Shown: piece by piece, positions 1 through 61,900 of the stretch
Numbering within the stretch: position 1 is the stretch's first letter
Layout: every line of letters begins with the position of its first letter
Assembly (NCBI GenBank): GCA_013202975.1
Contig: JABMQY010000039.1
Location: 1-61,900, forward strand
DNA from: Candidatus Saganbacteria bacterium
Lineage (GTDB): Bacteria > Margulisbacteria > WOR-1 > XYC2-FULL-46-14
Length of the DNA stretch: 61,900 bases
Reading direction: 5' to 3'
Made by a program: the position numbers and the translations under genes
Notes under the pieces: generated by a model
The model's database searches: none
The model's input: the letters and a program-made list of their open reading frames with translations, nothing else
Told to the model about the DNA's origin: nothing

Positions 1-1
1 G

Positions 2-238
2 ATCTCTAAAGCGGATTCCAAAACTTAAATGTCAAATGACAAATGCCTGCCTGCCGGCAAGGCAGGTCAAATGTCAAATGTGGAAGATCGCAAAGAAGCC
101 ATCGTCAAAGCATTAAGCCTCGCAAAAAAAGAAGATCTCGTTGTCATAGCCGGCCGCGGGCATGAGAAGTACCAGGATTTTAATGGAAAAAAGGTTGCTT
201 TGGACGATCGGGTGGTGGTGAGGGAGTTGTTGTTATAG
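2..238 (+). pseudogene. murE: 3' end of murE-like UDP-N-acetylmuramyl-tripeptide synthetase, interrupted by a palindromic repeat insertion with an in-frame stop (or split gene)
   Basis: VEDRKEAIVKAL...DLVVIAGRGHEKYQDFNGKKVALDDRVVVRELL is the typical MurE C-terminus. In the same frame, upstream ISKADSKT is followed by TAA (26-28) within a repeat-like insertion. The gene is truncated by the window edge. Confidence 0.6.
27..80. repeat. Short palindromic repeat element (CCTGCCTGCCGGCAAGGCAGG core flanked by AAATGTCAAATG/TCAAATGTCAAATG repeats)
   Basis: Imperfect inverted repeat at 46-66 flanked by repeated (T)CAAATG units on both sides, inside the murE frame. Confidence 0.6.
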
Positions 239-1297
239 ATTGTTTATTATTCTTTCAAGTATTTCCCTGGCATGAGTTTGCTGCGATTTAAAAAAGTCAG
301 GACTGGTTGCAATAGTGATAAAATCGGCTTTTTTTGCAATTGCTAACACAAACTGCAAATTTTGTTCATAAGACATTTGTTTTTTGATACTTTCTTTTGT
401 GAGTTTTTTATCGGAGGATTCTCCAAAATAAGCTGCAAAGTAATCAAGGTCAATATCAATAATGATTTTTAGGCCTACTTCTTTGCACGCATTTATATAT
501 TCTAATGCTTTTTCAATTGAGAGTTTCATCCCTCCCAAACCGCCGGATGGTTCGGAGATAAATGTAGTCTCAATTCCTTTATTGGAATATCCGGTAAGGA
601 CATAATAGGTATCATTAAATAAAAGCGGATTATTCCGGTCAAAGGTTTGTCCCGGACTTAAGAAGTTTGTGATTTCTAATTTCTCCTGACAGAGAATGGC
701 GACGCCGGCCAGATCATCAAGATTTGGCCTGGAATGAGTCCTATTTGGAAATTCATTATCAATATGTTCATCAATATGGAACAGTGCGGAGAAACCATTA
801 GTTATTCCCAGTTTTTTTGCAAGAGCCAGTCCGTATAATGCATGTGTGTGTTGGTCTGAGAGAAAAACCATCTTTCCTGATTTTGTCGGGATAAGCAGAT
901 ATTTTTCAAGATATGATAAATCTCCAAATCTTAGTAAGGGAGCTTTTGATCCCATTACTTTAGCATCCCAGACAGTATAGTAAGCAAGGTCTTTTAGGCT
1001 TCCGATGATAAGGGGAGAACTTCTCATACCGTCAAAACAAAATATCCTGTCATTATCCAGGAAGGGTCGTCTCCCGTTATAGTCTTTTGATGTAAAGATT
1101 CCATTTTTTAATTCAAACCGGTCCATTAGGCCCTGTAAAACTAGAGGTTGGCTTGATAGTTTTGGTCCTAATAATAGTTTTAGGCTGTCAAGTGTCTCTG
1201 TATTAGCGCTTGATCTTCTGGCCGGTGTGTTTGGTCCTACTCTTAATCCCATATATATATATCGATAGAAATTGCGATAAATTTCATCTATAATCAT
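233..1297 (-). CDS. UPF0489 (C5orf22-like) family protein, arginase-like fold
   Basis: SDQHTHALYGLALAKK, ALFHIDEHID and IIIDIDLDYFAA motifs. The start could be the internal ATG at 1252 (MGLRVGPN). Confidence 0.6.
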   Translation of the reverse strand: MIIDEIYRNFYRYIYMGLRVGPNTPARRSSANTETLDSLKLLLGPKLSSQPLVLQGLMDRFELKNGIFTSKDYNGRRPFLDNDRIFCFDGMRSSPLIIGSLKDLAYYTVWDAKVMGSKAPLLRFGDLSYLEKYLLIPTKSGKMVFLSDQHTHALYGLALAKKLGITNGFSALFHIDEHIDNEFPNRTHSRPNLDDLAGVAILCQEKLEITNFLSPGQTFDRNNPLLFNDTYYVLTGYSNKGIETTFISEPSGGLGGMKLSIEKALEYINACKEVGLKIIIDIDLDYFAAYFGESSDKKLTKESIKKQMSYEQNLQFVLAIAKKADFITIATSPDFFKSQQTHAREILERIINNL

Positions 1298-1300
1298 ATC

Positions 1301-2251
1301 ATGCGGACTTTAGAGTGGGTTAATGGAAAACTCAAGATTATCGATCAATTGGAGCTTCCCCACAAGCTTAAATTTTTATATTTAAAAACCTACCAGGACG
1401 TTGTAAAAACAATTAAAGATATGAACATTCGGGGAGCGCCGGCAATTGGGGTTGCTGCAGCTTACGGTTGTGCTCTTGCAGGGAAGAACCTGAAAAAAGC
1501 GGCGAAAGCATTAGTTGATTCCCGCCCAACCGCTGTAAACATCTATTGGGCAGTACAAAAAATGCTCCTTTTTGCAAAAGAAGGAAAAGATTTATTGCAA
1601 GAAGCCCATCGAATGGCAGAAGAGGATATTAAGATTAATAAAAAGATGGGGAGGTATGGGGCTAAGTTAATTCGATCGGGAATGACAGTATTGACCCATT
1701 GTAATGCAGGAGCATTAGCTACCGTTGATTATGGAACGGCGGTTGGAGTTATTCGGGCGGCTCATGAGCAGGGGAAGAAGATCCATGTCTTTACCTCTGA
1801 AACAAGGCCCTATCTTCAGGGTGCTCGTTTAACGGCCTGGGAATTAAAGCAGATGGGGGTAGATTATCATCTTATAACAGACAATATGGTTGGTCATTTT
1901 ATGCAAAGGGGTGAGATTGATCTGGTTGTGACTGGGGCGGATCGAGTTGCCAGAAATGGTGATACTGCAAATAAGATTGGAACATACTCGATTGCGGTTT
2001 TAGCCAAAGAGCACAAAATCCCATTTTATATTGCTGTTCCTTTTTCAACCATAGACACTTCTATGAAATCAGGAAAAGGGATAAAAATTGAAGAGCGGGC
2101 CGGGGATGAGTTGACTATTATTAAGGGCAAACGAATTGCAGCAAAAGGGACTCCTGTTCGTTATCCTGCCTTTGATGTTACCCCAGCTAAATATATTACC
2201 GGGTACATTACAGAGAAAGGGATCTTGAATCCTCCTTTTAAGCATGGATAA
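1301..2251 (+). CDS. mtnA: S-methyl-5-thioribose-1-phosphate isomerase
   Basis: MRTLEWVNGKLKIIDQLELP, IRGAPAIGVAAAYG, LTHCNAGALATVDYGTAVGVIRAAHEQGK, VTGADRVARNGDTANKIGTY. Confidence 0.93.
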   Translation: MRTLEWVNGKLKIIDQLELPHKLKFLYLKTYQDVVKTIKDMNIRGAPAIGVAAAYGCALAGKNLKKAAKALVDSRPTAVNIYWAVQKMLLFAKEGKDLLQEAHRMAEEDIKINKKMGRYGAKLIRSGMTVLTHCNAGALATVDYGTAVGVIRAAHEQGKKIHVFTSETRPYLQGARLTAWELKQMGVDYHLITDNMVGHFMQRGEIDLVVTGADRVARNGDTANKIGTYSIAVLAKEHKIPFYIAVPFSTIDTSMKSGKGIKIEERAGDELTIIKGKRIAAKGTPVRYPAFDVTPAKYITGYITEKGILNPPFKHG

Positions 2252-3362
2252 GGTAGACATAACAATTATAGGCGGGGGAATTGTTGGCCTCGCGATTGCG
2301 AAAGAGCTCTCCGAAAAATATCCCAATAAGGATATTGTTGTCCTCGAAAAGCATGAGTCCTATGGAGAAGAAACCAGCAGCCGCAATAGTGAAGTTGTCC
2401 ACTCAGGAATTTATTATACCCCCGGATCGCTAAAAGCAAAGTTTTGTGTTTTGGGGAAGAAAATGCTTTGGGATATTTGTGAGAAGAATAATATTTTGTT
2501 TCGTAAACTTGGCAAATTGATTGTTGCTACTAATCAAGAAGAAATTAAACAATTAGATGAACTTTTTGACAGGGGAAGGAAAAATGGGGTAGAGGATTTA
2601 GAGATTATTGGAGTTAAAGGGATCCGTGATCTTGAGCCAAACATAAAAGCTCTGGCCGCTCTTTATTCTCCGGGAACCGGCGTGATTGATTCGCACAGTA
2701 TCATGAAATATTTTTATCAAAAAGCAAAGGATAGTGGGGTGATGTTTTGTTTTGGTTCGGAGGTTACGGGGATTAGAAAAGAGGATTGGGGATATAGAAT
2801 AGATTGTAGGGACAGGTCACTGACCTGTCCATGTATAAAAAGTCGAGTTGTGATAAATGCTGCTGGTTTGTGGGCAGATAAGATTGCGGCGATGGTGGGA
2901 ATTGATATAGAAAAATCCGGATATAAATTATATTATTTGAAAGGCGAATATTTTTCGTATTCATCAACCTGTCCTCTGGTCAACGGTCTGGTCTACCCGA
3001 CTCCACAAAAGGGAAACAAATCTTTGGGAATCCATACCCTGGTTGATCCGGGAGGGAGTATCAAGTTTGGTCCCAATGCCTATCCGGTTGATGAAATTGA
3101 TTACAATGTGGTGGCCGAACATCGTTCGGCCTTCCATCAATCAATAATAACCTATCTTCCGGATGTGAAATTAGAAGATTTATCTCCGGATCAATCCGGA
3201 ATTAGGCCCAAATTAGCCATATTTGACGGGGTTGAGCCGGATTTCATTATAATAGAAGAGAAGGAAAAAGGCTTCCCGGGCTTTATTAATCTAATAGGCA
3301 TTGAGTCTCCGGGGTTGACCTCCGTGCCGGCTATTTCGAAATTTGTGTCTGACTTGTTCTGA
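2244..3362 (+). CDS. lhgO: L-2-hydroxyglutarate oxidase-type FAD-dependent oxidoreductase
   Basis: DITIIGGGIVGLAIAKEL (FAD-binding GxGxxG), SSRNSEVVHSGIYYTPGSLKAKFCV, NLIGIESPGLTSVPAIS. Confidence 0.85.
   Translation: MDKVDITIIGGGIVGLAIAKELSEKYPNKDIVVLEKHESYGEETSSRNSEVVHSGIYYTPGSLKAKFCVLGKKMLWDICEKNNILFRKLGKLIVATNQEEIKQLDELFDRGRKNGVEDLEIIGVKGIRDLEPNIKALAALYSPGTGVIDSHSIMKYFYQKAKDSGVMFCFGSEVTGIRKEDWGYRIDCRDRSLTCPCIKSRVVINAAGLWADKIAAMVGIDIEKSGYKLYYLKGEYFSYSSTCPLVNGLVYPTPQKGNKSLGIHTLVDPGGSIKFGPNAYPVDEIDYNVVAEHRSAFHQSIITYLPDVKLEDLSPDQSGIRPKLAIFDGVEPDFIIIEEKEKGFPGFINLIGIESPGLTSVPAISKFVSDLF
2809..2830. repeat. Palindromic element GGGACAGGTCACTGACCTGTCC inside lhgO
   Basis: Perfect 10-nt inverted repeat GGACAGGTCA-C-TGACCTGTCC at 2810-2830, translated in frame as part of RDRSLTCP. 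Confidence 0.75.
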
Positions 3363-3388
3363 CACGTTTTGAATCACAAAAAGACCCA

Positions 3389-3416
3389 TTGACTTTTCTT
3401 GGTATAGAGCTATAAT
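3389..3416 (+). promoter_or_regulatory. sigma70-type promoter (TTGACT-16-TATAAT) for the glycan locus
   Basis: TTGACT at 3389-3394, 16-nt spacer, TATAAT at 3411-3416. The next ATG is at 3425. Confidence 0.75.
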
Positions 3417-3424
3417 GTACCAAT

Positions 3425-3670
3425 ATGGAGATCAAGGAGCACGAAGTCTATACTCTTGAAGAAACCACCTCACTATTAAAGATCAGCCGTTCTACTTTTT
3501 TACGCCTAATAAAAAAAGGAATTCTTAATGCCTATAAGGTAGGAGGGCAGTATCGGGTCTTGGGGAGAGAAATTCTAAATCTTTTTAATCCAAAGGTTCG
3601 GGATGGTGCTAAGTCTGCATATCATAAAGTGATTGATCGAGTAAAAGAGCGGTTGGAGCTAATAAAGTAA
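3425..3670 (+). CDS. Small helix-turn-helix (excisionase/MerR-like, HTH_17 type) DNA-binding protein
   Basis: YTLEETTSLLKISRSTFLRLIKKGILNAYKVGGQYRVLGREIL. Confidence 0.85.
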   Translation: MEIKEHEVYTLEETTSLLKISRSTFLRLIKKGILNAYKVGGQYRVLGREILNLFNPKVRDGAKSAYHKVIDRVKERLELIK

Positions 3671-3685
3671 AAAGGAAGGGATGAA

Positions 3686-4438
3686 ATGATGTTAAGAAAA
3701 ATATGTTTTTTGTTGCTAATGATTCTAGTTATTAATTTTTGTTTGCCTGCTTATGGTCAAACCGTAGGTTCGTCAGTTGGCAGTTCGGATTATTTTGTTG
3801 GGGATGCAATTATTGAAAGTGAGTACAGGTTGGGGCCGGGAGATCAGGTTTCAGCCAATTTAATTGTTGGGGATAATGATATGTCGCTTGATTATAAATT
3901 TATTCTTGATCCCGAAGGGAAAATCTTTTTTCCTCGAGTCGGAGAAATAAAATTATTGGGATTAACCATTCCAGAGGCAAAAAAATTAGTCAGATCCAGG
4001 ATTCGCGGAGTATATAAGGTTAAATTTATTTTTTCTTTTCGCCTGAGTGTTCCGAGAAAAATTCAAATTTATCTTAGCGGGGCAGAAAATAAGCCCCATT
4101 ATATGGGAGAGCGTAAATTTGTTTATGTTTATGGGCAGGTTTCAAACACCGGAAGATTTGAATATCTCCCCGGAAAGAAATACTCGGATTATATTAGTTA
4201 TGCCGGCGGCCCTAAGCCCAATGCTTTTTTGGGGTGGTCATCCATTACGAGGGAAAACAAAAAAATAGCAGTAAATGGGTATGATGTTATTTTTAATGGA
4301 AATCGATCGAAGGATAGCGATATTTTGCCCGGGGATGTTATAAATGTTCCGGCAAATTTCTTTTATTTTTCGGATTTTTCAAGTTTTGCAAATACAATTC
4401 TGTTGGCTTTGACGCTGTATTCGACAGTACTTAAATAG
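3686..4438 (+). CDS. Polysaccharide export protein (Wza/Poly_export-SLBB family)
   Basis: Signal peptide; YRLGPGDQVSANLIVGDN...GKIFFPRVGEIKLLGLTIPEAKKLV; SLBB-like VYVYGQVSNTGRFEYLPGKKYSDYISYAGG. Confidence 0.88.
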   Translation: MMLRKICFLLLMILVINFCLPAYGQTVGSSVGSSDYFVGDAIIESEYRLGPGDQVSANLIVGDNDMSLDYKFILDPEGKIFFPRVGEIKLLGLTIPEAKKLVRSRIRGVYKVKFIFSFRLSVPRKIQIYLSGAENKPHYMGERKFVYVYGQVSNTGRFEYLPGKKYSDYISYAGGPKPNAFLGWSSITRENKKIAVNGYDVIFNGNRSKDSDILPGDVINVPANFFYFSDFSSFANTILLALTLYSTVLK

Positions 4439-4447
4439 GAGAAATAA

Positions 4448-5353
4448 ATGAATGAAGAGATAAATCTGCTTGATTATGTTAATACAATTTTAAAACATTG
4501 GAAGATAATTATTCTAATTGCCCTTGTTACAACAATTTTTGCGTTTGTTACTACAAAGAGGGAGCAGCCTCTTTATCAATCCAAAACGACGATGTTGGTG
4601 CGGTTGGGTGGTGGATCGATTAACTCAAAATTGGCTGGTTTGGCGGGAATAAAGGTATCTTCCGGTCCAGCTGATGATTTTATCGAGGTCTTACAAAGCA
4701 GGGCGGTTGCTTTGAAGGTGCTTACCGACCTAAAACTGAGAGAGTCCATTGCGGGTTGGGACGACCCCAAAATAGATGATCATATACTAGCTTCTTCTGT
4801 AGCTGGGATGCTAAAACCACCAAAACAAAGTGGGAATTTGCTCGAGTTGACTGTTGTCCATACTGATCCCAAGCTGACTGCCAAAATTGTAAACGCCTTT
4901 ATTGATTCTTTATCATTTTATTTAAATAAATTGAATTATACGGAAGCAAAGAAACAAAGAGAATATATTGAAAAACAGCTTCCCCGCGTTGAGGAGAACC
5001 TAATGCAGGTTGAGCAGAAATTGAAGGATTATACTCTTTTGTCGGGAGCAAGTTCAAGTAAAAGTCCGGCGGCAGGGATTACGGTTATGAGGCTTAATAG
5101 AGAATTTGAGATTCTGAATGAAGTTTATGTGATGTTAAGACAGGAGTATGAATCAGTTAAGCTTGAAGAATCTAAAGAAATTGATCCTTTTACTATTTTA
5201 GATGAGGCTCATGTTCCCAAGAGTCCTTTTAAACCAAATGTTAGATTAAATGTTTTGATTGGATTGATTTTGGGTTTGTTTTTTGGGGTGTTTATTGCAT
5301 TTATGTGGGAATATTGGCAAAACCTTTTAGATAAGCAAAAAGAAAGGGTTTAA
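4448..5353 (+). CDS. Wzz/GumC-type chain-length determinant family protein
   Basis: Two TM segments flanking a coiled-coil; EEINLLDYVNTILKHWKIIILIALVTTIFAF and C-terminal PKSPFKPNVRLNVLIGLILGLFFGVFIAF. Confidence 0.85.
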   Translation: MNEEINLLDYVNTILKHWKIIILIALVTTIFAFVTTKREQPLYQSKTTMLVRLGGGSINSKLAGLAGIKVSSGPADDFIEVLQSRAVALKVLTDLKLRESIAGWDDPKIDDHILASSVAGMLKPPKQSGNLLELTVVHTDPKLTAKIVNAFIDSLSFYLNKLNYTEAKKQREYIEKQLPRVEENLMQVEQKLKDYTLLSGASSSKSPAAGITVMRLNREFEILNEVYVMLRQEYESVKLEESKEIDPFTILDEAHVPKSPFKPNVRLNVLIGLILGLFFGVFIAFMWEYWQNLLDKQKERV

Positions 5354-5371
5354 AATTATTTAGGGGATATT

Positions 5372-6235
5372 ATGGGACTAAAATCTTTTTTTAAAGACAA
5401 AGCTAAAACGAGGACTGATTCCCTTGTTTTAATTAAGCCTCAGAGTGGTTTATTTAGTATCAATTTTCAAGAATTATGGGCCTATAGAGAACTATTTTGG
5501 TTTTTGGCTTTAAGGGATATTTTAGTCAAATACAAACAGGCTGCAATCGGTGTTGTCTGGGCAGTAATTCAGCCGGTACTTACAATGATCGTTTTTTCAG
5601 TTATTTTTGGTGGTTTGGCAAAGCTGCCTTCGGATGGAGTTCCCTATCCCATAATGGTTTATGTCGGATTGTTGCCTTGGCAGTTTTTTGCTAATTCTAT
5701 GCGAGCATCAAGCCAATCTGTTGTTGGAAAGTCGACAATCCTTACAAAAATATATTTCCCTCGCTTAATTATCCCTACCAGTGCGGTTATTTCTGGTTTT
5801 ATTGATTTCTTAGTTTCTTTTGTAATTCTATTCGTAATGATGATTTGGTTTAGAATACCCCCTACCTTTAATCTGCTGTTTTTACCTCTATTTATTTTAT
5901 TGGCTTTTACTGCAGCGTTAGGGGTTGGGTTATGGTTATCTGCTTTAAATGTTGAATTTAGGGATGTTATTTATGTTGTGCCTTTTTTGATTCAGGCTGG
6001 CCAATATGTTTCTCCTGTTGCATATTCGTCTGCAATAATCCCTGAAAAATGGAGTTTTTTGTATTCGTTGAATCCTATGGTTGGAGTAATAAATGGTTTT
6101 CGTTGGGCAATTTTGGGGACCGCTACTCCTGATCCCAAAAATCTCATAATAAGTACCTCTTGTGTTTTGCTGTTATTTCTAGGCGGGTTATTTTATTTTA
6201 AAAAGGTCGAAAAAACTTTTGCGGATATTATCTGA
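5372..6235 (+). CDS. wzm: Polysaccharide ABC transporter permease (Wzm-type, ABC2_membrane)
   Basis: LFWFLALRDILVKYKQAAIGVVWAVIQPVLTMIVFSVIFGGLAKLPSDGVPYP... SLNPMVGVINGFRWAILG. Confidence 0.93.
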   Translation: MGLKSFFKDKAKTRTDSLVLIKPQSGLFSINFQELWAYRELFWFLALRDILVKYKQAAIGVVWAVIQPVLTMIVFSVIFGGLAKLPSDGVPYPIMVYVGLLPWQFFANSMRASSQSVVGKSTILTKIYFPRLIIPTSAVISGFIDFLVSFVILFVMMIWFRIPPTFNLLFLPLFILLAFTAALGVGLWLSALNVEFRDVIYVVPFLIQAGQYVSPVAYSSAIIPEKWSFLYSLNPMVGVINGFRWAILGTATPDPKNLIISTSCVLLLFLGGLFYFKKVEKTFADII

Positions 6236-6238
6236 AAA

Positions 6239-7525
6239 ATGAACAAACCAATAATTTCAATAAACAATTTGAGTAAACGATATTTGTTGGGTTTGGGCGG
6301 GGGCGAGCAATATAGGGCGCTAAGGGATGTTATAGTAAACAGTCTTATGAGTTTGTTTAGAAGAAAATATCGTCAAAATAGCTTTGAGGAAATATGGGCA
6401 TTAAAAGATGTTTCTTTTGATGTTGAAAAAGGGCAGAAGATTGCAATCATTGGTAGGAATGGGGCAGGAAAGAGTACTTTGTTAAAAATTCTCAGTCGTA
6501 TTACTTGCCCAACAGAGGGAGAGGTCAAGATTCGGGGAAGAGTTGCCAGTTTGCTTGAAGTTGGCACCGGTTTTCACCCTGAATTGACCGGCAGAGAAAA
6601 TATTTTCATGAACGGTGCTATATTGGGGATGACAAGGGCCGAAATCAAAAGAAAGTTTGATGAAATAGTCGCTTTTTCTGAGATTGAGAAGTTTATCGAT
6701 ACGCCTGTAAAGCGTTATTCTAGCGGTATGAGTGTTAGGCTTGCTTTTTCTGTTGCTGCGCACTTGGAGCCGGAGATATTGGTTATTGATGAGGTTCTTG
6801 CCGTTGGTGATTTGATGTTTCAGAAAAAATGCATGGGTAAGATGGATAATGTTGCAAAACAGGGCCGAACTGTTCTCTTTGTGAGCCATAATATGGAAGC
6901 TGTTCGAAGACTATGTCCAAGAGCGGTTTTGTTGAAGGATGGGATGATAGTAAAAGATGGACCTACTAGCGAAGTTGTAAGGAAATATATGGAGGTGGGG
7001 GTTGAGGAGCAGGGAGAAAAAATTTGGAATAGCATTGAAGATGCTCCAGGGGACGATGTAGTTCGCATGCATGCGGTACGTGTTTTAAATAAAAATGGCA
7101 AAGTTTGCACAAAGTTTGATGTTTGTGATGAGATTATGCTTGAGATGGAATATTGGGTCTTGAAGGATGATCATCCCTTAGATGCAACTTATTATTTGAT
7201 AGATGAGAGAGGACATACAATTTTAGTTACGCTTGATAATTTAGATTCCCCGTGGAATGAAAAGAAAAAGCCGGTAGGACACTATTGTTCTAGATGCAAA
7301 GTTCCCGGGAATCTTTTAAATAATGGACAGATTTCTCTGTTGGCCGCAGTTGTAACACATCCTCACCCAGTACATGTTATATTGCGTGATGTTTTAAGGT
7401 TTGATGTTGGTGATGCTATGAATCCAAATGGAGTGAGGGGGAACCATGCCATGCCATGGCCACCCTCTGCTGTGCGTCCTCGTTTGCAGTGGAGTGAAGA
7501 ATTTGTTCCTTTAGATAATAATTAG
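6239..7525 (+). CDS. wzt: Polysaccharide ABC transporter ATPase with C-terminal substrate-binding (Wzt_C-like) domain
   Basis: Walker A GRNGAGKSTLLKILS; signature SSGMSVRLAFSVA; Walker B ILVIDEVLAVGD; about 180-aa extension after residue 245. Confidence 0.93.
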   Translation: MNKPIISINNLSKRYLLGLGGGEQYRALRDVIVNSLMSLFRRKYRQNSFEEIWALKDVSFDVEKGQKIAIIGRNGAGKSTLLKILSRITCPTEGEVKIRGRVASLLEVGTGFHPELTGRENIFMNGAILGMTRAEIKRKFDEIVAFSEIEKFIDTPVKRYSSGMSVRLAFSVAAHLEPEILVIDEVLAVGDLMFQKKCMGKMDNVAKQGRTVLFVSHNMEAVRRLCPRAVLLKDGMIVKDGPTSEVVRKYMEVGVEEQGEKIWNSIEDAPGDDVVRMHAVRVLNKNGKVCTKFDVCDEIMLEMEYWVLKDDHPLDATYYLIDERGHTILVTLDNLDSPWNEKKKPVGHYCSRCKVPGNLLNNGQISLLAAVVTHPHPVHVILRDVLRFDVGDAMNPNGVRGNHAMPWPPSAVRPRLQWSEEFVPLDNN

Positions 7526-7539
7526 AAAAGGAGATTAGT

Positions 7540-8760
7540 ATGTCAAAATGTCTTATTTGTCAGGCCCTATGTGAACCCTTTATCTCTTTTGGGAAAATGC
7601 CGATTGCAAATGGATTTTTAACAAAAGAAAAATTTGAGAATGAATATTTTTTTGAGATGAAGGTGGCTTTTTGTAAAAACTGTGGGATGGTTCAGCTAGT
7701 TGAGCAGCCGGAAAAGGAAAAGATGTTTAACGAAAATTATGCTTTTTTCTCGGGCACATCAAAAAATATGGCGATCCATTTTAAAGAGTTTGCCGATCAT
7801 GTCGTGAAGGATTATATTGCATCTAAAAATCCTTTTGTAGTTGAAATTGGAAGCAATGATGGTATTATGCTGCAAAACTTTGCGGCCCAAAAGATTCGCC
7901 ATCTCGGAATTGAACCATCTGCCAATGTGGCAAAAGTTGCCATAGATAAAGGAATTAATACAATTTCAGAGTTTTTTGATGGTGAATTGGCTAGAAAAAT
8001 TGTTAAAAAACATGGACAGGCTGATGCCTTTTTGGCAGCAAATGTTATGTGTCATATACCATATCTCCATTCGGTTGTGGAAGGGATTAAAATTTTGCTT
8101 AAATCTGATGGAATTGCCATGTTTGAAGATCCTTATTTAGGTGATTTTATTGAAAATACGACTTATGACCAGATTTATGATGAGCATGTGTTTTTGTTTT
8201 CCCTATTTTCTATAAGGTATTTGTTTGAGCAGCATGAAATGGAATTGATTGATGTGGAACCTCAGGAAACCCATGGGGGATCAATGCGCTATGTAATAGC
8301 CCATAGGGGGGCGCGTCCTGTTTCTAAAAATGTTTTTTCTCAACTTGAAAAAGAAAAAAAACTAGGATTGGATAAAGAGATTACCTATGATAATTTTAGA
8401 AAAAACTGCGAGGAATCCCGAGATGCTTTAATGTCCCTTTTAAAGGATATTAAAAAACAAGGCAAACGCATTGTCGGTTATGCGGCAACGTCTAAGAGTA
8501 CCACCGTTATTAATTATTGTGGAATCACAACAGAGCATCTTGAGTTTATTTCGGATACAACACCAATAAAACAGGGTAAAACTAGTCCGGGGGCACATAT
8601 TCCAGTTCGTCCATACCAAGAATTTCTGAATAACTATCCTGAATATGCTCTCTTGTTTGCTTATAACCATTCCAAAGAGATTATGGCAAAGGAGAAGGGT
8701 TTTATGTCGTCGGGAGGAAAATGGATTGTTTACGTTCCAAAGGTACAGGTACTAAAATGA
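7540..8760 (+). CDS. NDP-sugar C-methyltransferase (zinc-binding N-term + SAM methyltransferase + C-term domain)
   Basis: [10 protein letters not shown]...[13 protein letters not shown] zinc site; [18 protein letters not shown] motif; [19 protein letters not shown] typical of the C-terminal domain. Confidence 0.85.
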
Positions 8761-9854
8761 TTTTATGCAGTAACCCCAAGGCCCAATACTATTCATATAA
8801 GGATGAGATTGATAAGGCTGTTTTGAACGTCTTAGATAAGGGGTGGTATGTTCTTGGTGATGAGGTAAGTGCATTTGAAAAAGAGTTCTCTTCATTTGTT
8901 GGGGTATCTTTTGGTATAGGTGTTGGTAGTGGAACCGCTGCCTTGCATTTGGCTTTGGCTGCTTGTGATATTGGTCCAACCGATCAAGTTATAACTGTTT
9001 CTCATACTGCTTCGGCAACTGTTTCTGCAATAGAATTAACAGGAGCAAAACCAGTTTTTGTTGATATTGAGAAAAATTATTATGGTTTGGATGCAAGTAA
9101 ACTTGAGTCTGTTATCAATTCTAAAACAAAAGCGATTATTCCGGTCCATATATATGGACAGCCGGTTGATTTAGATCCGATTTTGGAGATTGCAAGAAGG
9201 AATAACATAAAGGTAATAGAGGATTGTGCCCAAGCACATGGGGCATTGTATAAGGGGAAACCGGTAGGCTCTTTTGGAGATATGGGGTGCTTTAGCTTTT
9301 ATCCGACAAAAAACTTAGGAGCGATTGGTGATGGCGGGATTGTAGTTACCAATAATGAAGAATTGTCAGAAAAAGCAAAACTTTTACGTCAATATGGTTG
9401 GGAAAAACGATATATTAGTTCATTTTCTGGATGGAATACACGTTTGGATGAGGTTCAAGCTGCAGTATTGAGAGTTAAGTTGCGTTATCTTGATGCAGAT
9501 AATAAGAAAAGAGCGGAATTGGCAAAAATGTATGATCAGGAATTATCAGGAATCGATTTATCCTTGCCTCTTACCAGACCGAATTCTACCCATGTTTATC
9601 ATCTTTATGTTGTTCGCTCTAAACAACGTGATAGGATCCTAAAGTTTTTGGGGGATAGGGAAATCAGAGCATTAGTTCATTATCCTGTGCCTTTGCATCT
9701 TCAACCTGCTTATAAAAAACTGGTTTCTAATAATACCTCGTTAAGAGAATCAGAACTAGCGGCAGAGGAAGTCCTCTCTTTGCCTATTTATCCAGAATTG
9801 GAGCAATCTGATCTGCGATTGGTTTGTGATGCAATCAAGGAAATACTCCAATGA
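8757..9854 (+). CDS. DegT/DnrJ/EryC1/StrS-family PLP-dependent sugar aminotransferase
   Basis: [54 protein letters not shown] lysine motif. Start set to the ATGA overlap at 8757 (the ORF track begins at 8721). Confidence 0.92.
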
Positions 9855-10309
9855 TTCAAGACGTTATTGTAAAAGACCTTGTTACCTATCCAGATGAACG
9901 CGGTTTTTTTAGGGAAATTATTCGTGTTGATGATAAGTTTTTTAAAGAAGGATTTGGGCAATTCAGTCTTTCTCAAATGTATCAGGGAGTTATTAAAGCT
10001 TGGCATATTCATCAAATACAAATTGACTGGTGGTATGTTGCCAATGGAGTGATTAAGGTGGTGTTGTATGATACTCGAGTAGATTCTCCTACTTTTGGAA
10101 AAATCATGGAGTTATTAATGGGGGACAATCAACCCCCAAAGGTATTGCGCATTCCCTCAGGGGTTGCTCACGGTTGCAAGTGTATTGGTGGTCCTGCAAA
10201 TTTATTTTACGTTACCTCCAATATTTATGATCCCAACGATGAAGGACGGATCGCATATGATGATCCTGCGATCGGTTATGACTGGCAAAAAGGGCCGCCG
10301 ATTAAATAA
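9851..10309 (+). CDS. dTDP-4-dehydrorhamnose 3,5-epimerase-like (RmlC-family cupin)
   Basis: [16 protein letters not shown]...[39 protein letters not shown]...[12 protein letters not shown]. Confidence 0.85.
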
Positions 10310-10311
10310 TT

Positions 10312-11310
10312 ATGAAAAAAGAATTACCAAAAATAAAAGGTAAAAAAGTATTAATAGCTGGAGGGTTGGGTTTTATAGGTAGCAACTTAGCTCATGAATG
10401 TTTAAGGCTTGGAGCTAATGTGACAATTTATGATTGTCTGGATCCCAATTCAGGAGGGAATTTATTCAATATTGATGCCATAAAAAATTCGGTTGAATTG
10501 GTTTTTGGAGATATCTTAAATTTTGATTTGGTTTCACATCACATTATGGATAAAGACATTCTTTTTAATTGTGCTGCTTCTACTTCTCATCCTTTTTCTA
10601 TGAAAGAGCCATGGATTGACTTGGATGTAAATTGCAAGGGGGTTATTAATTTGCTGGAGGCTGCGCGCAGATTTAATAAAGGAATTAAATTTGTTCATAT
10701 TGGAACAAGCACCCAGCTGGGTCGGCTTCATTTTCGCCCAGCCAATGAAACACATCCGGAATTTCCGACAGATATATACTCTGCCAATAAGAGTGTTTCG
10801 GAAAAATATGTTCTGATTTATGGGAATGCCTATGGGATGCCAGTGACTGTGCTTCGCTTTTCAAATGTTTATGGCCCCAGGGCAAGTATCCATAGCAGCG
10901 ATTTTACTTTTAATAATTATTTTGTTGGATTAGCCTTACAGGGAAAAGATATTACTATCTTTGGAAAAGGGAGCCAAAAAAGGAATATCGTTTATGTTGA
11001 TGATTGTGTTTCTGCTCTTATTTTAGCCTCACAAAGTGAAAAGGTTAATGGGGAAATCCTTTTTGCAGTAGGTGATGTGCATTATAGCGTTGCTGAGATT
11101 GCAAATCAGATTGTAAAACATATTGGAAAAGGAATGGTTAAATTTGTTAATTGGCCGGATGAAAGAAAAGCGATTGAAATAGGTGATGCGATAATAAGTA
11201 ATGCAAAAATAAAGGATATGCTTGATTGGAAGCCGGAAGGGGATTTTTCTGATGGGTTGATAAAAACAAGAGAATATTTTGAAAAATATTTAGGCCATTA
11301 TGTTAAATAG
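10312..11310 (+). CDS. NAD-dependent epimerase/dehydratase (extended SDR)
   Basis: VLIAGGLGFIGSNLAHECLRLG; YSANKSVSEKYV; LRFSNVYGPR. Confidence 0.9.
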   Translation: MKKELPKIKGKKVLIAGGLGFIGSNLAHECLRLGANVTIYDCLDPNSGGNLFNIDAIKNSVELVFGDILNFDLVSHHIMDKDILFNCAASTSHPFSMKEPWIDLDVNCKGVINLLEAARRFNKGIKFVHIGTSTQLGRLHFRPANETHPEFPTDIYSANKSVSEKYVLIYGNAYGMPVTVLRFSNVYGPRASIHSSDFTFNNYFVGLALQGKDITIFGKGSQKRNIVYVDDCVSALILASQSEKVNGEILFAVGDVHYSVAEIANQIVKHIGKGMVKFVNWPDERKAIEIGDAIISNAKIKDMLDWKPEGDFSDGLIKTREYFEKYLGHYVK

Positions 11311-12253
11311 GCTGTTAATTACTGGTGCGCTTGGGCATATTGGTTCAAAGCTGATTCATAGTTTTACTTCGGATGAATTTGAAGAGATTTGCTTGGTAGA
11401 TAATCTGTCTACCCAGCGCTTTTCGTCATTATTTAATTTACCCAAAGGAGTAAATTTTAAATTTATTAATGAAGACATTTGTACTGCTGATTTGGATAAA
11501 TATTTTGAGGGGATTGATGTTGTTATCCACCTTGCTGCAATTACAGATGCTGCCTCGAGTTTCAGTGATCCCCAAAAAGTAGAAAAGGTTAATCTGAATG
11601 GCACAGAAAGAGTTGCAAATGCCTGTGTCAAAAATAAATGTAAGTTGATTTTTCCGTCGACTACAAGTGTCTATGGTGTTCAGAAGGATATTGTTGATGA
11701 GGATTGTCCGATTTCTAATTTATTAGCTCAAAGTCCTTATGCAGAATCAAAGCTAAAGGCAGAGGCTTATCTAAGTAAATTGGGCAAAAACGATGGGTTG
11801 TCCTTTGTTATTTGCAGATTGGGGACAATTTTTGGAACATCTATTGGGATGCGCTTTCATACTGCTATTAATAAGTTTTGCTGGCAAGCGGTTATGGGGC
11901 AGCCGATCACTGTTTGGCGGACTGCCTATAATCAAAAACGTCCCTATCTTGATTTGGGCGATGCTCTGAGTGCAATAGATTTTATTATTAAAAATGATCT
12001 TTTTGACCGTCGGATCTATAATGTTTTAACAACTAATACTACGGTGAAGGACATTCTAGATATTATCTCAAATCATATTTCAAAGTTTTCGATTCAATAT
12101 GTTGATACAAAAATAATGAATCAGTTATCGTATCATGTTTCCAATAAGCGCTTTTGTGATCAGGGATTTGGATTTGTGGGTGATATAAAGCAAGGGATAG
12201 AGGATACGATTAATTTGTTGAAGGGGGCTTATCATAAATGTCAAAAGATTTAA
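11300..12253 (+). CDS. NAD-dependent epimerase/dehydratase (extended SDR)
   Basis: LLITGALGHIGSKLIHSF; VIHLAAITDAASSF; SPYAESKLKAEAY. Confidence 0.88.
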   Translation: MLNRLLITGALGHIGSKLIHSFTSDEFEEICLVDNLSTQRFSSLFNLPKGVNFKFINEDICTADLDKYFEGIDVVIHLAAITDAASSFSDPQKVEKVNLNGTERVANACVKNKCKLIFPSTTSVYGVQKDIVDEDCPISNLLAQSPYAESKLKAEAYLSKLGKNDGLSFVICRLGTIFGTSIGMRFHTAINKFCWQAVMGQPITVWRTAYNQKRPYLDLGDALSAIDFIIKNDLFDRRIYNVLTTNTTVKDILDIISNHISKFSIQYVDTKIMNQLSYHVSNKRFCDQGFGFVGDIKQGIEDTINLLKGAYHKCQKI

Positions 12254-13254
12254 CAATAGTACTTCCCCTTAAGGATAGGGTTGAGTATACCTTTCGTTGG
12301 ATGTCTTATGTCAATGAAATTAGTTTTCCATTTAAGATAATAATTGCTGATGGCGGCAAAGATAAAAAGGTCGAGGAGACCCTATCCAACAAGGCTAATT
12401 TTCCAAAGATTGATTATGAATATGTTCGTTATCCGTATGATAAGACATATTCAGATTATTTTGCAAAGGAGGCGGATGCTCTTTCGCGTGTTAAAACTCC
12501 CTTTGTTGCAATGGCGGATAACGATGATTTTTTTGTTGTTGAAGGACTTTCTCGCAGTGTGGAATTTATGTCTGCTCATCCGGAATATAGTTCTTGTAGA
12601 GGGGATATTGCTGGTTTTATTGTTTCTGATGGGCTTTATGGTGAGGGAAAGGGATTTTGCAAGCTTTATCCATCTAGATCTCATATCAATGATAGTGCGG
12701 CCGAGCGTGTCGAAAGTCATTTTTCTTGTTATGATCCGACCTTTTATGATGTCCATCGAACTGAGCAATTAGCTGGCTGTTTTAAGCTGCTGAGTGATTT
12801 GGATCTTAATGATATTTTTTTGGCTGAACTTCTTCCCAGTTTCTTGGTTGTTGCTTATGGAAAAACAAAAAGAATCCCTGGCTTGTATTTATTAAGGCAA
12901 CTTGCTGTTCCTGGATCATCTGCTGATAATGAGAATAAAAGAGGAGATATTTTTGATCGTATGCTTAATGAGTTATGGACACTTGATTTTAACAAAGTGA
13001 TGGGAGCAATTGCCAAAGCAATCAGTGAGCAGGACAAAATTTCCAAGGATATAGCACTTTCTCAAGTTATAAAAAAGTTTAGAATTTATGTTGGTCCCGA
13101 CATTATAGAATGTTTGTCAACGCCAAAGTCTAAGCGGCCAAATTATTTACTAGGTTTTGCAAAAAGGTTTAAGCGCAAATTCTTTTCTGCTCCCTTATGT
13201 ATTCCTGACTCTATCAGCAAATTCTTGGGGGCGAAGGATAGTTGTCAAATATGA
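12238..13254 (+). CDS. Family 2-like glycosyltransferase (TIGR00180-type)
   Basis: LTIVLPLKDRVEYTFRWMSYVNEISFPFKIIIADGGKD...TPFVAMADNDDFFVVEGLSRSVEFM. Confidence 0.8.
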   Translation: MSKDLTIVLPLKDRVEYTFRWMSYVNEISFPFKIIIADGGKDKKVEETLSNKANFPKIDYEYVRYPYDKTYSDYFAKEADALSRVKTPFVAMADNDDFFVVEGLSRSVEFMSAHPEYSSCRGDIAGFIVSDGLYGEGKGFCKLYPSRSHINDSAAERVESHFSCYDPTFYDVHRTEQLAGCFKLLSDLDLNDIFLAELLPSFLVVAYGKTKRIPGLYLLRQLAVPGSSADNENKRGDIFDRMLNELWTLDFNKVMGAIAKAISEQDKISKDIALSQVIKKFRIYVGPDIIECLSTPKSKRPNYLLGFAKRFKRKFFSAPLCIPDSISKFLGAKDSCQI

Positions 13255-14195
13255 AAAATGTAGTTTTATTTGGATCAAGTTATATGGCCGAAGAATATCT
13301 AAAGGTGTTGCAGGGGTTTGATTGCAACGTCTCTGTTATAGGTAGAGATAATGAAAAGGCAGTCGCCCTTGCAAAAAAGTATAATTCTGTTGGTTATGGC
13401 GGAGGTACTAATGCGCTAGATCAAATTAAGACAGAAGGAGTCGATTTGGTCATTATCGCTTCAGCTATCGAATCGCTCCAAGAAGTGTCATCAGCCTGTT
13501 TATCAAAAGGGATTAAAAATTTATTAGTGGAAAAACCTGGTGCTTTAGATCTTGATGGATTGATAGAGATAAAAAAACAGCTTTCTTCTGGAGCGGATCT
13601 CAGAATTGCGTATAATCGCAGGTTTTTTAGTTCTGTCATAAATTTAGGAGAGCGTATCTTAGAGGATGGTGGTCCACTGGCTTGTTTCTTTGATTTTACT
13701 GATCGAGAAAAGGATATCCTACATGTTGAAAGGGACAAGAATATTGTAAAAAAATGGGGTTTTGCAAATTCTAGCCATGTTATTGATCTTGCTTTTCATT
13801 TAATTGGTATGCCAGAAGAGATAAATGCGCTAAAAGCAGGAGAATGGGATTGTCATCCAAGCGGAAATATTTTTACTGGTTCTGGAAGGACTGCAAAGTG
13901 TCTGTTTAGCTATTTTTCTACTTGGTCTGGTGGTGGACGATGGAATGTTGAGGTTTCAACAATAAAAGGGCGCTATAAGCTTTCTCCGTTAGAAGAATTG
14001 AGATTCTGCAAAAAGAATCAATTTGCTTGGGAAACAGTTCCTGCTTTAGATGATCATGATAAAAAGTTTAAATCAGGTCTCTATAAAATGGTCAGGAGCG
14101 TATTAATTGACAATAATTATAAAGAGCTGCCGGATCTTGATGAACAAATCACTACTTGTAAAGTAATTAATAGGATATTTGGATATGAAGAATAA
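13242..14195 (+). CDS. Gfo/Idh/MocA-family oxidoreductase
   Basis: VVLFGSSYMAEEYLKVLQGFDCNVSVIGRD...NLLVEKPGALDLDGLIEIKKQL...IAYNRRFFSSV. Confidence 0.85.
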   Translation: MSNMKNVVLFGSSYMAEEYLKVLQGFDCNVSVIGRDNEKAVALAKKYNSVGYGGGTNALDQIKTEGVDLVIIASAIESLQEVSSACLSKGIKNLLVEKPGALDLDGLIEIKKQLSSGADLRIAYNRRFFSSVINLGERILEDGGPLACFFDFTDREKDILHVERDKNIVKKWGFANSSHVIDLAFHLIGMPEEINALKAGEWDCHPSGNIFTGSGRTAKCLFSYFSTWSGGGRWNVEVSTIKGRYKLSPLEELRFCKKNQFAWETVPALDDHDKKFKSGLYKMVRSVLIDNNYKELPDLDEQITTCKVINRIFGYEE

Positions 14196-15129
14196 TATTG
14201 TAATAATTGGAATGGGAAATATGGGAAAAAGACATCTTCAGGCAGTGGCCAATCTAAGTATTATTGGTGAAATCTTATGTTATGACATTAGCCATGGGTC
14301 TTTAGATTCTGTTCCTGCTTTCTTAAAAGAGAATAATATTTGCAATAATAACATTAGAACAACTATAAGCTTTGACGAAATTATTAAAGCTATAAATGCA
14401 GAGACGATTGTTATTATTGCTACAACGGCACAGGGACGGCATCAGATAATTGCGAATGTTATTACTTTAAGGCCTTTGGCAATAATTGCTGAAAAACCAT
14501 TGTGTCAATCAATTGATGAATATGAAATGATCATGGCTTTGTCGAGAGATACCAACGTGCCTCTTTATGTTAATTTTCCTCGACATATGTATGGGTTTTA
14601 TCGGGAGATCTATGAATCATTGAAAGGCTCAAAAGCAAAAGGGTTCAGTGCAGTTTTTTCAGGTGGAATGGGTTGTATTGGCATACATCTGCTGGATCTT
14701 TTGGTTTGGATTTTAGAGGTCAAAACCTACAAGATACTGTTTTCTGATAACCATTCGGTATACCATGCAAAAAGAGCTGGCTATTGTGATTTAGCCGGGG
14801 TCCTGCTTCTTAGTATCAATGATACAAATGTGGCCTTTTTACATTCTCAGAAGGATGAGGGCCATTCTTTGATTGAGTTTTACTCGCAGAATAATAAGTT
14901 TAGGATTTATGAGTCCGAGAAGAAGATGGTTGTACAGGATGTTTCTATTGGTATCGATGTGAGAGAAATTGATCTTCCGTTTACCAGTCAGTTGACTGAT
15001 AAGATTATTACAGCTCTTATTCAAAAAGAAAGGGTAGAATTGCCGAATATTTCTCAGTCCTATCTGACACATAAAATATTATTCGATTATATTAAAATTA
15101 ATAGGCTTGAACACGTAAACATAACATAA
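14179..15129 (+). CDS. Gfo/Idh/MocA-family oxidoreductase
   Basis: IVIIGMGNMGKRHLQAVANL...AIIAEKPLCQSIDEYEMIMAL. Confidence 0.85.
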   Translation: MDMKNNIVIIGMGNMGKRHLQAVANLSIIGEILCYDISHGSLDSVPAFLKENNICNNNIRTTISFDEIIKAINAETIVIIATTAQGRHQIIANVITLRPLAIIAEKPLCQSIDEYEMIMALSRDTNVPLYVNFPRHMYGFYREIYESLKGSKAKGFSAVFSGGMGCIGIHLLDLLVWILEVKTYKILFSDNHSVYHAKRAGYCDLAGVLLLSINDTNVAFLHSQKDEGHSLIEFYSQNNKFRIYESEKKMVVQDVSIGIDVREIDLPFTSQLTDKIITALIQKERVELPNISQSYLTHKILFDYIKINRLEHVNIT

Positions 15130-15146
15130 GGAGCTAGGAAAGATTA

Positions 15147-16139
15147 ATGGACATAAAAAACAAAAGAGTTATTGTTACTGGTGCTGATGGTTTTATTGGC
15201 AGTCATCTGGTTGAAGCTCTACTAGATGAGGGGGCAAAGGTAAAGGCATTTTGTTTTTATAATTCGTTTAATAGTTATGGCTGGTTAGATTCTCTTCCAA
15301 AAGAGAAAGTTGAGCAAATAGAGATATTTACAGGAGATATACGGGATCCTTATGGTGTTCGTACAGCCCTAAAGAATGTTGATGTTGTTTTTCACTTAGC
15401 TGCTTTAATTGGTATTCCATATTCATACCATTCACCCGATAATTATGTTGATACTAACATAAAAGGTACATTGAATATTTTACAGGCAGCCCGTGATCTG
15501 GCTGTTGAAAAAGTATTGGTGACATCGACTTCAGAAGTTTATGGTACTGCATTATATGTTCCGATTGATGAAAAACATCCCCTGCAGCCTCAATCACCTT
15601 ATAGTGCAACAAAAATTGGCGCAGATTCTATTACGGAATCGTTTTATTGCTCATTTGACCTTCCTGTGACGCTTGTCCGACCCTTTAATACCTATGGACC
15701 ACGCCAGTCAGCCAGAGCAATAATCCCAACGATTATAAGTCAAATCATAAAGGGTAAGAATCAAATAAAATTAGGAAACCTGTCTCCTACCCGAGATCTA
15801 ACATTTGTCAAAGATACAGCTGCTGCTTTTATTGCAATTGCCAAAACAGAGGGGTTGTTGGGAGAGACTGTGAATATTGGTATGAATAAAGAAATTGCAA
15901 TGGGAGATTTGGTTAAATTAATTGCTTCAATTATGAATAAAGAAATAAGTGTTATAGAAGACTTCCAAAGGATACGTCCAAAAAAGAGTGAGGTTGAACG
16001 GCTTTGTTGTAATAATTCAAAAATCTTGAAAAAAACAAATTGGCGTCCTCAATATGATCTTAAAAAAGGTCTTAAAGAAACTATTGATTGGATTGAAAAT
16101 AAAATGAGTTTTTATAAAACGGAGATGTATAATGTCTAA
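15147..16139 (+). CDS. legB: NDP-sugar 4,6-dehydratase, LegB-like (legionaminic acid pathway)
   Basis: RVIVTGADGFIGSHLVEALLDEGAKVKAFCFYNSFNSYGWLD; TSEVYGTALYVPIDEKHPLQPQSPYSATKIGAD; RPFNTYGPRQSARAIIPT; located immediately before neuC. Confidence 0.8.
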   Translation: MDIKNKRVIVTGADGFIGSHLVEALLDEGAKVKAFCFYNSFNSYGWLDSLPKEKVEQIEIFTGDIRDPYGVRTALKNVDVVFHLAALIGIPYSYHSPDNYVDTNIKGTLNILQAARDLAVEKVLVTSTSEVYGTALYVPIDEKHPLQPQSPYSATKIGADSITESFYCSFDLPVTLVRPFNTYGPRQSARAIIPTIISQIIKGKNQIKLGNLSPTRDLTFVKDTAAAFIAIAKTEGLLGETVNIGMNKEIAMGDLVKLIASIMNKEISVIEDFQRIRPKKSEVERLCCNNSKILKKTNWRPQYDLKKGLKETIDWIENKMSFYKTEMYNV

Positions 16140-16165
16140 AGCTTATGGAGGTCTATTTAATATAA

Positions 16166-17329
16166 ATGAGTAAAAAAATAAGAAAAATATGTATTGTAAC
16201 TGGATCGCGAGCGGATTATGGCCTGCTTTACTGGTTAATGAAGGAGATCAAAAGTGACAAAGATCTACTTCTTCAGATTGTGGCCGCAGGCATGCATCTT
16301 TCCTCAAGATTTGGTTTGACTTATAAACAAATTCTTAGGGATGAATTTAAGATTGATGCAAAAGTTGATCTTCTGAAGAATTCTGATACAGATCAAGCAA
16401 TCGCTTTGTCTATTGGGCGAGGGGTAATTGGTTTTGCTAGAGTTTTTAGCAAGCTGTCTTCCGATGTTGTTGTTTTGTTGGGAGATCGCTTCGAAACTCT
16501 TGCTGCTGCAACCTCTGCAATGATTCTTGGTATTCCAATTGCACATATCCATGGAGGAGAAGTTACTGAAGGTGCATATGATGATTCAATTCGACATGCC
16601 ATAACCAAAATGGCTCATTTGCACTTTGTTTCTCACAATATTTATGCAATGCGTGTTGTTCAAATGGGGGAGAATCCAAAAAGAGTTTTTAATTATGGGG
16701 CTCCCGGCTTAGACAGCATAAGACAAGTAACTCTTTTGACTAGAAAGGAACTTGAAAAAGAATTGAATTTTGTGCTTGGAAGTGATGTAGTATTGGTTAC
16801 CTATCATCCTACTACATTAGAAAAAGGTGCGGCAAAAAATCAAATTAAGAATATTTTGAATGCGCTTGCGCAAACAGATTTGCGAATTGTATTTACTGTT
16901 CCTAATGCAGATTCTGAAAATCAGGTTATATATGATGAAATTATGGAATTTGTCCGAAATAATCCAGAAAAAGCAATAATATTTAAGTCTTTGGGGCAGT
17001 TAAAGTATCTTTCCCTTTTAAAGTGTGTTGGTTTGATGCTTGGAAATTCTTCAAGTGGTGTTATTGAAGCTCCATCCTTTAAGCTGCCTGTTGTTAATAT
17101 TGGGACTAGGCAGACTGGCCGACTAAAGGCTAATAATGTAATTGATACTGATTGTAAAACAGCTTCCATCATTATGGCGATCAAGAAAGCAAAATCAACT
17201 TCTTTTGGAGAATCTATGGTTTCTTTAAAAAATCCGTTTGGGGATGGGAGATCAAGCAAAAAGATCAAAAACAAGCTAAAGAATTTTAGATTTTCTGGAC
17301 TTGCTAAAGGATTTTACGATATAAAATGA
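16166..17329 (+). CDS. neuC: NDP-sugar 2-epimerase (hydrolysing), NeuC/LegG type
   Basis: KICIVTGSRADYGLLYWLMKEIK; VVLLGDRFETLAAATSAMILGIPIAHIHGGEVTEGAYDDSIRHAITKMAHLHF; GNSSSGVIEAPSFKLPVVNIGTRQTGR. Confidence 0.93.
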   Translation: MSKKIRKICIVTGSRADYGLLYWLMKEIKSDKDLLLQIVAAGMHLSSRFGLTYKQILRDEFKIDAKVDLLKNSDTDQAIALSIGRGVIGFARVFSKLSSDVVVLLGDRFETLAAATSAMILGIPIAHIHGGEVTEGAYDDSIRHAITKMAHLHFVSHNIYAMRVVQMGENPKRVFNYGAPGLDSIRQVTLLTRKELEKELNFVLGSDVVLVTYHPTTLEKGAAKNQIKNILNALAQTDLRIVFTVPNADSENQVIYDEIMEFVRNNPEKAIIFKSLGQLKYLSLLKCVGLMLGNSSSGVIEAPSFKLPVVNIGTRQTGRLKANNVIDTDCKTASIIMAIKKAKSTSFGESMVSLKNPFGDGRSSKKIKNKLKNFRFSGLAKGFYDIK

Positions 17330-17979
17330 ATATAAAGGAAAAAATAATTCTATTGGGGGCAGGCGGGCATTGTAGTGTGGTTATTGATGCAATTTTAAAG
17401 AAGGGTAGTTTTGAGATTGCAGGTGTTCTTGATAAAGATAATGCCTCCTCCACGGTGCTAAAAATCAAGGTTATTGGTGGAGACCATCAACTGCCAGACG
17501 TCTATAAGTCTGGTGTCAGATATGCATTTGTTACAGTTGGATCAATTGGGAATGTTGATCTGAGGATTAATTTAGCTAAAATGATTTGTGACCACGGGTT
17601 TGTTCAACCAATAATCATTCATCCGCAGGCGATAATAGCAAATAATGTTGAAATTGGGGAAGGTACTTTTGTTGCTGCTGGAGCAGTAATTGGACCGGGG
17701 GTAAAAATAGGTAGGAATGTTATTATTAATACACGAGCTTCAATTGATCATGGCTGTAAGGTTGATGATTTTTCTTTTATTTCTCCTGGGGTGACTTTGA
17801 GTGGGGGGGTGAAGGTGGGGGCGAGAACCCATCTTGGAGTAGGCTCCTCGATTATTGAGTACAAGAAAATTGGTGCCGATAGTCTAATTGGTGCAGGAAG
17901 TGTGGTTGTTTCTGATATTCCCGCCAGAGTTAAGGCCTTTGGTAATCCGTGTAAAATAAGGGAGATGTTTAATGGCTAG
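17326..17979 (+). CDS. NeuD/PglD-like sugar O/N-acetyltransferase (hexapeptide repeat)
   Basis: IILLGAGGHCSVVIDAIL; left-handed beta-helix repeats VEIGEGTFVAAGAVIGPGVKIGRNVIINTRASIDHGCKVDDF. Confidence 0.9.
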   Translation: MNIKEKIILLGAGGHCSVVIDAILKKGSFEIAGVLDKDNASSTVLKIKVIGGDHQLPDVYKSGVRYAFVTVGSIGNVDLRINLAKMICDHGFVQPIIIHPQAIIANNVEIGEGTFVAAGAVIGPGVKIGRNVIINTRASIDHGCKVDDFSFISPGVTLSGGVKVGARTHLGVGSSIIEYKKIGADSLIGAGSVVVSDIPARVKAFGNPCKIREMFNG

Positions 17980-18991
17980 AGTTTTTCTGATTGCAGAGGC
18001 TGGAGTAAATCATAATGGCGATTTGGATGTTGCTAAAAAACTGATTGATGCGGCAAAATCGTCTGGTGCTGATGCAATAAAATTCCAAACATTTAAAACA
18101 GAAGAGCTGGCTAGTTTTAATGCTCCAAAAGCTAAATATCAAAAGAAAACGGTAAGAAATGAATCGCAGTTTAAAATGTTAAAAAGACTTGAATTGACAA
18201 ACGAGCAGTTTGAAAATTTGTTTTCTTATGCTAAAAAGAAGAAAATAATGTTCTTATCAACTCCTTTTTGTTTTGAGAGCGCTGATTTTCTTAAAAAACT
18301 GGGATTAAAATATTTCAAAATCAGCTCAGGTGATTTAACCAATTTACCTCTTTTGCGTAAGATTGCAGGCTGGAAGATGCCGATAATTTTATCCACTGGT
18401 ATGGGGAGTTTAGATGAGATTAGGGAGGCGGTCGAGGAAATTATTTCAAAAGGTAATAAACGATTGATTCTTCTTCATTGTGTTTCAAGTTATCCGGCGC
18501 GATTTGAGGATTTAAATTTAAATGCTATTAAGACGATGAAAAGTGAATTTGGTCTTCCTATTGGTTATTCTGACCATTCTTTGGGAATTGAGGCATCCCT
18601 TGCAGCGGTTTCCATTGGTGCTGTTGTGATAGAGAAACATTTTACTTTAGATCGTAACATGAGCGGGCCGGATCATAAAGCTTCTCTTGAACCAGTTGAC
18701 TATGAATTAATGGTGAAAAGTATTCGGAATATAGAGAAATCTTTTGGTAATGGTATAAAAAGACCCCAAAGATGTGAATTGACAATGCGAAAGATTGTTC
18801 GCAAAAGTCTTGTTTCAGCTAACGACATTCCCAAACATTCAAAAATTGAGATGTCAATGCTTGCAATAAAGAGGCCTGGGACAGGAATTGCACCAAAGTT
18901 TCTAGATAGGGTTGTTGGGAGTATTGCTCTTGAGAAAATCGAAAAAGATAAAACAATGAAATGGAGAATGTTGAATGAAAAAGCCAATTGA
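17972..18991 (+). CDS. neuB: N-acetylneuraminate/legionaminate synthase (NeuB family, with SAF domain)
   Basis: FLIAEAGVNHNGDLDVAKKLIDAAKSSGADAIKFQTFKTEEL; KISSGDLTNLPLL; GYSDHSLGIEASLAAVSIGAVVIEKHFTLDRNMSGPDHKASLEP. Confidence 0.95.
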   Translation: MARVFLIAEAGVNHNGDLDVAKKLIDAAKSSGADAIKFQTFKTEELASFNAPKAKYQKKTVRNESQFKMLKRLELTNEQFENLFSYAKKKKIMFLSTPFCFESADFLKKLGLKYFKISSGDLTNLPLLRKIAGWKMPIILSTGMGSLDEIREAVEEIISKGNKRLILLHCVSSYPARFEDLNLNAIKTMKSEFGLPIGYSDHSLGIEASLAAVSIGAVVIEKHFTLDRNMSGPDHKASLEPVDYELMVKSIRNIEKSFGNGIKRPQRCELTMRKIVRKSLVSANDIPKHSKIEMSMLAIKRPGTGIAPKFLDRVVGSIALEKIEKDKTMKWRMLNEKAN

Positions 18992-20042
18992 ATCATTTCT
19001 GGTTAATAAAAAGACTACAATAAAACAAGCAATGAAACAGATGACGGAAATTGGTCAAAAAAGTTTGTTTGTTGTTGATCAAAAGCGCAGGCTACTGGGG
19101 TCTTTAAGTGATGGAGATGTTAGGAAATGGATTATTAATGGGGGGAGTATTAGAGAAAAAATAACTAGGATCTACAATAAAAAGCCAAGATATGCAAAAA
19201 AGAATTTCGAGTTAGAGGATATCAAAAAATTGATGCTGAAATTAGTGATTTCAGCTGTTCCTGTTGTTAATGAGAATAATGAAATTGAAAGCATTCAAAT
19301 ATGGGAAGATGTTTTTGCAAATAAATTTTCCATGCAAAATAAACCTTTAGATATTCAGGTTGTTATTATGGCTGGAGGAAAGGGTACGCGGCTCGATCCC
19401 TTTACGACGATTTTACCCAAGTCATTAATTCCGATACATGGCAAGCCGATAATTGAATTGATAATGGATTGGTTCAATAGCTATGGGATCAGTGAATTCT
19501 TTGTTTCAATAAATCATAAGGCAAGAATGATTAAATCATATTTTGAAGATTCTAATAATAAATATAAAATATCTTACATTGAAGAGGATAGGCCACTTGG
19601 AACAGCTGGGAGCCTAAGGTTGATAAAAAATAAAGTTGAGAATCAATTTCTTGTAACTAATTGTGACATCATTCTAAAAGCTGATTGTGCCGAAATAATC
19701 CAATCCCATAAAAATAATGGGTATGATATGACATTGATAGTTTCATGCCGGCATTATAAGGTTCCATATGGAGTCTGTGAGATTGAAAATGGGGGGGTTC
19801 TTAGGCATATTAATGAAAAACCTGAATATGACTTACTAGTTAATACAGGTGTTTATGTTATGAATAAAGAATTACTTGATATAATCCCCAAAAATGTGAT
19901 TTTTAATATGAATGATCTTGTTAATAGGGCTATGAAAAAAGGTTTCAAAGTTGGCGTTTTTCCTATAAGTGAAGATTCTTGGATTGATATTGGACAGTGG
20001 GAAGAATATCACAAGGCGACTGAGAAATTGAGGATCTGTTAA
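18975..20042 (+). CDS. CBS-domain nucleotidyltransferase, PtmE-like (candidate GlcN-1-P guanylyltransferase)
   Basis: CBS pair SFLVNKKTTIKQAMKQM...LLGSLSDGDVRKWI, followed by VVIMAGGKGTRLDPFTTILPKSLIPIHGKPIIE nucleotidyltransferase domain; adjacent to neuB. Confidence 0.87.
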   Translation: MKKPIESFLVNKKTTIKQAMKQMTEIGQKSLFVVDQKRRLLGSLSDGDVRKWIINGGSIREKITRIYNKKPRYAKKNFELEDIKKLMLKLVISAVPVVNENNEIESIQIWEDVFANKFSMQNKPLDIQVVIMAGGKGTRLDPFTTILPKSLIPIHGKPIIELIMDWFNSYGISEFFVSINHKARMIKSYFEDSNNKYKISYIEEDRPLGTAGSLRLIKNKVENQFLVTNCDIILKADCAEIIQSHKNNGYDMTLIVSCRHYKVPYGVCEIENGGVLRHINEKPEYDLLVNTGVYVMNKELLDIIPKNVIFNMNDLVNRAMKKGFKVGVFPISEDSWIDIGQWEEYHKATEKLRIC

Positions 20043-20971
20043 TGAAGGTTATAATTTTTGGATTAGGTTCAATTGGGATTCGACATGCAAAGATTTTAAA
20101 ATCTATCCCAGATGTTCAGTTGTTTGCATTTCGCAGTAAGAAGGGGATGCCCGTTAATACCTTAGGGATTGAGGAAATTTTTTCCTGGGAAGAAGTTGAA
20201 AAAATAAAGGGGAATGTTGCTTTAATTGCTAATCCAACTTTTTTGCATGTTGAAACAGCTTTAAAATGTGCCAAATTAGGTATGCATCTTTTTATAGAAA
20301 AGCCTCTTTCTAATAATTGCGAAGGGGTTTTTGAGCTTAAATCTTTCTGTCGTAAAAATAAATTAATTTGTTATACCGCCTATTGTCTGCGTTTTCATGC
20401 TGTTGTTAAGAAGATCAAAGAAATTATTGATGGAAAAAAGCTTTTTCATGTAAGAATTGTTTGCTCTTCTAATTTGCCTGATTGGAGGAAGAATACAGAT
20501 TCTAAATCCAGTTATTCTTCATCTGTAGCCCAGGGGGGGGGAGTTTTGCTTGATTTGTCTCACGAGTTTGACTATATCCAATATCTTTTTGGGGAAATTG
20601 ATAAAATGCAGGCTGTTTTTGGCAGGGCCAGTAATGTTACTCAGGATGCGGAGGACTTTGCAGATGTTTTGATAAAAATGAATAGTTCGCTCTTTATTAA
20701 TTTGCATCTAAATTTTTTAAGTCTTATAAATGAGAGAAGCATCAAGATAGATTTTAAACATGGTTATTTAGTTGCTGATTTAGTAGGGGATCAAATTGAA
20801 TATTCTTATGATAACAAGAAAGAGATCCTTAAATTAAATATGGAAAAAGATGCGTGTTTGAGGGAGCAGATCAACTATTTTTTAAATAGTCTTTCAAATA
20901 AACAAATTATGAATAATTTGGATGAATCTATTCCGTTACTTGAAAAAATTTTGGAGCTAAAAGATGGGTAA
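20042..20971 (+). CDS. Gfo/Idh/MocA-family oxidoreductase, PtmF-like position
   Basis: KVIIFGLGSIGIRHAKILKSIPDVQLFAFRSK...HLFIEKPLSNNCEGV; lies between ptmE-like and CMP-sugar synthetase genes. Confidence 0.85.
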   Translation: MKVIIFGLGSIGIRHAKILKSIPDVQLFAFRSKKGMPVNTLGIEEIFSWEEVEKIKGNVALIANPTFLHVETALKCAKLGMHLFIEKPLSNNCEGVFELKSFCRKNKLICYTAYCLRFHAVVKKIKEIIDGKKLFHVRIVCSSNLPDWRKNTDSKSSYSSSVAQGGGVLLDLSHEFDYIQYLFGEIDKMQAVFGRASNVTQDAEDFADVLIKMNSSLFINLHLNFLSLINERSIKIDFKHGYLVADLVGDQIEYSYDNKKEILKLNMEKDACLREQINYFLNSLSNKQIMNNLDESIPLLEKILELKDG

Positions 20972-21683
20972 GAGGAAGGTTTTAATAACTATAGCTGCTC
21001 GTGGAGGTTCAAAAGGGGTAAATAATAAGAATATTCGTAAAATAGGCGGTTTGCCTCTAATAGCGCATACTATTATGCAAGCGAAAAAGTGGGGAAAGGC
21101 TGATCGCATTGTTTGCTCAACAGACTCTGAAAAAATTGCAGCAATTGCAAAAAAAAATGGGGTCGAAGTACCTTTTGTGCGTCCCATAGAGCTCGCAACC
21201 GATACAATTGGTAAAATAGAAGTGATAAGACATGCCTTGGAGACTGTTGAGCGGCTGAGTGGGGAGAAATATTCAATTGTTATTGATCTTGATGTAACTG
21301 CGCCTATCCGAAAAATTAGTGATATTGAAGGAGCTTATCAACTGTTTTTGAGTAAAAATCCAAATACTGTTTTTAGTGTTGTTTCTAGTCGTCGAAACCC
21401 GTATTTTAATATGGTTGAGTTAGATGCTAATGGATATTTTTCCATTGTAAAAAAAACGGGATCATCTGTTGTGCGCAGGCAAGATGCTCCTAGTGTATAC
21501 GACTTGAATGCTTCAATTTATGTGTATGACAGAAATTATCTTTTGGATAAAAAAAACAAATCGGCTATTTCAGATCGCTCTCTGATTTTTGAGATGCATG
21601 AATTTTCTGCATTTGATATTGACAGCGAAAGTGATTTAAAATTTGTTGAGTTTTTGTTGTCACAAGGAGTAGTTGATTTATGA
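20964..21683 (+). CDS. neuA: Acylneuraminate/legionaminate cytidylyltransferase (NeuA/LegF/PtmB)
   Basis: VLITIAARGGSKGVNNKNIRKIGGLPLIAHTI...RIVCSTDSEKIAAIAKKNGVEVPFVRP. Confidence 0.93.
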   Translation: MGKRKVLITIAARGGSKGVNNKNIRKIGGLPLIAHTIMQAKKWGKADRIVCSTDSEKIAAIAKKNGVEVPFVRPIELATDTIGKIEVIRHALETVERLSGEKYSIVIDLDVTAPIRKISDIEGAYQLFLSKNPNTVFSVVSSRRNPYFNMVELDANGYFSIVKKTGSSVVRRQDAPSVYDLNASIYVYDRNYLLDKKNKSAISDRSLIFEMHEFSAFDIDSESDLKFVEFLLSQGVVDL

Positions 21684-22456
21684 AGAACTATCTGGATAAA
21701 TTTAAGTTGAAAGGGAAAAAGGCTGTTGTTGCAGGGGGAGCAGGTTTGATTGGTAGACAGATTGTTGTTTCTTTTGCTCAGGCCGGGGCGCATGTTGTAA
21801 TTGCGGATATAAGTGAAAAAGAAGGAAAAGCCTTTGCTGCTGAGCTTAGAACAAAAAATTATAATGTTGAATTTATTGTTTTTGACGTTACAGCTCTTGA
21901 GATTTTGCAAGAAAACATAATTGGGCTAGGCAAAATAGATATTTGGGTAAACAGTGCTTATCCAAGGACTTCTGATTGGAGCAATAAGGTTGAAGATATT
22001 TCGGTGGAATCATGGAGAAAAAATATTGATATTCAGCTTAATTCCTATTCTTTAATTTCTAAATTTGTTGCTGAATCTATGAAAGAAAGCGGTGGCAGTA
22101 TTGTTAATTTAGGATCAATTTATGGTGTTGTGGGGCCCGATTTTACTGTTTATGAAGGAACGGATATAACAGTCCCAATGGCTTATGCTGCTATAAAGGG
22201 AGGGATTGTAAATTTGGGCCGCTATCTAGCTTCATATTTTGGGAAATATAATATTCGTGTAAATTCAATCTGTCTTGGTGGAGTTTTTGACAACCAGGAT
22301 CCCATTTTTGTTAATAGCTATTCAAAAAAGGTTCCTCTTGGCAGAATGGCGAAAGCTGATGATATTGCCTGTGCTGCTCTATTTTTAGCCTCAGATGCTT
22401 CTTCATACATTACCGGGGCAACGATTATGGTTGATGGGGGGTGGACCAGTGTCTAA
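21680..22456 (+). CDS. Short-chain dehydrogenase/reductase, PtmA-like
   Basis: KGKKAVVAGGAGLIGRQIVVSFAQAGAHVVIADI; MAYAAIKGGIVNLGRYLASYFGKYNIRVNSICLGGV. Confidence 0.87.
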   Translation: MKNYLDKFKLKGKKAVVAGGAGLIGRQIVVSFAQAGAHVVIADISEKEGKAFAAELRTKNYNVEFIVFDVTALEILQENIIGLGKIDIWVNSAYPRTSDWSNKVEDISVESWRKNIDIQLNSYSLISKFVAESMKESGGSIVNLGSIYGVVGPDFTVYEGTDITVPMAYAAIKGGIVNLGRYLASYFGKYNIRVNSICLGGVFDNQDPIFVNSYSKKVPLGRMAKADDIACAALFLASDASSYITGATIMVDGGWTSV

Positions 22457-23609
22457 TATTCCACTCTGTGTGCCCGAAATCCGTGGCAATGAATGGTTAT
22501 ATATCAAGGATTGTCTTGATACAAATTGGGTTTCTTCTGTTGGTGAATATGTTAATAGATTTGAGAGTTCCTTTGCCAACTATCTTGGTGTTCGGCATGC
22601 AGTTGCCTGTATTAATGGTACTGCCGCTATACATATTTCTTTATTACTTCTTGGCGTTCAATCTGAAGATGAGGTTATAATTCCTGCTCTTAGTTTTGTT
22701 GCGCCGGCTAATGCGGTGCGCTATTTAGGGGCTTGGCCGGTATTTATTGATGTTGATCCTAATTCTTGGCAGATGGATCCAAACAAATTAGTTGAATTTT
22801 TAATGAACGAGTGTGATTGGGTTGATGGTAAATTGATCAACCGTCATACCGTCAGACAAATTAAGGCCGTTCTTCCTGTTCATATTTTGGGTCATCCGGT
22901 TGATATGGATCCGATTTTAGAGATCGCAGGTAAATTCGATTTACGAGTTATTGAGGATGCGACAGAGAGTTTAGGTGCGTTCTATAAGAAGCGTAAAGTG
23001 GGAACGTTGGGGGATATTGCTTGTTTTAGTTTTAATGGCAATAAGCTTATTACGACGGGTGGGGGAGGGATGCTGGTAACAAATGATGAATCCCTGGCAA
23101 AGAGGGCGCGCTATCTTATTACTCAAGCAAAAGATGATCAATTGGAATATATTCACAATGAGGTTGGTTATAATTATCGTTTGAGTAATATTCAGGCCGC
23201 AATGGGGCTTGCTCAGATGGAAAAGCTTGACGAATACATTGAGGCCAAAAGAAAGCTTGCTCTGCGCTGGAATGAAGGTCTTTCTAGTCTTCCTGGGGTG
23301 GTTTGTCCCATAAGCGCAAAATGGGCAAAATCTGTTTTTTGGCTTTATACTATTTTGATTAATAAAGATAAATATGGAATTGGCAGTAGAGAATTATTGA
23401 AGGAGTTGAATGATTCTGGGATTCAAGCTCGGCCATTTTGGCATCCATTGCATTTGCTCAAGCCATTTAAAAACAGTTATTCTTATAAAATTGAAATTGC
23501 TAATCGTTTGTATAGTGAAGGCTTGAGTTTACCAAGCTCGGTGGGATTGAAACAAGAGGAGCAAGATAAAGTTATAGAGGTTATTTGTAGACTAAAAAAG
23601 GAGGAATGA
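22449..23609 (+). CDS. legC: DegT-family aminotransferase, LegC-like (4-keto sugar aminotransferase)
   Basis: IPLCVPEIRGNEWLYIKDCLDTNWVSSVGEYVNRFE; NGTAAIHISLLLLGVQ; CFSFNGNKLITTGGGGML. GTG start at 22449 preferred over the track's 22395. Confidence 0.88.
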   Translation: MSNIPLCVPEIRGNEWLYIKDCLDTNWVSSVGEYVNRFESSFANYLGVRHAVACINGTAAIHISLLLLGVQSEDEVIIPALSFVAPANAVRYLGAWPVFIDVDPNSWQMDPNKLVEFLMNECDWVDGKLINRHTVRQIKAVLPVHILGHPVDMDPILEIAGKFDLRVIEDATESLGAFYKKRKVGTLGDIACFSFNGNKLITTGGGGMLVTNDESLAKRARYLITQAKDDQLEYIHNEVGYNYRLSNIQAAMGLAQMEKLDEYIEAKRKLALRWNEGLSSLPGVVCPISAKWAKSVFWLYTILINKDKYGIGSRELLKELNDSGIQARPFWHPLHLLKPFKNSYSYKIEIANRLYSEGLSLPSSVGLKQEEQDKVIEVICRLKKEE

Positions 23610-23615
23610 ATACTA

Positions 23616-24284
23616 ATGGTTAAAGATAATGCCGTAATTAAGAAAATATATCAAAAAAGATTTAATGCGCTAGAATTAAAAAGAAGATTGGCTTTGTGGA
23701 AAATATTATGCAGTGATTTTTTGCAGAAATTTGTTCCTCTCGATTCAATAGTCTTAGATATTGGGGCGGGATATTGTGAATTTATCAATAATATTAAAGC
23801 ATCTTCGAAATTTGCGGTAGATCTTAATCCAGATTCCTTTGATTTTGCAAATGACAAAGTAAAGATTATTAAAGATAATTCTACGCAACTCTCGTTTTTT
23901 TTAGACAGCTCTGTTGACATTGTTTTTATGAGCAATTTTCTTGAACATTTATCAAGCAAAGAAGATGTTCTCAATACTCTTCGTGCTGTTTTTCGTGTGC
24001 TAAAGCCAAATGGAAAAATTATGATATTGCAGCCTAATATTCGCTATTCCTTTGATGAATACTGGGATTTTTTTGATCATAACATTCCATTAAGTGAGAA
24101 GAGTGTGGCAGAGGCTTTATCTTTAGTCGGGTATAAGATTGAAAAAGTTATTGCAAGATTTCTGCCTTACAAAACAAAAAAGAAAGCTGTTCGATTTCCT
24201 TATTTATTGAAATTATACTTAAGGATTCCGGTATTTTGGCAGCTTTTTGGGAAGCAGATGTTTGTTGTGGCAAGCAAACCTTAG
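23616..24284 (+). CDS. Class I SAM-dependent methyltransferase
   Basis: SIVLDIGAGYCEFINNIKASSKFAVDLNPD; VDIVFMSNFLEHL; LRAVFRVLKPNGKIMILQPNIRY. Confidence 0.88.
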   Translation: MVKDNAVIKKIYQKRFNALELKRRLALWKILCSDFLQKFVPLDSIVLDIGAGYCEFINNIKASSKFAVDLNPDSFDFANDKVKIIKDNSTQLSFFLDSSVDIVFMSNFLEHLSSKEDVLNTLRAVFRVLKPNGKIMILQPNIRYSFDEYWDFFDHNIPLSEKSVAEALSLVGYKIEKVIARFLPYKTKKKAVRFPYLLKLYLRIPVFWQLFGKQMFVVASKP

Positions 24285-24322
24285 AGGTAGGAATAATAGC
24301 TAATAATTTTGTAGGTTTATTA

Positions 24323-25936
24323 ATGAGAAAAAAAGTTCATATATTAATCTTTTTGATTTTAATTAGTATTCCATTAATTGTATTAACATTTGATACAGGA
24401 AACTGGAGTGATGATTACCAACTGATTCATTTGACTAAAATCAAGCAAGCCATTTCTCCACATAGCGGAGTTGTTTTTGATTTGCTGTTGCCCCGGACTG
24501 ATGGTCATTTTATCCCTGTTTATTACCTAATCAATATATTAATTATGTCTTTTGGTTCTTCGTCCCAATGGTTCCATTTTGTAGTTATCTTGTTTTATAT
24601 AGGAAATGGCTTTCTTTTGTATTTAATTGTTAAAAGAGTTTTTAATGATTCGAGAGTGGCTTTTTTGTCGTCAATTCTTTTTTCTGTTAATTATTGCGTT
24701 GGCTTTAAGGCATTAACCTGGAATTGCTTTCATAGCCATGCCACTAATGTGTTTACAGGCTTGCTCTCTGTCTATTTTGTTCTGCAATTTATAGAAAATA
24801 AAAAAGTGCGTAGTTTGTTTTTAATGTCAATATTTCTTCTTTTGACAATACTAAATATTGAGAGTGGCTTTGTTTTTTTTGTTGTCTTATTTGTTTTTGC
24901 CACTTGTGCATTCTTCAGGAAACAACTTAAAGTTTGCACGCTCTCTTTTGTCTTTTTTGCCATGGCTGCTGCTTTAATTGTCTTTTCGATGGGGGCCTAT
25001 TGGTTTACGGGAAGTTTTATGCCACTGGCTTCCGAGAGATTTGCATCTGATGCTAAGGAAATTTCTCAAAGAAGTCCTGCTCGTTATGCAAAACACACTG
25101 TTACCTTAGCATTGCGCTTAGCAAATATTCCATTTTATTCTAACCGGTGGAGTAAAATCGTTGGGGTTGTGAGGAATAATATGCCAAGGCAATTAGGTGT
25201 TCATTTGCGTATGGTTGTCTTTATCGGTTTTATTTTATTGTTTGTATTTTTTATTTTTATTGCTTATTTGTATTTTATGGTTGTTCATCCTCCTCCCTAT
25301 GAGTTTTTAATCAGTTTTATGTTGCTTTTTTTAACCTTTATTTTTGTTTTTGATAGGATCGATATTGCAAATTCTGTAGTCATATTTAGTAGTGTTATTA
25401 TTGCAGATTTTGTTTTGAGCTTATTACGTTTTTCCGGCAGATTTTATAGAAAAATAGGATGGGGGATCTTAACGTTTTTTGTGGTTATGCCTCTGATTAT
25501 TATTTTAAATGGTTTTAATATTGCATACGCTACTGCCTATATCTCTAAACAAGCAAAAAAAAGTGAGGAGATAAGGATTAATGCGATAAATCATAGCATT
25601 GGACATTATTCTGACAAAACAATAATTTTTGTTAATTTAGACAATAAATATATTGATGCTAATAACCAACGTAGCACAGTAGACTTTGCTGCTGATAATG
25701 TTCGGATGTATTTTGATGAATTTGCAAGGTCTGAATCAGCTAAACAATATGCCTTGCTGTCTTATAACGAATTTGTAGAAAAAATATGTTTGGGACACAT
25801 GAAAACAATCCAAGTTTTATCTAAAAAAGATGCTCAAAAATATATTAGGAACAACCGTAAGCAATTAGTAAAGACAGCTCTGATTTACGTAGATGAGAAC
25901 AATGTTTCTATGCCTATCTCTTTGGGGAGCCTTTAA
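24323..25936 (+). CDS. Polytopic membrane protein, putative GT-C fold glycosyltransferase
   Basis: About 10 hydrophobic segments; NWSDDYQLIHLTK acidic motif after TM1; TDGHFIPVYYLINILIM. Start placed at 24323. Confidence 0.6.
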   Translation: MRKKVHILIFLILISIPLIVLTFDTGNWSDDYQLIHLTKIKQAISPHSGVVFDLLLPRTDGHFIPVYYLINILIMSFGSSSQWFHFVVILFYIGNGFLLYLIVKRVFNDSRVAFLSSILFSVNYCVGFKALTWNCFHSHATNVFTGLLSVYFVLQFIENKKVRSLFLMSIFLLLTILNIESGFVFFVVLFVFATCAFFRKQLKVCTLSFVFFAMAAALIVFSMGAYWFTGSFMPLASERFASDAKEISQRSPARYAKHTVTLALRLANIPFYSNRWSKIVGVVRNNMPRQLGVHLRMVVFIGFILLFVFFIFIAYLYFMVVHPPPYEFLISFMLLFLTFIFVFDRIDIANSVVIFSSVIIADFVLSLLRFSGRFYRKIGWGILTFFVVMPLIIILNGFNIAYATAYISKQAKKSEEIRINAINHSIGHYSDKTIIFVNLDNKYIDANNQRSTVDFAADNVRMYFDEFARSESAKQYALLSYNEFVEKICLGHMKTIQVLSKKDAQKYIRNNRKQLVKTALIYVDENNVSMPISLGSL

Positions 25937-27882
25937 TGCAAAAAAATATTGTTTATGAAAAATTAGGTTTATTTGGTCTAATTAATTTAATTATTTTAAA
26001 TAAGCAGGCAGAATATTTTAATATTTCCAGGTTTGCATGGTTATTGCTAAGGCTTTTTAGGTTGCAGGAGAGGATAAATCAAAAAAGGTGGCAGTCTGCC
26101 TCTATAACTGGGGATGATGGTGAATTGCTAGTACCAAAGATACATGAGGATATCACAAGTATTTGCCATGATATTGGAGAAGAAAGCCTGAATAACAGTT
26201 TTTTTAGACACTTCGATTCGAATAATTGTAATAAAATAAGGATTTTTTTGGCTAAAAAGCTGAAAGAGAGAATTGAAAGGAGAATCTTTTTGATAAATGT
26301 CTTGACCGCGGGGGATGTTTTTTGTGTTTCTGATAATCTATGTTTATTGGGTATTATGAAATATGCACAAAATAACGAGATTGAGCTTGAGCGTCACAAG
26401 TTTGCTTTGTCTGGTTTAATAAATTCAATTTATCTGATAATTAGATTTTCTTTGTTATTTCCTTTGTATCAATTATTTAAAACAATAATAAATAAGAGGA
26501 GATTTGCTTGCTCAAGACTTCCTGTAATTGCATCGTATTATAATTTGGTTGATATGCATTTAGACAAAGATAAAAGAAGTGCTCTTTTTCTATTTCTTAA
26601 ATCAAAGCTAAAACTAAAAGATGTTTTAATCTATTTTGATCGTGCGGATGTTCCTTGTACAGATGAAATGGTTGATGAGATGGATCGTTCCGGAATAAAA
26701 TATATTGCTATAAACAAAAAAGCTGCTTCGTCTAATCGAGTCCCGATCTGGAGCGTTAGTCGCACATTCTTTAAGGTTCTTTTAAGAAGGAATCTTAGTC
26801 TAATCTTTAATTTGTTTATGGCCTCTTTTAAAGGGGATTTTTTGAGACCGATTGATATTTGTGGGTTGTTTGAATTTAATTGTTTTTATGCGTATAATTT
26901 TGATTTTTATAAGTCACTCAATATCAAAATTGATAATATTGTTAGCTGGGATAGCCAGATTGTTCCAAGAGCAGCGGCGCTAAATGATTTGGGCGGCGTA
27001 TTTGTCCAATATCAGCTAGCAAACTCTCCCAAAGCAAATATAACCCTGGGTTCTGTTGCAGATGTTTATTTCTTGTTTGGTCCTTATTATAAGGATATCT
27101 TGTTGAAGTCAAAATCAGACATTAATTGTTTTGCATATAGTGGTTATATTACGGATTATTCGTTTGAGGCAGTTAGAAACAAATCTGCCTTACTGCGGCA
27201 GAAAATCATGGAAAATGGCGCAAAGTTTATTATTTCTTTTTTTGATGAATCATTTGGAGATTCCGAAAATGAGGTTTTTCCATCTACTAGAGCAAAGTCA
27301 ATATATGATTTCTTTGCTGAATTGGTTATAGATAATCCTGATATTGCAGTTATTCACAAGCCCAAGAAGGCCGGTTTTTCATTTGAATCTAAATTGGTTA
27401 ACCAGGCTCTTAAAACCAAAAGGTATATTTTATGGACAGGGGGAAAGTATCTAACTGATTCGTTCCCGAGCGAAATTGCCCAGGCTTCGGATTTATCTGT
27501 TAGTTTGCTTTTTGGCGGCACAGTTTTTCTTGAAACTATTCTTTCAAATGTGCCATCTGTTTTTCTTGATCTTGAGAAATTGTACTATTATGATGAATAC
27601 AAGATTAACGAAAAACAGTTTGTTTTTGATAACCTAGTAGACTTAAAAAAACATATTTTTTCTCTTAAAGGGAAGGTTCAAAAAAATGAGCCTTCCGCTG
27701 AACTTGTCGAAATGTTAAAGCAGAAAGATCCTTTTCAAGATGGCCGGGCAATTGAAAGAATAGGGGATTATCTGTATTTACTTTTTGAAGGGTTGAAAAA
27801 TGGGGGAGAAAAGGATTCTGTCCTGGCTTTTGCCTCAAATGAGTATGCAAAAAAATGGGGAGAGCAAAATATTGAGTGTTAA
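25936..27882 (+). CDS. Large (648 aa) putative GT-B-like surface glycan transferase
   Basis: GGVFVQYQLANSPKA...DVYFLFGPYYKDIL; SDLSVSLLFGGTVFLETILSNVPSVFLD resembles GT-B C-terminal domains. Start ATG overlaps the preceding stop. Confidence 0.5.
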   Translation: MQKNIVYEKLGLFGLINLIILNKQAEYFNISRFAWLLLRLFRLQERINQKRWQSASITGDDGELLVPKIHEDITSICHDIGEESLNNSFFRHFDSNNCNKIRIFLAKKLKERIERRIFLINVLTAGDVFCVSDNLCLLGIMKYAQNNEIELERHKFALSGLINSIYLIIRFSLLFPLYQLFKTIINKRRFACSRLPVIASYYNLVDMHLDKDKRSALFLFLKSKLKLKDVLIYFDRADVPCTDEMVDEMDRSGIKYIAINKKAASSNRVPIWSVSRTFFKVLLRRNLSLIFNLFMASFKGDFLRPIDICGLFEFNCFYAYNFDFYKSLNIKIDNIVSWDSQIVPRAAALNDLGGVFVQYQLANSPKANITLGSVADVYFLFGPYYKDILLKSKSDINCFAYSGYITDYSFEAVRNKSALLRQKIMENGAKFIISFFDESFGDSENEVFPSTRAKSIYDFFAELVIDNPDIAVIHKPKKAGFSFESKLVNQALKTKRYILWTGGKYLTDSFPSEIAQASDLSVSLLFGGTVFLETILSNVPSVFLDLEKLYYYDEYKINEKQFVFDNLVDLKKHIFSLKGKVQKNEPSAELVEMLKQKDPFQDGRAIERIGDYLYLLFEGLKNGGEKDSVLAFASNEYAKKWGEQNIEC

Positions 27883-29845
27883 GAAGTTAGTATTTTTGGA
27901 ATTTATTGATGAGGCGGATGCTTATCTGTCAAAGAATAAGAATATATCTGATGATACTCTTTTTATCGCTTTGATGCCGAGGATCAAGCTTTATCTAGAA
28001 AAAAAAGGCGTTAGGGTTGATTCTACTTACGGCTATTTTGACAATTCGTCTCACGCAAAAGTCTCTTTGTGGGTTGAGGAGGCAATTGGTTGTTTTGAGG
28101 ATGCGCTTGAAATAAAAGACAGTTCTTCAATATCAGAAACCTATCATAATTCGTTTATTTATTATCTTCGTTTTACTTTTACTTACTTAGCCTGGGTAAC
28201 CGAAGTTATTCATAATGCTTGCAAGAAGCATTTGCCGCAAGAGATTTGTGCCTGTATTCAGCAGCATAACCAGGTAACTACCCCATTAATATCAGACCAG
28301 GAGCGCTATCTTGGATTAATCTGTAGGGATTATTCTGCTAGACGGAGGATTGGGTTTTGTGGCCTTGATTTTAAGGTGAATCCTGTTAATGAAAATTTAA
28401 AGGGAGGATCAAATACATATTCAAACATTTTCATTCGTCTTGCCGCCAAAATCAATTTGTGGTGTTTTGCCCGTGCCTGTCAAAAGCCGGCAATTTTAGC
28501 TACGGGTTTTTCTTATGGCATGCCGGAGTTGTTTTTAAAATTACAAGATAGTTTTTCTGATTTTTCTTGGCTGCTTTTTATAGGGGCGAGAAGCTCCAAA
28601 CTCAAAATATTTTTATTAATGCTAGTTAATCTTTTTTCCGCAATTACAGGTATAAAAACAAGTCTTTTTAATGCACGGGTTCCGATTAATGTTGTTTTTC
28701 CTCTTGATTTTGTCGGGTATCTCTCTTTGGATATCAATGATGTTCAATTTAACCTTTGCCTGAACCAGACTTGGAAAAGGATTGATGCAATGCCCAAACA
28801 AATTTTCTTGTTTGAAGATGTGTTTTTGGGGAAGTTGATTAAAAAAAGACTTTCTGATGGTATTTTGCCGGAAATAAAAAGATTGCATAAAATGGTAGCC
28901 GGAATGGAAAAACTTGTTGCAAAAGCAAGGCCCTTTTTTGTTTTGTCCCCATTTAGCAGGTCAGAAACCTTTGCCTTGGGAGAAATCTGCAGGTTAAATG
29001 AGATTCCAGCTATGCTTATTTCCCATGGGACTCATATCCCTCCTAAAAATCGTGTTGAAGAAATTGAGCATGATCATTTAGGTCGTGGGGTTATTAATAC
29101 TGAATTTCCTTATACTGCGGCGCAGTCCCCCTGGGAAGTTAAATATGCTGACCACTTTAAGATAAAAAGTAAAGTTGTTAAAACGGGCCCCCTGCTTTGG
29201 TCAATAATTTCTGGGTCTCCACCCCCAAATTTAAAACAATTAATATTGGGTAAAAAATTTGCTGATAAAAGGGTTGTTTTACATGCCGCTACACAAAAAG
29301 CAAGGGAAAGCATGAGAATGCATATCAATGAGACAGCTGATGAGTATATACAAGAGATCCTTGATATTTTTCAGGCAATAAAGCAGATTAAAGAGGCCGT
29401 TTTAGTTGTTAAATTCCGCAGTACTTCTAACCTTTCTTTAAAAGATCTGTTAACTGCTTTGCCTCAATCCGACCAATTGATTGTTGTTACAAAGCCATCT
29501 TTGGTGGATTTGTTGAGTATAACTGATCTGTTGGTTAGTTTTCAATCAACAGTTATCCAAGAAGCAATTTTAAATAGAATTCCGGTGCTAATGTATGGCG
29601 GCAGAGGACGCTATCAGCATTTTCCTGCTTTCGTAGTCAAGCCTGGGATTATGCCTAAGAAATGCTCAGCCTATCACGCAGTAAACTGTGAGGATTTGCA
29701 ATTAACCCTTGAATGGCTTCTAAGGAATCATAGCGGCAGATGTTTGGATGATCAGCATATAAGGGAGCATCTGTTTCTTCCTGATGAAAAAGAGGGAATT
29801 ATTGATTTTATAAATAAATTAAGGGAGGAAAAAGTCTCTTTATGA
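27872..29845 (+). CDS. Large putative GT-B-like surface glycan transferase
   Basis: AMLISHGTHIPPKNRVEEIEHDHLGRGVINTEFPYTAAQSPWEVKY; TDLLVSFQSTVIQEAILNRIPVLMYG (GT-B C-terminal). TTG at 27872 with upstream GGGGAGAG is the likely start; ATG 27845 is the alternative. Confidence 0.5.
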   Translation: MSVKKLVFLEFIDEADAYLSKNKNISDDTLFIALMPRIKLYLEKKGVRVDSTYGYFDNSSHAKVSLWVEEAIGCFEDALEIKDSSSISETYHNSFIYYLRFTFTYLAWVTEVIHNACKKHLPQEICACIQQHNQVTTPLISDQERYLGLICRDYSARRRIGFCGLDFKVNPVNENLKGGSNTYSNIFIRLAAKINLWCFARACQKPAILATGFSYGMPELFLKLQDSFSDFSWLLFIGARSSKLKIFLLMLVNLFSAITGIKTSLFNARVPINVVFPLDFVGYLSLDINDVQFNLCLNQTWKRIDAMPKQIFLFEDVFLGKLIKKRLSDGILPEIKRLHKMVAGMEKLVAKARPFFVLSPFSRSETFALGEICRLNEIPAMLISHGTHIPPKNRVEEIEHDHLGRGVINTEFPYTAAQSPWEVKYADHFKIKSKVVKTGPLLWSIISGSPPPNLKQLILGKKFADKRVVLHAATQKARESMRMHINETADEYIQEILDIFQAIKQIKEAVLVVKFRSTSNLSLKDLLTALPQSDQLIVVTKPSLVDLLSITDLLVSFQSTVIQEAILNRIPVLMYGGRGRYQHFPAFVVKPGIMPKKCSAYHAVNCEDLQLTLEWLLRNHSGRCLDDQHIREHLFLPDEKEGIIDFINKLREEKVSL

Positions 29846-30747
29846 AGATATTAATTTCTACTAGTTCTTTTGGGAATTTTGACGATTCGCCAATCAGGAC
29901 ATTGGAGTCAAAAGGATTGGAAGTTGTCTTGAATCCATATAAAAGGAAACTTGCTGTTTCTGAGAGTATTGAATTGCTTAATGGAGTAGCTGGTTTAATT
30001 GCCGGGACAGAAGCTTTAACAGAGGATGTTTTGATTAAATCAAAAAATCTGAAGGTGATTTCTCGTTGTGGTGTTGGAATGGACAGTGTTGACCTAAAAA
30101 CTGCCCAAAGGTTAGGGATTGAGGTCATTAATACTCCGGATGCACCGACGCAATCTGTGGCTGAGCTTGCAATTGCTCTGATTTTTTCACTTTTACGGCA
30201 TATCTCTGTATCGGACAAGAATGTAAAAGAAGGTAAGTGGAACAAGTTGATGGGGAATCTTTTAATCGGCAAAACCTTGGGCATAATCGGTTATGGCAGG
30301 ATCGGGAGGCGGCTATGCCACCTTTTGTCACCTTTTGGATTAAACATAATTGCCCATGATATAAATGAGGATTCTAGCGCCAAATTTGTGTCGCTGGATG
30401 AACTTTTTGCCAATGCGGATATACTAACTATTCATGTTTCAACATCAAAATGTCTTATTGGTAAGAATGAACTAAAAAAGGTAAAACCCACCGCTCTTAT
30501 GGTTAATCTTTCTCGGGGGGGAGTTGTTGATGAGGATGCTTTGTTTTCTGCCCTAAAAGAGAAAAGGATTGCTGGAGCAGCAGTAGATGTTTTTAGCAAA
30601 GAGCCTTATTCCGGTCCATTAAGTGAATTTGATAATGTAATTTTAACTCCACATATTGGTTCGTACGCAAAAGAGAGCAGGATTGAAATGGAAAAACAGG
30701 CTGTTCACAATTTAATTAAAGCCTTTGAGATGAAAGGGGTATTATGA
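29842..30747 (+). CDS. D-3-phosphoglycerate dehydrogenase-like 2-hydroxyacid dehydrogenase
   Basis: SRCGVGMDSVDLKTAQRLGIEVINTPDAPTQSVAELAIALI; GKTLGIIGYGRIGRRLCHLL; VNLSRGGVVDEDALFSAL; ILTPHIGSYAKESR. Confidence 0.92.
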   Translation: MKILISTSSFGNFDDSPIRTLESKGLEVVLNPYKRKLAVSESIELLNGVAGLIAGTEALTEDVLIKSKNLKVISRCGVGMDSVDLKTAQRLGIEVINTPDAPTQSVAELAIALIFSLLRHISVSDKNVKEGKWNKLMGNLLIGKTLGIIGYGRIGRRLCHLLSPFGLNIIAHDINEDSSAKFVSLDELFANADILTIHVSTSKCLIGKNELKKVKPTALMVNLSRGGVVDEDALFSALKEKRIAGAAVDVFSKEPYSGPLSEFDNVILTPHIGSYAKESRIEMEKQAVHNLIKAFEMKGVL

Positions 30748-32279
30748 AAGTAATTGTTTTTGGAGGATCGGGTTTTTTGGGTAGTCATGTTGCTGATGCT
30801 TTATCAAAATCTGGACATGAGGTTACTATCTTTGATATAAAGCAATCTTCTCATTTAAAACAAAATCAAAAAATGATAATTGGGGATATTCTTGATCAGG
30901 TTGCGGTAGAAGCTGCCGTGGCTGGGATGGATTTGGTCTACCATTTTGCAGGAATTGCAGACATAAAAGAGGCCTTTGAGAAACGCCGTGAGGCAATTCA
31001 GTATAATATATTAGGAACCTTGAATTTGTTAGAAGCAAGCCGTTTAGGAAAAATTAAGCGGTTTATTTTTGCCTCAACAGTTTATGTTTGTAGTAACTCC
31101 GGGTCGATTTATCGAACTACCAAAAGAGCCTGTGAGTCCCTTATAGAGGATTATTTAAAGGCCTTCGATCTTGAATATACAATCCTTCGTTATGGTTCGT
31201 TATATGGTGCTCGGGCTGGGATGAACAATAGTGTATATCGGTTGATCTATCAGACAATAAAAGAAGAAAATCTGATTGAATTTTCAGCAAATCCTGATGA
31301 TGAGAGAAAATATATACATGTTGAAGATGCGGCTATTATGAGCGTTGATATCTTGGACGAAAAATATAAGAATCAGAGACTTATTTTGACCGGAAAGGAA
31401 TCGATAAAGGTTAGCGATTTATTTGCGGTTATAAAACAGATGGTTGGGAAGGAAATAAAAATTAAATATAGGTCTCCGGATCAAAATTTTCATTATAACA
31501 AGCATTATGATGATCAGCTTCAGCTCCTTGCCGGCAAAGAAATTTATGCCGGGAGAAACCTTAATGATCAGTTAAGCATGCTGGTTGAGAAAATTCAGGA
31601 GAGGGAGATTAAGAAAATCAAGAAACTAAAGGCAATCATTTTTGATTTTGATGGGGTTATCCTGGAATCTGTTGATATTAAAACAAAGGCCTTTGCAAAA
31701 CTTTTTGCCGATTACCCTGAGCATATTGATGATATTATAAAGCTTCATCTTGATAATGGCGGAATGTCGAGATTTAAGAAGTTTGAGATAATTTATCGTG
31801 ATTTTTTCAAGAAACCCCTTAGTGAAAGTAAGAGCCGGGAATTAGGCGGCCAATTTTCAAAAATTGTATTTGATGAGGTGTTAAGATGTTCTTTTGTAAA
31901 AGGTGCAAAGCAGCTATTAGACAAACATCTTGAGTGCTACGATTTTTATATTGTTTCTGGGACGCCTGAAGACGAGATCCGTTCAATAGTGGAAAAAAGA
32001 GGTTTAGGTTGTTATTTTAAGAAGGTTTATGGTTCACCTGCTTCAAAGGGGAATTTAATTGGCAAAATATTAAAGGATGAGGCCCTCATTCCCGATGAGG
32101 TTGTTTTTATAGGGGATTCGATAAATGATTATAAAGGTGCAAAGGAAGCTGGGGTGAAATTTATTGCCAGAAAATTGAGCCCTAAGATTAGTACCTTTGA
32201 CGGGTTAGATAATTATGCCATAGTTGATGATTTGGAGCAGTTTGATCATATACTTTGCGAAGAAAGGAGTGCTAAATAA
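30744..32279 (+). CDS. Fusion: NAD-dependent epimerase/dehydratase (N-term) + HAD-family phosphatase (C-term)
   Basis: KVIVFGGSGFLGSHVADALSKSGHEVTIFD (SDR); then LKAIIFDFDGVILESVDIKTKAF...FYIVSGTPEDEIRSIVEKRGL...VVFIGDSINDYKGAKEAGVKFI (HAD). Confidence 0.9.
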   Translation: MKVIVFGGSGFLGSHVADALSKSGHEVTIFDIKQSSHLKQNQKMIIGDILDQVAVEAAVAGMDLVYHFAGIADIKEAFEKRREAIQYNILGTLNLLEASRLGKIKRFIFASTVYVCSNSGSIYRTTKRACESLIEDYLKAFDLEYTILRYGSLYGARAGMNNSVYRLIYQTIKEENLIEFSANPDDERKYIHVEDAAIMSVDILDEKYKNQRLILTGKESIKVSDLFAVIKQMVGKEIKIKYRSPDQNFHYNKHYDDQLQLLAGKEIYAGRNLNDQLSMLVEKIQEREIKKIKKLKAIIFDFDGVILESVDIKTKAFAKLFADYPEHIDDIIKLHLDNGGMSRFKKFEIIYRDFFKKPLSESKSRELGGQFSKIVFDEVLRCSFVKGAKQLLDKHLECYDFYIVSGTPEDEIRSIVEKRGLGCYFKKVYGSPASKGNLIGKILKDEALIPDEVVFIGDSINDYKGAKEAGVKFIARKLSPKISTFDGLDNYAIVDDLEQFDHILCEERSAK

Positions 32280-32959
32280 TGAAACAGGAAATTGTTGCCG
32301 TTGTTGCGGTGCGCGAGGGATCGATTAGGGTGAAAGACAAGAATTTTCGTCCTTTTGCTTCGGAAAAGAGCTTGTTGCATCTTAAGATATCTCAATTAAA
32401 AAAATCAGGATGTTTTGACCATATCTATGTAACATCTGATTCTAGAAAAGCTAAGGAAATTGCACAAGAGCTGGGGGTTGAGTTTTTGGAGCGTGATCAT
32501 TATATGTGCAAAGGAGATACCCCTTGGTCTGAAGTAGTCCATTATATTGCATCTTCTGTTCCTGGAGATCCGATTATTTGCTGGGCCAATCCAACTAGCC
32601 CTTTTCAAGCAGATTATGCGGATGCAGTCAAAAAGTTTTTAGAGATTCAACCGGAGTATAATAGTCTTATTTCTGTTGAAGAGGTAAGAGAGTTTTTTGT
32701 TAATTCAAACGGTCGTCCGGCCAACCATAATTGGGGTTTTTGGCATGAGCGTTCTCAGGATTTGGAAAAATTAAATCGTATGACAACTGCTATTTTTATT
32801 GCCAAAAAGTCGGATATGATTAGTTGGCATTATATGATAGGAACAAAGGTATTTCTTTATTATGTCTCAAAGACAGAGGGGATAGATATTGATACTCCCG
32901 AGGATTTTAGTTTGGCCGAAAAAATCTACCTTTGCAGGAGTGAAAATGAACGAAAATAA
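32279..32959 (+). CDS. Cytidylyltransferase (NeuA/acylneuraminate cytidylyltransferase-like)
   Basis: IVAVVAVREGSIRVKDKNFRPFASEKSLLHLKISQLKKSGCFDHIYVTSDSRKAKEIAQELGVEFLERDHYMC; WANPTSPF; GIDIDTPEDFSLAE. Confidence 0.87.
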   Translation: MKQEIVAVVAVREGSIRVKDKNFRPFASEKSLLHLKISQLKKSGCFDHIYVTSDSRKAKEIAQELGVEFLERDHYMCKGDTPWSEVVHYIASSVPGDPIICWANPTSPFQADYADAVKKFLEIQPEYNSLISVEEVREFFVNSNGRPANHNWGFWHERSQDLEKLNRMTTAIFIAKKSDMISWHYMIGTKVFLYYVSKTEGIDIDTPEDFSLAEKIYLCRSENERK

Positions 32960-34661
32960 AAAAATTGAGCTGCTTGATTGCACTATCCGCGATGGCGGGT
33001 ATGTAAATAATTGGGATTTTGACAAGAAGCTGGTCCGTGAAACCTATCGGGCCCTTTCTAAGTCCGGGGTTGATTATGTTGAGCTTGGATACCATGGATC
33101 AGAAAAATATTTTGATAAAAGTAAGTTTGGGAGATTTAGGTTTTCTGATGCAGATGTTATTAATCAGATATGCGATGGAATAGATGGGGCTCAGGTAGCT
33201 TTAATGGTTGATTACGGCAAATTTGATTTGGCCGATTTAATTCAATACAAAGATTCTCCGGTGAAGCTCATTCGTTTAGCTTTTCATAAAGATAAACTTG
33301 AAGAGGCATTAGGTGTAGTTTCTTCCATAAATAAAATGGGGCTAAAAACATCTGTAAATCTTATGGGGTTTGTAGGTTATACTGTCGAGGAACGTATGAA
33401 ACTTTTAACGCTGCTCAAAGGGATTTCCCTGGACTATGCTTATGTAGCCGATAGTTATGGGTCAATGTTTCCAAATCAAATTGGCGATTTTTTTAGACCT
33501 TTACTCGAATTAGACCATATCAAATGGGGATTTCATCCTCATAATAACCTGCAAATGGCTTTTGCTAACTCTTTGGCAGCAATAGATGCGGGTGCTGTTA
33601 TTATAGACGGATCGGTCTTTGGTATGGGAAGAGGAGCGGGGAATTTGCCGAGTGAAATTATGCTGGCTTACCTGCACCATTTAAAGCCGGATAAATATAA
33701 TGTAATCCCGGTTTTGAATTTGATTGATCGTTATTATCAGGATCTCTATAAAAAATACGGATGGGGATATAACTTACCCTATATGCTTTCCGGAACGTAT
33801 GGATGCCATCCTAATTATGCAAAAAATCTGGTTGAGAGACAAGAATATGAAATTAAGGATATTTGGAATATTTTTGAGGTGATTGCCGCCAATAATCCGG
33901 TCGGCTTCAAGAAAGAGCTGGTTGATGAAATATTAAGAAAGGGGCTTTTCACTAAAAAACTATCCACAACTTCAGGTAAAAAGTCTCTTGAGACAAATAG
34001 TTATTCTAGCGTGTCAGTTCCTTACCTAAACAGGCATAAAAACAGAGATTTTCTTGTTTTAGCTAATGGGCCAAGCTTAAAAGAATATCAGCATGAGATA
34101 CAATCTTTTATTGAAAAATTTGATCCGATTATCCTTGGGGGGAACTTCCTGGGCGGATTGTTTAAGCCGCACTATCACGGTTTTGCAAATAAACGCAGGT
34201 TTACCGATTATGTTGATACGGTTGACAAAGATTCAAAGCTTCTTATAGGCCAGAATATTCCAAAAGAGATGATAAATGAGTATGCAAAGCGTGATTATGA
34301 GCTTGTTTATTATGAAAATACTCTGGAAAATACGTTTGACATACAAAATGGGGTTATCTCCTCAAGCTGCAGAACTATTTCTGTCCTTTTAGCTGCAGTG
34401 GCTTTAGTAATGGGGGCAAAAAAGATCTTTATTGTCGGAATGGATGGTTATATGGGCAATTCTCAGGACAAAATTCATCATTTTTATAAAGAGAGAAATG
34501 AAACAGAGAATTTGAATGAACTAAGGGAGAGAAATGATTGGAATTTAGTCTTTTTGAAGCAAATTGATGATTATATGATGTCTTTGGGGCTGGAGGGGCT
34601 GCATATTCTAACTCCGACAAATTATAAAGAATTTTATAAGGGGATAAAGAATTATATATGA
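32946..34661 (+). CDS. Fusion: HMGL-like (DRE-TIM) aldolase + C-terminal DUF115/GT42-like domain
   Basis: KIELLDCTIRDGGYVNNWDFDKKLVRETYRAL...VELGYHG, GFHPHNNLQMAFANSLAAIDAGAVIIDGSVFGMGRGAGNLPSE (HMGL); FLVLANGPSLKEYQHEIQSFI...GAKKIFIVGMDGYMG (DUF115/GT42-like). Start placed at ATG 32946. Confidence 0.82.
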   Translation: MNENKKIELLDCTIRDGGYVNNWDFDKKLVRETYRALSKSGVDYVELGYHGSEKYFDKSKFGRFRFSDADVINQICDGIDGAQVALMVDYGKFDLADLIQYKDSPVKLIRLAFHKDKLEEALGVVSSINKMGLKTSVNLMGFVGYTVEERMKLLTLLKGISLDYAYVADSYGSMFPNQIGDFFRPLLELDHIKWGFHPHNNLQMAFANSLAAIDAGAVIIDGSVFGMGRGAGNLPSEIMLAYLHHLKPDKYNVIPVLNLIDRYYQDLYKKYGWGYNLPYMLSGTYGCHPNYAKNLVERQEYEIKDIWNIFEVIAANNPVGFKKELVDEILRKGLFTKKLSTTSGKKSLETNSYSSVSVPYLNRHKNRDFLVLANGPSLKEYQHEIQSFIEKFDPIILGGNFLGGLFKPHYHGFANKRRFTDYVDTVDKDSKLLIGQNIPKEMINEYAKRDYELVYYENTLENTFDIQNGVISSSCRTISVLLAAVALVMGAKKIFIVGMDGYMGNSQDKIHHFYKERNETENLNELRERNDWNLVFLKQIDDYMMSLGLEGLHILTPTNYKEFYKGIKNYI

Positions 34662-35662
34662 GTAGATTTGAAGAGCTAAAGGCTATATTAGCACAGGGAA
34701 AATTTTTTAAAATAGTCTGTGGCGCGGGTAATGAGGATGCAGAAGAGGTTAGAAAACTATCTTTAGTCTATACTCTGGCCGGAGCGCTGGGAATAGATGT
34801 TTCTGCCAATGTTGAGATAGTAAAGAGTTCGGTAATTGGGGTTGATCGGGCCCTTGAGCTGGCTCCCAAATTGGGTAAGCAGTTAAAAACCCGGCCATTT
34901 ATCAATGTAAGTATCGGGATGCGCGGTGACCCGCATATAAGAAAAGCAAAGATAGACCCCAACATTTGCTCTCAATGCGGAGTCTGCCTTGATAGATGTA
35001 TTCAAAAGGCAATTTCTCCTGACCATCAGGTGATTATGAAGCGTTGTATTGGTTGTGGCGATTGTTCATCGATTTGTCCTGTTGACGCGGTTTCTTTTTA
35101 TGATAAGAGATGTGAGTTAAGCAAAATTCTTCCTGAGTGCTTAAAGAATGGAGCTGAAACATTTGAATTGCATGCCATAATTCCGGATGATGATTCTGTG
35201 ATGAAGGACTGGATCCTCATGAATGACATTTTAAAAGATAATTATATAAGCATGTGTTTAGACCGCTCGCAATTATCGGATTCTCATCTGATAAGACGGA
35301 TAAAAGAGGCCTCAAAAATTACTGGGGATCGAATGATTGTCCAGGCGGATGGGGTGCCGATGAGCGGTGGAAACAATAGTTATAATACTACACTTCAGGC
35401 AATTGCTATTTCGGATATTGTTAAAAAAAGCAATCTTCCCGTAATGATTCTCGCTTCCGGAGGGACCAATTCTAAAACAGGGGAATTGGCCCGCCTCTGC
35501 GAAGTAAAGGTTCATGGGGTTTCAGTTGGAACCTTTGCCAGAAGATTAGTCGCGGATTTAATAAAAAATGAGGATTTTGAGAGTGATATTAACATGATTA
35601 AACGGGCGGTTTCAATTGCGGAGGGATTAGTAAAAGAAAATCTGGAGGAGATTTGTGGTTAG
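34658..35662 (+). CDS. LdpA/DUF561-like TIM-barrel protein with internal 2x[4Fe-4S] ferredoxin domain
   Basis: ICSQCGVCLDRCIQKAI and CIGCGDCSSICPVDAVSF clusters; GQADGVPMSGG-like VQADGVPMSGGNNSYNTTLQAIAI; PVMILASGGTNSKTGELARLC. Confidence 0.72.
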   Translation: MSRFEELKAILAQGKFFKIVCGAGNEDAEEVRKLSLVYTLAGALGIDVSANVEIVKSSVIGVDRALELAPKLGKQLKTRPFINVSIGMRGDPHIRKAKIDPNICSQCGVCLDRCIQKAISPDHQVIMKRCIGCGDCSSICPVDAVSFYDKRCELSKILPECLKNGAETFELHAIIPDDDSVMKDWILMNDILKDNYISMCLDRSQLSDSHLIRRIKEASKITGDRMIVQADGVPMSGGNNSYNTTLQAIAISDIVKKSNLPVMILASGGTNSKTGELARLCEVKVHGVSVGTFARRLVADLIKNEDFESDINMIKRAVSIAEGLVKENLEEICG

Positions 35663-36410
35663 CATTGGGATAAATGATAAGATCTTAGAAGATATTCAAC
35701 TAGTAATCTTTGATCGTGATGGGACCATGATTGATCTGTATCATTACTGGTCGCAGATGATAAAAATGAGATCAGTTATGATCTGTAATGAGCTTGGGCT
35801 GTCTGATAATCACAAAAATAATCTTATGTCCGTTATGGGGATTGATGTCGAAAAAAAGAAAATCAAACCGGAAGGGCCGGTCGGAATTAAGAAGAGAGAA
35901 GTTGTAATGCAGGCGGCAGTTGACTATCTTCTTTCTATCAAAATGGGCAATAAAAATGATTTTTGTATTAAAGTTTTTAGTGAAGTTGATAAAATCTCTC
36001 AAGATGAAGTTGCTAAGCTTATAAGTCCAATTGAGGGTCTATATCCCCTGCTTGAAGGGTTGAAGAGTTCGGGCTGCAAAATTGCTATTGCTACCACAGA
36101 CCGGACCGGCCGAGCCGAATTATCTGTAAAATTCCTAAAAATCAACGATAAGATCGATTTTGTTATCGGCTCAGATGGGGTTGAATGTTCAAAGCCGGCA
36201 CCGGACATGATTAATTTGATATTAAAGAAGCTTAATATAGACAAAACAAATACGATTATGGTTGGAGATGCGGCATCGGATATCAAAATGGGTATCAATG
36301 CAGGGGTAAAGGCCGGGATTGCGGTCTGTTCTGGAATAACTCCCGAGAAAAAATTGAGTGAACTGACCCCATTGGTTATAAAAGATATTTCTGAGATAAA
36401 AATTTATTAA
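35655..36410 (+). CDS. HAD-family hydrolase (phosphatase)
   Basis: IQLVIFDRDGTMIDLYHYW; IAIATTDRTGRAELSV; CSKPAPDMINLILKKL; TIMVGDAASDIKMGINAGVKAGIAV; GTG start. Confidence 0.9.
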   Translation: MVSIGINDKILEDIQLVIFDRDGTMIDLYHYWSQMIKMRSVMICNELGLSDNHKNNLMSVMGIDVEKKKIKPEGPVGIKKREVVMQAAVDYLLSIKMGNKNDFCIKVFSEVDKISQDEVAKLISPIEGLYPLLEGLKSSGCKIAIATTDRTGRAELSVKFLKINDKIDFVIGSDGVECSKPAPDMINLILKKLNIDKTNTIMVGDAASDIKMGINAGVKAGIAVCSGITPEKKLSELTPLVIKDISEIKIY

Positions 36411-36423
36411 ATAGGAGATGTTT

Positions 36424-37194
36424 ATGGCTAGCAATAATAGATTAAAGGAAAAAATAAAAAATGGAGAGACGGTTCTTGGTACCTGGTGTATATTGCCTTC
36501 GCCATCAGTAATTAATGTGATAGCGGCTGCAAGGTTAGATTTTGTAATAATTGATATGGAGCATGGTCCGATCGGTTTTGAAACTGCAGAAGATATGGTT
36601 CGAGCCGCCCAATCAGAGGATTGTTCTGCCATAGTTCGAGTCCCCAAAAATGATGAGTCGGATATACTGCGTGCTCTGGATATTGGGGCGGATGGTATTG
36701 TAATTCCGCATATAGAAAAAGTTGAAGATCGAAAACGGGCCATCAAAAGTATTAAGTATTTTCCCATTGGAGAGAGAGGCTTTTCTCCGTTTACACGAGC
36801 AGGGAGTTATGATCCGGCCGATCCAGCAGTTCATACAAAGAGGGAAAACGAAAAGACCATGACGGTTTTGATTATTGAAGGGGTGGAAGGTGTAAAAAAT
36901 CTTGATAGCATAATTGACGATCAAAATATTGATGTGGTTTATTTTGGTTTGTGCGATCTATCCCAGGCTATTGGTGTTCCGGGAAAATTGGATGATCCCA
37001 AGCTAAAGGAGTATGTCTCTGCTTGTGTAAAAAAAGTAAAAGACAAAAACATGGCTGTTGGGGCATTTACCGACAGACCCGAAATGCTCAAGTGGTTCAA
37101 AGAGATTGGGATTCAATTTATTACCTATTCATTGGATACTACGGAATTATGCAGAAGTTTTAAACATTTCATTAAAGATTTTAATGATTATTAG
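36424..37194 (+). CDS. HpcH/HpaI-family class II aldolase (2-keto-3-deoxy acid aldolase type)
   Basis: RLKEKIKNGETVLGTWCILPSPSVINVIAAARLDFVIIDMEHGPIGFETAEDMVRAA; GADGIVIPHIEKVEDRKRAI. ATG 36424 has AGGAG 6 nt upstream. Confidence 0.93.
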   Translation: MASNNRLKEKIKNGETVLGTWCILPSPSVINVIAAARLDFVIIDMEHGPIGFETAEDMVRAAQSEDCSAIVRVPKNDESDILRALDIGADGIVIPHIEKVEDRKRAIKSIKYFPIGERGFSPFTRAGSYDPADPAVHTKRENEKTMTVLIIEGVEGVKNLDSIIDDQNIDVVYFGLCDLSQAIGVPGKLDDPKLKEYVSACVKKVKDKNMAVGAFTDRPEMLKWFKEIGIQFITYSLDTTELCRSFKHFIKDFNDY

Positions 37195-37200
37195 GAGTTA

Positions 37201-37944
37201 ATGATGGTGAAGATAGTTGGAATGGTGCCGGCACGCATTGAGTCAAGCCGTTTGCCCAGGAAAGCCCTGATTGAGATTGAGGGGATTCCGATGGTGATCC
37301 ATACCTGCAAGCGCTCTAAGCTGGCCAAAAGCTTAGAGGAGGTCTATTTGGTTACTGATAGTGAAGAGATACGAAGGGCAGGAGAGAAATATGGGATAAA
37401 GGTTATTATGACGGGCTGTCAGCATAAGTCTGGTTCGGATCGAATAGCCGAAGCTTGTCAGACGATTGAATCTGATATAGTGGTCAATATTCAGGGCGAT
37501 GAGCCGTTGGTTGATCCGAATCACATTGATGCAATTGTAAAACCTTTAATAGCCGATGCAACATTAAAAATTGCGGTTGGGGTTACAAAATATAATAAGA
37601 AAAATCGTCCTTCCGATATAAAAGCAGTATTGGATCTTGCTGGAAATATTATGTATTGTTCTCGAACAGATTTGCCATCTGATGCTAGAAAACCGGTTTC
37701 AGAACTATTAAAAATGTGTTTTATTGTTCCGTTTAGAAAGGATTTTATTCTTCAGTATGCTTCCTGGAACCCAACCCCTCTGGAAGGTATTGAATACAAT
37801 GAATATTTGCGGGTTTTGGAGCATGGTGTGAAAATGCGAGCGGTAGAAATTAATGATGCAAAAATCAGTGTTGATACGCCGGAAGATTTGGAGATAGTAA
37901 GAGATATTATGCAAAAGGATAAAATAAGGCATTTATATGGATAA
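37201..37944 (+). CDS. 3-deoxy-manno-octulosonate cytidylyltransferase-like (KdsB family)
   Basis: VKIVGMVPARIESSRLPRKALIEIEGIPMVIHTCKRSKLAK; SGSDRIAEACQTIESDIVVNIQGDEPLVDP; CFIVPFRKDFILQYASWNPTPLEGIEYNEYLRVLEHG. Confidence 0.92.
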   Translation: MMVKIVGMVPARIESSRLPRKALIEIEGIPMVIHTCKRSKLAKSLEEVYLVTDSEEIRRAGEKYGIKVIMTGCQHKSGSDRIAEACQTIESDIVVNIQGDEPLVDPNHIDAIVKPLIADATLKIAVGVTKYNKKNRPSDIKAVLDLAGNIMYCSRTDLPSDARKPVSELLKMCFIVPFRKDFILQYASWNPTPLEGIEYNEYLRVLEHGVKMRAVEINDAKISVDTPEDLEIVRDIMQKDKIRHLYG

Positions 37945-39781
37945 ACTTTGTAAAAGAAGACTGATCTTAATTTCAGACAGAAAAGATTTTCCAAAAACAG
38001 AGTCCAGGGAAGATTGTTTTTGGGTTTTTCTTGGCCGCAAGTATGATCGTTTAAATGAATTAAAAAAGACTGCGCCTAAAGGATTTCAATTCATTGATAT
38101 TGGAGACCTGATCTACGATGAGTCTTATAAGCTTAGACGACCTTACCTTGATTACATCGGTTCACTTAGTTCCCGGTTTTCTTCTCTATCCTGGTGGGTT
38201 TCCCGGATTTCCGAAAAAAATGTAATGGTAAGTCCTGTTTTTCTGTATTTGTGTTATCTAAAGATAATTGTGAAGCTGGCCAATGAAGAGTTAAGAGGCA
38301 GAGATCTTTGTGTTTTTTCTGAGAGCCCGGAACTTTTGAATACAATTGCTAAATTGCCGGTTTTTTCAAATTATTCTCTCAAAAAGTCTTTTCGCTCCAA
38401 TTTGATGAATGAATATCTTTTTTGTCTTATTAGGTTGTCTTATTTTATTGCCCAAAGTTTTTGCCGGAAGATATTGGCCATTAGCTCTCGTCTTTACATC
38501 AGAAAGACCACAATAAATAAAAAATCTTCTCTGGTAGTTATGCGAACATGGGTTAATGATAAAAACTTAGGAGAGAACGGGGTTTTCAATGATTCCTATT
38601 TTGTAAATCTCTATGATTATTTAAAAATAAAAAGCGGCCTCAATGTAGCAATTATCCCGATTTTGTATAATATCGAGCGACCTTTAAAGCAGGTCTTTCG
38701 CTGGTTTAGGGAATCAAGCTCTTTTTTTATTATTCCGGAGGATTTTTATCATTTTAGTGATTATATAAAAAGTATTTACATTTCTTTTAGATCTTCCCTG
38801 TTTTTTAGGGATTCTTTTGATTTTATGGGGTTGGATCTAAGTCTAATATTCAGAGAGGAGGCCAGGAAGACCTTGTTTGAGCCGGGTGCCTTACAGGTTA
38901 TTATGCATTATTTTTTAATAAAGAGGCTTAAGGCAAAAGACCTTAAGATAGAGAATTTTATTTTTACTTTTGAAAACATGTTCCCCGAAAAACCTTTGAT
39001 CCTGGGGATTGAAAGATTTTATCCTGGAGCCCAAAAGATAGGTTTTCAGCATAGTGTTTTATTTCCCTTATTATTGAGTTTGTATGTTTCAAATAATGAG
39101 CTTGGATTTATCCCAATGCCTGATAAGATCATTTGTTCAGGAAAGTTTTCTATGAATAAGATGATAGAGGAGGGATATCCATCAACTGTCATGACTCTTG
39201 GTCCGGCTCTTCGTTTTCAGCATCTTTTGGGTTCAAGTAAAAATGACAATGAAGAAGCTAATTTAGTTAAAGTTGTCTTAATTGCTTTACCCCTTTCGCC
39301 AAGTGGGGTCGAAGATGTGCTTTTTAAGGCCTGGCAGGCGCTTTTGGGTTTTGCCGATATTAAGATTAAATTGAAAGCCCATCCCATGATGTCTAAATCT
39401 GAGCTTTCATCTGTTTTTAATAAGCTTAATATTGTTGAAAATAAGGTCGAATCTGTCCGTGGTCCTATGAAAGATATTCTTCCAAAGATCGATCTTATGA
39501 TTGCTGCTGCCTCGGGAGCGGTTTTGGATGCAATTGCTTATGGAGTTCCGGTAATTAGGGTGAGGCAGGATCTTGATCTGAATCTTGATCCTATGGATTG
39601 GTTTCCTAGAACTGAATTGCAATTTGTTGCGAGAACAGCTCAGGAATTAAAAAATGAAATAAGACGAGCCCTATCTTTGGACCGGTCACAACTAAAGCAA
39701 TTGAAGGTAGAGGGAAAGAGTCTGATTGAGCAGTGTTTTTCTCCTGTAGAGGAGAAGGTGATGGCTGTTTTTATGGGGTAA
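37937..39781 (+). CDS. Large putative GT-B-like surface carbohydrate biosynthesis protein
   Basis: KIGFQHSVLFPLLLSLYVSNNELGFIPMPDKIICSGKFSMNKMIEEGYP; DIKIKLKAHPMMSKSEL; IDLMIAAASGAVLDAIAYGVPVIRVRQDLDLNLDPMDW. Confidence 0.6.
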   Translation: MDKLCKRRLILISDRKDFPKTESREDCFWVFLGRKYDRLNELKKTAPKGFQFIDIGDLIYDESYKLRRPYLDYIGSLSSRFSSLSWWVSRISEKNVMVSPVFLYLCYLKIIVKLANEELRGRDLCVFSESPELLNTIAKLPVFSNYSLKKSFRSNLMNEYLFCLIRLSYFIAQSFCRKILAISSRLYIRKTTINKKSSLVVMRTWVNDKNLGENGVFNDSYFVNLYDYLKIKSGLNVAIIPILYNIERPLKQVFRWFRESSSFFIIPEDFYHFSDYIKSIYISFRSSLFFRDSFDFMGLDLSLIFREEARKTLFEPGALQVIMHYFLIKRLKAKDLKIENFIFTFENMFPEKPLILGIERFYPGAQKIGFQHSVLFPLLLSLYVSNNELGFIPMPDKIICSGKFSMNKMIEEGYPSTVMTLGPALRFQHLLGSSKNDNEEANLVKVVLIALPLSPSGVEDVLFKAWQALLGFADIKIKLKAHPMMSKSELSSVFNKLNIVENKVESVRGPMKDILPKIDLMIAAASGAVLDAIAYGVPVIRVRQDLDLNLDPMDWFPRTELQFVARTAQELKNEIRRALSLDRSQLKQLKVEGKSLIEQCFSPVEEKVMAVFMG

Positions 39782-39786
39782 TTTTA

Positions 39787-40713
39787 ATGAAATTTTCAGT
39801 AGTAATTCCTTTATATAATGGGGCTAAGACAATAGAAAAAACACTTGATTCCGTTTTGGCCCAAAGTTATAAAAATTATGAGGTTATCTTAGTCAACGAT
39901 GATTCTCCTGATAATGTTTCTGATGTGGTTAAAAAGTATATTTTGAAACATCCCAATACTAAGTTTGTTTATATTGAACAAAAAAACAAGGGATTGGGGG
40001 GAGCGCGGAATACAGCTATAAAAGATGCTTCCGGAGAGATAATCGCTATTTTAGACCAGGATGATATCTGGTATCCAGAAAAACTCGAAAAAGTTGCAAA
40101 AATCTATAAGGAGAAACCAAAGGTGTCTGTGATAAGCCATGCTCTTAATGTACGAAAAAGCGGCAAAATTATTAGGTCTCTTCATGATGGGCCTAAAGCG
40201 GCTGATATGTATCGGGCATTGTTGTTCGGTGGCAACCGGCTTTCTACTCCTGCTGTTTGTTTTCGAAAAGAGATAATCGATTCAATCGGCTATTTTTCTG
40301 AGGATAAGAATAATTGTTACCTAGTGGAGGATTATGACCTATGGCTTAGGATAGCCCGGGCAGGCTATAAATTTGAGTTTTTGCCGGATATTTTAGGGGA
40401 ATATACATTACACGCCGAGAATTTTGGGGCATCCAGTTTTAAGCGGCTTTATTTGAGCGAAATTAGTGTAATGGATAAAAACTATCGTTTATTAAAGAAA
40501 AAAAACGTACTGGATTGGTATCTGCTGCGCCGCCACAGGGCAAAGGTCTTTTATATGATTGCGGTTAAATATTTTTCACAGCTGCACGATAATTGGATGA
40601 GCATGATCTATTTATTAAAGGCTTTTTTAAGTGATCCTTTCTTTTACTTTTACTTTTTAAGTATTGCTATTAGACGAGGGATGAATGTTTTTAACAGAAA
40701 AGGAGATTTCTAA
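39787..40713 (+). CDS. Glycosyltransferase family 2
   Basis: KFSVVIPLYNGAKTIEKTLDSVLAQSYKNYEVILVNDDSPDN; GGARNTAIKDASGEIIAILDQDDIWYPEKL. Confidence 0.95.
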   Translation: MKFSVVIPLYNGAKTIEKTLDSVLAQSYKNYEVILVNDDSPDNVSDVVKKYILKHPNTKFVYIEQKNKGLGGARNTAIKDASGEIIAILDQDDIWYPEKLEKVAKIYKEKPKVSVISHALNVRKSGKIIRSLHDGPKAADMYRALLFGGNRLSTPAVCFRKEIIDSIGYFSEDKNNCYLVEDYDLWLRIARAGYKFEFLPDILGEYTLHAENFGASSFKRLYLSEISVMDKNYRLLKKKNVLDWYLLRRHRAKVFYMIAVKYFSQLHDNWMSMIYLLKAFLSDPFFYFYFLSIAIRRGMNVFNRKGDF

Positions 40714-41558
40714 TGATTTTAGTAACCGGGGCAAATGGAATGGTCGGCTCATATGTGAAAGGTGTTTTTGTAGAAGAGCGGTTAGCGTTAACAGATATTC
40801 CGGAGATGGATGTGTGCAGAAAGGATTTGGTTTTTTCATTAGCGGAGAAATATAAGCCTGATATGATATTGCACCTTGCAGCGGAGACGAATGTTGACAG
40901 GTGTGAAAAGGAGATTGACCATGCCTACAGAACAAATGCCTTGGGGGTGCAAAATGTGGCTTTAGCCTGTCAGCATTTGGGGGCAGAAATGGTCTATATA
41001 AGTACCGGAGGGGTATTTGACGGCAAGGCCGGTCAGGTTCATACGGAATTTGACTTACCGAACCCCTTAAATGTTTACAGTAAGGCAAAGTATGAAGGAG
41101 AGAGGCTTGTCGCAGCGCTTTTGAATAAATATTATATCTTTCGGGCCGGCTGGATGATTGGCGGCGGACCGGCTAAAGATAAGAAGTTTGTGGGAAAGAT
41201 TATTGAATTATGTAAAAATCGAAAGGAGATAGAAGTTGTTAGTGATAAATTTGGCAGCCCGACTTTTGCACAGGATTTTGTAAAATCCATAAAAAAGATT
41301 GTTCATACGAAAAATTATGGTTTATATCATCTGGTAAATACCGGGGTATGTAACCGTTATGAAATTGCCCAAGAAATCGTTAAACTGCTCAAGGTTGATG
41401 TGAAAATCAAACCGGTCTCCTCTGATCGGTTTCCTCTGCCGGCTCCTCGATCGGCATCTGAAGCAATGAGGAATTACAAGCTTGATTTATTGGGAATTAA
41501 TCCTATGCCCGAGTGGAGGCAGGCCCTTTCTGCCTACCTTAAGGAATGGCAGAAATAA
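40713..41558 (+). CDS. dTDP-4-dehydrorhamnose reductase-like SDR (RmlD family)
   Basis: MILVTGANGMVGSYVKGVF; YKPDMILHLAAETNVDRCEKEIDHAYRTNALGVQNVALAC; YSKAKYEGERLV. Confidence 0.9.
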   Translation: MILVTGANGMVGSYVKGVFVEERLALTDIPEMDVCRKDLVFSLAEKYKPDMILHLAAETNVDRCEKEIDHAYRTNALGVQNVALACQHLGAEMVYISTGGVFDGKAGQVHTEFDLPNPLNVYSKAKYEGERLVAALLNKYYIFRAGWMIGGGPAKDKKFVGKIIELCKNRKEIEVVSDKFGSPTFAQDFVKSIKKIVHTKNYGLYHLVNTGVCNRYEIAQEIVKLLKVDVKIKPVSSDRFPLPAPRSASEAMRNYKLDLLGINPMPEWRQALSAYLKEWQK

Positions 41559-41574
41559 TAATCCCATTATTTTT

Positions 41575-42663
41575 ATGAAAAAGAAAAAAAGAATTCTTAT
41601 CTTTGATTATGCCAATAGTTATGGCGGGATTAATACTTATTTAGAGAATTTAATTCCGGGATTTTTGAACGAATTTGATGTTGTTTTGGTCTCTGCTAAA
41701 AAACAGGAGGTATTTGAGCAATTAAAGGAAAAATATTCGCTGCCATATTATATTATCCCGATAAAAAAGTGGCAATTTTGTTTTGGTGTGTTCCAATATG
41801 TTTTTCTGCTGATTAAGGAGAAAATTGATGTGATTCTTGCCTCAGAATTGACCGGAAGTGTTTTGATCCGTTATTTGAAATTATTTTTACCGTGGATTAA
41901 ATTTATATGTGTAATCCATGCAAATGCCCGGGAATACACTCAGCATTCAAGAATATTTCTTAAAACTATTTCAATCTTAAATAAGATTTCTTATCTTTTA
42001 GTAGATAAATATGTTTGTGTTTCCAATTATTTAGTCAATGAATACCTTTCTCTTGAGGGAATTCCGAGATCACGCATTGCAATGATTTATAATGGCTTGA
42101 AATTAACTGATAGCCCTTCTTTTCCTAAAACCCGGCAAAAACCTTGGAAAATTGCCTACATTGGAAGACTTTCTCATGAAAAGGGATTTGATATCTTTCT
42201 TCAAGTTGTAAAAAGGTTTATTCCCGAAATAAATGACTACCAGTTTCATATTTTTGGAAATGGCAAATATTTGCTTGATCAAGCGAAGTTAGTTGAGAAT
42301 GGATTCCCTGGGTTAATTAAAAATCATGGTTTTGTGAGTAATTTGTATGATCATTTAAAAAAAATCGATTGTGTCATTGTGCCTTCAAGGACAGAGGGCT
42401 GTCCTTATAATGTGTTGGAGGCTTTCTCTTATGAAATTCCTGTAATCTCCTTTGATGTCGGAGGATTACCAGAATTAATAAAGAACAATGAAACAGGAAT
42501 ACTCTGTAAATTTGGTGATATTGATGCTATGGTTTTTGGGATCAAAAAAACAAAGAATGCTGATTTTAGGGATTATTTAGTTAGAAATGCCAGTGAATTT
42601 ATGAAACGTTTTTCTGTTGAAATAATGCGAAAAAAGTATGTTGATTTAATCAAGAGCCTGTAA
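41575..42663 (+). CDS. Glycosyltransferase family 4
   Basis: ILIFDYANSYGGINTYLENLIPGFLNEFDVVLV; KIAYIGRLSHEKGFDIFLQVVKRF; VPSRTEGCPYNVLEAFSYEIPVISFDVGGLPELI. Confidence 0.93.
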   Translation: MKKKKRILIFDYANSYGGINTYLENLIPGFLNEFDVVLVSAKKQEVFEQLKEKYSLPYYIIPIKKWQFCFGVFQYVFLLIKEKIDVILASELTGSVLIRYLKLFLPWIKFICVIHANAREYTQHSRIFLKTISILNKISYLLVDKYVCVSNYLVNEYLSLEGIPRSRIAMIYNGLKLTDSPSFPKTRQKPWKIAYIGRLSHEKGFDIFLQVVKRFIPEINDYQFHIFGNGKYLLDQAKLVENGFPGLIKNHGFVSNLYDHLKKIDCVIVPSRTEGCPYNVLEAFSYEIPVISFDVGGLPELIKNNETGILCKFGDIDAMVFGIKKTKNADFRDYLVRNASEFMKRFSVEIMRKKYVDLIKSL

Positions 42664-42681
42664 ATGTATTAGGAGTTGTTT

Positions 42682-44019
42682 ATGTTAGATCTTCCAATCG
42701 TATTCTTTGCAGTAGTCGGGATTTTTGTTATCCTATTGCTGCTGATTCACCCGCGATTTGGAGTATATTCTTTTTTACTTTTTGCACCTTTTAGCTATTA
42801 TTATGCTTTTTATGCGATTGATCCTGATACAACCGGGACTCTTTTGCAAAAAAGCACTAAGGATATTTTTATCCTGGTTGTCTACTTGTTTTGGATTTTT
42901 TACGTTTTGATAAGGAAACAGACGAAGTTTTCTGCATTCCAATCCACTTTTCTTATATTGATTTTTGTTTTTATTGCAATAATGCAGATGGTGCGAGGGA
43001 TACCTTCTTCTGCTTATGCTTCTGTAATTGGATTGCGAAATATGATCGAATTTGTGCCATTAGTTTTTTTGGTTCCATCCTTGTTTTTAGATATTAAAAG
43101 TATCAAGCGTATTGTGAGTTTATCATTTCTTTGTTGTCTTATTGTCTCCTTATTGGGAATATATGAGGTATACTTTAAGACAAAGTCATTCTTTGCTTTG
43201 ATTGATTTTAGAATTCATTCCACTTTGTATAATCCGAACAATTTGGCGATCTATTTGGCTATATTTTTGTTGATGCTGTTAGGCTTATATTTTAAGAAAA
43301 CTTATTTTGTCAATAAGAAACTATCGCAATTCCTGCTCCTTTTAATATTTGCCTGTATTGTTCTCACTTTTTCCCGCGGGGCAGTAGTGGGTCTATTTAT
43401 GGGCATGATATATTTGTTTGTTGTTAATAAGAAAAAGAAGCTTATTTTGGTGAGTATTCTTGTTTTTGTTCTAAGTATGCTATTGGTTAGCAATTATGTC
43501 GGGAAAGGAATCGACCGGTATAGAAAATATGCTCGAGGGGAGACTGATGCGTCTGTAACTGTTAGACTGGAAAATGTCAACTTAGGCTTACAAATGTTAG
43601 CAGATAAACCGCATTGGTTGTTTTTTGGGGCGGGGTTTGAAAAGGTTACTGGAGTTGCGGCTCAGGATAAGGATTCTGCCAATAGTAGTAAGACAAAGTG
43701 GGTAGGTAAATCTGATATTCCTGCAGACAATCATTATTTAGCCCTGCTGATGGGGGGAGGGATCTTTTCTTTGCTTATTTTTTGGGCAATTTTGATTTTT
43801 TTAATAAAAGAAACAAAGAAGTTATTATTTATAGCGGTTGATCCTTTTCTTGTGGGGGTATTGCAATCTATATGTGCGATTTTTATTTTATTTATGATTA
43901 CAGGTTTCTTTGGATCGACATGGTCATCTTTTCCTGCAAATTTTTATTTTTGGTTTTTTGTGGGAATTTTAATTTCAATAAAAATGATAATTAAAAAGGA
44001 GCAGGCGGTTAAGTGTTGA
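42682..44019 (+). CDS. O-antigen ligase/polymerase-like polytopic membrane protein (Wzy_C/WaaL superfamily)
   Basis: Many TM helices; LTFSRGAVVGLFMGMIYLFV; RLENVNLGLQMLADKPHWLFFGAGFEKV; DNHYLALLMGGG. ATG 42682 has AGGAG upstream. Confidence 0.82.
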   Translation: MLDLPIVFFAVVGIFVILLLLIHPRFGVYSFLLFAPFSYYYAFYAIDPDTTGTLLQKSTKDIFILVVYLFWIFYVLIRKQTKFSAFQSTFLILIFVFIAIMQMVRGIPSSAYASVIGLRNMIEFVPLVFLVPSLFLDIKSIKRIVSLSFLCCLIVSLLGIYEVYFKTKSFFALIDFRIHSTLYNPNNLAIYLAIFLLMLLGLYFKKTYFVNKKLSQFLLLLIFACIVLTFSRGAVVGLFMGMIYLFVVNKKKKLILVSILVFVLSMLLVSNYVGKGIDRYRKYARGETDASVTVRLENVNLGLQMLADKPHWLFFGAGFEKVTGVAAQDKDSANSSKTKWVGKSDIPADNHYLALLMGGGIFSLLIFWAILIFLIKETKKLLFIAVDPFLVGVLQSICAIFILFMITGFFGSTWSSFPANFYFWFFVGILISIKMIIKKEQAVKC

Positions 44020-45929
44020 TCGTTCTACCTTTCATTTTTTTGACATTATTATTTCTTGTTTTGGTTCAAAGGTTTAATCTGGGTAAGAGGGATGGCTTTC
44101 TTTGGTCCGCTGTTGTTGCGGGGGTATGTTTGGTCTTTTTTGTTGAAATGTTAAGCCTTTTTTCTCGGTTAAATGCTATCTATCTTTCTCTTGCTTGGTC
44201 CTTGGCAGCTGTTATTTTGGTAATTATTCTAATAAGGCATAAAATAAGGCATAAAAAAAAGCTTCTATGTTTTGAAGCAATAAAGATTCCAGCTGGGTAT
44301 GTGGATAGAATAATGATTGTTCTTATCATAATAATTGTTCTAATTACCGTATTCCTTGCTCTTTTTTCGCCCCCCAATAATTATGATGCCATGACCTATC
44401 ATATGAGCAGAGTTGCTCATTGGATGCAGAATCATAATATAGAGCATTATCCGACCCATATAATAAGACAATTAATTATGCCTCCTATGGCCGAATTTAT
44501 GGTTTTGAACCTTCAAATTCTTTCCGGTAATGATTATTTTGCTAATTTTATTCAATGGCTTAGCATGATTGGCTCATTAATTATCGTTTCTCTCATTGCA
44601 AAAATATTGGGGGCCGATTATCGAGGACAGATATTTTCTGTCTTTATTGCGGCTACTATTCCCATGGGTATTATGCAGTCCTGCAGTACCCAGAATGATT
44701 ATGTAACCGCATTTTGGCTGCTTTGTTTTGTAGTTTTTATTCTTAAATATAGTTATGAGAAGGCCTTTGTTAATATTTTGGGATTGTCATTTGCGCTTGG
44801 TCTTGCAATCTTAACAAAGGGGGTGGTATATATTTATGCTTTTCCTTTTGGTCTATGGTTATTTTTTTTATTTGTAAGGCGAAAGAAATGGGGTTTTTGG
44901 AAGCCGCTGCTATTGCTTTTATTTGTTGTTTTCTTAATAAACTCTGGCCATTATACCAGGAATATTAAGCATTTTAATTCTGTTATTGGTCCTCCTACCG
45001 ATGTCTACCTGAATGAGGTTTTTTCAATAAAAAATACATCCTCCAATATTCTCAAATACTCTGCTTTAAATCTTAATACACCATTTGATGCTGCAAATAA
45101 AATTATATATAAAGGTGTTTCTGTTTTTCATAATATTTTAAATATAGACATTAACGATAGAAGAACCTCGGCATTTACTGAATTTAGTGTTATGGAATAT
45201 GCTCCGCATGAGGATCTTGTGGGAAATCCTCTGCATTGGCTTATAATATTATTTTCGGGGATATTTTTAATATCAAAAAGTAGGGACGCAAGATATCATA
45301 AGATGCTTATTTATTTTATTTTGGTTTTTAGTGGTTTTTTGATGTTTTTTATGGTCATCAAATACCAGCCATGGCTAAATCGATTGACCTTATCTATATT
45401 AATATTGTTTTCACCCGTTATTGGAGCCTTATTTGATAAGTTTCTATCTAAAAAGATCTTAGTGACAACTTTTGTGCTTTTATTGTTTATTGGAACATTG
45501 CCACTTTTGTTAGTCAATGTTAAGAAGCCCCTGATTCCGCCTCCTTTTGTTCCGGAAAAATATAAGTACTCAATTTTGTCTAAGCCCCGTGAGTTTTTTT
45601 ATTTTGCGGCAAAGCCGGAAACCTACGAGTGCTATAAAAAAGTAGTAAATATTGTTAAAGAGCGGGAATATCAACAAATTGGCTTGATAAAGATTGAAAA
45701 TGAGTATCCCCTTTGGATTTTGTTAAAAAACAGCAATATTAATTTTAGATTGGAACATATGGAAGTAGAGAACCCTTCAAAATCAATTCAAATAGATTTT
45801 TCACCTTCCGCCGTAATTGTAGTAGATCCAAATCCTGACATTGATCAAAAATATATAAGCATTTTTAAATATCATGAGATAATTGGTAGAGATAGTTCTG
45901 GTTTAGAAGTTAAATTATACGGTCGCTAG
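44013..45929 (+). CDS. GT39/RgtA-D-like (PMT_2-type) polytopic glycosyltransferase
   Basis: SPPNNYDAMTYHMSRVAHWMQNHNIEHYPTHIIRQLIMPPMAEFMVL; multiple TM segments; TKGVVYIYAFPFGLWLFF. Confidence 0.8.
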   Translation: MLIVLPFIFLTLLFLVLVQRFNLGKRDGFLWSAVVAGVCLVFFVEMLSLFSRLNAIYLSLAWSLAAVILVIILIRHKIRHKKKLLCFEAIKIPAGYVDRIMIVLIIIIVLITVFLALFSPPNNYDAMTYHMSRVAHWMQNHNIEHYPTHIIRQLIMPPMAEFMVLNLQILSGNDYFANFIQWLSMIGSLIIVSLIAKILGADYRGQIFSVFIAATIPMGIMQSCSTQNDYVTAFWLLCFVVFILKYSYEKAFVNILGLSFALGLAILTKGVVYIYAFPFGLWLFFLFVRRKKWGFWKPLLLLLFVVFLINSGHYTRNIKHFNSVIGPPTDVYLNEVFSIKNTSSNILKYSALNLNTPFDAANKIIYKGVSVFHNILNIDINDRRTSAFTEFSVMEYAPHEDLVGNPLHWLIILFSGIFLISKSRDARYHKMLIYFILVFSGFLMFFMVIKYQPWLNRLTLSILILFSPVIGALFDKFLSKKILVTTFVLLLFIGTLPLLLVNVKKPLIPPPFVPEKYKYSILSKPREFFYFAAKPETYECYKKVVNIVKEREYQQIGLIKIENEYPLWILLKNSNINFRLEHMEVENPSKSIQIDFSPSAVIVVDPNPDIDQKYISIFKYHEIIGRDSSGLEVKLYGR

Positions 45930-45972
45930 TGCCTTTTCTGTCAGTGTGTTAAAATATTTAATGAGGGAAAAA

Positions 45973-46782
45973 ATGGACCAGCAAGAGTATCAAAGAATTG
46001 CTTCTATTAACAGGAAGGTTTATGATTCAAAAGCTAAACCAGAATTGCCCCCGTCCGGTCATAATGATTCAATTCTAGAAAGATTTTATAATAAGCAAAT
46101 ATCAGATATTTATAAATCTAAAGGCGATTCTCCCAGAGTGCTTGATATTGGCTCTGGAGAGGGGTTAATGACCCTCAAGTTGTTAGATCTTGGGGCAGAG
46201 GTTACTTCAGTTGATATTTCTAGTGAACAGCTTAAGATTTTAGGGAAGAGGTGTGCTAAATATAAATCCAAGCTAACAATCCGTTGTCAAGATGTTCTAG
46301 AGGCAATCAATTTACTTAAATCAGAAGAAAAACACTTTGATATTATTGTGGCTTTTTCGTTTTTGCACCATGTTCCTGACTATCTAAGCCTTATTAAGCA
46401 GAGTATTCCTCTTTTATCTCCTGGGGGGTATTTTGTTTCATTTGCTGATCCGATGAAATATGATTCCGTAGATAGTATGACTAAAATATTAAGCGCTTTT
46501 GGATATTATTCTTGTCGAATTCTGAGGGGAGATATTCTGGCTGGCATAAAACGTCTTTTCCGTCGCTCCAGAGGGATCTATTTAGATAATCCGGAAGACA
46601 ATTGTGAATATCATGTTATACGTCAGGGGGTTGATCAGAATGCCATTTCGAAATTATTAACCGGGTTGGGATTTGATTGTCAAATCAAACCCTATTTCGG
46701 GGCACTCTTCCAGCCTGTGCAGTTTTTAGGATCTAAATTGAACAGGAAAAATGTTTTTGCCATTATTGCAAAAAAGCAATGA
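45973..46782 (+). CDS. Class I SAM-dependent methyltransferase
   Basis: RVLDIGSGEGLMTLKLLDLGAEVTSVDISSEQLKIL; FDIIVAFSFLHHVPDYLSLIKQSIPLLSPGGYFVSFADP. Confidence 0.9.
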   Translation: MDQQEYQRIASINRKVYDSKAKPELPPSGHNDSILERFYNKQISDIYKSKGDSPRVLDIGSGEGLMTLKLLDLGAEVTSVDISSEQLKILGKRCAKYKSKLTIRCQDVLEAINLLKSEEKHFDIIVAFSFLHHVPDYLSLIKQSIPLLSPGGYFVSFADPMKYDSVDSMTKILSAFGYYSCRILRGDILAGIKRLFRRSRGIYLDNPEDNCEYHVIRQGVDQNAISKLLTGLGFDCQIKPYFGALFQPVQFLGSKLNRKNVFAIIAKKQ

Positions 46783-47912
46783 GAATTTTATTTATTACAA
46801 CTTCGTTGTCGGTTTTGGAGGGTGGGCCCTTTACCTATCTCTTGAATCTTTCAAATTATTTGTCAAATTCGGGCCATAAAGTCTCAATTTTTACTTTAAA
46901 TAAGAATTACGATCCAGCAGTTGCTAAGTTATTTCCAAATATTAAGATTAGAACCTTTGCCTATATGAAAGGCCGAATCTTTTTTTCTCCAATTATGAAA
47001 AGGGTATTAACTTCTGAGATCAAAAATTTTGACATAGTCCACCTTAATAATTACTGGGGGTATCAGAATATTATTGCAAGCAACCTTGCAAATAAACACC
47101 ATATCCCGTATGTAATAACTTTGCATGGGACATTGCCTATAATGATGTCCAGTCGCATATTTAAGACCTGTTTTCATCTGTTTTTTGGCCGAAAGATTTT
47201 AAGGAATGCCGCAAAAGTTATTGCGGTAAGCCCGTTTGAGGTAGACCAGATAAAATCAAGAAAAGTTGATTATAATAACATTATTTTTATTCCGCTGGTG
47301 GTTTTGCCTCAAAAAAACCATAAAGATAAAATGGGGATATTTCGGCAAAGATTCAAAATTGATGCCAAAGAAAAAATAGTACTATTTTTGGCAAGGATCC
47401 ATCCGATAAAAGGGCTGGAAATTCTGCTCAGGGCTTTTGCTATACTGGCAAAAGAAAATAGTAATGTGCGTTTGGTGGTTGCTGGTCCGGACGAGGGATA
47501 TCTGGATGAAGCAAAAAAACTAATTGAAGACCTTGATATATATAGCAAAGTTATTTTTACCGGTTACCTGGATGGGGAGGATAAGCATCAGGCTTATCTC
47601 GAATCTGATGTTTTTGTTTTACCCTCAAAGTATGAGATATTTGGGACAACCGTTCTTGAGGCTTGGGATTGTAGGATCCCGGTTATAATTACTGATAGAA
47701 ATGGAATTGCCGCTATTGTAGCTGAAAATGAAGCGGGGGCAGTAATTCCATATGATTCCGAGGCATTATCTGAGGCATTAAAGAATCTTTTGTCTGATAA
47801 TAAATTAAGGATGAGATATATTCAACAGGGGAGTAAGGTACTTCAGGAGAAGTTTTCCTTTAATAAGGTTATGGAGCAGTATGAGAAGATGTATAAGGAG
47901 GCTTTATCTTGA
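46779..47912 (+). CDS. Glycosyltransferase family 4
   Basis: EGGPFTYLLNLSNYLSNSGHKVSIFTLN; LFLARIHPIKGLEILLRAFAIL; VFVLPSKYEIFGTTVLEAWDCRIPVIITDRNGIAAIV. Confidence 0.94.
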   Translation: MRILFITTSLSVLEGGPFTYLLNLSNYLSNSGHKVSIFTLNKNYDPAVAKLFPNIKIRTFAYMKGRIFFSPIMKRVLTSEIKNFDIVHLNNYWGYQNIIASNLANKHHIPYVITLHGTLPIMMSSRIFKTCFHLFFGRKILRNAAKVIAVSPFEVDQIKSRKVDYNNIIFIPLVVLPQKNHKDKMGIFRQRFKIDAKEKIVLFLARIHPIKGLEILLRAFAILAKENSNVRLVVAGPDEGYLDEAKKLIEDLDIYSKVIFTGYLDGEDKHQAYLESDVFVLPSKYEIFGTTVLEAWDCRIPVIITDRNGIAAIVAENEAGAVIPYDSEALSEALKNLLSDNKLRMRYIQQGSKVLQEKFSFNKVMEQYEKMYKEALS

Positions 47913-49408
47913 CGAGCCAGCTAAAGAAAATTCTGCTGATAGAACCGCCATTTTACAGATTATTCAATGAAAAGTTTTCCCTTGACAGATATCCTCTTTC
48001 ATTAGGGTATTTGGCCGGAGAGATAAAGAAAAAATCAGATTGGGGTGTAATGGTTTATAATGCTGATTTTTGTAAGCAAAGTGAAATGATTAAGGTTTCG
48101 TTTTTAACAGGCAAGGGTTTTGATAACTATCTCGAGTGCTTAAAGGATATATCAAAGAAAATATGGGAAGAGGTAAGGTCTGTTATTTTAGATTTTAGCC
48201 CGGATGTTGTTGCGATTTCTGTTAAATCCCAGAATTTTTCTTCCGCAGCTATGGTTGCGAGGATTGCAAAAGAGATCAATAAGGAAATTAAGGTTATTGT
48301 TGGGGGGCCTCATCCTTCCATGGTAGGGGCAGACGTTCTAAAATCCCCGTTCTTTGATATATCTGTCAAAGGTGAGGGTGAGATTACTATTGTTGAATTA
48401 CTCAAGGCAATAGAACAGCAATCTGGATTAAATTCTATTTTGGGTATAGTTTATAGGGAAGGGGACCAGATCATCGAAAATGGGTCAAGGGAATTTATTA
48501 ATAAATTGGATTCTCTTGGCTTTCCTCACATAACTGCTCCCGAAGTATTAAGAGACTATCAGTATTATCCTATAACAGCCTTTAGAAATATTTTTGCAGC
48601 TCGAGGGTGTCCCTTTCGCTGTATTTTTTGCGGATCTCATAAGATTTGGAGCCGCAAAGTTAGGTTCCGTTCTGTTGAAAATGTAATTGCAGAAATCAAG
48701 AGTCTTCAGAAAATAGGATTAAAATCGATTCATTTTGATGATGATACTTTTGGCATAAAAAAACCGCACATAAATAGCCTTTGTAATGCGATTATTTCCC
48801 AATGTGGAGGGCTCAAATTTAGTTGTGAAATTCATGTAAGGCTGGTTGATGATGCAACAATATCCCTAATGAAAAAAGCTGGGTGCTACCAGATCCAATT
48901 AGGGATTGAATCGGGCAGTGATAGGGTATTAAATGAAATAAATAAGAATATTACAATTGACCAGGCGCTAAAAGCTTGCCGGTTGATTAAAAAGCATGGA
49001 ATTGAGCTTATAACCTTCTTCATGGTCGGTTTTCCACAGGAAACAGAGGAGAGCTTACGGGAGACTATTTTGGCGATGGGGAGGGTTAATTGTGATTCAT
49101 TGATTTATAGCATTTTTACCCCATATCCTGGAACTGAGGTCTTTGAAATATGTAAGAGGGAGGGCTTGATCAGGGATGATTATGATGTCTCTCTGTATAA
49201 CCACCAGAGCCCGGCCAATTGTTTTGTGAAGAATATAAAACCAGAAAGATTCAGAGAAATGGTAAAGGATGTAGAAAAAATGATAGACAGGAGAAATTTT
49301 TTCAAAAGGATCCGAAGAAGGTTTTCTTTTGATACTTTGTGGAAATTACAGGAGCTGGGAATAATGAGGACTATTCAGAAAGGGATGGGAATGTTGTTTG
49401 GTAAATGA
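47909..49408 (+). CDS. B12-binding-domain radical SAM protein
   Basis: CPFRCIFC (CX3CX2C) radical SAM motif; N-terminal Rossmann IKVIVGGPHPSMVGADVLKSPFFDISVKGEGEITIVEL; GIESGSDRVLNEINKNIT. Confidence 0.92.
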   Translation: MTSQLKKILLIEPPFYRLFNEKFSLDRYPLSLGYLAGEIKKKSDWGVMVYNADFCKQSEMIKVSFLTGKGFDNYLECLKDISKKIWEEVRSVILDFSPDVVAISVKSQNFSSAAMVARIAKEINKEIKVIVGGPHPSMVGADVLKSPFFDISVKGEGEITIVELLKAIEQQSGLNSILGIVYREGDQIIENGSREFINKLDSLGFPHITAPEVLRDYQYYPITAFRNIFAARGCPFRCIFCGSHKIWSRKVRFRSVENVIAEIKSLQKIGLKSIHFDDDTFGIKKPHINSLCNAIISQCGGLKFSCEIHVRLVDDATISLMKKAGCYQIQLGIESGSDRVLNEINKNITIDQALKACRLIKKHGIELITFFMVGFPQETEESLRETILAMGRVNCDSLIYSIFTPYPGTEVFEICKREGLIRDDYDVSLYNHQSPANCFVKNIKPERFREMVKDVEKMIDRRNFFKRIRRRFSFDTLWKLQELGIMRTIQKGMGMLFGK

Positions 49409-50553
49409 TTTGTGATGATATGAAACAAAGAACAAAAGAAAAAGATATAGATGAAAAATTAATGCGAAGGTTTAAATGGGAGGCTTCTCATTCTGATCTT
49501 TCAAGCCAAGATTTTATTGGTATGCAGAAGTTGGCACAAGTCAACTGGGGCAATGAGTCTGATCTTTCTAGCCGGGAATTTTTAAATTGGCAGTATCTGG
49601 ATAATCCTGCTGGCAAAGCAATTGTTTGGCTGGCAAAAGAAAATGATAATAATACGATTGTTGGGCAAGTCGTTTTTTTGCCAATGCGTTTTAATTTCCG
49701 TGGGAAAGAAATTCTTGGTGCTTGTGCCGCAAATGTTCTCATTGATGTTAAATTTCGAAATAAAGGGGTTTTTGCAATATTGGCAAGGAAAGCAGTTGCA
49801 CAGATAAAAAATTCATCAATTAAGTTTATTTATGGTTTGCCTAATAACTTAGCTTTCCCAACCTGGATAAAGCGGGTTGGTTTTAGGAACCTGGGAGTTA
49901 TTCCTGACCTAATTTATGTTTTAAATTTTGAAAAGCTGCTTCAGTCCAAATTTTGCAATAATATATTAAAAAAAATGCTGGTCTTATTGGGGAAGGCTTA
50001 TTATTTGAATCTAATGCCCGGTAAAGATCCTAACTATAATGTTTATAATCTAACTGCTTTTGATGAAAAGATAGATAATTTGTGGAAGAAAGGTCATTTA
50101 TGCTCTGATTCCATTTGTGTGCGTCGAAAAGATTATTTGAATTGGCGTTATTTCTCATGCCCGACCCGAGATTACAAAATTCTTGCTGTTAATTTTAGGG
50201 GGGAGTTACAGGCTTATGTTGTCTTACGAATTGTTACTGATTCTAGCCTGAAGGTTGGTTGGATTGTGGATTTGTTTTCAAGCTCAACAAGGATTGGGTC
50301 AAGAGGGATGGGGATATTAATTAATGCAGCTATTGACCACTTTAGAGGGAATGGTGTTGATATTGTTAGATCTATAGTTTCAAGGGGGTCTCGGGGGTTC
50401 TGTTCTCTAAGGAAGAATCGTTTTCTTCCAGTGCCCAAATTTTTAAAAAAATGGCAGACCGAAATAATTTTACATCCTCTTTTGGGCGAAATGGATGTAG
50501 CTGAATCATTAAATAATTATTATTTTACCCTTGGGGATAACGATGCAATCTAG
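49405..50553 (+). CDS. GNAT-family acetyltransferase (Acetyltransf_9-like)
   Basis: IVGQVVFLPMRFNFRGKEILGACAANVLIDVKFRNKGVFAILARKAVAQIKNSSIKFIYGLPNNLAFPTWIKRVGFRNLG. Confidence 0.75.
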   Translation: MICDDMKQRTKEKDIDEKLMRRFKWEASHSDLSSQDFIGMQKLAQVNWGNESDLSSREFLNWQYLDNPAGKAIVWLAKENDNNTIVGQVVFLPMRFNFRGKEILGACAANVLIDVKFRNKGVFAILARKAVAQIKNSSIKFIYGLPNNLAFPTWIKRVGFRNLGVIPDLIYVLNFEKLLQSKFCNNILKKMLVLLGKAYYLNLMPGKDPNYNVYNLTAFDEKIDNLWKKGHLCSDSICVRRKDYLNWRYFSCPTRDYKILAVNFRGELQAYVVLRIVTDSSLKVGWIVDLFSSSTRIGSRGMGILINAAIDHFRGNGVDIVRSIVSRGSRGFCSLRKNRFLPVPKFLKKWQTEIILHPLLGEMDVAESLNNYYFTLGDNDAI

Positions 50554-50576
50554 TTATTCTGTATGCTAGTTATATT

Positions 50577-51416
50577 ATGAAGTACATAAAGCGTCTTGTC
50601 AGTATTATTTTTTATTATAGCGGTTTGTGCTTTATTCTTATATCCCTTGTGAACATGCTGAGAAAAAGGAAGCGGTTATTAATTTTAATGTATCACGGAG
50701 TAGGGGATAAGAGTTTAAACATTGACGACAACCTCCCTTTAGATGAATTTAGGCAGCAAATAGAGTATTTGAATCAAAAATACAAAATTATTGCTTTTGA
50801 TCAGGCGGTCGAGTATTTAAAAAGCAATAATCGTATATTTGATAAGCCGCTTGCTGTTTTAACCTTTGATGATGCATATCAGAGTATCTATGACAATGTT
50901 TATCCATTGTTGAGAGAAAAAAAAATACCTGTGACAATTTTTGTGCCGGTCTCTTTTGTCGGCCAGCCGGGTAAATGGCTTAGGGAAGAACAGGTTGATG
51001 GTAGGATAATGGATTGGGATATGATCAATGAGCTTTCTCGCGATAATATGATTACAATTGGATCTCACGCAATGCGACATTTAAAGCTTTCTTTATTAGG
51101 GATTGAGGAAATGCGGGATGAATTGCTAAAATCAAAAACAATCTTGGAGGATAAGCTTAAAAAGAAAGTTGAATATTTTTGTTATCCTTACGGCCAGGTG
51201 GCCGAATGCTCTGCTTTGATTATTGGCGAGGTCAAAAAGTGTGGCTATTCTGCTGCCTGTTCAACAATTTGGGGGACACATTCTTCTGCTCAAAATCTTT
51301 TTGCCCTGCGAAGAATAAGGGTTGATTATCATGATTCATTCTTTGATTTCAAATTAAAAACAAAAGGGGCCTTTGACTGGCTGGAGTTTTTTCATTTATT
51401 AAAGAGGAGAAGTTGA
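50577..51416 (+). CDS. Polysaccharide deacetylase family protein (NodB homology)
   Basis: LILMYHGVGDKS; PLAVLTFDDAYQSIYDNVYPLLREKKIPVTIFVPVSFVG; MDWDMINELSRDNMITIGSHAMRHLKLSLL. Confidence 0.93.
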   Translation: MKYIKRLVSIIFYYSGLCFILISLVNMLRKRKRLLILMYHGVGDKSLNIDDNLPLDEFRQQIEYLNQKYKIIAFDQAVEYLKSNNRIFDKPLAVLTFDDAYQSIYDNVYPLLREKKIPVTIFVPVSFVGQPGKWLREEQVDGRIMDWDMINELSRDNMITIGSHAMRHLKLSLLGIEEMRDELLKSKTILEDKLKKKVEYFCYPYGQVAECSALIIGEVKKCGYSAACSTIWGTHSSAQNLFALRRIRVDYHDSFFDFKLKTKGAFDWLEFFHLLKRRS

Positions 51417-52630
51417 TGCATATCTTGCTTTTAACAGAAGCTTTCCCTCCTGAAACAAAATCAAACTCAACTCTTTTCTTTGAGCTGGCAGAATCACTTG
51501 TGAAAAAAGGACATCAGGTCTCCGTTGTTACCCGAATGCCGCGGCAGAGTATTGCGGATGGGATAGAGCAAAAAGCGATTCTATCAGAGGAAAAAATGTT
51601 TGGAATCGATGTTTTTCGCTGTATTATGCCTCCATTAATCAAGGATGTCCCGTTAATCAGAGGCTTTGAGCATTTTTTGACCGCCTTTATCTTTTTTCTC
51701 AAAGCTCAAAAGGTGAAAAGTTTTGACCTTATTCTGGTTTATTCGCCTCCGCTTCCTTTGGGCATTTCCGGGTATTTGTTGGGAAGGATTAGAAAAAGAC
51801 CTGTAATTGTTAATATCCAGGATCCTTATCCCGAGACAGTTATTTCTCTAGGCTTATTAAAAAACAAATTATTAATAAAAATTGCTAGGTTAATGGAAAG
51901 GTTTGTTTATAAAAAAGCAGACCTTATTACAGTCCACTCGGAAGGAAACAAGGATTATGTGATAGAAAAGGGGGCCGACAGAAAAAAAACGGAAGTACTT
52001 TATAATTGGGTTGATACGGAGTTGATTATGCCAGGACCCAAAATAAATGAATTTAGTAAAAAATATGATTTGGCGGATAAGTTTGTAGTCTCGTTTGCCG
52101 GAACAATGGGTTTTGCCCAGGGACTAGATGTTATCATTGATGCAGCAAATATCTTGAAAGAAAACAAGAAAATTCTGTTTGTTGTTGTTGGTGACGGAGT
52201 AAAAAAGGAAGGTTTAGTCAGTCGAGCGAAGAGTTTGGGGTTGATAAATATCCTTTTTCTTCCCTTGCAGCCGGTCAGCGTTTATCCAAAAATTCTTAAT
52301 GCTTCTGATATCTGCCTGATTACTCTAAGCAAGGAGCTTGCCACCCCGGTTATTCCGGGCAAGCTTTCTTCTATAATGGCTTCCGGCCGGCCTTTGATTG
52401 CCAGTCTTCCAGAAATAAGTGATGCCCGAAAAATTATCTCTGATTCCAATTGCGGCATCTGTGTCAGGCCGCAGGATCCAGCTGATCTTGCAAAGGCAAT
52501 TCTTAAGTTATATAATGATAAGAAGCTTTGTGAGCAAATGGGTAGGAATGGAAGGATGGCTGCTGAAAGAATATTTTCCCGCCAAGCAATTCTTTCAAAA
52601 TATGAGTCCATAATGAAATCCCTTTTGTAA
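51413..52630 (+). CDS. Glycosyltransferase family 4, WbuB-like (candidate L-FucNAc transferase)
   Basis: HILLLTEAFPPETKSNSTLFFELAESLVKKGHQVSVVTRMP; IQDPYPETVISLGLL; VVGDGVKKEGLVSRAKSLGLINILFLPLQP; adjacent to fnlABC-like genes. Confidence 0.85.
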   Translation: MMHILLLTEAFPPETKSNSTLFFELAESLVKKGHQVSVVTRMPRQSIADGIEQKAILSEEKMFGIDVFRCIMPPLIKDVPLIRGFEHFLTAFIFFLKAQKVKSFDLILVYSPPLPLGISGYLLGRIRKRPVIVNIQDPYPETVISLGLLKNKLLIKIARLMERFVYKKADLITVHSEGNKDYVIEKGADRKKTEVLYNWVDTELIMPGPKINEFSKKYDLADKFVVSFAGTMGFAQGLDVIIDAANILKENKKILFVVVGDGVKKEGLVSRAKSLGLINILFLPLQPVSVYPKILNASDICLITLSKELATPVIPGKLSSIMASGRPLIASLPEISDARKIISDSNCGICVRPQDPADLAKAILKLYNDKKLCEQMGRNGRMAAERIFSRQAILSKYESIMKSLL

Positions 52631-52640
52631 GGAAAAATAT

Positions 52641-53645
52641 ATGTTGAATCATAAAACCATATTGATTACTGGGGGAACCGGTTCTTTCGGTAATGCGTTT
52701 ATCGAGATTGCTTTAAAGAAGTATTCCCCCAAAAGCATAATAGTTTTTAGCCGCGACGAAAAAAAACAAAATGACATGAGGATAAAGTACAATAATCCAT
52801 TGCTTGAGTTTATTATAGGCGACGTAAGGGACAAAGACTCAGTTTATAATGCAATGGCTGGGGTTGATTATGTTTTTCATGCAGCAGCGTTAAAACAAGT
52901 TCCAACCTGTGAGTTTTTCCCTATGGAAGCTGTAAAAACTAATATTATTGGTACAAATAATGTTCTAGACGCAGCAGAGTATAGCGGAGTAAAGAAAGTT
53001 GTTGTTTTGAGTACTGATAAGGCGGTATATCCTATAAATGCAATGGGGATTTCAAAAGCACTTATGGAAAAACTTGTTAGATCACGTTCAAAATCAAAAA
53101 AACTAAAAACAGTTTATTGTGGAGTCCGGTACGGCAATGTAATGTATTCAAGGGGATCCGTAATTCCTTTATTTGTTAGTCAGATCAAATCCAATAAAAG
53201 CCTTACAGTTACAAATCCCAAGATGACCCGGTTCTTGATGCCTCTTTCTATTGCCGTTGAGTTAGTCCTGTTTGCTCTTAAAACTGGGGCGAGCGGAGAT
53301 GTTTTTGTGAGAAAAGCGTCTTCCTGTACTGTAGGTGATTTGGCTCAGGCTTGTATAAACATTTTTAAAGCTGACAACAAGGTTGTTGATGTTGGGATCA
53401 GAGATGGAGAGAAAATGCACGAAACTCTTGTAACTCAGGAGGAGTTATTCGTTTCTCAGGAATTTGACGATTATTATAAGATCTGCGGAGATGGGAAGAT
53501 AGATTATGATGATTTTTTTACTAAAGGCCACGCTGGACGTATCCCTCAGGAAGGCTATAATTCTAAAAATGCCTCTCGTCTGAGTATTAAAGAGATTGAA
53601 GCTCTGCTTCTCTCTTTGCCAGAGATAAACAAAGAATTAGCATGA
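52641..53645 (+). CDS. fnlA: UDP-GlcNAc 4,6-dehydratase/5-epimerase (FnlA/CapE/WbjB)
   Basis: KTILITGGTGSFGNAFIEIALKKYSPKSIIVFSRDEKKQNDMRIKYNNPLLEFIIGDVRDKDSVYNAMAGVDYVFHAAALKQVPTCEFFPMEAVKTNIIGT. Confidence 0.93.
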   Translation: MLNHKTILITGGTGSFGNAFIEIALKKYSPKSIIVFSRDEKKQNDMRIKYNNPLLEFIIGDVRDKDSVYNAMAGVDYVFHAAALKQVPTCEFFPMEAVKTNIIGTNNVLDAAEYSGVKKVVVLSTDKAVYPINAMGISKALMEKLVRSRSKSKKLKTVYCGVRYGNVMYSRGSVIPLFVSQIKSNKSLTVTNPKMTRFLMPLSIAVELVLFALKTGASGDVFVRKASSCTVGDLAQACINIFKADNKVVDVGIRDGEKMHETLVTQEELFVSQEFDDYYKICGDGKIDYDDFFTKGHAGRIPQEGYNSKNASRLSIKEIEALLLSLPEINKELA

Positions 53646-54769
53646 AAAAGATTAGGGTAGGGATAACCGGCCACAGCGGTTTTATCGGCTCTCATTTGGT
53701 CAATTGTCTTTCAAGAGAACAAAACATTTCTATAGTTTCAATAGATGATGGGTTGTTTGATGATTTAGATAATCTGGCGATTAGAATAAAAGATTGTGAC
53801 TGCGTGGTTCATCTGGCGGGAATGAATCGCGGCAGCGAAGAAGAAATCTATTCTACAAATATAAAACTGGCTAAAGGTCTTGTCAAGTGTTTTGATAAGC
53901 CAATGAAAACACCTCATTTGATTTTTGCCTCATCAATTCTAAATGCCACTGATTCTGCCTTTGGAAAATCAAAAAAAGAAGCTGAGCAAATATTTATGTC
54001 CTGGGCGAAGCAATCAAAAGCTGCCCTTTCTATCTTTGTTATCCCAAATGTTTTTGGGAGTTTTGGAAAGCCGTTTTATAATTCTGTAGTTGCGACATTC
54101 TGTTATCAGTTAACCCATGGGGAAAGACCAAAAATTATTAACGATCGCGAGCTAGAATTAATATATATTAATGAATTAACTGAAGTAATTAAAAATAGAA
54201 TAGATAAGCAGCCTGATTCAATAGAAACAATTCGAATCCCAGGGACAAAAAAAAGCTCTGTTACTGCATTGCTAGATATATTATTGGATTTTAAGGAGCA
54301 TTATTTTATCAAAAAAGTAATTCCGGCTTTGCCAGAACAATTTCTTGTTAATTTATACAATGTTTTTATTTCATATCTAGATTATACGCAGCTTGAATAT
54401 TCCCCCAAGCTTCATGTTGATAATAGGGGTGAGCTTTGTGAAATCATCAAATTAGCAGAGGGGGGGCAGGTCTTCTTTTCAACAACAAAACCCGGTGTAA
54501 TAAGGGGAGATCATTATCATACAAGAAAATTCGAAAGATTTTGTGTTGTTTTGGGATCTGCGACAATCAGGCTTAGGAAGATTGGAACACAGGATGTCAA
54601 AGAATATAAAGTAGACGGAAAGGATCCCCAATTTATTGAAATTCCTGTTCTTCATACTCATCACATAGAAAATGCTGGAGCTGTCGACCTTTATACGGTA
54701 TTTTGGTGTAATGAAGTGTTTGATCCTGCTAATGCGGATACATATGCTGAGGAGGTATTATTAGATTGA
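53642..54769 (+). CDS. fnlB: CapF/FnlB/WbjC bifunctional SDR-cupin reductase
   Basis: VGITGHSGFIGSHLVNCLSREQ...; C-terminal cupin DNRGELCEIIKLAEGGQVFFSTTKPGVIRGDHYHTRKFERFCVVLG. Confidence 0.92.
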   Translation: MKKIRVGITGHSGFIGSHLVNCLSREQNISIVSIDDGLFDDLDNLAIRIKDCDCVVHLAGMNRGSEEEIYSTNIKLAKGLVKCFDKPMKTPHLIFASSILNATDSAFGKSKKEAEQIFMSWAKQSKAALSIFVIPNVFGSFGKPFYNSVVATFCYQLTHGERPKIINDRELELIYINELTEVIKNRIDKQPDSIETIRIPGTKKSSVTALLDILLDFKEHYFIKKVIPALPEQFLVNLYNVFISYLDYTQLEYSPKLHVDNRGELCEIIKLAEGGQVFFSTTKPGVIRGDHYHTRKFERFCVVLGSATIRLRKIGTQDVKEYKVDGKDPQFIEIPVLHTHHIENAGAVDLYTVFWCNEVFDPANADTYAEEVLLD

Positions 54770-55902
54770 ATAAAAAATTGAAGGTAATTACTGTATTGGG
54801 TACCAGGCCAGAAATTATCCGCCTTGCAAGTGTAATGGCGATGTTAGATAAATATGTTAATCATATAATTGTGCATACTGGGCAAAATTATGATTACGAG
54901 CTGAATGAGATTTTTTTTAAGGAGCTTGATGTTCGCAAGCCGGATTACTTTTTGGGGGTTGACTGTTCCACCCTGGGCAACATATACGGGAATATCCTCA
55001 TTGAGTCAGAGAAAATATTTGTAAAAGAAAAGCCGGATGCAGTTCTTATCCTTGGTGATACAAATAGTTCTATTGCTGCCTTGATTGCAAAACGGATGAA
55101 AATCCCTATCTATCATATGGAGGCCGGAAACCGCTGTTTTGATTTTAATGTTCCAGAAGAAATAAATCGCAGGATCATGGATCATATAAGCGACTTCAAT
55201 TTGGTTTATACGGAGCATGCCAGAAGAAATTTGTTGGCTGAAGGCCTTCCTTCCCGGAATATTTATCTTACCGGATCGCCAATGAAAGAAGTTTTAGGGG
55301 TGTATTTGGGTAAAATTAAAAAATCTAAAATCCTTAAAAAATTAAAATTGAAAACTAAGAAGTATTTTATTGTCAGTATGCACCGGGAAGAAAATATTGA
55401 CAATAAAAGCAATCTGGTTTCATTGTTAAATTCATTGAATGCTCTTTGTGATAAATTTGGTTTTCCGGTAATTGTATCTACCCACCCCAGAACAAGAAAA
55501 AGATTAAAAGAGATCTCCAGTTTGAAAATGAATCCATTAATAAAATTCATGAAGCCATTTGGATTCTTAGATTATGTCCATTTACAGCAAAATGCTTTTT
55601 GTGCTATTTCAGATAGCGGAACAATCAGTGAGGAGTCATCAATTCTTTCCTTTCCGGCAGTCACGATAAGGAATTCCCTTGAACGTCCGGAGGCGCTGGA
55701 TTCTGGTAATATTGTTATTACCGGACTGCTTCCGGAAACAATTGTTGATGCGGTAAGAATTACTACATTGGAATGGGAAAATTCGAAGAATCATCCAATC
55801 CCGGCTGAATATGAGATTGAGAACGTCTCTTTACGGGTTGTGAAATTAATAATTGGCACGGCAAAACTGTGTCATATCTGGAGTAATATTAAAACTAATT
55901 GA
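54766..55902 (+). CDS. fnlC: UDP-N-acetyl sugar 2-epimerase (FnlC/CapG/WbjD, WecB family)
   Basis: LKVITVLGTRPEIIRLASVMAMLDKYVNHIIVHTGQNYDYELNEIFFKELDVRKPDYFLGV; HMEAGNRCFDFNVPEEINRRIMDHISDFN; TTG start in a TTGA overlap. Confidence 0.94.
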   Translation: MNKKLKVITVLGTRPEIIRLASVMAMLDKYVNHIIVHTGQNYDYELNEIFFKELDVRKPDYFLGVDCSTLGNIYGNILIESEKIFVKEKPDAVLILGDTNSSIAALIAKRMKIPIYHMEAGNRCFDFNVPEEINRRIMDHISDFNLVYTEHARRNLLAEGLPSRNIYLTGSPMKEVLGVYLGKIKKSKILKKLKLKTKKYFIVSMHREENIDNKSNLVSLLNSLNALCDKFGFPVIVSTHPRTRKRLKEISSLKMNPLIKFMKPFGFLDYVHLQQNAFCAISDSGTISEESSILSFPAVTIRNSLERPEALDSGNIVITGLLPETIVDAVRITTLEWENSKNHPIPAEYEIENVSLRVVKLIIGTAKLCHIWSNIKTN

Positions 55903-55917
55903 ATCCTGTCCCTTATC

Positions 55918-55946
55918 TTGCTACTTTTTTGTGTTTGATTTATAAT
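55918..55946 (+). promoter_or_regulatory. sigma70-type promoter (TTGCTA-17-TATAAT)
   Basis: TTGCTA at 55918-55923, 17-nt spacer, TATAAT at 55941-55946. ATG of the next gene is at 55954. Confidence 0.65.
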
Positions 55947-55953
55947 TGACTAG

Positions 55954-56970
55954 ATGTCTATTATTAATCTTACAATCTTTCCGGCGATAGTGCTGCTGTC
56001 AATTCTTTCAACTTGTATCATGATTTTTTTCGCACGCAGATTTGATATTTTTATGGACAAGCCCAATCAGCGCAGTTCCCATTCAATTGTTGTTCCCCGT
56101 TGCGGCGGAATTCCTCTGGTTCTGCTTTTTATTCTGTCTATTTTATTCTTTATTGGCTTCAAAAACATAGAGGTTATCGGGTTTCTCTTAGGGGGATTGT
56201 TTATTGCTCTAATCGGACTATTTGATGATATCGTTAATTTGAAGGGGAAATATAAGATTCTTGGCATGGTTTTGGCTTCTCTTATTCCCATTCTTTTTGG
56301 ATTAAAGCTGAACTATCTTGGCTTAATAATGAACAATCAATTTGTTTTGGGCGTCTTAAGCTTGATTTGGATTTATGGGATGATTAATGCTTTCAACTTT
56401 ATGGATGGAATTGACGGTTTAATTGGCGGAGTTTCTGTTATTTTTTCTTTTTTCATGTTGCTCTTAGCCGTTATAAGCGGAAATAGTTTAGCCATTATGA
56501 TTTCTCTTGTTTTAATGGCGGTTTGTGCCGGGTTCTTATTGTTAAATTTTAATCCTGCAAGTATTTTTCTTGGTGATATAGGAAGCATGTTTTTAGGTTA
56601 CAGTTTTGCTCTTTTGAGCATTATGATTGTTAATCAAAGTAATAATTATATTTCTATATATCCCTTTTTCTTAATCCTTGCTCCTATTATTTATGATTCT
56701 ATGGTTACTTTTATCAGGAGAGGCTTTGAGGGCAAGAATGTTATTAAGGCTCACCGGGAACATTTGTATCAAAGATTGATCATTAATGGCTATTCCCACC
56801 GGAGGGTTAGTATTATTTACTATGTTCTTAGTCTCTTTTTTGGTCTGGCCGCTGTTTTCTATATAAAAATTACTCTATTGCCAAAGATTGTTCTTGTCCT
56901 GTTTTGTTTATTTATTTTAGTCGGCTTTAGTGGTTTAGTGCGGGTATTGGAAAAAAATAAAAATGCCTAG
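55954..56970 (+). CDS. Undecaprenyl-phosphate GlcNAc-1-P transferase family (WecA/WbpL/MraY-like)
   Basis: FMDKPNQRSSHSIVVPRCGGIPLVL; LFDDIVNLKGKYKILG; NAFNFMDGIDGLIGGVSVI; LGDIGSMFLGYS; RREH-like KAHREHLYQRLI. Confidence 0.93.
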   Translation: MSIINLTIFPAIVLLSILSTCIMIFFARRFDIFMDKPNQRSSHSIVVPRCGGIPLVLLFILSILFFIGFKNIEVIGFLLGGLFIALIGLFDDIVNLKGKYKILGMVLASLIPILFGLKLNYLGLIMNNQFVLGVLSLIWIYGMINAFNFMDGIDGLIGGVSVIFSFFMLLLAVISGNSLAIMISLVLMAVCAGFLLLNFNPASIFLGDIGSMFLGYSFALLSIMIVNQSNNYISIYPFFLILAPIIYDSMVTFIRRGFEGKNVIKAHREHLYQRLIINGYSHRRVSIIYYVLSLFFGLAAVFYIKITLLPKIVLVLFCLFILVGFSGLVRVLEKNKNA

Positions 56971-58846
56971 AAAAAACATAAATAGTTTTGATATTTTATT
57001 GGGTTTTAGCAGAAAGTACAAACTGCCATTGTTAGTATTTTCGGATATTGTCCTGATGATTTTATCAATAGTATTTGCTGTTTTTCTCCTTCAGGGTAGA
57101 AATTCCGCATTTTTCTCATGGTTTTTTTATAAGTTCTGGTGGGTAATTCCTTTGAGCCTTGCTTTTCGCATTGGAATGTTCAGGAATTTTGGCCTTTACC
57201 ATTGGGCCTGGGAATATATGAGTGTTCGTGAAATTACTTCATTTATCAAAGCCATTGCTTTAAGTTCAATGTTTTTAGCGGTTAGCATTATTGTTTTTGG
57301 AGGCAGGGATTTTCCTTTTTCAGTTCTGGTTATTGAGGGTTTGCTTTGTTTTTCTTTTCTTGCCGGAGTGCGTCTATTGATCAGGCTTTGGAGAGAGGCC
57401 CATTCTAGGATCGGGATCAAGGGAGAGGGGAAAAGGATTCTTATTGTCGGCGCTGGTGATGCTGGAGAAATGATATTGAGGGAGATGCTTAAACTGCCAA
57501 AGCTTGGATATAGACCCATTGGGTTCGTTGATGATAATCCGCAGCATAAGGGTCTTTTTATCCATCAACTTCCGGTTCTTGGTAATTGTAACGAAATTCC
57601 GGAAATAGTCAGAGAAAAAAGCATCGATGAGATCATTATTGCGATTCCGACCGCAAATTATAAAGAAATTCGTCGTATTGTAGGTTATTGCGAAGAAAGT
57701 AAAGCAAAATTTAAAATTGTTCCCGGAATCTTTGAATTGATTGATGGCACTGTTCATATAAACCAAATTAGGAATGTGGAGATTGAGGACTTATTAGGGC
57801 GTGAACCGGTTAATCTTGACATTAGAAGTATTTCGTCTTATCTCTCAAATGCTAATGTTTTGATAACGGGAGCGGGAGGATCGATCGGGTCAGAACTTTG
57901 TCGTCAGGTATCGATGTATAATCCGGCAAAGATAATAATGATTGGAAAAGGTGAAAATAGCATTTTTGATATTGAGCTTGAACTTAGAAATAAATATCCA
58001 TATTTGCTGCTTGCTACTTATATTGCCGACGTCCGGGATATTGACAGGATACACAATATTTTCAGGAAGGAATCTCCGGATGTTGTTTTTCATGCAGCGG
58101 CGCATAAGCATGTTTCTTTGATGGAAAGAAATCCAGATGAGTCAGTTTTAAATAATATTATCGGCACCAGAAATATTATGGATCAATCAGAGGAGCATTT
58201 AGTCAAAAAATTTGTTATGATTTCGACGGATAAAGCTGTTAATCCCAGCAGTATAATGGGGGCAACAAAAAGGGTTGCGGAAATGATGGTTCAGGCAAAG
58301 GCTTTGAGTGGAAGTAAAACAAAGTTTGTTTCTGTTCGATTCGGCAATGTATTGGGAAGCAGAGGCAGCGTTGTTCCAATATTCAAAAAGCAAATAGCAG
58401 GCGGGGGACCTGTAACTGTTACTCACCCGGATGCTAAGAGATATTTTATGACTATTCCCGAAGCTGTCCAGTTAGTTATTCAGGCAGGGGCAATTGGCAG
58501 TGGTGGCGAGATCTTTATTTTAGATATGGGTAATCCCGTAAAAATAGTTGATTTAGCAAAGGATCTTATAAGATTGTCGGGATTAGAAGAGGGTATTGAT
58601 ATAGAAATTAAGTTTGTAGGGCTTAAGCCTGGCGAAAAACTGTTTGAAGAAATATTAACATCAGAAGAAGGGGCTCAAGCTACTAAGTATGAAAAAATAC
58701 ATGTTGCACAACCCGCTAAAATAGAGTTTAATGAGTTGATCCAAAAGATTGAAATCCTAGAAGATCTGGCCCGTCGTGGGGAGTGCGTGAAAATTAAGGA
58801 AATGCTCAAGCAGGTTGTTCCAAGGTATAATGAGGCGATTATCTGA
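56963..58846 (+). CDS. UDP-GlcNAc 4,6-dehydratase, CapD/WbpM/PglF type with 4-TM N-terminus
   Basis: 4 TM then RILIVGAGDAGEMILREML; NVLITGAGGSIGSELCRQVSMYNPAKIIMIGKGENSIFDIELEL; FHAAAHKHVSLMERNPDESVLNNIIGT; STDKAVNPSSIMGATKRVAEM. Confidence 0.95.
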   Translation: MPRKNINSFDILLGFSRKYKLPLLVFSDIVLMILSIVFAVFLLQGRNSAFFSWFFYKFWWVIPLSLAFRIGMFRNFGLYHWAWEYMSVREITSFIKAIALSSMFLAVSIIVFGGRDFPFSVLVIEGLLCFSFLAGVRLLIRLWREAHSRIGIKGEGKRILIVGAGDAGEMILREMLKLPKLGYRPIGFVDDNPQHKGLFIHQLPVLGNCNEIPEIVREKSIDEIIIAIPTANYKEIRRIVGYCEESKAKFKIVPGIFELIDGTVHINQIRNVEIEDLLGREPVNLDIRSISSYLSNANVLITGAGGSIGSELCRQVSMYNPAKIIMIGKGENSIFDIELELRNKYPYLLLATYIADVRDIDRIHNIFRKESPDVVFHAAAHKHVSLMERNPDESVLNNIIGTRNIMDQSEEHLVKKFVMISTDKAVNPSSIMGATKRVAEMMVQAKALSGSKTKFVSVRFGNVLGSRGSVVPIFKKQIAGGGPVTVTHPDAKRYFMTIPEAVQLVIQAGAIGSGGEIFILDMGNPVKIVDLAKDLIRLSGLEEGIDIEIKFVGLKPGEKLFEEILTSEEGAQATKYEKIHVAQPAKIEFNELIQKIEILEDLARRGECVKIKEMLKQVVPRYNEAII

Positions 58847-59262
58847 TGGGGGTTGGGCGATGGTATTTCCTGGCTCTTAAAATAATATCAGATATTGTTA
58901 TTATTAACATTGTTTTTATACTTGGATATATTATTAAGTTTAAAATTTTTAATCCCTTTGCAATATCTATTATTCCTTATTTTAAAGTGCTTATGTTTAT
59001 TACCCTGCTCTGGGTAATTGTTTTAAATCTTGCCGGATTATATAAATTGCAGACAGATGAAATTGTTCGTACAGATGGAATTTTCCCGGTTTCATTTGGA
59101 GTTTTTTCTGCTGGATTTTTTACTTATATTATTATTGTTTTCTTGTATAGGGAAGCCCTTTATACCAGGGAGATTGTAATATATGCTTCATTTCTGGCTT
59201 TAATCTTCATCAATTTATCTAGATATTTAGTGTGGAGGCTGTATTCTGGTCTGAAGTTATAA
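58846..59262 (+). CDS. Stand-alone 4-TM domain resembling the N-terminus of sugar transferases/WbpM (catalytic domain absent)
   Basis: LALKIISDIVIINIVFILGYII...LAGLYKLQTDEIVRTDG...YTREIVIYASFLALIFINLSRYLVWRLY, parallel to the 4-TM part of the preceding protein. Confidence 0.6.
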   Translation: MGVGRWYFLALKIISDIVIINIVFILGYIIKFKIFNPFAISIIPYFKVLMFITLLWVIVLNLAGLYKLQTDEIVRTDGIFPVSFGVFSAGFFTYIIIVFLYREALYTREIVIYASFLALIFINLSRYLVWRLYSGLKL

Positions 59263-59291
59263 TTGCCCCAGCCCCCCTTTTCTGCTATAAT
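59263..59291 (+). promoter_or_regulatory. sigma70-type promoter (TTGCCC-17-TATAAT) for yceD-rpmF-plsX-fabH
   Basis: TTGCCC at 59263-59268, 17-nt spacer, TATAAT at 59286-59291. GTG start candidate at 59302. Confidence 0.65.
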
Positions 59292-59301
59292 TTATATCAT
59301 T

Positions 59302-59736
59302 GTGCCTATAAAAATTGATGTTTCTCCTCTTATGCAGGAAGTCGGTCAAACCTCACATCTTAGTCTGCAGGAGAGGGTTACATATCCGGATGATGGGTTG
59401 GATATTGTTGAGCCGATAATCATCGAAGCTGACCTGTTAAATAGCGGGGAGATACTTGTTTTAGATGCAAAGGTATCGGCCAAGATAAAATTGGAATGCG
59501 GCCGTTGCCTTGAGAAGTTTGTTTTTCAGGAGGAGATAGGTTTTCTTGAAGAGTATTCTCATGAGATTAGTCTTTCCCCAAAGGGAAAGGGCGAGAGGGA
59601 ATTGACTAAAGAGGATTTTATCTTTAAAATAGACAAGGAGAATATGATTGATCTTGGTGAGGCGGTACGCCAGAACCTATTGACCCAATTACCCATTAAA
59701 CCACTTTGCAAAGAGTGTTCCGAAAAGGAGGATTAA
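59302..59736 (+). CDS. yceD: YceD/DUF177 family protein
   Basis: KIDVSPLMQEVGQTSHLSLQER; KLECGRCLEKFVFQ; LTQLPIKPLCKECSEKED; upstream of rpmF. GTG start at 59302 preferred over the track's 59263. Confidence 0.87.
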   Translation: MPIKIDVSPLMQEVGQTSHLSLQERVTYPDDGLDIVEPIIIEADLLNSGEILVLDAKVSAKIKLECGRCLEKFVFQEEIGFLEEYSHEISLSPKGKGERELTKEDFIFKIDKENMIDLGEAVRQNLLTQLPIKPLCKECSEKED

Positions 59737-59739
59737 AAG

Positions 59740-59943
59740 ATGCCACAACCGAAGAAAAGACATTCGCCGTCGAGACAGGGAAAGAGGAGAGCAAACTGGC
59801 TAAGGCTTAAAACTAAGGGGTTGAATATCTGTCCCCAGTGCCAGGCAAGGGTCCTGCCGCATCGTGCCTGTCCAAAATGCGGCACCTACAAGGGCCGTCA
59901 GGTTATAAAAATAAAACCTCCAAAAAAGAAGGTTAAGGAATAA
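59740..59943 (+). CDS. rpmF: 50S ribosomal protein L32
   Basis: MPQPKKRHSPSRQGKRRANWLRLKTKGLNICPQCQARVLPHRACPKCGTYKGRQVI. Confidence 0.97.
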   Translation: MPQPKKRHSPSRQGKRRANWLRLKTKGLNICPQCQARVLPHRACPKCGTYKGRQVIKIKPPKKKVKE

Positions 59944-59949
59944 ATCCAA

Positions 59950-60939
59950 ATGATCAAAATTGCACTTGATGCAATGGGGGGGGATTCTGCCCCGGAGGCT
60001 CCGGTCAAAGGAGCTTGTTTGGCTGCAGAAAAATTTAGTGATATCGAAATTGTTCTGGTGGGGGACGAAGAAAAGTTAAATCTCCTTCTAAAAAAACAAA
60101 AAAACTGTTCTTCCCGTGTTTCAATTATGCATGCAAGTCAGTCAATTGGCATGAATGAAGCTCCGGTTCAGGCGGTTAAGGAAAAGAAAAATGCGTCTAT
60201 CAATGTTGCCCTGGACTTAGCCCGGGCAAAGATGGTTGACGCAGTTGTTACTGCCGGCAATACCGGAGCCTTTATGGCCTCAGCGCTTTTTCGCCTTGGC
60301 AGGATAAAAGGGGTAGAGCGTCCGGCTATTGCAACTATTTTTCCTTCGAATCGGGGTCCGATAACTCTTCTTGATATGGGAGCCAATATCGATAATTCTC
60401 CCAATCAATTAAAACAATTTGGCGAGATGGGGAGTCTCTATTCGGAGCATATTTTACACGTTAATAATCCTAAAGTCGGACTTCTTAATATTGGGGAAGA
60501 GAAAGAGAAGGGGAACGCTCTTACAAAAGCGGCCTGGGACCTGCTTAAAAAATCCAAAATTAATTTCTCCGGTAACGTTGAGAGTAAAGAGATAATGAAC
60601 GGCAAAGTTGATGTGGTTGTTTGTGACGGTTTTGTAGGGAATTTGATTTTAAAATTTGCAGAGAGTCTGAGCAGGAAGATAGTTGATTTACTGCGCGAAG
60701 AGATCAAAAAGAGCTTCCTGACAAAAATGGGGGCAATGCTTCTTTTTCCGGCTTTTAAAGCGCTCAAGAAAATTGTAGATTATGATGAGTTTGGCGGAGC
60801 TCCGCTTTTGGGATTAAATGGTATTTGTATTAAGGCCCATGGCCGGTCAAACGAAAAAGCTTTAATGAATGCAATCAGGGTAGCCAAAGAGTCAGTACAA
60901 GCAGATCTTGTCTCTTGTATCAGAAAGTTTGAAAAATGA
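59950..60939 (+). CDS. plsX: Phosphate acyltransferase PlsX
   Basis: IKIALDAMGGDSAPEAPVKGACLAAEKF; VTAGNTGAFMASALFRLGRIKGVERPAIATIFP; GGAPLLGLNGICIKAHGRSNEKA. Confidence 0.97.
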   Translation: MIKIALDAMGGDSAPEAPVKGACLAAEKFSDIEIVLVGDEEKLNLLLKKQKNCSSRVSIMHASQSIGMNEAPVQAVKEKKNASINVALDLARAKMVDAVVTAGNTGAFMASALFRLGRIKGVERPAIATIFPSNRGPITLLDMGANIDNSPNQLKQFGEMGSLYSEHILHVNNPKVGLLNIGEEKEKGNALTKAAWDLLKKSKINFSGNVESKEIMNGKVDVVVCDGFVGNLILKFAESLSRKIVDLLREEIKKSFLTKMGAMLLFPAFKALKKIVDYDEFGGAPLLGLNGICIKAHGRSNEKALMNAIRVAKESVQADLVSCIRKFEK

Positions 60940-61880
60940 CGGCAAAAGCAAAGATAATTGGCAGCGGTTTTTATGTTCCTCCTAAAATATTAACCAATGC
61001 TGATTTAGAGAAAATGGTTGATACAACCGATGAGTGGATAATGTCCCGTTCAGGGATAAAAGAGAGACATGTTTGCGATGACAAGACAACAACTGCAGAT
61101 TTAGCTGAAGCTGCTGCACGCCTGGCGCTCAAAGCTGCAAATGTCAATTCTGATTATCTTGATTTGATTTTGGTCGCTACCACTACACCAGACAGTCTGT
61201 TTCCCTCAGTAGGGTGTATCTTACAAAATAGATTGGCGGTCAGGAGAATTCCCTCTTTTGATATCTCTGCGGCCTGTTCTGGTTTCAATTTTGCTTTGGC
61301 AACGGCAGCTGCTTTTGTAGAGTCGGGGCAGTATAGCAATATTTTAGTGGTTGGGGCCGATACACTTACCAAATATGTTGATTGGACCGATCGGGGAACT
61401 TGTGTTTTGTTCGGAGACGGAGCCGGGGCGGTTGTTGTTTCTGCTTCTAATGGTGATGGGGATGGTATTCTGGCTAATTATTTGGGGGCAAGGGGTGAAG
61501 GCGGTAAGCATTTAGTAATGCCGCTTAAGAATGGTTTTATTACTATGAATGGGAAAGAAGTTTTTAAATTCGCTGTATCTGCATTAGAAGAGTCGGTTAC
61601 CGAGGTTTTAAAAAAAGCAAATCTAAAATTAGAGGATATGGATCTTTTAATTCCACACCAGGCAAATATTAGGATAATTAACCATGTTGCCAAGAAATTG
61701 GGCTTGCCCAAAGAAAAAATCTTTGTTAATCTAGATAGGTACGGCAATACCTCGGCTGCCTCAATCCCAATTGCATTTAATGAGGCTTATAATGGGGGGA
61801 GAATCAAGAAAGGGGATAAAGTTGTGTTGTCGGGATTTGGTGCTGGATTGACTTATGGTGCAAATGTTATAAAGTTTTAA
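60936..61880 (+). CDS. fabH: 3-oxoacyl-ACP synthase III
   Basis: AKIIGSGFYVPPKILTNADLEKMVDTTDEWIMSRSGIKERH; FDISAACSGFNFALATA; LIPHQANIRIINHVAKKLGLPKEKIFVNLDRYGNTSAASIPIAF. Confidence 0.97.
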   Translation: MTAKAKIIGSGFYVPPKILTNADLEKMVDTTDEWIMSRSGIKERHVCDDKTTTADLAEAAARLALKAANVNSDYLDLILVATTTPDSLFPSVGCILQNRLAVRRIPSFDISAACSGFNFALATAAAFVESGQYSNILVVGADTLTKYVDWTDRGTCVLFGDGAGAVVVSASNGDGDGILANYLGARGEGGKHLVMPLKNGFITMNGKEVFKFAVSALEESVTEVLKKANLKLEDMDLLIPHQANIRIINHVAKKLGLPKEKIFVNLDRYGNTSAASIPIAFNEAYNGGRIKKGDKVVLSGFGAGLTYGANVIKF

Positions 61881-61900
61881 TGGAGAGCCATGCCATGGCA

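Follow-up and report, generated by a model that had tools for sequence, protein, structure and literature searches.

An aldolase-based candidate route to CMP-activated 2-ulosonic acids in a Margulisiibacteriota genome and in viral contigs

Results

The window, i.e., the whole stretch of 61,900 nucleotides analyzed here, derives from a Margulisiibacteriota genome and harbors, downstream of a separate legionaminate-type locus, a block of nine genes (A1 to A9), all on the plus strand and overlapping or almost so. The nine open reading frames are real and lie at the coordinates given by the initial annotation, and its family assignments held on Pfam and NCBIfam profile searches, with small corrections. 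A1 (29842 to 30747) encodes a D-2-hydroxyacid dehydrogenase resembling phosphoglycerate dehydrogenase (2-Hacid_dh/PGDH-like, 171 bits). A2 (30744 to 32279) joins an SDR (residues ~1 to 290; Epimerase, 127 bits) to a HAD phosphatase (residues ~295 to 511; HAD_2), and A3 (32279 to 32959) is a NeuA/PseF-like cytidylyltransferase with a CTP_transf_3 match and a weak resemblance to PseF. The gene preceding A1, u9 (27800 to 29845, plus strand), encodes a large protein, probably a transferase, without family match in a Pfam search. A u9 homologue (28%) lies directly 5' of the aldolase::GT gene in locus L037, and a u9-like protein, similar by eye, precedes a NeuA-like gene in L124.

A4 fuses an HMGL-type aldolase to a DUF115/GT42-like transferase domain that begins at about 33993. 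Its family stood as annotated, but its start has to be moved from 32889 to the ATG at 32946, where conservation sets in, so that the gene spans 32946 to 34661. The N-terminal half matched HMGL-like at 92 bits, with 4-hydroxy-2-oxovalerate aldolase as the best NCBIfam family, and scored 122 bits against TIGR03217 (cut-off, 286). It shares with the DmpG/BphI aldolase and with structure 3dxi the HMGL fold and the RD and HxH metal-site residues, and in our alignment the Arg, the Asp, and the two His were invariant. In contrast, the His that follows RDG in DmpG is replaced by Tyr in the HMGL subfamily of A4, whose catalysis must therefore differ in detail from that of DmpG. The context differs as well, since no acetaldehyde dehydrogenase partner was seen here and the fusion partner of the aldolase is a transferase domain or, in viral contigs, a cytidylyltransferase. 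The GT42/DUF115 call for the C-terminal half is tentative and needed additional profile and fold searches: the Pfam match to MptE/DUF115 is subthreshold (PF01973, 29 bits; cut-off, 34.6), while the profile of the domain reached CstII at an E value of 0.013 and a fold search placed it near Maf, MptE, SteA, and GT29 sialyltransferase (ST8SiaIII). Kdo and NulO are transferred by Maf (PMC11339370), whose Pfam family is also that of the fused domain; MptE and SteA have the same fold and are not sugar transferases.

The second aldolase, A7 (36418 to 37194), belongs to the class II HpcH/HpaI family (HpcH_HpaI, 94 bits). The metal and catalytic residues named for the HpaI aldolase AbHpaI are Glu/His, Arg, a metal-binding Glu, and Asp (PMC8560999). 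The corresponding EH, R, E, and D of A7 align with HpaI-family structures and are kept in four orthologues, so that A7 has its catalytic and metal residues in common with the HpaI/GarL class II pyruvate aldolases, but it lies in a glycan locus beside KdsB rather than in aromatic or aldarate catabolism. The metal-binding residues of both A4 and A7 are intact.

A8 (37201 to 37944) is a KdsB-like CMP-ulosonate cytidylyltransferase, scoring 158.8 bits against TIGR00466 (KdsB; cut-off, 155.2). Its nucleotide motifs, PAR-S-R-P-K and N-QGDE, are invariant across eight aligned sequences. The Kdo-binding motif of KdsB is RHIGVYAYR (PMC7717453); this motif is replaced by KMCFIVPFR in A8 and by KQVCIYxF in the gene trio and viral fusions described below, while the canonical KdsB of genome G188 has KHLGIYAY and the KdsA-linked KdsB of phage S-SCSM2R has IHMGIYGY. 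As judged from the alignment, A8-type enzymes retain the catalytic core of KdsB despite the changed Kdo motif. The remaining genes are A6 (35655 to 36410), a HAD phosphatase of a second type (HAD_2 profile), A9 (37937 to 39781), a large GT-B-like transferase related to TIGR04326/BFO_1060 on Pfam and NCBIfam profiles, and A5 (34658 to 35662), an LdpA-like protein.

A5 has a predicted TIM barrel and a 2[4Fe-4S] ferredoxin insert with eight invariant cysteines. It shares LdpA_C and Fer4 matches with cyanobacterial LdpA but stays far below the cut-off of the LdpA equivalog model (NF045992, 151 bits; cut-off, 450). Of 75 genomes sampled from the phylum, 4 encode full-length relatives, in each case beside A4/A6/A7/A8, and further relatives occur in the viral loci L214, L244, and L249. 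The protein, to which the initial annotation gave no role, co-occurs with the HpcH aldolase and is linked to HpcH and KdsB, unlike cyanobacterial LdpA. Rather than a clock protein, A5 is probably an Fe-S enzyme with a TIM-barrel fold that acts with A7.

The order of genes A4 to A8 is kept in three other genomes (L040, L041, and L044), down to 30% identity, indicating that the block is not a chance assembly; A9 is retained beside A8 in L040 and L041 (47% identity), while synteny in L044 covers A4 to A8. A core of the annotated families is thus co-conserved elsewhere, but the nine genes do not form a single conserved unit, since only genes 4 to 8(9) travel together; genes 1 to 3 were met again solely in different arrangements. 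The A6 orthologues in the three genomes keep the DxD and GDxxxD motifs. A shorter cassette, the trio HMGL-aldolase::GT, KdsB-like, and HAD, was found in Pelagibacteraceae (L039), Omnitrophica (L038), genome G052 (L043), and Leisingera caerulea (L092), and its HAD genes match the HAD half of A2, not A6 (E values of 1e-14 to 1e-27). An A1 homologue lies near the trio in L043, and a NeuA-like gene stands directly 5' of the aldolase::GT gene, as A3 does, in L124 (G188, whose phylum is represented by three genomes only) and L152. A single-protein scan of named genomes returned only three loci, and among PLSDB plasmids the Leisingera trio was the only close relative.

In viral contigs, a CMP-sugar cytidylyltransferase is fused to, or encoded next to, 34 of 40 nonredundant aldolases. 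In 24 of the 40 clusters the two are one open reading frame, 20 being aldolase-KdsB and 4 aldolase-NeuA fusions (L155, L189, L192, and L197), and 10 further clusters have adjacent pairs. Most of these fusions have no HAD gene nearby, and no aldolase-KdsB fusion was found among named phages. Elsewhere the same functions are separate neighbors, as for the GT42-like, aldolase, and KdsB genes of L203, L205, and L207. HpcH adjoins KdsB in L244 and L249, each with an LdpA-like gene, and L268 and L270 have the order GT42-like, HpcH, dehydrogenase, and KdsB; A1 homologues (37 to 39%) adjoin HpcH and KdsB in L265, L268, and L270. Homologues of A4, A5, A6, and A7 lie together in L214.

We then considered the markers of the Kdo and nonulosonate pathways, bearing in mind that the genomes are metagenome-assembled (G000, 90.9% complete) and that gene absences are therefore not proofs. 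No KdsA (TIGR01362) exceeded the cut-off in G000, G001, G006, or G056, the host genome included. The best match in G000, a protein of ~340 amino acids, reached 121 bits (cut-off, 314), with the same result in G001 (99% complete); this KdsA-like match, present as a fragment in G056, is read as a DAHP synthase. WaaA (PF04413) was not found in G000, G001, G006, G056, G052, and G028 and was detected in G188 and in the Escherichia coli control. The single NeuB of G000 lies inside the legionaminate locus, with no second copy in the block; NeuB was not found in G056, and G052 gave only a weak DAHP-type fragment, yet both of these relatives bear the cassette.

Discussion

To our knowledge, the carbon chain in the known CMP-ulosonate routes (Kdo and sialic, legionaminic, and pseudaminic acids) always comes from a PEP-dependent synthase. 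We consider it likely that the block encodes one or more aldolase-based routes to CMP-activated 2-ulosonic acids that are transferred to a surface glycan. Synteny, the trio, the viral fusions, the HpcH-KdsB neighbors, the intact metal-binding residues, the failure to find KdsA and WaaA in the host and NeuB in two relatives, and the replaced Kdo motif indicate that the synthase is most likely replaced by the aldolases, as initially proposed. From the gene content, conservation, fusions, and motifs observed, we infer the following reactions. The N-terminal half of A4 and/or A7 would link an aldehyde or aldose phosphate with a 2-oxo acid, probably pyruvate but possibly hydroxypyruvate supplied by A1; the HAD enzymes (C-terminal half of A2, and A6) would remove the phosphate; the KdsB-like A8 or the NeuA-like A3 would form the CMP sugar; and the DUF115/GT42-like domain of A4 and A9 would transfer it to the surface glycan.

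Such a route shares with the Kdo pathway (KdsD-KdsA-KdsC-KdsB) a HAD-type phosphatase, a KdsB-type CTP transferase, and a subsequent CMP-ulosonate transferase, but it has an HMGL or HpcH aldolase in the place of KdsA. With the nonulosonate pathways (NeuB/LegI/PseI plus NeuA/LegF/PseF) it shares the NeuA-like A3 and the DUF115/Maf- and GT42-like domain, but the block has no second NeuB, and the Leg-type pathway lies upstream of it.

A8 might instead activate ordinary Kdo made elsewhere, the aldolases belonging to unrelated catabolism. A8 does exceed the KdsB cut-off, and phage S-SCSM2R carries a KdsA-KdsB pair; however, none of 46 viral KdsB clusters has KdsA nearby, aldolase-KdsB fusions exist, and, given the missing KdsA and WaaA and the replaced motif, we rejected the block as a Kdo supply and regard this explanation as very improbable. 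That the HMGL product is consumed by a ThDP enzyme for branched-chain CDP sugars, the CMP link being secondary, appears quite unlikely. Aldolases of this family do adjoin ThDP enzymes in L045 and L214, together with RfbF/RfbH-like genes, and in L182, L191, L200, and L202, so that their product need not always be CMP-activated, but no ThDP gene was recognized next to these genes, either in the window itself or in L038 to L041, L043, and L044, and a cytidylyltransferase is the fusion partner or neighbor of most viral aldolases. The ThDP linkage more plausibly reflects a second role for this aldolase family.

The two aldolases could also catalyze successive steps toward one higher-carbon sugar, with a reductive or lyase step by the LdpA-like protein in between, a reading supported by the joint presence of A4, A5, A6, and A7 in four genomes and L214. 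We find this rather unlikely, since HMGL accompanies KdsB without HpcH in the trio and viral fusions, and HpcH accompanies KdsB without HMGL in L244, L249, L268, and L270.

Beyond this locus, we lean toward a widespread class of CMP-ulosonate pathways, shared by uncultured bacteria and large phages, in which unrelated class II aldolases (HMGL and HpcH) replace KdsA/NeuB, with aldolase-cytidylyltransferase fusions and, as a catalytic partner new to such pathways, the LdpA-like TIM-barrel enzyme with its Fe-S clusters. We found no description of the pathway, the fusion, or the gene combination in the open-access PMC literature; subscription papers may hold one. An aldolase route could account for acidic surface sugars of unknown origin, and it would mean that phages encode the synthesis of activated acidic sugars and that the LdpA family gains a possible enzymatic role. 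Such a route could be recognized in genomes by an aldolase gene that is fused to, or lies beside, a KdsB gene encoding the motif KQVCIY or KMCFIVPF, and the one-protein aldolase-CMP synthetases could serve as biocatalysts.

Single-domain HMGL paralogues were also considered as members of the same system and rejected; in many loci they adjoin eda (KDPG aldolase), which at most hints at 2-keto-3-deoxy acid chemistry.

Gene content and active sites of the block

All nine ORFs of the block (29842 to 39781, forward strand) are present and fall into the families first assigned to them, the gene for A4, an HMGL-type aldolase fused to a DUF115/GT42-like transferase, having its true start at 32946. The host genome is a 2.2-Mb MAG, 90.9% complete. 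Upstream of the block, positions 15147 to 21683 hold a legionaminate-type locus in which LegB, NeuC, NeuD, and NeuB models scored over curated cutoffs, together with a PtmE-like CBS-nucleotidyltransferase, a GFO/IDH oxidoreductase, and a cytidylyltransferase. Counting its NeuB and cytidylyltransferase, the window thus contains one PEP-dependent ulosonate synthase versus three CMP-ulosonate-type cytidylyltransferases.

The initial annotation proposed that aldolases replace the PEP-dependent synthase (KdsA or NeuB) in making CMP-activated ulosonic-type sugars. The active site of the HpcH/HpaI aldolase A7 is not degenerate, as it retains the catalytic and metal residues named for AbHpaI (PMC8560999). 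For A4, this held only in part: R, D, and HxH were found in 9/9 sequences, but a tyrosine occupies the position of the DmpG histidine after RDG. Both HAD types retain DxD and GDxxxD by eye.

Structure prediction gave a confident model of the A4 C-terminal domain (pLDDT, 85.5), whose closest solved structures are SteA, MptE, Maf, and human ST8SiaIII. A published account (PMC11339370) likens the Maf domain (pfam01973) to Cst-II and describes Maf as a transferase of NulO and Kdo. For the LdpA-like Fe-S protein A5, the prediction (pLDDT, 75.5) was a TIM barrel whose ferredoxin insert was poorly modeled; the structural neighbors of A5 are TIM barrels, TrpA first, weakly suggesting an enzyme with a phosphorylated substrate.

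The cytidylyltransferase A8 and Kdo synthesis

No KdsA scored over the cutoff in G000 (the host genome), G001, G006, G056, G052, or G028, the leftover KdsA-like match of about 340 amino acids (shorter at contig ends) being read as DAHP synthase. WaaA was likewise not found in these six genomes and is present in G188. NeuB is present in G000 (legionaminate locus), G001, and G006 and was not found in G056, while G028 and G052 gave DAHP-type matches only. Since the compared genomes are MAGs, any single absence is weak, though the absences are mutually consistent. The KdsB-like A8 is the sole full-length KdsB-family hit over or near the cutoff in each of G000, G001, G006, and G056.

A8 and its relatives retain the nucleotide motifs. 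At the position of the KdsB substrate motif, RHIGVYAYR (PMC7717453), A8 reads KMCFIVPFR, and both HMGL- and HpcH-linked enzymes read KQVCIYxF or close to it. This shared signature suggests that one kind of CMP synthetase can accept the products of both aldolases. Because glutamine at the same position also occurs in viral KdsB without an aldolase link, it marks non-Kdo specificity at most.

Conservation in bacteria

The order A4-A5-A6-A7-A8 is kept in G001, G006, and the distant G056, whose A4 shares only 30% identity with that of the window; A9, a large GT-B-like transferase, follows A8 in the first two. Of the 75 genomes sampled from the phylum, four yielded a full-length A5, and these are the four that carry the block. 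In the G056 locus, the HAD gene after the KdsB-like gene (L044:4919-5450) lacks the N-terminal DxD part in the assembly, reflecting truncation or an assembly error.

A smaller cassette, aldolase::GT–KdsB-like–HAD, occurs in a Pelagibacteraceae genome, an Omnitrophica genome, G052, and a Leisingera caerulea plasmid, its HAD corresponding to the HAD half of the SDR::HAD fusion A2 and not to A6. In G188, the aldolase::GT gene has a NeuA-like gene before it, an arrangement matching that of A3 and A4 in the window, and after it a gene for a kinase of the 2-keto-3-deoxygluconate kinase kin.

Aldolase-cytidylyltransferase association in viral contigs

Scanning IMG/VR with the aldolase alignment, using patterns from the aldolase alone, gave 62 loci, which clustered at 90% identity into 40. 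The aldolase shares a single ORF with KdsB in 20 of these and with a NeuA-like domain in 4 (examples checked by Pfam); KdsB is adjacent in 7, a NeuA-like gene in 3, and neither in 6. In three loci (L203, L205, and L207), the GT42-like, aldolase, and KdsB genes are separate neighbors. The three contigs checked for phage genes (L161, L162, and L206) gave clamp-loader or exonuclease matches, supporting the view that some aldolase-bearing contigs are probably phage. One aldolase-KdsB fusion (L161:7998-9692) had no PHROGs match, though such fusions are common in the viral contigs found. GT29 is a eukaryotic-type sialyltransferase family, and GT29 proteins over the Pfam cutoff lie near aldolase genes in two phage-like contigs (L162:6557-7243 and L206:6522-7208).

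In the reverse scan, the best 80 of 447 KdsB matches fell into 46 clusters. The HMGL aldolase was the linked gene in 24 and HpcH in 4, and none was linked to KdsA; these proportions are biased by this selection and by seeding with aldolase-linked sequences. In L244 and L249, KdsB is immediately preceded by a relative of A5 (41 to 51% identity), a small HAD-like ORF, and a relative of HpcH (40 to 43%). A further protein of similar size, HpcH-like by eye, directly precedes the LdpA-like gene (L244:989-1768 and L249:978-1724). L268 and L270 have the order GT42-like domain, HpcH, A1-like dehydrogenase (37%), KdsB, and L265 combines an A1-like dehydrogenase (39%), HpcH (Pfam, 31.8 bits), an SDR resembling that of A2, and KdsB. 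A5, A6, the aldolase, and A7 occur together in L214, alongside a ThDP enzyme. Taking the bacterial and viral loci together, almost all components of the nine-gene block were thus found again elsewhere, but in differing combinations.

Proposed pathway

The most likely order is aldol addition, dephosphorylation, CMP activation, and transfer. A4 and/or A7 would catalyze the addition, the A2 HAD or A6 would remove the phosphate, A8 or A3 would activate the product with CMP, and the A4 C-terminal domain and A9 would transfer the sugar. The block would work like Kdo or NulO synthesis; however, it lacks their defining synthase and departs from the Kdo motif and is thus a member of neither. Among the open-access papers searched, we found no prior description of such a pathway. 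In many genomes, including G000 (L058:8067-9623), a single-domain HMGL paralogue lies directly beside the KDPG aldolase gene (eda), and a PfkB kinase is linked to each of two NeuA-type loci, with KDG kinases as close relatives in one case; these neighbors tentatively hint at 2-keto-3-deoxy-hexonate-like chemistry.

The same aldolase family also adjoins ThDP enzymes (L045:8106-11510, L182, L191, L200, L202, and L214). In L045 and L214, RfbF/RfbH-like genes are present as well. This association would be a second use of the family, possibly in making branched-chain CDP sugars.
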